Origin: a virus
Direction: 5' to 3' (one strand)
DNA length: 20,317 nt
IMG/VR virus record: IMGVR_UViG_3300006737_000300
Coordinates: 1-20,317 of that record
Shown: piece by piece, positions 1 to 20,317 of the stretch
Position numbering within the stretch: the stretch's first letter is position 1
Layout of the letters: every line of letters begins with the position of its first letter
Program-made: the position numbers and the translations under genes
Notes under the pieces: generated by a model
Databases searched by the model: none
What the model was told of the DNA's origin: nothing
What the model saw: the letters and a program-made list of their open reading frames with translations, nothing else

Positions 1-2
1 AG

Positions 3-668
3 ACTGTGAAGGGTGATGGGTCAGAGTATGTGACAGGTATTATGTACCTAAAGCCTTTCAAGACTATTATTGAGGGCAAGACATTCAATGTGTGTGCATT
101 GGCTGAGAAAGCACAATGTCACAAGGGCTGTCTTGTATCTGCTGGGCGAGGTAAAATGTCCAGTGTTCAGCGTGGGCGTGAACGCAAAACCGTGTGGTAT
201 CATACTGACCGCATCGGGTTCATGGATGCGCTTATAAACGACATAACTATTTTCCGTCGTCGGCAACGCAAGAATGGTGTGCAACCATGTGTGAGGCTGA
301 ACGGCACAAGCGATATTCTGTGGGAGAAAGCTGGCATCATGGAACAATTCCCTGACGTACAGTTTTACGACTACACAAAAATTGTGGCTAGGGCTTACAA
401 GCCTATGCCTAGCAATTACCATCTGACGCTATCATATAGCGAGGCAGATGCTGACTACGCAGAACAGGTATTGACTGCGGTACGGGATACAGGTATCAAC
501 GCAGCAGTAGTGTTCCGCGACAAGATACCCGCCACGTTCAAGGGGTTGCGGGTGGTAGATGGTGACAAGGATGACCTACGATTCCTTGACCCGCAAGGTG
601 TGATTGTCGGGCTGAAGGCAAAGGGTGACGCCAAGCACGATGACACTGGATTTGTAATCGACGCATAA
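3..668 (+). CDS. Cysteine-containing phage protein, GP88/DUF7227-like (5' end outside window)
   Basis: The frame is open to the left edge of the window, so the N-terminus is probably missing; a GTG at 6 is the first possible start inside. Counting from that GTG, there are cysteines at residues 30, 38, 42 and 95, followed by an Arg/Lys-rich stretch (about 46-90). After that come alternating strand-like segments: CVRLNGTSDI, VQFYDYTKIV, HLTLSYSE, AAVVFRDK and IVGLKAKG. The Cys-rich start and barrel-like strand order resemble phage proteins of the gene product 88/DUF7227 type, whose function is unknown to me. The closing strands look like those of a TIM-barrel, but no CxxxCxxC radical-SAM motif is seen. 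A 12-base gap with AAGGAG separates it from the next gene. The family call is a recollection; that it is a real gene is much safer. Confidence 0.7.
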   Translation, partial: TVKGDGSEYVTGIMYLKPFKTIIEGKTFNVCALAEKAQCHKGCLVSAGRGKMSSVQRGRERKTVWYHTDRIGFMDALINDITIFRRRQRKNGVQPCVRLNGTSDILWEKAGIMEQFPDVQFYDYTKIVARAYKPMPSNYHLTLSYSEADADYAEQVLTAVRDTGINAAVVFRDKIPATFKGLRVVDGDKDDLRFLDPQGVIVGLKAKGDAKHDDTGFVIDA

Positions 669-680
669 GGAGATGACGCT

Positions 681-878
681 ATGACTACCACAACACACAC
701 GCTAAAGTTTGAGAAGCGTGACCATTATGGTGAGATTAGATTTTATCCCATGTGTCCGAAGGCACAGTTTCTGTGTAATCTTTCGGGCAGGAAGACATTC
801 CATGTGCAACAGTTGGTTGACATCAAGCGCAACTTGGGGTATAACGTAGAGATACTTGGGTTCCAACTGCCTGAGTAA
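681..878 (+). CDS. Small phage protein of unknown function (65 aa)
   Basis: The ATG at 681 follows AAGGAG (667-672) by eight bases, a strong ribosome site. The product is 65 residues, basic, with two cysteines (in FYPMCPK and QFLCNL), and has no membrane segment or domain I recognise. It lies in a run of same-strand small genes and was probably translated from the same message. Function unknown. Confidence 0.72.
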   Translation: MTTTTHTLKFEKRDHYGEIRFYPMCPKAQFLCNLSGRKTFHVQQLVDIKRNLGYNVEILGFQLPE

Positions 879-907
879 GTAGCAACACAACGAAAGGAGA
901 CTATGCT

Positions 908-1084
908 ATGTTCAAAAAGACTGTAAATGTGAAGGCAATCATTCGTAATCCTGTGGGCGTGGAGAATCTCCAGTTTCGTCGCACAACCGGACGTTACAAG
1001 CAGAAGGGTACGTTCTCTTCTAACAAGGGCTATCTGTCGGTGTCGCGTGATGCGGGCAACGGTCAGTTTGTAGCTCGTGCGTAA
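908..1084 (+). CDS. Small basic protein of unknown function (58 aa)
   Basis: ATG at 908 follows AAAGGAG (893-899) by eight bases. The 58-residue product is rich in Lys and Arg (start MFKKTVNVKAIIRN; then RRTTGRYKQKG) and ends QFVARA. It looks like a small nucleic-acid-binding or structural phage protein, but that is only from composition. An alternative ATG at 903 is in another frame and badly placed relative to the ribosome site. The 89-base gap after it holds a long hairpin. Confidence 0.65.
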   Translation: MFKKTVNVKAIIRNPVGVENLQFRRTTGRYKQKGTFSSNKGYLSVSRDAGNGQFVARA

Positions 1085-1111
1085 GATTACGCCAATCAAT
1101 CCGGTAGCCAA

Positions 1112-1145
1112 GGCACTCGCTCTGTCACGACGCAGGGCGAGTGTC
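1112..1145 (+). other. Long intergenic stem-loop (14 bp with three G-U pairs, 6-base loop)
   Basis: Bases 1112-1125 pair with 1132-1145 around the loop CACGAC. The core is CACTCGC paired with GCGAGTG; three pairs are G-U wobbles and there are no mismatches. It sits in the largest gap of the small-gene cluster, about 30 bases before the next start. No T-run follows on either strand, so it is not a standard terminator. It could be an RNA processing or stability element, or a protein-binding site. Confidence 0.6.
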
Positions 1146-1173
1146 GTACCACCAAAGAAAGGTAAGGGTAGCT

Positions 1174-1326
1174 ATGGCAAAGCAGAAAGACAAGAAGGCA
1201 AACGAGTTGACGTTCCAGAAAATTCCGGTAAAGAAAAAGGTTAAGGCGTTGCAAGATTGGCGGCGCAGCCGGAGGGCAAATCGTAAAGCAAAGCAACAGA
1301 TGCAGGAGGTATCTTACAATGGATAG
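1174..1326 (+). CDS. Very basic small protein (50 aa)
   Basis: The ATG at 1174 is preceded by TAAGGG and the common GCTATG context. An in-frame GTG at 1141 lies inside the stem-loop and is unlikely to be used. The product (MAKQKDKKANELTF...) is dominated by Lys and Arg, especially KKKVKALQDWRRSRRANRKAK in pieces across residues 20-40, so nucleic-acid binding is plausible. It overlaps the following gene by eight bases, which carries its ribosome site (GGAGG) inside this frame. Function unknown. Confidence 0.6.
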   Translation: MAKQKDKKANELTFQKIPVKKKVKALQDWRRSRRANRKAKQQMQEVSYNG

Positions 1327-1675
1327 GACAACAGCTAAGGCACTACGCAACAAACTCAACGCAATCTTTGCGGAGCATGGGATTGATGGGTATGAACTGG
1401 AAGTTGGCAACGCCAGCTATAACGATGTGGAAGTCACGTTCAAGTTGCTTGTGCGAGAGCAAGGGGCAAAGTCTAGGGAACAGCGCGACCTTGAAACTAT
1501 GGCGCGTCTGTCTGACCTCGATGCCAACAAGATTGGTGACGGCAAGTACACGCTGATTGGGTACAAGTCACGCGCCAGAAAGAACCCGTGGATTGTGAAA
1601 GATATGCGTTCCGGTGGTGAGTATGTCATCAATGACATGACAGCCAAGCGTTGGTTTGGAAAGGATGTAGCATGA
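1319..1675 (+). CDS. Conserved-type phage hypothetical protein (118 aa)
   Basis: ATG at 1319 follows GCAGGAGG. The protein begins MDRTTAKALRNKLNAIF and has a mixed alpha/beta pattern with a YTLIGYKSRARKNPWIV segment near the C-terminus. This resembles a small protein seen in many tailed phages (an RxTAKALRxxLxA start and an IVGxxPRSRKYPV-like end). I recall no function for it. It ends in an ATGA overlap with the next gene, indicating coupled translation. Confidence 0.75.
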   Translation: MDRTTAKALRNKLNAIFAEHGIDGYELEVGNASYNDVEVTFKLLVREQGAKSREQRDLETMARLSDLDANKIGDGKYTLIGYKSRARKNPWIVKDMRSGGEYVINDMTAKRWFGKDVA

Positions 1676-1896
1676 TTGTAAAATTATCAAACGACCAATG
1701 GGTACAGTTGTACTCTGAGATTTCTGAACAGATTATGGCTAATGGCCCATCAGGTATGAGTGAGTATCTGATTGAGGTAGAGAATGACGACGGCACAGTC
1801 ACAGAGATGTTCAGTGATGAGGGGCAAGATATATTCAACCACCACTGTGATGTGGCTTGTGCCATCCTTGAGGCTAATGGAGTGGAGAGCGAGTAA
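1672..1896 (+). CDS. Small acidic protein of unknown function (74 aa)
   Basis: I chose ATG 1672, which overlaps the upstream stop as ATGA and has AAGGA about eight bases before it; a TTG at 1651 would lengthen the product by seven residues but is less likely. The product (MIVKLSNDQWVQLYSEI...) is acidic, with a helical N-terminal half and two Cys near the end. It ends in a one-base overlap with the next start (TAATG). Function unknown. Confidence 0.68.
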   Translation: MIVKLSNDQWVQLYSEISEQIMANGPSGMSEYLIEVENDDGTVTEMFSDEGQDIFNHHCDVACAILEANGVESE

Positions 1897-2036
1897 TGAA
1901 TGAGGGTTTTGAGTTTGACGGTATGTGGATTACCGACAGAACTAAATCACCGTGTGGCAGGTTTGACTTGTCACCGGAACAAGCAGACGAACTGTATGGA
2001 AAGGATGATACAGATGAATGTACTATCACTGTTTGA
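1896..2036 (+). CDS. Acidic micro-gene overlapping the methyltransferase start (46 aa)
   Basis: A 46-residue frame starts at the ATG that shares a base with the upstream TAA. It encodes MNEGFEFDGMWITDRTKS..., ending DTDECTITV. Its last 23 bases overlap the methyltransferase start in a different frame, and its 3' part supplies that gene's ribosome site (GGAAAGGA). The tight junctions at both ends support translation. The acidic, Asp-rich product has no recognised domain. It could also be just a coupling leader for the methyltransferase. Confidence 0.55.
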   Translation: MNEGFEFDGMWITDRTKSPCGRFDLSPEQADELYGKDDTDECTITV

Positions 2037-2931
2037 CGGCATGTCTTGTGGGCAGATTGCGCTAGAGAAATCAGGATTCCAAGTGGGGAAATATTTTGCC
2101 AGCGAGATAGACAAGTACGCTATCAAGGTGGCGAAGGCTAACTACCCTGACATGGTACATCTAGGTGATGTGCGTGACGTGAAGGCAGATGACTTGCCAC
2201 AGATTGACCTACTGATTGGTGGCAGTCCATGCCAAGGCTTTAGCTTTGCTGGCAAGCGACTAAACTTTGATGACCCACGTTCCAAGTTGTTTTGGGAGTT
2301 TGTGAGGCTGTTGAAGGAGTTGCGGCCCAAGTATTTTCTCTTGGAAAATGTCAAGATGAAACAGCAGTCGATGGATGTAATCACTGAGGCACTAGGTGTC
2401 GAACCTATATTCATCAACAGTCGGCTAGTGTCAGCACAGAACAGGCAACGATACTACTGGACAAACATTCCAATGGACAAGTTACCTGATGACAAGGGCA
2501 TCATGCTCAAGGATGTGTTGGAGGATGGTCATGTAGACAGAGACAAGGCACATTGTATTGACGCTAATTATTTCAAGGGTGGCAATCTCAAGTCATACTT
2601 TGAGAAGCACAGACGACAGCTAGTATTTAGTAAGGATGGCCTATGCCATGTTGGTGATGCTGACATTCGTGGCAATGACAATGTTCGCAGGGTCTATCAT
2701 CCTGACGGCAAGGCACCATGTCTTACTACAATGGGCGGTGGACATCGTGAACCCAAGACACTGACAAGCGATACCACATGGCGCAAGCTAACACCACTTG
2801 AGTGTGAACGGTTGCAAACTGTGCCGGAAGGATACACAGCCCATGTCAGCAACACACAGCGATACAAGATGCTGGGCAATGGCTGGACTGTAGATGTTAT
2901 CACTCACATACTGAAAGGAATGGACACATGA
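2014..2931 (+). CDS. DNA (cytosine-5-)-methyltransferase
   Basis: This enzyme transfers a methyl group from S-adenosylmethionine to carbon 5 of cytosine in DNA. All main C5-methyltransferase motifs are visible in order: motif I (LSLFDGMSCGQ, residues 4-14), motif IV with catalytic Cys73 (GGSPCQGFSFAGKR), motif VI ENV (111-113), motif VIII (QNRQRYYWTN, 142-151), motif IX (APCLTTMGGGHRE, 234-246) and motif X (MLGNGWTVDVI, 287-297). The start at 2014 follows GGAAAGGA by eight bases and puts motif I at the usual distance from the N-terminus. In-frame ATGs at 1996 and 2005 are poorer. At 305 residues it is a compact, complete enzyme. No partner restriction enzyme is adjacent, so it is likely a solitary phage methyltransferase that protects phage DNA from host nucleases or alters expression. 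Target sequence cannot be read from the protein. Confidence 0.95.
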   Translation: MNVLSLFDGMSCGQIALEKSGFQVGKYFASEIDKYAIKVAKANYPDMVHLGDVRDVKADDLPQIDLLIGGSPCQGFSFAGKRLNFDDPRSKLFWEFVRLLKELRPKYFLLENVKMKQQSMDVITEALGVEPIFINSRLVSAQNRQRYYWTNIPMDKLPDDKGIMLKDVLEDGHVDRDKAHCIDANYFKGGNLKSYFEKHRRQLVFSKDGLCHVGDADIRGNDNVRRVYHPDGKAPCLTTMGGGHREPKTLTSDTTWRKLTPLECERLQTVPEGYTAHVSNTQRYKMLGNGWTVDVITHILKGMDT

Positions 2932-3110
2932 TACTAGACCCAGAAGATGACCCACGCCTTGTCAATGTACAACGACAGTTGGTTTCGCTGCGTCAACTTA
3001 TTGACACCTGGAATTGGGAAGACGAAGAAGGCAATCCTGCCACGAGGGCAGAGGCAAAACGCCTGACGCAGTTGTTTGCTGATGGCATACTATATGAACC
3101 TAAGTTTTAG
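2928..3110 (+). CDS. Small acidic protein of unknown function (60 aa)
   Basis: ATG 2928 overlaps the methyltransferase stop as ATGA. The product (MILDPEDDPRLVNVQRQLV...) is predicted largely helical, with heptad-like Leu/Val spacing over residues 10-26 and a second helix near residues 42-53. No domain is recognised. Coupling to the methyltransferase suggests co-expression but does not show a shared function. Confidence 0.65.
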   Translation: MILDPEDDPRLVNVQRQLVSLRQLIDTWNWEDEEGNPATRAEAKRLTQLFADGILYEPKF

Positions 3111-3126
3111 AGAAAGGAGACAAGCT

Positions 3127-3588
3127 ATGCCAAACTGGTGTCAGAATGTAATGTATATCCAGAACCACAACCCATCGCTGGTCAAGGCTATCAAAGAGGG
3201 CAACCTGTGCGAACACATTGTGCCGGAACCAAAGGATGATGAAGGTGAGCCAACGTCGGGCTGGTATGACTGGCGCGTAGAGAATTGGGGAACCAAGTGG
3301 GATATCAAATGCGAACACGTTGAAGTCGATGATGATGATGATACCTTAATCGTCAAGTTCGACACGGCATGGTCGCCACCAGATAAAGTGTTTGACGCCA
3401 TGCACAAAAAGGGTTATCTCTTTGAGGCATACTATGTCGAGTATGGCATGGAATACTACGGTTCATATGTGGATGGACGGGATACAACAGCCAGCTTTCC
3501 AGAGGGCAAGTTCTATCCATCAGATATGTACGACGACTACGAGGGATGGTCACATCCTAATCGCCACCTGCGCGAAAACTATTCATAG
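3127..3588 (+). CDS. YubB ferredoxin-like domain protein (DUF1281-type)
   Basis: The ATG at 3127 lies seven bases after AAAGGAG (3113-3119). The N-terminus MPNWCQNVMYI and the segment WYDWRVENWGTKWD (about residues 46-59) are characteristic of the YubB/DUF1281 family, found in plasmids and phages. The family adopts a ferredoxin-like fold; its biological role is not established to my knowledge. At 153 residues it is near the expected length. A GAT x5 run encodes five aspartates around residues 68-72. The C-terminal half is rich in Tyr and Asp. Confidence 0.78.
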   Translation: MPNWCQNVMYIQNHNPSLVKAIKEGNLCEHIVPEPKDDEGEPTSGWYDWRVENWGTKWDIKCEHVEVDDDDDTLIVKFDTAWSPPDKVFDAMHKKGYLFEAYYVEYGMEYYGSYVDGRDTTASFPEGKFYPSDMYDDYEGWSHPNRHLRENYS

Positions 3589-3602
3589 AAAGGAGAACAC
3601 CT

Positions 3603-4001
3603 ATGCGGCCTGATAAACAGAACCAGAAGAAGTTTGATTTCGATATGTCTTTCGGAGAGTGGGGCGAAGATACGTTCCTGCACATGATGGGCATGACACG
3701 CGACAAGTTTGAGATAAAGACTGAACGCAATGAGATGTGGACGAAGTGGGGCAACATCGCTGTGGAATACCAGTGCTTTGATAAACCATCCGGCATCAAT
3801 GCGACAGAGGCTGCGTACTGGGTGCAGAACCTAGCAGACAGGGACAATGATATGTATTGCACAATCATCTTCCCGACAGCCACCATGAAGAAAGTGCTTG
3901 ACAAGATGCAGCCTCGTCAGGTAAAAGGTGGTGACTACAACAAGTCGGAGATGTACCTTGTGTCATTGGCTGACCTGTTTTCTAAGAAAGCATACAAGTA
4001 G
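3603..4001 (+). CDS. PD-(D/E)XK nuclease-like protein (Holliday-junction-resolvase-like family)
   Basis: Start 3603 follows AAAGGAG by seven bases. Near the N-terminus it has a helix containing Glu (FGEWGEDTF, Glu22), then a strand with FEIKTE (Glu37-x-Lys39), then GNIAVEYQ (Glu55) and a conserved-looking SGINATEAAYW. This order (Glu, E-x-K, V-E) matches small phage PD-(D/E)XK nucleases. Those proteins read ...GNIFVEYE...SGIxxTEADYW, followed by an aliphatic strand, here YCTIIFPT, and GGDYNKSEMYLVSL. It may cut branched or foreign DNA; activity is inferred only. It precedes a cluster of membrane-type small proteins. Confidence 0.65.
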   Translation: MRPDKQNQKKFDFDMSFGEWGEDTFLHMMGMTRDKFEIKTERNEMWTKWGNIAVEYQCFDKPSGINATEAAYWVQNLADRDNDMYCTIIFPTATMKKVLDKMQPRQVKGGDYNKSEMYLVSLADLFSKKAYK

Positions 4002-4015
4002 AAAGGAGATACGAT

Positions 4016-4219
4016 ATGTTAGGATTGTTAGCGACTGTTGCGATTGCTATGTTTGCACATGACAACGCAGAGTTTATCACAGACATGAACGCCAAGCTGG
4101 AACAGGATTGCACGTTCACATATACAGGTAAGCAAGAGGTGCGACCTGATGTCCCACACATTGCTGTGGACAACAAGTACGTTTACTTCAGCATGGAACC
4201 CTGCCCGAAAGGAGAGTAG
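4016..4219 (+). CDS. Small protein with signal-like hydrophobic N-terminus (67 aa)
   Basis: ATG 4016 follows AAAGGAG by seven bases. Residues 1-14 (MLGLLATVAIAMFA) are hydrophobic, followed by a polar region with two cysteines (32 and 63). This could be a secreted or membrane-tethered protein with a periplasmic disulfide. The hydrophobic stretch is short and lacks an N-terminal positive charge, so a signal peptide is possible but not certain. Such small envelope proteins in phage early regions sometimes act in superinfection exclusion; that role is conjecture here. Confidence 0.62.
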   Translation: MLGLLATVAIAMFAHDNAEFITDMNAKLEQDCTFTYTGKQEVRPDVPHIAVDNKYVYFSMEPCPKGE

Positions 4220-4221
4220 AC

Positions 4222-4554
4222 ATGAATCTGATATTGAACACTACACACTATGATGCACCAAAGGAACACCTTGTCGAATCACTTGGCCTGTTGCCTCACT
4301 GGGTTGTCGAGTACAATATCCTGGGTGGCAAAGACCTTGTGCAATACATGACAGAACGCTATGGCTTTGGTCAGTTGTACAAGTTTGAAGGCACAGTCAC
4401 AGAGGATGGTTGTTGGCAGAGTCCACACGAAGATGACGAAGACCTAGAGTATGTGGGCAAGATGCAGACAAAGCATGGCACTGTGTACTTCTATCCATAT
4501 GCAATCACTGCGCTGCCGACTGACGATGGCTACTTTGTCACGAGGATGGACTGA
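4222..4554 (+). CDS. Acidic phage protein of unknown function (110 aa)
   Basis: ATG 4222 lies seven bases after AAAGGAG, which is itself inside the end of the previous gene. The product (MNLILNTTHYDAPKEHLVESL...) is soluble, with a helical first half and a strand-rich second half containing KHGTVYFYPYAI. It has an acidic patch EDDEDLE near residue 75. No family recognised. One base separates it from the next gene. Confidence 0.7.
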   Translation: MNLILNTTHYDAPKEHLVESLGLLPHWVVEYNILGGKDLVQYMTERYGFGQLYKFEGTVTEDGCWQSPHEDDEDLEYVGKMQTKHGTVYFYPYAITALPTDDGYFVTRMD

Positions 4555-4555
4555 C

Positions 4556-4705
4556 ATGGACGAGGAGATGTTATTCGACCATGACTGGGATGACAAGCAC
4601 ATCATAGACATTGAGTGGGACAATCCCAACCATGAAGCTGACACAGAAATGCTTATCAAGTGGGGGTTATATCAGCCCCCACGAAAGGAGAAAGAGGATG
4701 CGTAA
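4556..4705 (+). CDS. Small acidic protein (49 aa)
   Basis: ATG 4556 starts one base after the previous stop, with GAGGATGGAC upstream giving a weak ribosome site, so translation is probably coupled. The product (MDEEMLFDHDWDDKHI...) is strongly acidic at its N-terminus and ends with the basic PPRKEKEDA. It overlaps the next gene by eight bases and carries that gene's AAAGGAG. Function unknown. Confidence 0.58.
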   Translation: MDEEMLFDHDWDDKHIIDIEWDNPNHEADTEMLIKWGLYQPPRKEKEDA

Positions 4706-4979
4706 TACCTGGAACATGATTATGGATTGGCGTTACAATCCCTTGTCACACATACCCGACAACAACACACGGCACATGGTGATGCAGGTGCTGGCATGGA
4801 TGTGGTGCATAATCTTTAGCATGTGGGTGGGCAGCGTCGTTGCTTTTGGCATCAGTGCCATAGCCCATGCCATGTTGATTGCTGGCATTTTCATCACGGC
4901 AGGTGTATTTGAAACAGCCAAGCGTAGGCCGCAGTATTTCGGTGGGCTTGGCAGAGGCAATGGAGGTGAGCATGAGTAA
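4698..4979 (+). CDS. Small membrane protein with two predicted transmembrane helices (93 aa)
   Basis: ATG 4698 follows AAAGGAG (4684-4690) by seven bases. Two hydrophobic segments at about residues 27-48 and 50-71 (rich in Met, Trp, Ile, Ala) are joined by a very short turn, and a basic, Gly-rich tail (KRRPQYFGGLGRGNGGEHE) follows. The size and helical hairpin would fit a holin or an inner-membrane exclusion protein. It lies far from any visible lysis gene and next to other small membrane proteins, so the role is open. Confidence 0.68.
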   Translation: MRNTWNMIMDWRYNPLSHIPDNNTRHMVMQVLAWMWCIIFSMWVGSVVAFGISAIAHAMLIAGIFITAGVFETAKRRPQYFGGLGRGNGGEHE

Positions 4980-5115
4980 GCTATGGCGAAAGGCCAAGCA
5001 TTACTACCTCACGCATGACGGCATTGAGATGCTTTTGTTCGCATGTATATGGGGGTTCTTGGGCTGGATGCTATACCATGCTGGCATTGGAATCATAGAA
5101 AGGATTATCAGATGA
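4972..5115 (+). CDS. Small single-pass membrane protein (47 aa)
   Basis: Starts at ATG 4972 inside the end of the previous gene (eight-base overlap), with TGGAGG as ribosome site. The N-terminus is basic (MSKLWRKAKHYY) and residues about 18-39 form one hydrophobic helix (IEMLLFACIWGFLGWMLYHAG). It ends in an ATGA overlap with the next gene. Coupling to the two-helix protein suggests they may work together in the membrane. Function unknown. Confidence 0.63.
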   Translation: MSKLWRKAKHYYLTHDGIEMLLFACIWGFLGWMLYHAGIGIIERIIR

Positions 5116-5294
5116 AAGACATACGAGTAGAAATGACAGACGAAACAGAAGCTGGTCTGCAAAAAAAGGTTGACTTATATTTCAAGGGGTGGCATCCTCT
5201 TGGATACGGAACAAGGCTGGTTCGTCCAGTCAAGTACGACGAAATACGGCAGTGTTGGGTGGCCGTGATTACCCGACAGACATCTTGTGATTGA
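5112..5294 (+). CDS. Small soluble protein of unknown function (60 aa)
   Basis: ATG 5112 overlaps the previous stop as ATGA. The product (MKDIRVEMTDETEAGLQKKV...) reads as an alpha/beta mini-protein, with a central KGWHPLGYGTRLVRPVKYD stretch and a strand QCWVAVITR near the end. That pattern (a repeated-sounding GW.P.G....VKYD...W.AV) recalls DUF1737-like small proteins, but I would not assign it. The run of six A at 5161 lies within a Lys-Lys pair and does not break the frame. Confidence 0.6.
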   Translation: MKDIRVEMTDETEAGLQKKVDLYFKGWHPLGYGTRLVRPVKYDEIRQCWVAVITRQTSCD

Positions 5295-5307
5295 GAGGAG
5301 ACTAGAT

Positions 5308-5553
5308 ATGAGTGAGACATTGAATGAGTGGGAACTGAAGCGTGAAGCAGCAACCGAATGTTGGAAGGCTATGACGCCTACGCAGCAGGATGCTATCCTG
5401 ACTTTGCTCAAGGCATGGGTTCCGGTTCGTACTAGGGTCAGCGAGTTTTGCACCCTTGACTATGATGAACTGCGCCTAGTAGATGAAGCATGGTGGGGTA
5501 TCAAACATGCTATTGTCGATAAGGATGTTGAAGTCAAAGAGTGGGATATGTAG
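5308..5553 (+). CDS. Small protein of unknown function (81 aa)
   Basis: ATG 5308 follows AGAGGAG (5294-5300) by seven bases; an in-frame GTG at 5287 lies before the ribosome site and is unlikely. The product (MSETLNEWELKREAATECW...) is mainly helical and acidic with several Trp. It does not show a clear helix-turn-helix. Because it precedes the integrase it could be a recombination directionality factor, but nothing in the sequence shows that. Confidence 0.66.
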   Translation: MSETLNEWELKREAATECWKAMTPTQQDAILTLLKAWVPVRTRVSEFCTLDYDELRLVDEAWWGIKHAIVDKDVEVKEWDM

Positions 5554-5555
5554 AA

Positions 5556-5615
5556 ATGGATATCATCATCGCATTCTTTGGACTCATCCTGATGATTGCA
5601 GTGTTTGGGTTCTAG
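5556..5615 (+). CDS. Possible 19-residue membrane micropeptide / leader of the integrase
   Basis: A 20-codon frame starts two bases after the previous stop and ends two bases before the integrase ATG. It encodes MDIIIAFFGLILMIAVFGF, an almost uninterrupted hydrophobic helix. No strong ribosome site precedes it. It may be a true membrane micropeptide or only a translated linker that lets ribosomes re-initiate at the integrase, which also lacks its own ribosome site. Evidence is positional and compositional only. Confidence 0.4.
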   Translation: MDIIIAFFGLILMIAVFGF

Positions 5616-5617
5616 CT

Positions 5618-6490
5618 ATGAAAACATTTAGGGACTTGTCTGACGATTACAAAAAATCGTTAGAATACAGAGAGTTGCGCCTAGAAACTAAAGTGCAGTA
5701 TGATTATCATATCACGATACTGGTGCAGCATTTTGGCAGAACATCTCTCAGTTTGATTGCACCATTGTATGCGAAGAAGGCATACGACACATGGTGTGAG
5801 AGAGGTGTGTCATTCGCAAACCATCTGATGTCAGTAGCCAGGATTATTTTTAATCATGGTGTGAGGATGGAGTACGTCAGCACAAATCCCTTTGACAAGG
5901 TGAAGAAAAGGAATACACAATCTCGTAAGGTTGTCTGGACTTCAGAAGATGTTCAACAGTTTTTGTCTGTCGCATATAGCGACTTTAATACAAGGAACAT
6001 AGGACTGATTGCACAGATGGCCTACGAGTGGTGTCAGCGTCTAGGTGACATGCGACTCTTGACATGGGATGCTATACATTTTGATAAGATGACTGTGCAT
6101 ATTGAGCAGTCAAAGCGTAGGGCAGAAGTTTTCCTACCAATATCAGAAGAGTTGTGCGACATGTTGAAGCAGCAACAGGAGGACTTTGGCTTTCAAGAGT
6201 ATGTGGCACCTAGACCCTACCCTATCGACGGCGTGTACAAACCCTATAGCATGTATAAGCTACCGAAACATGCTAGGAAGGTAATGGACGATGCTGGTTT
6301 GTCCAGTGAGTTGCAGCTGCGTGACCTGCGTAGAACAGGCACAACTGAAATGGTTGATGCAGGTGTAAGTATAGGACAAATCATGTCGGTTACAGGACAC
6401 GCTAACCCACAATCGGTCAAGCCATACATGAAGCACACATACGACAGTGCAAATTATGCCTTGACAAAGCGTCGGAATCATGGTAGTTAA
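5618..6490 (+). CDS. int: Tyrosine recombinase / phage integrase
   Basis: This enzyme should cut and rejoin DNA at attachment sites to insert or excise the phage genome. The N-terminal part (about 1-100) matches a core-binding SAM-like domain. The catalytic domain shows Arg141 (CQRLGDMRLLTW), Lys166 in a beta-hairpin (QSKRRAE), the box II sequence LRDLRRTG (Arg235, Arg238), TGH (His261) and nucleophile Tyr270 (KPYMK), nine residues after the His, as usual. Box II has Arg where His is commonest (RxxR instead of HxxR), a substitution tolerated in some members. Length, 290 residues, is short but typical. ATG 5618 gives the natural N-terminus; longer in-frame starts would overlap the previous gene. 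It lacks a ribosome site, so translation may be coupled to the frame just upstream. No repressor, excisionase or attachment site was recognised nearby. Confidence 0.93.
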   Translation: MKTFRDLSDDYKKSLEYRELRLETKVQYDYHITILVQHFGRTSLSLIAPLYAKKAYDTWCERGVSFANHLMSVARIIFNHGVRMEYVSTNPFDKVKKRNTQSRKVVWTSEDVQQFLSVAYSDFNTRNIGLIAQMAYEWCQRLGDMRLLTWDAIHFDKMTVHIEQSKRRAEVFLPISEELCDMLKQQQEDFGFQEYVAPRPYPIDGVYKPYSMYKLPKHARKVMDDAGLSSELQLRDLRRTGTTEMVDAGVSIGQIMSVTGHANPQSVKPYMKHTYDSANYALTKRRNHGS

Positions 6491-6522
6491 ACATTAGATG
6501 CGGCAAAGGAAGGATACATAAT

Positions 6523-7284
6523 ATGATAGTAACATTAAATGATGTACTAAATGATTATGATGTCAGGTATGGTGAAACTATTCGTACTAATTGTCCATAC
6601 TGTAAGGGCTACAATACTTTCTCTGTGACCAACATGGGTGGCAGCATCGTATGGAATTGTTATAAGGCATCATGCAAAGCTAGTGGTGCGAAGGGTGTCA
6701 TGTGGTCGATAGATGATATCGAACTTATGCGCCAGGAAAAGAAGGAAGAGAATTTTGTGCTACCAGAATACATCGTCCCTTGCAATCAACTTGTAGGAGA
6801 CTGGGCAGACAGCTACGAGTTGGATGCCATTGAGTTGGGATTGATGTATGATGTGCGCGAAGAACGCGCTGTGTTTCTGGTGAGGCACGATAACAAGATT
6901 GTTGACGCCACAGGTAGGGCGTTGACAAGGCGACAGCCAAAGTGGAAAAGGTATGGGTCTAGCAGTCTCCCCTATATCTGTGGCACTGGTTCTGTCGCTG
7001 TCGTGGTGGAGGACTGTGTTAGTGCTGCTGTTGTTGGCAATGTCAAAAGTTTTGTAGGGGTGGCGTTGCTTGGCACGAGTTTACAACAAACTCACAAACA
7101 GTATCTGGCACAGTTCTCCACTGTCTTAGTTGCTCTTGACCCTGATGCGATTGCTAAGTCGGCAACCCATGCACAGGCTCTGGAGAACTATGTAAGCACA
7201 GTTAAGATACTTAACCTACAGCAAGATTTGAAATACCGGAACGATAGAGATATGAAACTACTAGGAGACATGCAATGGAAATGA
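6523..7284 (+). CDS. DNA primase (zinc ribbon plus Toprim domain)
   Basis: Primase lays down RNA primers for DNA synthesis. The N-terminal zinc ribbon has CPYC (Cys24, Cys27) and CYKASC (Cys46, Cys51). The Toprim core shows a glutamate in VVVEDCVSA (Glu163) and the DPD pair (Asp206, Asp208) in VLVALDPDA. At 253 residues it corresponds to the primase half of T7 gp4, here separate from the helicase. ATG 6523 follows AAAGGAAGG. It overlaps the helicase gene by ten bases, so the two are probably made together. Confidence 0.88.
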   Translation: MIVTLNDVLNDYDVRYGETIRTNCPYCKGYNTFSVTNMGGSIVWNCYKASCKASGAKGVMWSIDDIELMRQEKKEENFVLPEYIVPCNQLVGDWADSYELDAIELGLMYDVREERAVFLVRHDNKIVDATGRALTRRQPKWKRYGSSSLPYICGTGSVAVVVEDCVSAAVVGNVKSFVGVALLGTSLQQTHKQYLAQFSTVLVALDPDAIAKSATHAQALENYVSTVKILNLQQDLKYRNDRDMKLLGDMQWK

Positions 7285-8498
7285 CGATGATTCGCTCCTT
7301 GATGGACGAGGAGTTCTACAAAGAACATAGGGTGAACAAATGTCCAGACGAGTTGTTCACTGATGAGGGCGTAAAGATTATACGCTGCATCGACAAGATG
7401 ATGGAGCAATACAAAAGGTCTGTAACACCAGAGGAAGTGTCGATGTATTTCTTGGCACACACTCCGGCATTGACTACAGCACAGGAGCATTCCTATCAGG
7501 AGTTGTTCCACAAGCTGGGTAGTGAGAGGGCTATGGGTAACGACGTAGCAGCAGATGTGGTTTCTCGCCTGTTCCAGCGTCATATAGGCAAGGTAATCGT
7601 CAACATGGGGGTAAACTACTCCAATGGTGATGAAGCCACTATGGAGCCTTTGAGAGAGTTGCTTGCCAAGTACAACGATGACTTTACCCCCAACCTTAAC
7701 CTTGAGTGGGAAGACATCAGCATTGATTCAATACTGGATAGTTATTCCTTGGAGAGTCGATGGAAGTTTAACTTGCCGACGTTGGCACAAGAGATTAGGG
7801 GTGTCAATGCTGGTCAGTTAATTGAGATTGGTGCTAGGCCGAACACAGGTAAGACATCTTTCCATGCCAGTATGATTGCTGGCCCTCGTGGGTTTGCACA
7901 TCAGGGTGCCAAGTGCATCATCCTGTGTAACGAGGAGAAGGCATTGCGTGTGGCAGAGAGATACCTCACTGCTGCAACACATATGACGATGGAAGAAATA
8001 TCCAGGGATAAGGAGAAAGCGCACAGTCTGTATGCTCCTGTTCGTAATAACATTGAGGTAAAGGATTCAACAGGCAAGAACATGGCGTGGGTAGAGAGTG
8101 TTGTCAAAAGCTATCAGCCTGACATACTTGTACTAGACATGGGTGATAAGTTTGCTACGATGCATGGATACAATAGACAAGATGAGGCATTGAAAGCAAA
8201 CGTCATTTATGCTAGAGAGATAGGCAAGCAGTATGGTTGTGCTATATTCTACATGTCACAGTTGTCTGCTGAAGCAGAGGGTAAGACAGTTCTGAACCAG
8301 AGTATGATGGAAGGGTCAAAGACAGGCAAGGCAGCAGAGGCAGACCTGATGATACTGATTGCAGCCAACCCACTTATCGAAGGGCAGAACAAGCAAGACC
8401 CACAGCGTCACCTGAATATTGTGAAGAACAAGTTGACAGGATGGCATGGGCGACTACATTGTAATTTGGATAATGTTTATGGGAGATATGAAGTATGA
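7275..8498 (+). CDS. Replicative DNA helicase (DnaB / T7 gp4 helicase type)
   Basis: This is a RecA-fold, ring-type helicase that should unwind the phage fork. Walker A is GARPNTGKT at residues 186-194; Walker B ends in Asp288 (ILVLDMGDK). A downstream YMSQLSAEAEG (Gln329 sensor) and GSKTGKAAEADLMI follow the DnaB-family order. The first about 135 residues resemble the helical N-terminal/linker region. ATG 7275 follows TAGGAGA. It overlaps the primase gene and ends in ATGA with the next gene. Length 407 is normal for a stand-alone phage helicase. Confidence 0.93.
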   Translation: MEMTMIRSLMDEEFYKEHRVNKCPDELFTDEGVKIIRCIDKMMEQYKRSVTPEEVSMYFLAHTPALTTAQEHSYQELFHKLGSERAMGNDVAADVVSRLFQRHIGKVIVNMGVNYSNGDEATMEPLRELLAKYNDDFTPNLNLEWEDISIDSILDSYSLESRWKFNLPTLAQEIRGVNAGQLIEIGARPNTGKTSFHASMIAGPRGFAHQGAKCIILCNEEKALRVAERYLTAATHMTMEEISRDKEKAHSLYAPVRNNIEVKDSTGKNMAWVESVVKSYQPDILVLDMGDKFATMHGYNRQDEALKANVIYAREIGKQYGCAIFYMSQLSAEAEGKTVLNQSMMEGSKTGKAAEADLMILIAANPLIEGQNKQDPQRHLNIVKNKLTGWHGRLHCNLDNVYGRYEV

Positions 8499-8854
8499 CA
8501 AGGATGTACACAAAAGAAACACTAGACGATTTAGATGAAGACATCGAATACTACAAAGAAAAATCTGTAGAGTTGCAGAGGTCTTGTTGGCATAAGGATA
8601 ATTACAGTAACTACGCAGACAGAAATGTTCTCCGGCTCAAGAAGCTAAGAAAACTACTAGAACTAAATCTTGAAGTCGAGACATTTGGACAACCAAACTT
8701 TGGCATGGTTTTAGTCAACAGAAAGTTTGTAGTTTGTCTACTTGACAACAACTGGAGGGTTGTAAATAAAAATGTGTGGTACAAACACAAGGATGACTTG
8801 AACCACTTTGTAGAAAAATACATCAAAGGAGACAATAATGAAGATAACACTTGA
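8495..8854 (+). CDS. Unknown protein inserted between helicase and polymerase (119 aa)
   Basis: ATGA overlap with the helicase and a 17-base overlap with polA place it firmly in the replication operon. The first 60 residues are strongly charged and helical, coiled-coil-like (LDEDIEYYKEKSVELQ; RLKKLRKLLELNLE). The second half is beta-rich (FGMVLVNRKFVVCLLDNNWRVV). No family recognised. By hand count, 8521-8820 is about 36% G+C, well below the flanking helicase and polA, which hints at a different origin or recent arrival. Confidence 0.78.
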   Translation: MTRMYTKETLDDLDEDIEYYKEKSVELQRSCWHKDNYSNYADRNVLRLKKLRKLLELNLEVETFGQPNFGMVLVNRKFVVCLLDNNWRVVNKNVWYKHKDDLNHFVEKYIKGDNNEDNT

Positions 8855-10880
8855 TGTAGAAAACACTGTGACAAAGCGTGATGGTAAGATGCACCTCGAC
8901 CCATTTGAGCCAGAGAATACGCTGGTAATGGTAGGTATGCTGACTGACCAAGGGCAGTGCTTGACGTTCCCATTTGACCACGCCGACCATCCTAGTCAGG
9001 ATGATTACTATGAACGTGTACAGATGCTTCTTGACGAGGCCACTGTGCTTATCATGCATAACGCAGCACACGACTTGTTGTGGCTGTGGGAGTCTGGCTT
9101 CAAGTATGATGGCCCTGTGTTTGATACGATGCTGGCAGAGTATGTCATGCAGCGTGGGCAGAAAGAACCACTGTCACTTGAGGCATGTGCAGAGCGTTAC
9201 GAGTTGGATACCAAGAAGCAGGATACCTTGAAAGAATATTTCAAGCAGGGCTTTAGCACTCGTGATATACCATACAATGAATTAACTGAGTATCTTGTGG
9301 CTGACCTTGAGGCTACGCAGCAACTTGCTGACAAGCTAATGTATCGTCTGAACACACCAAAAGATAGTGGGCTGATGGGTACAGTTGACCTGACGAATCA
9401 GGTGGCTGTGTGTCTGGCGCGTATCTATCAGCGTGGTCTGACTGTGGACATGGATGCGCTTGAGGATGTTAGGTCTGAGTTCCAACAGGAGAAGGATATC
9501 CTGACGTACAACCTGACAGCACAGGTGCGTGAGTTGATGGGGGATACGCCAGTTAATCTTAATAGTCCAGAGCAACTGTCATGGGTTGTTTACAGTCGTA
9601 AGCCAAAGAACAAAACTGTATGGGCCAATGCCATTCATCCTTACATGAAGGACAAAGACTTCAAGGATATCGTAAGGAGTGAGACAGAGGTTGTCTACAA
9701 GACACACGCTATCAAGTGCAAACCATGTAATGGCACAGGCTATATTCGTAAAACGAAAAAGAACGGCGACCCATATAGTAAACCAAACAAGTGCGTAGAC
9801 TGTGCAGCGTCAGGCTTTTTGTATCAGCGAACAAAGCAAGTAGCCGGTCTAAAGTTTACTGCACCTAATTCTAAGTGGGCTAGTGCCAATGGTTTCTCAA
9901 CAAGCAAGGGTAACTTGGGTGTACTCAAGGGCATAGCTACGCAGAACAATATGCAGGTAGCCAAGGATTTTCTCAATGATGTCAGTAGGTTAAGTGCATT
10001 GGATACATATTTATCATCCTTTGTTGATGGCATCAAGACGCACACAAAGTATGATGGTAAGCTACATGTTCGTTTGTTGCAGCATCGCACGGCCACAGGT
10101 CGCTTCAGTGGTGCTGACCCTAACATGCAGAACATGCCTCGTGGTGGTACATTCCCTGTCAAGCGAGTGTTTGTATCACGTTTTGATAATGGTAAAATTG
10201 TGGAAGCAGACTTCGCACAGCTTGAGTTTAGGGTAGCTGCTTTCCTGTCACAAGATGGAGTTGCAATTGAAGAAGTATCTACAGGATTTGATGTACATGC
10301 ATATACCAGTCAAGTTATTACTGATGCTGGTCAACCGACAAGTCGCCAAGAAGCAAAGGCGCATACGTTCGCGCCTCTTTATGGAGCAACGGGCTTTGGG
10401 AGAACGCCAGCGGAAGCAGAGTATTACACACACTTCACGGAGAAATATAAAGGCATCGCACATTGGCATTCCCGACTGGCTAAAGAGGCTTTAGAAAACA
10501 AGAAGGTTGTTACGCCTTCCGGCAGGGAGTTTTCTTTTCCTGATGTACAGAGACTGGAGAGTGGGCGTGTGTCACACTTCACGCAACTAAAAAACTATCC
10601 TGTGCAGTCATTGGCTACAGCAGATATTGTCCCTGTTGCTTTGCTACATATTGACACACTATTACACTACGCCAAGTCTTGCATTGTAAACAGTGTGCAT
10701 GATAGTATTGTGATTGATATGCATCCGATGGAAGAAAGGCTTGTGTTACAGGCTATTGACACAACCAATAAAGAATTACCTGGACTAATAGCTAGTAGGT
10801 GGGGCATCGACTTCAATGTGCCTCTTGTATTAGAAGCAAAGATTGGTCCGAATTGGCTTGACACGAAAGACGTAATGTGA
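8838..10880 (+). CDS. polA: Family A DNA polymerase with 3'-5' exonuclease and DnaJ-like zinc insertion
   Basis: This is the replicative polymerase. The exonuclease domain has Exo I D-x-E (Asp6, Glu8), Exo II N-x3-D (Asn75, Asp79) and Exo III Y-x3-D (Tyr152, Asp156). The polymerase domain has motif A with Asp458 (EADFAQLEFR), motif B RQEAKAHTFAPLYG (Arg503, Lys507, Phe511, Tyr515) and motif C with His621-Asp622 (NSVHDSI). Phe511 lines up with E. coli Pol I Phe762. Between the domains, residues 294-326 carry CKPCNGTG and CVDCAASG, a CxxCxGxG-like pair resembling the DnaJ cysteine-rich domain. This architecture is known from HMO-2011-type phages (recollection). It lacks a 5'-3' exonuclease domain. 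ATG 8838 follows AAAGGAG. The 680-residue length suits a T7-like phage polymerase. The end of the gene contains a promoter. Confidence 0.96.
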   Translation: MKITLDVENTVTKRDGKMHLDPFEPENTLVMVGMLTDQGQCLTFPFDHADHPSQDDYYERVQMLLDEATVLIMHNAAHDLLWLWESGFKYDGPVFDTMLAEYVMQRGQKEPLSLEACAERYELDTKKQDTLKEYFKQGFSTRDIPYNELTEYLVADLEATQQLADKLMYRLNTPKDSGLMGTVDLTNQVAVCLARIYQRGLTVDMDALEDVRSEFQQEKDILTYNLTAQVRELMGDTPVNLNSPEQLSWVVYSRKPKNKTVWANAIHPYMKDKDFKDIVRSETEVVYKTHAIKCKPCNGTGYIRKTKKNGDPYSKPNKCVDCAASGFLYQRTKQVAGLKFTAPNSKWASANGFSTSKGNLGVLKGIATQNNMQVAKDFLNDVSRLSALDTYLSSFVDGIKTHTKYDGKLHVRLLQHRTATGRFSGADPNMQNMPRGGTFPVKRVFVSRFDNGKIVEADFAQLEFRVAAFLSQDGVAIEEVSTGFDVHAYTSQVITDAGQPTSRQEAKAHTFAPLYGATGFGRTPAEAEYYTHFTEKYKGIAHWHSRLAKEALENKKVVTPSGREFSFPDVQRLESGRVSHFTQLKNYPVQSLATADIVPVALLHIDTLLHYAKSCIVNSVHDSIVIDMHPMEERLVLQAIDTTNKELPGLIASRWGIDFNVPLVLEAKIGPNWLDTKDVM

Positions 10881-10886
10881 TATAAC
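10858..10886 (+). promoter_or_regulatory. Sigma70-type promoter upstream of the SSB-like gene
   Basis: A perfect -35 TTGACA (10858-10863) is followed after exactly 17 bases by TATAAC (10881-10886), five of six matches to the -10 consensus. It overlaps the last codons of polA and would start a transcript near 10893, about 30 bases before the next ATG. It points to host RNA polymerase use and a separate boost for the ssDNA-binding protein and following genes. Confidence 0.75.
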
Positions 10887-10921
10887 TCGTCTTTATTTTT
10901 CACAGAAAGGAGTCAACAAAT

Positions 10922-11788
10922 ATGAGTGAACTATCAACTATTGATACCAACAATTACGCAGCTATGGCGCAGATGATGGGCATGGCTTATGACACAGGCG
11001 AGAAGAAGTCTAGTCTGGCACGGCTGCGTATTAACAAGAAGGCTATCATGGGGGATGCCGACGTAAATGGTAAAACCGTGAAGATGGAAGTTGTATCTGC
11101 TGGTGCGTTGGCTTTGCAGAACACCGACAATCAAGTCATCTATGCTGACAAGGTTGTACTGCGTCCCTTTGTTCAACGCTTTATGTATCAGCGATACGAT
11201 AGCAATGCCAACAACTATCAGAAAACTGTCATGGCAAATAACCTAGACATTGACCTGAAAGATACTGGTGGCACGTTCAACTGTGGAAAACCTGGGGGGT
11301 ACATTCAAGACTTTGATGCGTTGCCAGATGGCACAAAGGAACTTATTCGTCAGATACGTAGGGTTCGCGTTGTGTTTGGTACTGCATCTATGTCCGGTGT
11401 AACCAAGGAAGGTGACGCACAAGAGGTTACTGATGTGCCTTGCATTTGGGAAGTCGATAGCAAGGAAGGCTTCAAGAATGTGGGTCAGGCTTTTAATAAG
11501 CTGGGCCAGATGAATCGTCTTCCCCCACAACATAACATGACTGTTGAAACAGAAGGTCGTGAACTTCCGACTGGTTCTACATTCTATGTGCCTGTGGTTG
11601 ATATTGATATGAAGAATAATCTTGAGGTTACACCAGAGGACCAAGGTGTATTCAAAGAGTTTATGACATATATCGAAAACTTCAATACGTGGGTCTTGTC
11701 TGAATGGGATAAGGCTGCGCATGGTGAGCCGGAAGAAGATGAAAGCGTTGTGGAAGAGTTCATCACGGTAACTGTAGACGATGAATAG
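10922..11788 (+). CDS. Probable single-stranded DNA-binding protein
   Basis: Expected to coat ssDNA during replication and recombination. I base this on position (between polA and a recombination-type nuclease, where T7-like phages carry gp2.5-like genes), on the basic, beta-rich middle, and on an acidic C-terminal tail: roughly half of the last 20 residues are Asp or Glu (EPEEDESVVEEF...VDDE). This tail is typical of SSBs, which use it to recruit replication partners. There is no clear OB-fold signature in the sequence alone, so the family is not certain. It has its own promoter and a good AAAGGAG site. The last eight bases overlap the next gene. Confidence 0.7.
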   Translation: MSELSTIDTNNYAAMAQMMGMAYDTGEKKSSLARLRINKKAIMGDADVNGKTVKMEVVSAGALALQNTDNQVIYADKVVLRPFVQRFMYQRYDSNANNYQKTVMANNLDIDLKDTGGTFNCGKPGGYIQDFDALPDGTKELIRQIRRVRVVFGTASMSGVTKEGDAQEVTDVPCIWEVDSKEGFKNVGQAFNKLGQMNRLPPQHNMTVETEGRELPTGSTFYVPVVDIDMKNNLEVTPEDQGVFKEFMTYIENFNTWVLSEWDKAAHGEPEEDESVVEEFITVTVDDE

Positions 11789-12647
11789 TCTTAATCATCC
11801 TGCTGAACTCGCTATCCACAGTTATCTTGAGGGTGTCGTAAATAATAAAGCGACATTCTCAAGTGAAAATGCTGCACAAGTTGCAGAGGATGTTAGGGAA
11901 GCTGTCCTACGTCAGTTCAACAGGACTGAACCAAAGGGCTTTCGCCTTCGTATGTCTAATGTGGGTAGGCCATACTGTCAGCTATGGTTTGAAAAGAACA
12001 AGCCAGAGACAGCTATGCCTCGCCCCACGACATTCGTTATGAACATGATGCTTGGTGACATCATTGAGGCAGTCTTTAAAGGTATATTGAGAGAGGCAAG
12101 AGTTGAGTATCAAGACTCTGAACGTGTGACATTACCTTTGAAGAATGCAGACATTGATGGCACATATGACTTAATTATTGACGAGGCAGTTGACGACGTT
12201 AAGTCTGCGTCTGACTGGTCATACAAGCACAAGTTCCAATCATACGAGGTGTTGAAGGACAATGATTCCTTTGGTTACGTAGGGCAGCTTGCTGGCTATG
12301 CAAAAGCCACTGACAAAAAACCTGGGGGCTGGTGGGTAATTAACAAAGCCAATGGTAAATTTAAATACGTGCCAGCAGATATAGACATCGACATAGAGAT
12401 TCAGAAGATTGAGAATCTTGTGGAGAAGTTAGAAGAGAATAAGTTTGAGCGTTGCTATGACGCACAGGCTGAAACATTTAGGGGTAAAGAGACAGGCAAT
12501 AAAGTCTTGTGCAAAGAATGTTCATTCTGCGACTACAGATTTTCTTGCTGGCCTGACTTGCAGGAACTACCTGCTGTAAAATCTCAAGCCAAAGAACCAA
12601 AGATGGTTAATTATGTAGAACTAGCAGAGGAGTATATAGATGGATGA
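11781..12647 (+). CDS. PD-(D/E)XK exonuclease, Cas4/RecB-like with probable Fe-S cluster
   Basis: The RecB-type nuclease core is visible. Asp126 sits in DIDGTYD, followed by Asp139-Val-Lys141 (DDVKSAS) and the Gln169-x3-Tyr173 pair (GQLAGYA). A lone Cys66 (GRPYCQLW) before the core and a Cys cluster after it (Cys244, 247, 250, 256, in CKECSFCDYRFSC) match the four-cysteine Fe-S arrangement of Cas4 and AddB nucleases. It probably resects DNA ends in phage recombination or degrades host DNA, taking the place of the T7 gp6 exonuclease. ATG 11781 overlaps the SSB-like gene by eight bases. Confidence 0.85.
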   Translation: MNSLNHPAELAIHSYLEGVVNNKATFSSENAAQVAEDVREAVLRQFNRTEPKGFRLRMSNVGRPYCQLWFEKNKPETAMPRPTTFVMNMMLGDIIEAVFKGILREARVEYQDSERVTLPLKNADIDGTYDLIIDEAVDDVKSASDWSYKHKFQSYEVLKDNDSFGYVGQLAGYAKATDKKPGGWWVINKANGKFKYVPADIDIDIEIQKIENLVEKLEENKFERCYDAQAETFRGKETGNKVLCKECSFCDYRFSCWPDLQELPAVKSQAKEPKMVNYVELAEEYIDG

Positions 12648-12855
12648 ACGACTGGAACTTGACGCTTTACTGGATGAAATCAAAGATACTGAACAGAAAC
12701 TTAACAACTTGCGTAAGGAATATCGTGAACGAAAAACTGCTGGGGTTCGTGCAGCTATTGAGGCACGTAATGAAGCAGACAAAGTTCTTCGGGAAGAGTT
12801 GAGGGCTATTGGGTATCGTGAACCCCTTGACTTCTGGCGTGGTCGCGCACTGTAG
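12640..12855 (+). CDS. Small coiled-coil protein (71 aa)
   Basis: Starts at ATG 12640 (eight-base overlap with the nuclease; AGAGGAG upstream). Nearly the whole product is a charged helix with heptad-like hydrophobics (LELDALLDEIKDTEQKLNNL, then IEARNEADKVLREELRAI), so it likely self-associates or binds a partner. The last bases overlap the endonuclease start by one. A role as accessory to one of the two nucleases is guesswork from position. Confidence 0.72.
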   Translation: MDERLELDALLDEIKDTEQKLNNLRKEYRERKTAGVRAAIEARNEADKVLREELRAIGYREPLDFWRGRAL

Positions 12856-13334
12856 TGTTTAACGGTAAAGCATATAGGGCAGCACGAAAGAATGGGTATC
12901 GTAGTGGTCTGGAACAATCAGTCTCCGAAAAACTAACACAGCTAAAGATAAAGTTTCTTTACGAAGCTGTAAAGATTGAGTGGGAAGACTTAGCATACAG
13001 AACCTATACACCTGACTTCGTGCTGCACAATGGCATCATCATTGAAACAAAGGGTATGTTTACGGCTGCTGATAGGAGGAAGCACATTGCCATAAGCAAG
13101 CAACACCCACAACTGGACATTCGTTTTGTGTTTGAGAATAGTAGGCGTAAGCTACGCAAAGGTGCTAAATCATCTTATGCAGAATGGTGTATAAAATACA
13201 ACTTTAAATATTATGATAGAATTATTCCTGAAGATTGGTTGAAAGAAAAAGGAAAGAATAAACATCCCAAGTTTATACCATTCAAGGGCGAGAAAAAGAA
13301 AGGAGTTTATCGTGGCAAGAGCAGTAGAAGATGA
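12855..13334 (+). CDS. Endonuclease I, T7 gp3-like Holliday junction resolvase
   Basis: This enzyme resolves branched DNA and Holliday junctions so that phage DNA can be packaged. The catalytic residues line up closely with T7 endonuclease I: Glu20 (SGLEQSVSEKL), Asp54 (YTPDFVLHNG) and Glu64-x-Lys66 (IIIETKG), against Glu20, Asp55, Glu65 and Lys67 in T7. A Lys/Arg-rich region follows, and the length (159) is close to T7's 149. The start is GTG 12855, sharing one base with the previous stop. An ATG alternative would remove the N-terminal helix with Glu20. Confidence 0.93.
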   Translation: MFNGKAYRAARKNGYRSGLEQSVSEKLTQLKIKFLYEAVKIEWEDLAYRTYTPDFVLHNGIIIETKGMFTAADRRKHIAISKQHPQLDIRFVFENSRRKLRKGAKSSYAEWCIKYNFKYYDRIIPEDWLKEKGKNKHPKFIPFKGEKKKGVYRGKSSRR

Positions 13335-13671
13335 AGACTTTTTGATTAGAATACGCCCTACCTATACAGCAAAAGGTGAATGGTCAGGGGATGCAGAAGT
13401 ATCAGTTATAACTTCTGAGAATAATGAGTTGACAGAAGAAGTATATCGTGGTATGGAATTGTTTGTTAAAATGTTGTTATCATCTCTTCCAGTGATGGAG
13501 CAGGATGAGTATGTACGTGAACAGATATACAAATACTGTGAAGAGTATGTAGGCGAACTAATGACGCTGACAGACAACGAAGAGGAACAAGAAGTTATAA
13601 TCAAACGAGATGATGATGATGATAACGTGGTTCATCTTTCTTTTTCAACAAAGACAAAGGGAGAAGCATAA
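13312..13671 (+). CDS. Acidic protein of unknown function (119 aa)
   Basis: GTG start at 13312 with AGAAAGGAG just upstream, inside the endonuclease gene (23-base overlap). The product (MARAVEDEDFLIRIRPTYTAK...) starts strand-rich, has a helical acidic middle (VMEQDEYVREQIYKYCEE) and near the end five Asp from a GAT x5 run. No domain recognised. The gene is A+T-rich compared with the RNR region. Confidence 0.72.
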   Translation: MARAVEDEDFLIRIRPTYTAKGEWSGDAEVSVITSENNELTEEVYRGMELFVKMLLSSLPVMEQDEYVREQIYKYCEEYVGELMTLTDNEEEQEVIIKRDDDDDNVVHLSFSTKTKGEA

Positions 13672-13979
13672 TGCGACATGAAGCCTTTATGAAACTAAAA
13701 GCAGATGAGGATAGACTCATGGACGAGTTTTATACTAAAGAGTTAGGCAAGAAAAGCGATATGGTAAACAGCCCACCTCACTATAATAAAGCTGGAATTG
13801 AGTGCATTGAAGCTATTAGTGCTGCAACAGGCGACGGCTATGAATACTATCTTCAGGGTAACATTATGAAGTATGTATGGCGTTATCGCTACAAGAATGG
13901 TACAGAGGACTTGAAGAAGGCGCAGTGGTATCTAACCAAGCTAATAGAGGAAGTAGAAGGTTGCTACGATGAGAGTTAA
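13671..13979 (+). CDS. DUF3310 family protein
   Basis: Starts at ATG 13671, sharing one base with the upstream stop. The core (about residues 31-97) has the family pattern: NSPPHY, a Gly-Ile-Glu-Cys-Ile-Glu segment, a GNIMKYVWRYRYKNG stretch and a helical KKAQWYLTKLIEE end. DUF3310 proteins are common in phages, often near nucleotide metabolism genes; some have been described as nucleotide kinases, but that is not certain. Here it lies between the resolvase and the RNR, which fits nucleotide metabolism. Confidence 0.88.
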   Translation: MRHEAFMKLKADEDRLMDEFYTKELGKKSDMVNSPPHYNKAGIECIEAISAATGDGYEYYLQGNIMKYVWRYRYKNGTEDLKKAQWYLTKLIEEVEGCYDES

Positions 13980-14127
13980 GATTTACCTTTCGTTGGATAT
14001 AGACCCCGAAGAATATACTATGCCAGCAGACGAAAACCCAACGGAAGAAATACAGGAAAGTTTAGAAGATTACTTTCACGAATTACCTGGCATGGAAATT
14101 AGACATATGAAAATAAACATGGAGTGA
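13969..14127 (+). CDS. Small acidic protein (52 aa)
   Basis: ATG 13969 overlaps the DUF3310 end by eleven bases and the frame ends three bases before the RNR start. The product (MRVKIYLSLDIDPEEY...) has a strand, an acidic helical middle and a basic strand-like end (MEIRHMKINME), a compact beta-alpha-beta pattern. It is also a spacer that brings the RNR ribosome site (GGAG) close to its ATG. Function unknown. Confidence 0.65.
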   Translation: MRVKIYLSLDIDPEEYTMPADENPTEEIQESLEDYFHELPGMEIRHMKINME

Positions 14128-14130
14128 GAC

Positions 14131-16092
14131 ATGAACAATTATCTACCTACTGACTATCAAACATTTATTGCTACCTCGCGTTACGCAAGGTGGATTGAAG
14201 ACGAACAACGAAGAGAGACATGGGGTGAAACTGTGGCTAGGTACTTCGACTACATGGAGAACCACCTTACCAACAAATACAGCTACGCCATGTCCGATGA
14301 ATTACGCGCAGAACTTGAAGAGGCTGTGCTTAACCAAGACATCATGCCAAGCATGAGAGCATTGATGACTGCCGGTCCCGCGCTTGACCGTTGTCACGTC
14401 GGTGGTTACAATTGCTCTTACGTACCTGTGGATAGCCCTCGTGCATTTGACGAGACAATGTATATCCTCATGTGTGGCACTGGTGTAGGCTTCTCTGTAG
14501 AAAGACATAACATAGAGAAGCTGCCCATCGTCAACGAAGATATGCATGAGACAGATACTGTCATCAAGGTTGGCGATTCTAGGCCGGGCTGGGCCAAATC
14601 CCTGCGTGAATTAATCTCGCTCCTGTACGCAGGGCAAATCCCAAAGTGGGATACTAGCGAGGTGCGTCCTGCTGGTGCGCGTCTAAAGACGTTTGGTGGT
14701 CGTGCTAGTGGCCCAGCCCCACTTGAGAACCTTTTTAATTTCTGCATTAAGAAGTTCAAAGGTGCAGCAGGGCGTCGTCTGTATCCTATCGAATGCCATG
14801 ACATCATGTGTAAAATTGGTGAGGTTGTGGTTGTTGGTGGTGTACGTCGCTCTGCCCTCATCAGCCTGTCCAATCTTAATGATGACCAGATGGCCCACGC
14901 AAAATCAGGACAGTGGTGGGATGAGCCACAGAAGAACATCTATCGTGAGGGTCAACGTGCATTGGCTAACAACAGCGTAGCCTACAAAGAAAAACCACAG
15001 ATGGGTACGTTCATGCGTGAGTGGTTGTCACTGTACGAGTCAGGCTCTGGTGAGCGTGGTATCTTCAATCGTCAGTCTGCACAGAAACAAGCAGCAAAGA
15101 ATGGTCGCAGGGATACTGAACAAGACTTCGGTACAAATCCTTGTAGTGAGATTATTCTTCGCCCTTATCAATTCTGTAATCTGTCTGAGGTTGTTGTTCG
15201 TGCATCTGATACACAGCAGACGCTAACAGAGAAGGTGCGCTTGGCGACTATCTTGGGTACGTTCCAATCCACCCTGACTGACTTCAAATATCTGCGTAAG
15301 ATATGGAGGACAAACACAGAGGAAGAACGGTTGCTGGGTGTATCACTGACAGGTATCATGGACAATGCTATGACATCTGGCAAGTCAGCACATCTTGGCA
15401 TGAACATTGGTGCCACGCTGAATGCACTAAAAGAACAGGCTGTAGCAACTAACGCATCTATGGCTGAACAATTAGGAATCCCACAGTCGGTAGCCATCAC
15501 CTGTGTCAAACCATCTGGTACAGTGTCACAGCTTGTGGACAGCGCGTCTGGTATTCATGCTCGTCACAATCCTTACTACATTCGTACGGTACGTGCCGAC
15601 AACAAAGACCCAGTTACGCAGTTTATGATTTCGCAGGGAATACCAGCAGAGCCTGATGTTACAAAACCTGACAGCACAACTGTCTTCAGCTTTCCTATGA
15701 AAGCACCAACAGGTGCCGTATGCCGTAATGACATGACAGCTATTGAACAGCTTGAGTTGTGGCTGACGTATCAGCGACACTGGTGTGAGCATAAGCCCTC
15801 TGTCACTATCACTGTTAAAGAGCATGAGTGGATGGACGTAGGCTCTTGGGTGTACGAACACTTTGATGAGGTGTCTGGTATCAGCTTTATGCCGTTTAGT
15901 GATTACGTTTATCAGCAAGCTGTTTATCAAGACATCAACAAAGAAGAGTATGACGAAGCACTTTCACACATGCCAACATCAATTGATTGGGTAAAGCTAC
16001 AAGATTTTGAGAAAGAGGACCACACATCAGGTGGACGAGAGTTGGCGTGTAGTGCTGGTGTATGTGAAGTTGTTGACATTGAGGCGGCATGA
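14131..16092 (+). CDS. nrdJ: Adenosylcobalamin-dependent (class II) ribonucleotide reductase
   Basis: Converts ribonucleotides to deoxyribonucleotides for phage DNA. All five mechanistic cysteines are in place by comparison with the monomeric class II enzyme of Lactobacillus leichmannii. Cys95 (GGYNCSY) and Cys349 (YQFCNL) form the active-site pair, Cys338 in NPCSE carries the thiyl radical, with Asn336 and Glu340 beside it, and Cys640 and Cys645 form the C-terminal reducing pair (CSAGVC). Cys338 and Cys349 are 11 apart, as in that enzyme. Further signatures are LMCGTGVGFSVE and CVKPSGTVSQLVDSASGIHARHN. At 653 residues it is shorter than the 739-residue Lactobacillus enzyme, typical of phage forms. 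It needs B12 from the host but no oxygen or second subunit. It starts at ATG 14131 and ends in ATGA with the next gene. Confidence 0.95.
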   Translation: MNNYLPTDYQTFIATSRYARWIEDEQRRETWGETVARYFDYMENHLTNKYSYAMSDELRAELEEAVLNQDIMPSMRALMTAGPALDRCHVGGYNCSYVPVDSPRAFDETMYILMCGTGVGFSVERHNIEKLPIVNEDMHETDTVIKVGDSRPGWAKSLRELISLLYAGQIPKWDTSEVRPAGARLKTFGGRASGPAPLENLFNFCIKKFKGAAGRRLYPIECHDIMCKIGEVVVVGGVRRSALISLSNLNDDQMAHAKSGQWWDEPQKNIYREGQRALANNSVAYKEKPQMGTFMREWLSLYESGSGERGIFNRQSAQKQAAKNGRRDTEQDFGTNPCSEIILRPYQFCNLSEVVVRASDTQQTLTEKVRLATILGTFQSTLTDFKYLRKIWRTNTEEERLLGVSLTGIMDNAMTSGKSAHLGMNIGATLNALKEQAVATNASMAEQLGIPQSVAITCVKPSGTVSQLVDSASGIHARHNPYYIRTVRADNKDPVTQFMISQGIPAEPDVTKPDSTTVFSFPMKAPTGAVCRNDMTAIEQLELWLTYQRHWCEHKPSVTITVKEHEWMDVGSWVYEHFDEVSGISFMPFSDYVYQQAVYQDINKEEYDEALSHMPTSIDWVKLQDFEKEDHTSGGRELACSAGVCEVVDIEAA

Positions 16093-16214
16093 TTGAAGGT
16101 TCGGACATGCCTAACTGGTGGCAGTGGTGGTTACTATTAGCCATCACTGTCAACACAGCCATCAACGTAATCGTATTCTTCAAGCACAGGTTTAGGAGGC
16201 CACGTAATGGATAA
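16089..16214 (+). CDS. Small single-pass membrane protein (41 aa)
   Basis: Overlaps the RNR stop as ATGA. The product (MIEGSDMPNWWQWWLLLAI...) has a Trp-rich start, one hydrophobic helix (residues about 12-31) and a basic tail (FFKHRFRRPRNG), which predicts a helix with the C-terminus inside the cell. It carries the next gene's AGGAGG. Function unknown; coupled to the RNR only by position. Confidence 0.62.
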   Translation: MIEGSDMPNWWQWWLLLAITVNTAINVIVFFKHRFRRPRNG

Positions 16215-16317
16215 GATAGCTGACATGCTAGTAAAGTTACTCAGCAGATTTGTTAAGTTCCAAAATCAACCGGAGTATTTAAGTGGCAAAAAAGACTCGA
16301 CAAAAGAAGCAGAGTAG
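16207..16317 (+). CDS. Micro-gene with amphipathic helix (36 aa)
   Basis: ATG 16207 follows AGGAGG at a normal distance and overlaps the membrane protein gene by eight bases. The product (MDKIADMLVKLLSRFVKFQ...) starts with an amphipathic helix followed by a charged tail. The strong ribosome site argues for translation, but the size makes it uncertain. Function unknown. Confidence 0.5.
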   Translation: MDKIADMLVKLLSRFVKFQNQPEYLSGKKDSTKEAE

Positions 16318-16447
16318 TTTAGCATGGAAACGTGGTGATGGGTGGGTACAGTTTAATCCCCATCCTCACCATCCTTGTTACGAAGATTGGATGAAGAAAA
16401 GAAAGGAGAAAGAGAATGAAGAAGCAAATGATACAGGCACTAAGTAA
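16283..16447 (+). CDS. Small basic protein (54 aa)
   Basis: GTG at 16283 lies eight bases after CGGAG, inside the previous frame (35-base overlap). The product begins with a basic stretch (MAKKTRQKKQSSLAWKRGDG), has an unusual His/Pro segment FNPHPHHPCYEDW and ends highly charged. Such a composition is unlikely for random sequence, but the overlaps on both sides make it less certain. A His/Cys-rich middle could bind metal (conjecture). Confidence 0.5.
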   Translation: MAKKTRQKKQSSLAWKRGDGWVQFNPHPHHPCYEDWMKKRKEKENEEANDTGTK

Positions 16448-16643
16448 TCATGCTATTGCAAATATACACTTGCATAAAACAAACATTGATATATACTTTA
16501 CTAATCCAGCAGGTATTGGAGAACACTCTGATATCTTGGAAGCAGTACAGGGTGAACTGGATAAGATTGCCCTACACGAAGACCGTCTAGCAATCCTACG
16601 AAACTGGCCGCAGGAGGAAGAGAATGAACAAGAAACTAGCTGA
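16416..16643 (+). CDS. Small protein of unknown function (75 aa)
   Basis: ATG 16416 follows GAAAGGAGA. The product (MKKQMIQALSNHAIANIHLH...) is helical, with a strand (NIDIYFTN) and a C-terminal helix ending in an acidic tail EEENEQETS. It overlaps the previous frame by 32 bases and the next by 20, and its end carries the next gene's GGAGG. Function unknown. Confidence 0.65.
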   Translation: MKKQMIQALSNHAIANIHLHKTNIDIYFTNPAGIGEHSDILEAVQGELDKIALHEDRLAILRNWPQEEENEQETS

Positions 16644-16836
16644 TAACTTTAACGCTGGCTATGTCGCCTTTGGTAGAGTGCAAGAGTTTGAAAGCCCTCG
16701 CTTTGGTAAACGCTACAGGCAGGTAGCAAATCCCATGAAGAAGGACACTACACCGTGGCGTGAATGGCAACGAGGGTGGGAAGCTGCGTATTTTAAGAAC
16801 TTGGAGCAACTAAATGGACTTAGAACTAGAAGCTAA
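16624..16836 (+). CDS. RMF/CrpP-like small protein
   Basis: ATG 16624 follows CAGGAGGAAG. The pattern GYVAFGR (residues 12-18), NP (37-38) and W-REWQRGWEAAY (45-56) resembles ribosome modulation factor and the RMF/CrpP small-protein family, which have GYxAG, CPY and WLxGWxEA. In the host, RMF helps 70S ribosomes form inactive dimers in stationary phase. A phage copy could tune translation or have a different partner. At 70 residues it is close to RMF in length. The family call rests on sparse residue spacing, so it is moderate at best. Confidence 0.5.
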   Translation: MNKKLADNFNAGYVAFGRVQEFESPRFGKRYRQVANPMKKDTTPWREWQRGWEAAYFKNLEQLNGLRTRS

Positions 16837-17221
16837 ACAGTGGATGAAGGAGAAGTATATGTATGGAATAACAGGTACCGCATATCAAATCGCGGCATGT
16901 GAGACTGCCATCTTCCCAAAAAATAAAGCTATGGAGTATCTTACTCTGGGCCTTACGGGAGAGGCAGGTGAGATTGCTAATAAGGTAAAGAAGTTTATTC
17001 GTGATGGTACGCCACAAAATACATCAGGTGAACCGTTTCATTACGAGTACGAAGAAAAGAAAAGACAGGTTGCACACGAGATTGGTGACGTGTTGTGGTA
17101 CTGCGCTGTGCTTGCCGAAGAACTTGACATGGACTTGGGCTACATCATGGAAAAGAATTTAGAGAAGTTGGCTGGCAGGAAGAAGCGTGGCACTCTATCC
17201 GGTAGTGGAGATAATAGGTAA
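16814..17221 (+). CDS. mazG: MazG-type nucleoside triphosphate pyrophosphohydrolase
   Basis: This alpha-helical enzyme hydrolyses NTPs or dNTPs to monophosphates; in phages it may adjust nucleotide pools or host alarmone levels. The metal-binding pattern is clear: Glu50-x2-Glu53 (LTGEAGEIANK) and, after a linker, Glu89-x2-Asp92 (EIGDVLWYCA). A 23-base overlap with the previous gene and GGAG upstream support ATG 16814. At 135 residues it is a single-domain phage MazG. It is the last gene of the + strand block, followed by a terminator. Confidence 0.92.
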   Translation: MDLELEAKQWMKEKYMYGITGTAYQIAACETAIFPKNKAMEYLTLGLTGEAGEIANKVKKFIRDGTPQNTSGEPFHYEYEEKKRQVAHEIGDVLWYCAVLAEELDMDLGYIMEKNLEKLAGRKKRGTLSGSGDNR

Positions 17222-17227
17222 AAGAGA

Positions 17228-17250
17228 GGGGGCTTCGCGGCCCCCTTTTT
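17228..17250 (+). terminator. Rho-independent terminator between convergent operons
   Basis: A 6-bp G+C stem (GGGGGC at 17228-17233 with GCCCCC at 17240-17245), loop TTCGCG, then five T (17246-17250). It lies between the + strand MazG stop and the - strand stop at 17252. Read from the - strand, the stem is followed by TCTCTTTT, so it may work in both directions. Confidence 0.9.
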
Positions 17251-17251
17251 C

Positions 17252-20200
17252 TTAGTTCCCATAAAACTCATCAGAGCCTATTGACCTACTAAACTTTCGT
17301 CTTTCTTTTAGTAATTTGGCTATTTTTAAAATAACCTCATAGTCTTTTGGCGCATCTTTACCATATCGTTCTTCATACATCTCTATCGCTCTTTGAGCAA
17401 AGGCTGCTGTATCTCTTTTATTAGCATATGATTCAAATTCCTTCAGTTCAAACGGGTTGAATCCAAACCTTGTCTCTGCTGTTTCTTTTGCATTCTGCTC
17501 TACAGCTTCTCTGATATCTGTTTTGTAGTCAGAAATTAATTCTGTAATGAATACTTTTTTCTGTGCGTCCTCTAGCTTTTTGTATCCCTCTGTTTCCATG
17601 CGCGGGACTACATAGTTAGTAATGTATTCACCATAGGATGCATCCAGCATCATGTCTGCTTCTGGCACACCAGTACGTGCATTGATAACACTGCGTGGTA
17701 GTTTCAGCCTAGATATCTCTTTCTCAAAAAAGTTCTTGCGTTCCTGCAATAAGATACCCATAGTCTGTCGGCTAATCGGGGCAATGCGACGTAGTTTCTC
17801 TGCCCGTGTTCCAGACTCGTAATACTCTGATTGCTTAATACCAAGTGTCTCTGCTAGATACTCTTCAATTTTGTAGTTCAGTGGGATACGAGCCAGTGAC
17901 CTACGAGCAACCAACGTCAGGAAATCTTTTGTGTCCTTAATTTGCATGTCAGTGTCTCTGACAATACGCGCCTCATCTTCTGCAATGAATGTGTTGAACG
18001 TATCTTGCAGGGACGTGAAAGGTATCGTGAATGTGTTAATGATGTTGCCAGTAAACTGTGCTGCAATCTCTGCGGCTTTCTCTGGACTCTGCTCTTCAGT
18101 GATGTCTTTGAATGCTTTGTCAAGGGCGTAGATACCAAAACCTGCACGGAACTGTGTACCTGACAGGGCTTGAATAGCCTCTGTTACAATACTTCCATCC
18201 CCAACTAGATTTTCGGGGTTATCGTATCCTCGTGTAATTAAATCCGCGAAGAACAGATAAGGTGCAGCAGGGAAGAACGGACGTAAGTCATATGTCTTCC
18301 CATCCATTGTCTTACCCTCATACCATTTTTCTCCGGCATATTCGCTGTTACGAAATGCAACAGCACCAGCTAAGAAACCAGAACCAACCAACCCCTTTGC
18401 AAGTTCTTCGTAGTTGTCTGCATCTTTTGCCAAAGACTTGCGAATGCCAGACACAAGATACGCAGGAGAATACTCGTACGTAAAGCGTAACGCATTAGCC
18501 ACGAAGCGAGGGAATGGTACAAAGGATGTTGTCAGGAATGGCAGGGAATGGGCAGCGTTCACAAATGCCTTTGCTGTCGGGTTACTGGGTGAGCGTTGGA
18601 ATGTAAAGTACAGCGACTTATCAATTGCTCTGTCAAGCACCTTCTTACCGTCAAACACAACCTCGTCACCTGCTTTGATTGTAGACTCAAATATCTCGTT
18701 GAAGTTACCAGAACGCATGATTGTTTCTAGGTTAAACTGGCTTACGTCTTGTGCTGGGTTGATTGCCTTAGTCCTTGCGGCAGCTTCGTTTAGTTCACGA
18801 GCCAACTCGCCAAAGAAGGATGCTTGCTTGAACATGTTGTCCTGCAAGGTGTTAAGAGCATTGAGTTCACGCGCAAGGTGTTGCATCTTAGAAGTACGTG
18901 CGCCTTTTAACTCACCTGATGCGTCAGCAATGTCGGTCAACTGACGGAACAACTGTTGATGTCTACGCTGAAATCCTTGTTGCAGTAGACTAGCTAGTGC
19001 CTTAGACCGTACGTGATTTGTCATGCCAGATAGGACAGCGAATGTATCTGCGTTAGGTGTAGCCTCAAAGAGTTTGACCTTGCCCTTACCCTTGCCAACG
19101 ACAGAAGCACCTTGTGCCATTGACCTGTCCAAGACCTTTGTTGCAATGTCAAAGCCAACACGTGAGTAGCCAGAGATAAGGTTACGGAATGTTGTTGCAG
19201 TCTGTGAAGTCATCATCGACAGACGCAACTGGTCAATGCCACGGATGGTAATACCTTCTTTGACTTCACCTGTTGCCTGTAGCACCTGTCGAGTATCCCC
19301 TGATGCAAGTGCGTCGTCTAGTTTCTTCAGTGTAGATGTCGTTTCTTCTGTCAAACCAAACAGGTCAGCAGCACCAGCGTCAGTGATACGCCTAATAAGT
19401 TTACGCTTTGCTGCACTTCTCCGACCCAACAATGCACCAGCTTCACTGGCATCTGCACGACTAAGGTCAGCAACCAGCACATTCAGCATGTCGTCAGACG
19501 ACAGGTTATATTTCTTCATTGTGTCTTTAAAAGATTTCAGACCCTCTTCACCAAAGTCTACCTGCGTGATTGCCCTGCCCAATGCGTCACTAAATCTTTC
19601 TTTTGCTGGGTCATATGTTACTTTACCTGCTTCTAAAACTTCCATTCCAGCAGCAATAATACGTTTGTCACGAGTAGGGTCAAGACTAATTACAAACTCG
19701 TTGGTTACACCTAACTGTTCACCTATTTCTGCCTTTGTTCTATTGCCACGTGCCACACCCTCTGGGTCCAACGGGCCACGGAACTGTGAGTCAATGTCAC
19801 GGGCAAGTTTGATATTGCCCTCAAATGTGGCTTCAGCAGCTTCTACTGCTTTCTCGTTTTTTGCGGCAATAGCTTTCTCTGCATCATCCAACAAGTCAGC
19901 AGCACCCTTGTTTATTTGACGACCTGAAAGATTTTTTAAAAGTCCGGGTATCAATGCAGCAGGTGCGCCACTGATTGTTGACATAAGAGCAAGTTCTTTT
20001 TTGCTAAACGTATCACGCTCACCAATCTCTATCTCTGTCTTTTGTTGTGCTATGTTTTGCAAAGCACCGGCTGTGGCTTCAGTAAGCACAGTTGTTTTAA
20101 CAGGGTTTGCCGCAGCGGCTCTCGCTAACTCTGATACAGGAGATGTTAGCTTACGCTTGATGATTTGCTTCACACCCTCTTTTGCAACTTGTGCGCCAGC

Positions 20201-20317
20201 AGTTGCACCAGCTTTTGTCAATGCTGTGGCTGCACCACCTGTAAAGATGCCGGGTACAATACCGATGTAAGTTGACGGGGCTTTTGCAATACCCTCCAAA
20301 TAATCCAAAAACGCACC
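17252..20317 (-). CDS. Large virion protein, C-terminal part (probable internal/DNA-ejection protein)
   Basis: The frame is open to the right edge of the window on the - strand, so the N-terminus is missing. Over 1,000 residues are visible and the stop TAA is at 17252-17254. Gly/Ala-rich, membrane-like segments lie near the visible N-terminal end (STYIGIVPGIFTGG) and around visible residues 585-690 (SLPFLTTSFVPF; GLVGSGFLAGAVAF; RPFFPAAPYLFFADLI). Long charged helices make up the rest, with a basic C-terminal helix (KLLKERRKF). The size, helical repeats and hydrophobic patches resemble the internal virion/ejection proteins of T7-like phages (gp15/gp16 types), but no catalytic motif, such as a transglycosylase Glu, is recognised. 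It is the first visible gene of the oppositely directed structural block. The role is inferred. Confidence 0.72.
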   Translation of the reverse strand, partial: GAFLDYLEGIAKAPSTYIGIVPGIFTGGAATALTKAGATAGAQVAKEGVKQIIKRKLTSPVSELARAAAANPVKTTVLTEATAGALQNIAQQKTEIEIGERDTFSKKELALMSTISGAPAALIPGLLKNLSGRQINKGAADLLDDAEKAIAAKNEKAVEAAEATFEGNIKLARDIDSQFRGPLDPEGVARGNRTKAEIGEQLGVTNEFVISLDPTRDKRIIAAGMEVLEAGKVTYDPAKERFSDALGRAITQVDFGEEGLKSFKDTMKKYNLSSDDMLNVLVADLSRADASEAGALLGRRSAAKRKLIRRITDAGAADLFGLTEETTSTLKKLDDALASGDTRQVLQATGEVKEGITIRGIDQLRLSMMTSQTATTFRNLISGYSRVGFDIATKVLDRSMAQGASVVGKGKGKVKLFEATPNADTFAVLSGMTNHVRSKALASLLQQGFQRRHQQLFRQLTDIADASGELKGARTSKMQHLARELNALNTLQDNMFKQASFFGELARELNEAAARTKAINPAQDVSQFNLETIMRSGNFNEIFESTIKAGDEVVFDGKKVLDRAIDKSLYFTFQRSPSNPTAKAFVNAAHSLPFLTTSFVPFPRFVANALRFTYEYSPAYLVSGIRKSLAKDADNYEELAKGLVGSGFLAGAVAFRNSEYAGEKWYEGKTMDGKTYDLRPFFPAAPYLFFADLITRGYDNPENLVGDGSIVTEAIQALSGTQFRAGFGIYALDKAFKDITEEQSPEKAAEIAAQFTGNIINTFTIPFTSLQDTFNTFIAEDEARIVRDTDMQIKDTKDFLTLVARRSLARIPLNYKIEEYLAETLGIKQSEYYESGTRAEKLRRIAPISRQTMGILLQERKNFFEKEISRLKLPRSVINARTGVPEADMMLDASYGEYITNYVVPRMETEGYKKLEDAQKKVFITELISDYKTDIREAVEQNAKETAETRFGFNPFELKEFESYANKRDTAAFAQRAIEMYEERYGKDAPKDYEVILKIAKLLKERRKFSRSIGSDEFYGN

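Follow-up and report, generated by a model that had tools for sequence, protein, structure and literature searches.

The integrase (Int) of the window, a term used here for the whole 20,317-base virus record that was analyzed, is a catalytically complete tyrosine recombinase that consists of core-binding and catalytic domains only. On balance, it is probably an active arm-less integrase of a subgroup I-like phage, which serves rare or transient integration at a site outside tRNA genes and not classical lysogeny. The complete active site, the purifying selection on the gene, its place before the primase gene, the exchange of its alleles, and the lack of a recognizable tRNA-type attachment site (attP) in the window were all computed directly. 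Int is probably made during phage replication, because its gene shares an operon with those of primase, helicase, and polymerase, and would recombine the phage genome with a host site other than the 3′ part of a tRNA gene. Since neither a repressor nor an excisionase is visible, integration would be rare and probably transient, similar to that of T7-like cyanophages, and would not lead to stable lysogeny. An exchange of the int allele would change the site that is used. A precedent for integration without lysogeny is described in PMC8776855.

The gene order of the window matches that of HMO-2011-type podoviruses, which is characterized by int upstream of an ordered replication module: int is followed by primase, helicase, family A polymerase, exonuclease, and endonuclease I, then by ribonucleotide reductase, MazG, and a structural gene on the other strand (Table 1). 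Polymerases of this type are recognized by a DnaJ-like insert holding two CXXCXGXG motifs; the window polymerase has CKPCNGTG at residue 294, which fits exactly, and CVDCAASG at residue 319, which lacks the first glycine. Int shares 55% identity with HMO-2011 gp09 over the whole protein and 27 to 56% with those encoded in the next ten records by rank. IMG/VR holds at least 598 related stretches, of which 80 were kept for comparison. The window phage is an HMO-2011-type podovirus, and int is thus an already known kind of gene. The phage appears closest to subgroup I, a placement made by similarity to HMO-2011 and CRP-1 alone. In HMO-2011 (gp09) and subgroup I, int takes the same place before primase, helicase, and polymerase, but the alleles differ from that of the window; the Ints of CRP-1 and CRP-345 are extended at the N terminus, whereas the HMO-2011 Int lacks this extension like the window Int. 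What is added here is the arm-less make-up of Int, the contrast in tRNA-type attP sites, the purifying selection together with the allele exchange, and a junction element and micro-ORF on either side of the gene.

Table 1. Features of the window and tRNA-end attP sites of related phages
Feature	Position	Strand	Remarks
Small ORF	5309..5553	+	lies ahead of int and marks the left border of the exchanged stretch; without Pfam or PHROG family
Micro-ORF	5556..5615	+	19-aa hydrophobic peptide MDIIIAFFGLILMIAVFGF; directly before int
int	5618..6490	+	arm-less tyrosine recombinase, 290 aa; ATG 5618 to TAA 6490; R141, K166, R235-x-x-R238, H261, Y270
Junction element	6491..6513	+	ACATTAGATGCGGCAAAGGAAGG; from int stop toward primase
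DNA primase	6523..7284	+	phrog_47, E 1.8e-14; homologue of HMO-2011 gp10
DnaB-type replicative helicase	7275..8498	+	PF03796, E 2.8e-11
Family A DNA polymerase with DnaJ-like CXXC insert	8838..10880	+	PF00476, E 2.8e-47
Structural gene	17252-20317	-	window ends inside this first structural gene
tRNA-end attP, CRP-3	L009 3171-3212		gap before primase, not beside int
tRNA-end attP, CRP-235	L003 2998-3035		gap before primase, not beside int
tRNA-end attP, CRP-212	L010 2811-2852		gap before primase, not beside int
tRNA-end attP, CRP-738	L011 2952-2978		other tRNA, closest to tRNA-Asn in the library; gap before primase

The preliminary description had found int to be co-directional with the replication genes, which is confirmed: all 36 ORFs taken as genes between positions 3 and 17221 lie on the plus strand, and the longest gap in the ORF list measures 68 bases. 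Promoter and terminator scans gave results near the shuffled background. Of 104 distinct pairs, 99 have ≤70 nt between the int stop and the primase match; longer gaps occur in L094 (152 nt), CRP-2 (668 nt), CRP-603 (779 nt), CRP-738 (1494 nt), and CRP-3 (1868 nt). This recurrence and the number of related stretches in IMG/VR exceed what chance would give. Fifty-eight new loci were selected by their primase; 55 have an int match upstream, and three are too short to tell. According to PMC9038755, int is present in most members of subgroups I and III and in one of subgroup II. Ahead of int, the window also encodes a C-5 cytosine DNA methyltransferase (positions 1900-2931), which is matched in some relatives and not in others.

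Int matches PF00589 (E 4.4e-18) and a PHROG integrase family (E 3.3e-39) and harbors the R…K…R…H/W…Y active site of tyrosine recombinases within the PF00589 fold. The five catalytic residues and the RxxR form of box II that had been read from the sequence earlier (Arg141, Lys166, Arg238, His261, Tyr270) were all found again. In 95 distinct proteins, window included, which were drawn from 142 loci with a match covering ≥85% of the query, R141, R238, H261, and Y270 occur throughout and K166 is present in 94, the single departure being K166T in one relative. Box II of the window Int reads RDLR (R235-D-L-R238) and therefore departs from the canonical HxxR consensus in its first residue. Lambda Int carries HxxR. 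Position 235 is taken by Ser in 66 of the 95 proteins, by Arg in 15, by Met in eight, by Ala in six, and by His in none. The CRP-3 integrase, too, has RDLR, and integration of CRP-3 at tRNA-Met(CAT) is reported to have been verified via hybrid reads and PCR (PMC6918029). Other recombinases, including the active IntSSV1, have also been published with a box II that lacks His (PMC8371274, PMC8138268); the variants include KxxR of the SSV1 type and YxxR of the pNOB8 type (PMC8371274), and the first His of box II is weak in IntBPP-1 (PMC8138268). With such variants, the HxxR consensus is typical and not obligatory. Because a box II without His is normal in the family and occurs in CRP-3 and the active IntSSV1, RxxR is no argument against activity. 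RxxR as a defect was ruled out on the same grounds, and the earlier suspicion that it marks something unusual is not supported. One relative, L234, has an int (2984-3856) that is broken by an in-frame TAA.

Int has the properties of a simple (arm-less) tyrosine recombinase. The N-terminal arm-binding domain is absent, as the profile alignment to full-length lambda Int begins at residue 78. The AlphaFold model (mean pLDDT 84.5, pTM 0.61, weaker past residue 230) finds its best PDB match in lambda Int 75-356 (Z 18.1, rmsd 3.9, 257 aligned), and the starts of the structural and profile alignments lie at lambda residues 73 to 78. A stretch of about 75 amino acids at the N terminus is matched in six of 92 Ints (CRP-1, CRP-345, MW202701, CRP-235, CRP-3, and CRP-212), 87 of the 92 having >230 nt upstream. 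It is unmatched in the window, HMO-2011, CRP-2, CRP-207, CRP-603, CRP-738, and the 80 IMG/VR relatives, though the CRP-738 Int is long too. The N-terminal stretches of CRP-1, MW202701, and CRP-235 have no counterpart in the DNA upstream of the window int, and Pfam recognizes no arm domain in the stretch. In the related L094 Int, which has an extra N terminus, three strands and a helix are predicted there with a pLDDT near 90, the pattern that PMC8138268 gives for arm domains; an alignment of the L094 model with full-length lambda Int spans 365 columns (E 2.1e-13). In a tree of 45 Ints, in which deep branches are weak and long branches were flagged, the short HMO-2011 Int groups beside the long CRP-1-type Ints (support 95/92), and the N-terminal stretch has therefore changed at least two times. 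Arm-less phage integrases are a minority in the survey presented in PMC8138268 (27 phages versus 410).

Int is under purifying selection with a dN/dS of about 0.1. Between the window and seven relatives (L206, L209-L212, L215, and L216), the int dS amounts to 0.79-0.91, where NG86 values near 0.9 are rough, and dN/dS to 0.10-0.11; five of these have a primase dS of 0.08-0.13 and the other two one of 0.28, and the helicase dS is 0.31-0.67. Four other relatives (L205, L208, L213, and L214; L213 equals L214 over the int region tested) share the window allele with an int dS of 0.05-0.11, a primase dS of 0.08-0.25, and a helicase dS of 0.13-0.46. Given the higher helicase dS, the relatives are near-identical in primase and not throughout. 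The clearest contrast is that of L214 and L206, which have equal helicase distances to the window (dS 0.46 and 0.49) and opposite int alleles (dS 0.11 and 0.91). Int alleles can differ between phages with near-identical primase, which is an exchange between related phages. Along the DNA, identity declines directly past the upstream ORF (5500 bin), and most of the seven relatives have regained 98-99% by the 6500 bin. Within the protein, residues 1-96, the N-terminal third, have a dN of 0.18-0.19 compared to 0.042-0.047 for the rest. In other lineages, identity rises again over roughly the final 200 nt of int, which are conserved in any case. A second dip, to 65-79% identity, lies inside the helicase gene (8000-8099) in six of nine close relatives and is another exchanged patch.

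The same pattern appears in a pair test of 104 nonidentical loci with int, primase, and helicase (130 before identical ones were dropped), in which pairs are not independent and loci were picked by similarity to the window. Among 143 pairs with primase identity >95%, int falls below 90% in 34 and below 80% in five, and helicase falls below 90% in none. The reverse test, with 153 pairs of helicase identity >95%, gives 25 pairs in which int is below 90% and 13 in which primase is, so that primase is exchanged as well. Five of 23 primase clusters hold at least two int alleles and none holds two helicase alleles; in one of the five, CRP-2/CRP-603, the divergence covers several genes, and some pairs carry other insertions upstream. 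L247 and the L072/L088 clade are 96% identical in int and 78% in primase; the DNA of L247 agrees with that of L088 at 98-100%, starting about 70 nt ahead of int and reaching 300 nt into the gene. This clade is a likely donor. Together with the diverged DNA-binding third, allele exchange suggests selection on site choice, and its repetition would fit site specificity better than a fixed role in replication. Counted against rare integration by an active Int are the exchanges that are not unique to int, as patches of primase and helicase are exchanged too, and the in-frame stop in the int of L234.

Two small features adjoin int. Among 74 distinct upstream regions, 31 have a hydrophobic micro-ORF (hydropathy ≥1.9) that stops at the int start or shortly ahead of it. 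Within the window's group, its type switches together with the int allele, and the other allele is preceded by a different micro-peptide. It is kept in relatives with many silent changes, with a pN/pS of 0.08 for five 18-aa peptides, 0.52 for five 19-aa peptides, and 0.46 for ten of the other type. The DNA element TGCCGCAAAGGAAGG is located at the int-primase junction. In 160 loci (1.66 Mb, some contigs present twice), 72 of its 75 matches with ≤2 mismatches lie at this junction, and one of the three others (L014) is a junction too, in which primase went unscored; among the matches with 3 mismatches, 32 lie at the junction compared to 41 elsewhere. With ≤4 mismatches, the element occurs in 71 of 97 distinct junctions and in 58 of 2000 random segments, counts that are descriptive and no independent test, as the motif was derived from these junctions. 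The element begins past the int stop in the window and lies within the last int codons in other relatives, always in one frame as far as checked; in the window, the same frame continues after the stop. Its conservation may come partly from a lost protein tail, and its 3′ part is probably the ribosome-binding site of primase. Five long Ints occur without the element, yet 21 short ones do so too, and a tie between arm domain and element is suggestive only. As an attB core, the element was rejected, with matches in one of 385 genomes compared to three in the reversed control and hence no excess.

No repressor or excisionase family was matched in the 34 of 36 window ORFs scanned (PHROGs, Pfam, or both), the scan excluding 5556-5615, 12640-12855, and the minus-strand gene, which agrees with the preliminary description for these 20 kb. 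The annotated features of HMO-2011 name neither, and a scan of 20 HMO-2011 hypothetical proteins gave no match to either. Divergent forms could escape such family scans, and a repressor or attP may be located beyond the 20 kb, as the window is only part of a genome. A search of host genomes for prophages with such an integrase had been proposed; none that is clear was obtained from a peptide-pattern scan of 84,980 genomes or from 385 genomes of the class of a Rhodobiaceae-titled metagenome-assembled genome (MAG). The conditional lysogeny that had been suggested is a possible reading. The pattern scan gave 25 matches, six of which encode a relative. These six loci, inspected up to 10 kb on either side, amount to four distinct ones, all with phage replication genes after int and without tRNA genes. 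In the profile search, 112 of the 385 class genomes were matched at E ≤0.001, the close family being represented by just the already known MAG contig (434 bits compared to ≤114 elsewhere); a tRNA gene stands beside int in four of the six best loci checked. The same two HMO-2011-type contigs, with the same names, are found in a Flavobacteriales MAG and in a Neomarinimicrobiota MAG (L093-L096), and this occurrence in different phyla suggests a misbinned free phage.

Attachment sites were searched by BLAST of 77 tRNAs (35 anticodons) against 102 phage sequences (100 distinct) and by a pattern scan. Four sequences are positive, CRP-3, CRP-235, CRP-212, and CRP-738; the other 98 reach at best 31.5 bits compared to up to 33.4 in the reversed-sequence control. 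A tRNA-type attP was found neither in the 20 kb window nor in the whole HMO-2011 and CRP-1 genomes, the search covering the first 15-17 kb of CRP-2, CRP-207, CRP-345, and CRP-603 and parts of the IMG/VR relatives. The earlier statement that no attachment site is recognizable in the 20 kb is therefore borne out, and the comparison with tRNA genes that had been advised for the vicinity of int gave clear sites in the four CRP-3-like phages and none in the window. The window, a fragment, shows no attP matching a tRNA 3′ part, the mark of tRNA-integrating temperate phages, and holds no tRNA genes. Two published CRP-3 junction primers map to L009 2829-2849 and 3642-3662, and a tRNA 3′ part lies between them in the gap ahead of primase; the remaining two have no match in the sequences compared. 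The CRP-3 site region matches 363 of the 385 class genomes at E ≤1 (best 3.3e-16), so a tRNA site is easy to see. PMC6918029 reports verified integration for CRP-3 only, with the sites for CRP-1 and CRP-2 not identified there. PMC9038755 describes four cultivated subgroup III phages with two Roseobacter strains as hosts, to which CRP-3, CRP-235, CRP-212, and CRP-738 would correspond by host.

Other routes to a site were followed in parallel. The Rfam tRNA model is useless as an attP finder and reported nothing even in L009, which holds the CRP-3 site. The region 5520-5640 was dismissed as attP, since its matches in 29 of the 385 genomes at E ≤0.1 (best 7.9e-4) are spread and close to chance. 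Window positions 1-17300 match two of the 385 genomes, G002 with its phage contig and G306 with a stretch of 197 bases, in a weak test for longer host matches that scored just two candidates per genome. The latter match joins window 4722-4918, a small hydrophobic ORF, to a 25 kb contig (G306:C17) at 73% DNA identity; this is possibly another phage contig. The longest exact matches listed between the window and ten other phage sequences fall within ORFs taken as genes. An attP/attB pair was not found for any subgroup I phage searched, nor was an integrated copy in the host genomes scanned, and both negatives also count against rare integration by an active Int.

A classical temperate phage that forms stable lysogens, with a repressor, excisionase, and attP that are divergent or lie outside the 20 kb, is a possible but doubtful alternative. 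It draws on CRP-3, a phage of the same group that integrates at tRNA-Met (PMC6918029), on the tRNA-end sites ahead of primase in all four CRP-3-like phages, and on PMC9038755, which calls int-bearing members likely temperate. However, the complete HMO-2011 and CRP-1 genomes are without a tRNA match, neither the HMO-2011 annotation nor its 20 hypothetical proteins offers a repressor or excisionase, the loci recovered from the 84,980 genomes are all phage-like, and the class genomes contribute just the contig known before. That int is a decaying, unused relic is very improbable: the stop in L234, the K166T replacement, and the missing attP would fit it, but the gene is under purifying selection, the active site is complete in 94 of the 95 distinct proteins, and the alleles that replace int are intact as well.

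The other use raised in the preliminary description could be an internal one: while the phage DNA replicates, Int would recombine it, at the junction element for instance, and resolve dimers or concatemers. We regard this as quite improbable, even though int is joined to the replication operon, the element is nearly confined to the junction and shows no excess of host matches, and simple, arm-less recombinases act mostly in chromosome maintenance according to PMC8138268. In 26 of the 97 distinct junctions, the element is missing or has diverged; it also overlaps the likely ribosome-binding site of primase and is identical across both int alleles of the window's group. Moreover, PMC9038755 describes subgroups IV-X as having no int, so int is dispensable for this replication system in general. 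A reading in which the replication operon of subgroup I starts with an exchangeable specificity cassette, composed of the micro-ORF and the arm-less int, is also unlikely; the sites of the cassette would switch by allele exchange, and it would serve transient, repressor-free integration outside tRNA genes or recombination at the phage's own int-primase junction while the DNA is replicated.

Rare integration by an active arm-less Int can be set against known systems. The CRP-3 integrase belongs to the same recombinase family (33.5% identity to the window Int over 85% of the query) and shares RDLR but differs by its longer N terminus and by an int-primase gap of about 1.8 kb that holds the tRNA-Met attP. 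The four CRP-3-like phages combine an int apart from primase with a tRNA attP, whereas in subgroup I int adjoins primase and no tRNA attP was found; with the allele swaps, this contrast points to phage-host junctions outside tRNA genes, compared across phages that differ in int, as the place to look. The T7-like cyanophages S-TIP37 and P-SSP7 are likewise marine and carry int, and no repressor was found in them as reported in PMC8776855; their attP, in contrast, matches host tRNA-Leu, and they belong to a different phage family. They show lytic dynamics in the same report. Lambda integrase, the best structural and profile match, possesses the arm-binding domain that the window Int lacks. The integrase of mycobacteriophage Brujita resembles the window Int in having core-binding and catalytic domains only (PMC8138268). 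Compared by structure only, it fits the model worse than lambda Int 75-356 (5vfz, Z 11.4, rmsd 15.4, 243 aligned), which domain orientation may partly explain.

Follow-up and report, generated by a model that had tools for sequence, protein, structure and literature searches.

The family A DNA polymerase encoded by a virus fragment of 20,317 bases (IMG/VR record IMGVR_UViG_3300006737_000300; this whole stretch is referred to as the window) carries a cysteine-rich insertion between its exonuclease and polymerase domains, which raises the question of where in the polymerase fold this module sits and what it does there. The architecture as such, with its probable zinc hairpin, is already known as a hallmark of the HMO-2011-type phages. 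Published descriptions present the group polymerase as atypical, in that part of a DnaJ domain, containing two CXXCXGXG motifs, forms the centre of the protein between the exonuclease and polymerase domains (PMC9038755, PMC6918029, PMC8528129). This partial domain serves as group criterion and was found in 2,433 sequences (PMC9038755), and the papers of 2019 and 2022 that use the marker themselves cite earlier HMO-2011 work (PMC6918029, PMC9038755). The GenBank record of HMO-2011 likewise already annotates PF00684 in the polymerase.

The open reading frame at 8838-10880 matches Pfam DNA_pol_A (PF00476, E = 2.8e-47) and, over residues 54-171, the 3'-5' exonuclease family (PF01612, E = 5.4e-10). 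The Exo I (D6/E8) and Exo III (Y152..D156) residues are present, as are motif A (D458..E463), motif B (R503-K507-F511) and motif C (H621-D622). Conservation was assessed in a set of 197 full-length or nearly full-length sequences, consisting of the window protein, IMG/VR relatives and isolates, with identities to the window protein down to 36%; the IMG/VR relatives were gathered using the window, HTVC033P and CRP-738 polymerases as queries. Hereof, 196-197 retain the exonuclease motif residues, and D458, R503, K507, F511 and D622 are invariant throughout (n = 197), which identifies the protein as a family A DNA polymerase, as proposed in a preliminary description of the locus made from the sequence. 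The same holds for its assignment of Phe511, invariant in motif B, as the equivalent of E. coli Phe762. An AlphaFold model of the entire polymerase aligns to Bst, Klenow, Taq and Pol theta with Z-scores of 30-32.

In a tblastn search of 50,697 phage records, the polymerase of Puniceispirillum phage HMO-2011 is 71.1% identical over 100% of the length, followed by those of the roseophages CRP-345, CRP-1, CRP-207, CRP-2, CRP-603, CRP-3, CRP-235, CRP-212 and CRP-738 and of pelagiphage HTVC033P (36-67% identity), while the next-best full-length matches outside the group are near 27% identity. The gene order integrase-primase-helicase-polymerase-hypothetical-nuclease-endonuclease I-RNR-MazG is that of HMO-2011 (GU557055), and polymerase, primase and helicase are all related to their HMO-2011 counterparts. 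Domain order, four Cys and gene neighbourhood are thus shared with HMO-2011, CRP-1/2/3 and HTVC033P, from which the window polymerase differs in sequence only. Hence, the reading frame encodes the replicative polymerase of an HMO-2011-type phage, and the earlier reading of the insertion as a marker of this group agrees both with this identity and with the literature (PMC9038755, PMC6918029). No structural genes were recognised in the fragment. The coordinates of the features discussed here are summarised in Table 1.

Table 1. Features of the polymerase locus (positions refer to the window, residues to the encoded protein).
Feature	Position	Strand	Details and evidence
Family A DNA polymerase, HMO-2011 type	8838..10880	+	680 aa, ATG start; Pfam PF00476, PF01612; HMO-2011 identity
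3'-5' exonuclease domain, residues 1-171	8838..9350	+	D6/E8, N75/D79, Y152/D156; Pfam PF01612 54-171
Thumb helix H1 motif NLNSPEQLSWVV, residues 241-252	9558..9593	+	phmmer vs Klenow; model helix 244-252; T7 motif at 334
Thumb-tip insertion, residues 256-352 (~95 residues)	9603..9893	+	AlphaFold, alignment
First Cys motif CKPCNGTG (C294, C297, G299, G301)	9717..9740	+	invariant in 197/197 relatives
Second Cys motif CVDCAASG (C319, C322, G326)	9792..9815	+	C319, C322, G326 invariant in 197/197
Thumb helix H2 equivalent, residues 357-369; polymerase fold resumes	9906..9944	+	AlphaFold helix 357-369
Motif A (D458) to motif B (R503, K507, F511; Phe762 type)	10209..10376	+	invariant residues
Motif C VHD, residues 620-622	10695..10703	+	H621, D622 invariant
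Adjacent downstream gene, 288 aa, acidic C-terminal tail	10922..11788	+	tails in 151 relatives

Three further genes of the window deserve mention. A 119-aa reading frame (8495-8854, +) with only a weak, below-cut-off MerR-like match (E = 0.0052) lies between helicase and polymerase, whereas the HMO-2011 helicase gene runs straight into the polymerase gene. Upstream of the integrase, a C5 cytosine methyltransferase is encoded at 1900-2931 (+; E = 2e-50), whose true start probably lies some 40 codons downstream of the listed one, since the methyltransferase domain begins at residue 39. The product of 14131-16092 (+) is an adenosylcobalamin-dependent (class II) ribonucleoside-triphosphate reductase, as annotated in HMO-2011, with a score slightly under the NCBIfam cut-off.

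Within the polymerase, Cys294, Cys297, Cys319 and Cys322 account for four of the eight Cys residues and for the only two CxxC motifs. The quartet and Phe511 are found at the residues named in the preliminary description, and the motif positions confirm that the quartet lies after Exo III and ahead of motif A. The claim that the two motifs form a CxxCxGxG-type pair stands for CKPCNGTG, which matches exactly; CVDCAASG is CxxCxxxG by strict reading, with Ala324 replacing the middle Gly. At this position Gly occurs in 142 and Ala in 23 of the 197 sequences. The pair is not due to chance: among 200,000 shuffled versions of the polymerase, 46 contained one CxxCxGxG and none contained a pair within 60 residues. 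All four Cys, together with A291, G299, G301, G326 and G337, are conserved in the complete set of relatives, which had been fetched with search patterns that did not contain the Cys motifs. A CRP-738-like subgroup (L223:2272-2634, L212:2272-2637 and L196:2281-2652) possesses 12-13 extra, very Lys-rich residues between the Cys pairs, a composition consistent with nucleic-acid contact.

The structure prediction suggested by the preliminary description was carried out with AlphaFold2, using 40 sequences, and yields a confident fold of the insertion with the Cys motifs on a beta-hairpin. Mean pLDDT is 89.5 for the polymerase and 83-94 per 10-residue block within the insertion, which consists of short helices (259-265, 272-282) and the hairpin (287-293, 327-335), the Cys motifs lying between the hairpin strands. 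When the insertion is modelled alone, the same elements are obtained (mean pLDDT 82.6). The top structural matches of this isolated module are nearly all CxxCxGxG zinc modules, namely DnaJA2, UvrA, anti-TRAP, DnaJ and BSD2, although the matches are weak (Z 3.2-4.1); with Foldseek, BSD2 and DnaJA2 are assigned probabilities of 0.97-0.99 but E-values of 0.15-0.27. A sequence search of the PDB with the insertion gave nothing significant, the best match being an MCM-related protein (E = 0.31). The cysteine-rich domain of DnaJ/Hsp40 (DnaJ_CXXCXGXG, PF00684) matches residues 290-330 weakly (E = 0.0048; 17.6 bits compared to a cut-off of 32.7). It shares CxxCxGxG-type motifs and a weak fold resemblance with the insertion, yet contains four motifs forming two sites, whereas the HMO-2011-type insertion has two motifs, is not accompanied by a J domain and scores below the Pfam cut-off. 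With two CxxC motifs the insertion can form at most one metal site. Judged by the Cys pattern and the fold resemblance, Cys294, Cys297, Cys319 and Cys322 most likely constitute such a site, binding Zn(2+). Small zinc modules with CxxCxGxG motifs are also found in UvrA and in anti-TRAP, the latter with exactly two like the insertion; both proteins are otherwise unrelated to the polymerase and serve different functions.

To locate the module in the thumb, we compared the polymerase with Klenow and T7 polymerase. NLNSPEQLSWVV is equivalent to Klenow NLSSTKQL and T7 FNPSS/H1. The phmmer alignment to Klenow pairs NLNSPEQLSWVVYSRK with NLSSTKQLQTILFEKQ and then breaks. Assuming that the Klenow chain starts at residue 324, the break corresponds to about residue 594 of the E. 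coli enzyme. In T7 polymerase, FNPSS begins at residue 334, helices H1 and H2 span residues 339-348 and 365-372, and the thioredoxin-binding domain crosslinks at 269-302 (PMC9198812). Hence the T7 domain precedes H1, whereas the HMO-2011-type insertion follows H1 and ends before the H2 equivalent, so that the two occupy neighbouring loops of the thumb tip but separate sites. The earlier placement of the insertion at the thioredoxin-binding site of T7 is therefore not tenable. Both are thumb insertions in phage family A polymerases, but that of T7 gp5 lacks the CxxCxGxG pair, and homology between them is ruled out by their position relative to H1. We regard a MAFFT overlay of the insertion on the T7 domain as an alignment artefact, because it leaves the H1 motif unaligned.

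The nearest outgroup polymerases, those of MEP402, ICP2, QDWS535 and LKA1, have an H1-H2 loop that comprises at least some 50 residues and lacks the four Cys, from which it appears likely that the zinc hairpin was added within an already enlarged loop. The StenR_269 polymerase has a short loop at this place. Among the closest non-group polymerases are the Zobellviridae-type enzymes of ICP2 and MEP402 (~26% identity), which show the expanded loop at the equivalent place but not the four-Cys site. MEP401 and MEP402 were also described as lacking the HMO-2011 domain structure (PMC10580990). The polymerase of Methylophilales phage MEP402 (L089:292-2403) is encoded by two genes with a 77-aa reading frame in between, a split that has already been published (PMC10580990); the QDWS535 polymerase is likewise split, and that of ICP2 is interrupted by an HNH gene. 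Outgroup scans gave one locus with the StenR_269 polymerase and no locus with that of QDWS535.

With respect to its distribution, tblastn with three divergent insertion sequences gave good E-values for twelve HMO-2011-type records only (HMO-2011 being represented twice). No other annotated polymerase was found with these three queries, a search that does not reach very divergent versions. Among the weak extra matches, those inspected were an ATPase resembling UvrA on a fecal fragment, a DnaJ of bacterial type from an unverified record and, in Sinorhizobium phages, a small protein rich in Cys; the remaining weak matches coincide with tail genes or with sequence lacking annotation. When the polymerase alignment was used to search the collection, close group members alone were recovered. 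At BLAST sensitivity the insertion is thus restricted to the group among sequenced phages, and the domain order is not widespread outside it, in keeping with the preliminary description. In cellular genomes, HMO-2011-type polymerases occur on two MAG contigs only (L256:1-1962 and L257:4001-6040), binned as a Maricaulis and a Euryarchaeota MAG, respectively; both are probably misbinned phage contigs.

The insertion is also distinguished by its charge. At least 93% of the sequences have a basic residue at positions 259, 288, 305, 307, 318 and 339, and no position of the insertion is acidic at that level, compared to 16 basic and 22 acidic positions in the rest of the polymerase by the same criterion. 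Residues 284-345 carry a net charge of +8 on average, the whole window polymerase one of -9. Some of the conserved basic residues may serve folding. The protein encoded directly downstream has an acidic tail in 151 relatives, with a mean net charge of -8.4 in the last 24 residues, and matches no Pfam, PHROG or NCBIfam family. In some relatives the tail ends in Asp-Phe or Asp-Tyr, which resembles the tails of phage and bacterial SSBs. Our guess is that this protein is a candidate single-strand DNA-binding protein and a possible partner of the polymerase.

Taken together, we consider it about an even bet (probability roughly 0.5) that the insertion forms a thumb tip which, stabilised by zinc, binds primer-template DNA and perhaps also the downstream protein with its acidic tail, with no need for thioredoxin. 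Hereby, the metal site would rigidify a positively charged extension of the thumb tip, the basic tip would grip the newly made primer-template duplex and might dock the acidic tail of the downstream protein, and the polymerase would thus be held on DNA without a thioredoxin subunit. We favor this reading because, besides the invariant Cys and Gly pattern, the confidently modelled hairpin, the basic insertion and the acidic downstream tail, the H1-H2 stretch of T7 polymerase (346-355, 360-373) crosslinks to template DNA (PMC9198812), E. coli Pol I is less processive and less accurate when its thumb is truncated (Minnick 1996, as cited in PMC10061031), acidic C-terminal tails of the T7 helicase bind basic patches of the polymerase (PMC12593628), and a thioredoxin gene was absent from 10 related virus records. 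A more specific version is tentative and in our view somewhat improbable: here, a basic H1-H2 hairpin with a single zinc would form a thioredoxin-independent processivity device that grips DNA, docks the acidic tail of an adjacent, unrecognised phage SSB and evolved separately from the solution of T7 in the adjacent loop.

Alternatively, as raised in the preliminary description, the insertion could be a docking site for a host processivity factor, thioredoxin or another protein, with a T7-like function at the neighbouring loop. Its location at the thumb tip and the T7 precedent point in this direction, and another A-family polymerase has been modelled as binding its own SSB via the thumb tip (PMC10061031). 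As the 10 related virus records yielded no thioredoxin gene, docking would require a host protein; for thioredoxin of the host itself this result is neutral. The insertion is, however, on a different loop from that of T7, and the module is common to phages of SAR116, Roseobacter and SAR11 hosts. The factor would thus have to be conserved in all of these, for which thioredoxin qualifies. On balance, we regard such docking as unlikely. We are equally doubtful that the zinc site is a mere structural staple of a pre-existing enlarged thumb loop that neither recruits a partner nor acts much on DNA directly. The long loops without the four Cys in MEP402, ICP2, QDWS535 and LKA1 speak for this possibility, whereas the invariance of basic residues alongside the Cys and the retention of the module in every member found speak against it.

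A DnaJ-type chaperone role, in which the insertion would recruit DnaK or remodel the replisome, is very improbable: despite the resemblance to the DnaJ zinc module in sequence and fold, there are two CxxC motifs instead of four and no J domain, the part of DnaJ that engages DnaK, and UvrA and anti-TRAP carry a similar module for other jobs. The comparison would be with DnaJ in lambda replication, a role noted previously (PMC9038755). A redox switch, in which polymerase activity would be adjusted to the oxidation or disulphide state of the four Cys, is just as hard to credit, since the unvarying Cys spacing and Gly positions are in line with structural zinc, even though the module is Cys-rich and on the surface and DnaJ has reported oxidoreductase activity (PMC8262869).

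A zinc-stabilised, basic thumb tip that retains the polymerase on DNA would be of relevance for an abundant marine group that is defined by this module and whose polymerases reportedly account for up to 19.7% of all family A polymerases in certain ocean viromes (PMC9038755). Its placement between H1 and H2 and away from the thioredoxin site of T7, together with its conserved basic positions and a neighbouring gene product with an acidic tail, turns a taxonomic marker into a testable question of polymerase retention.
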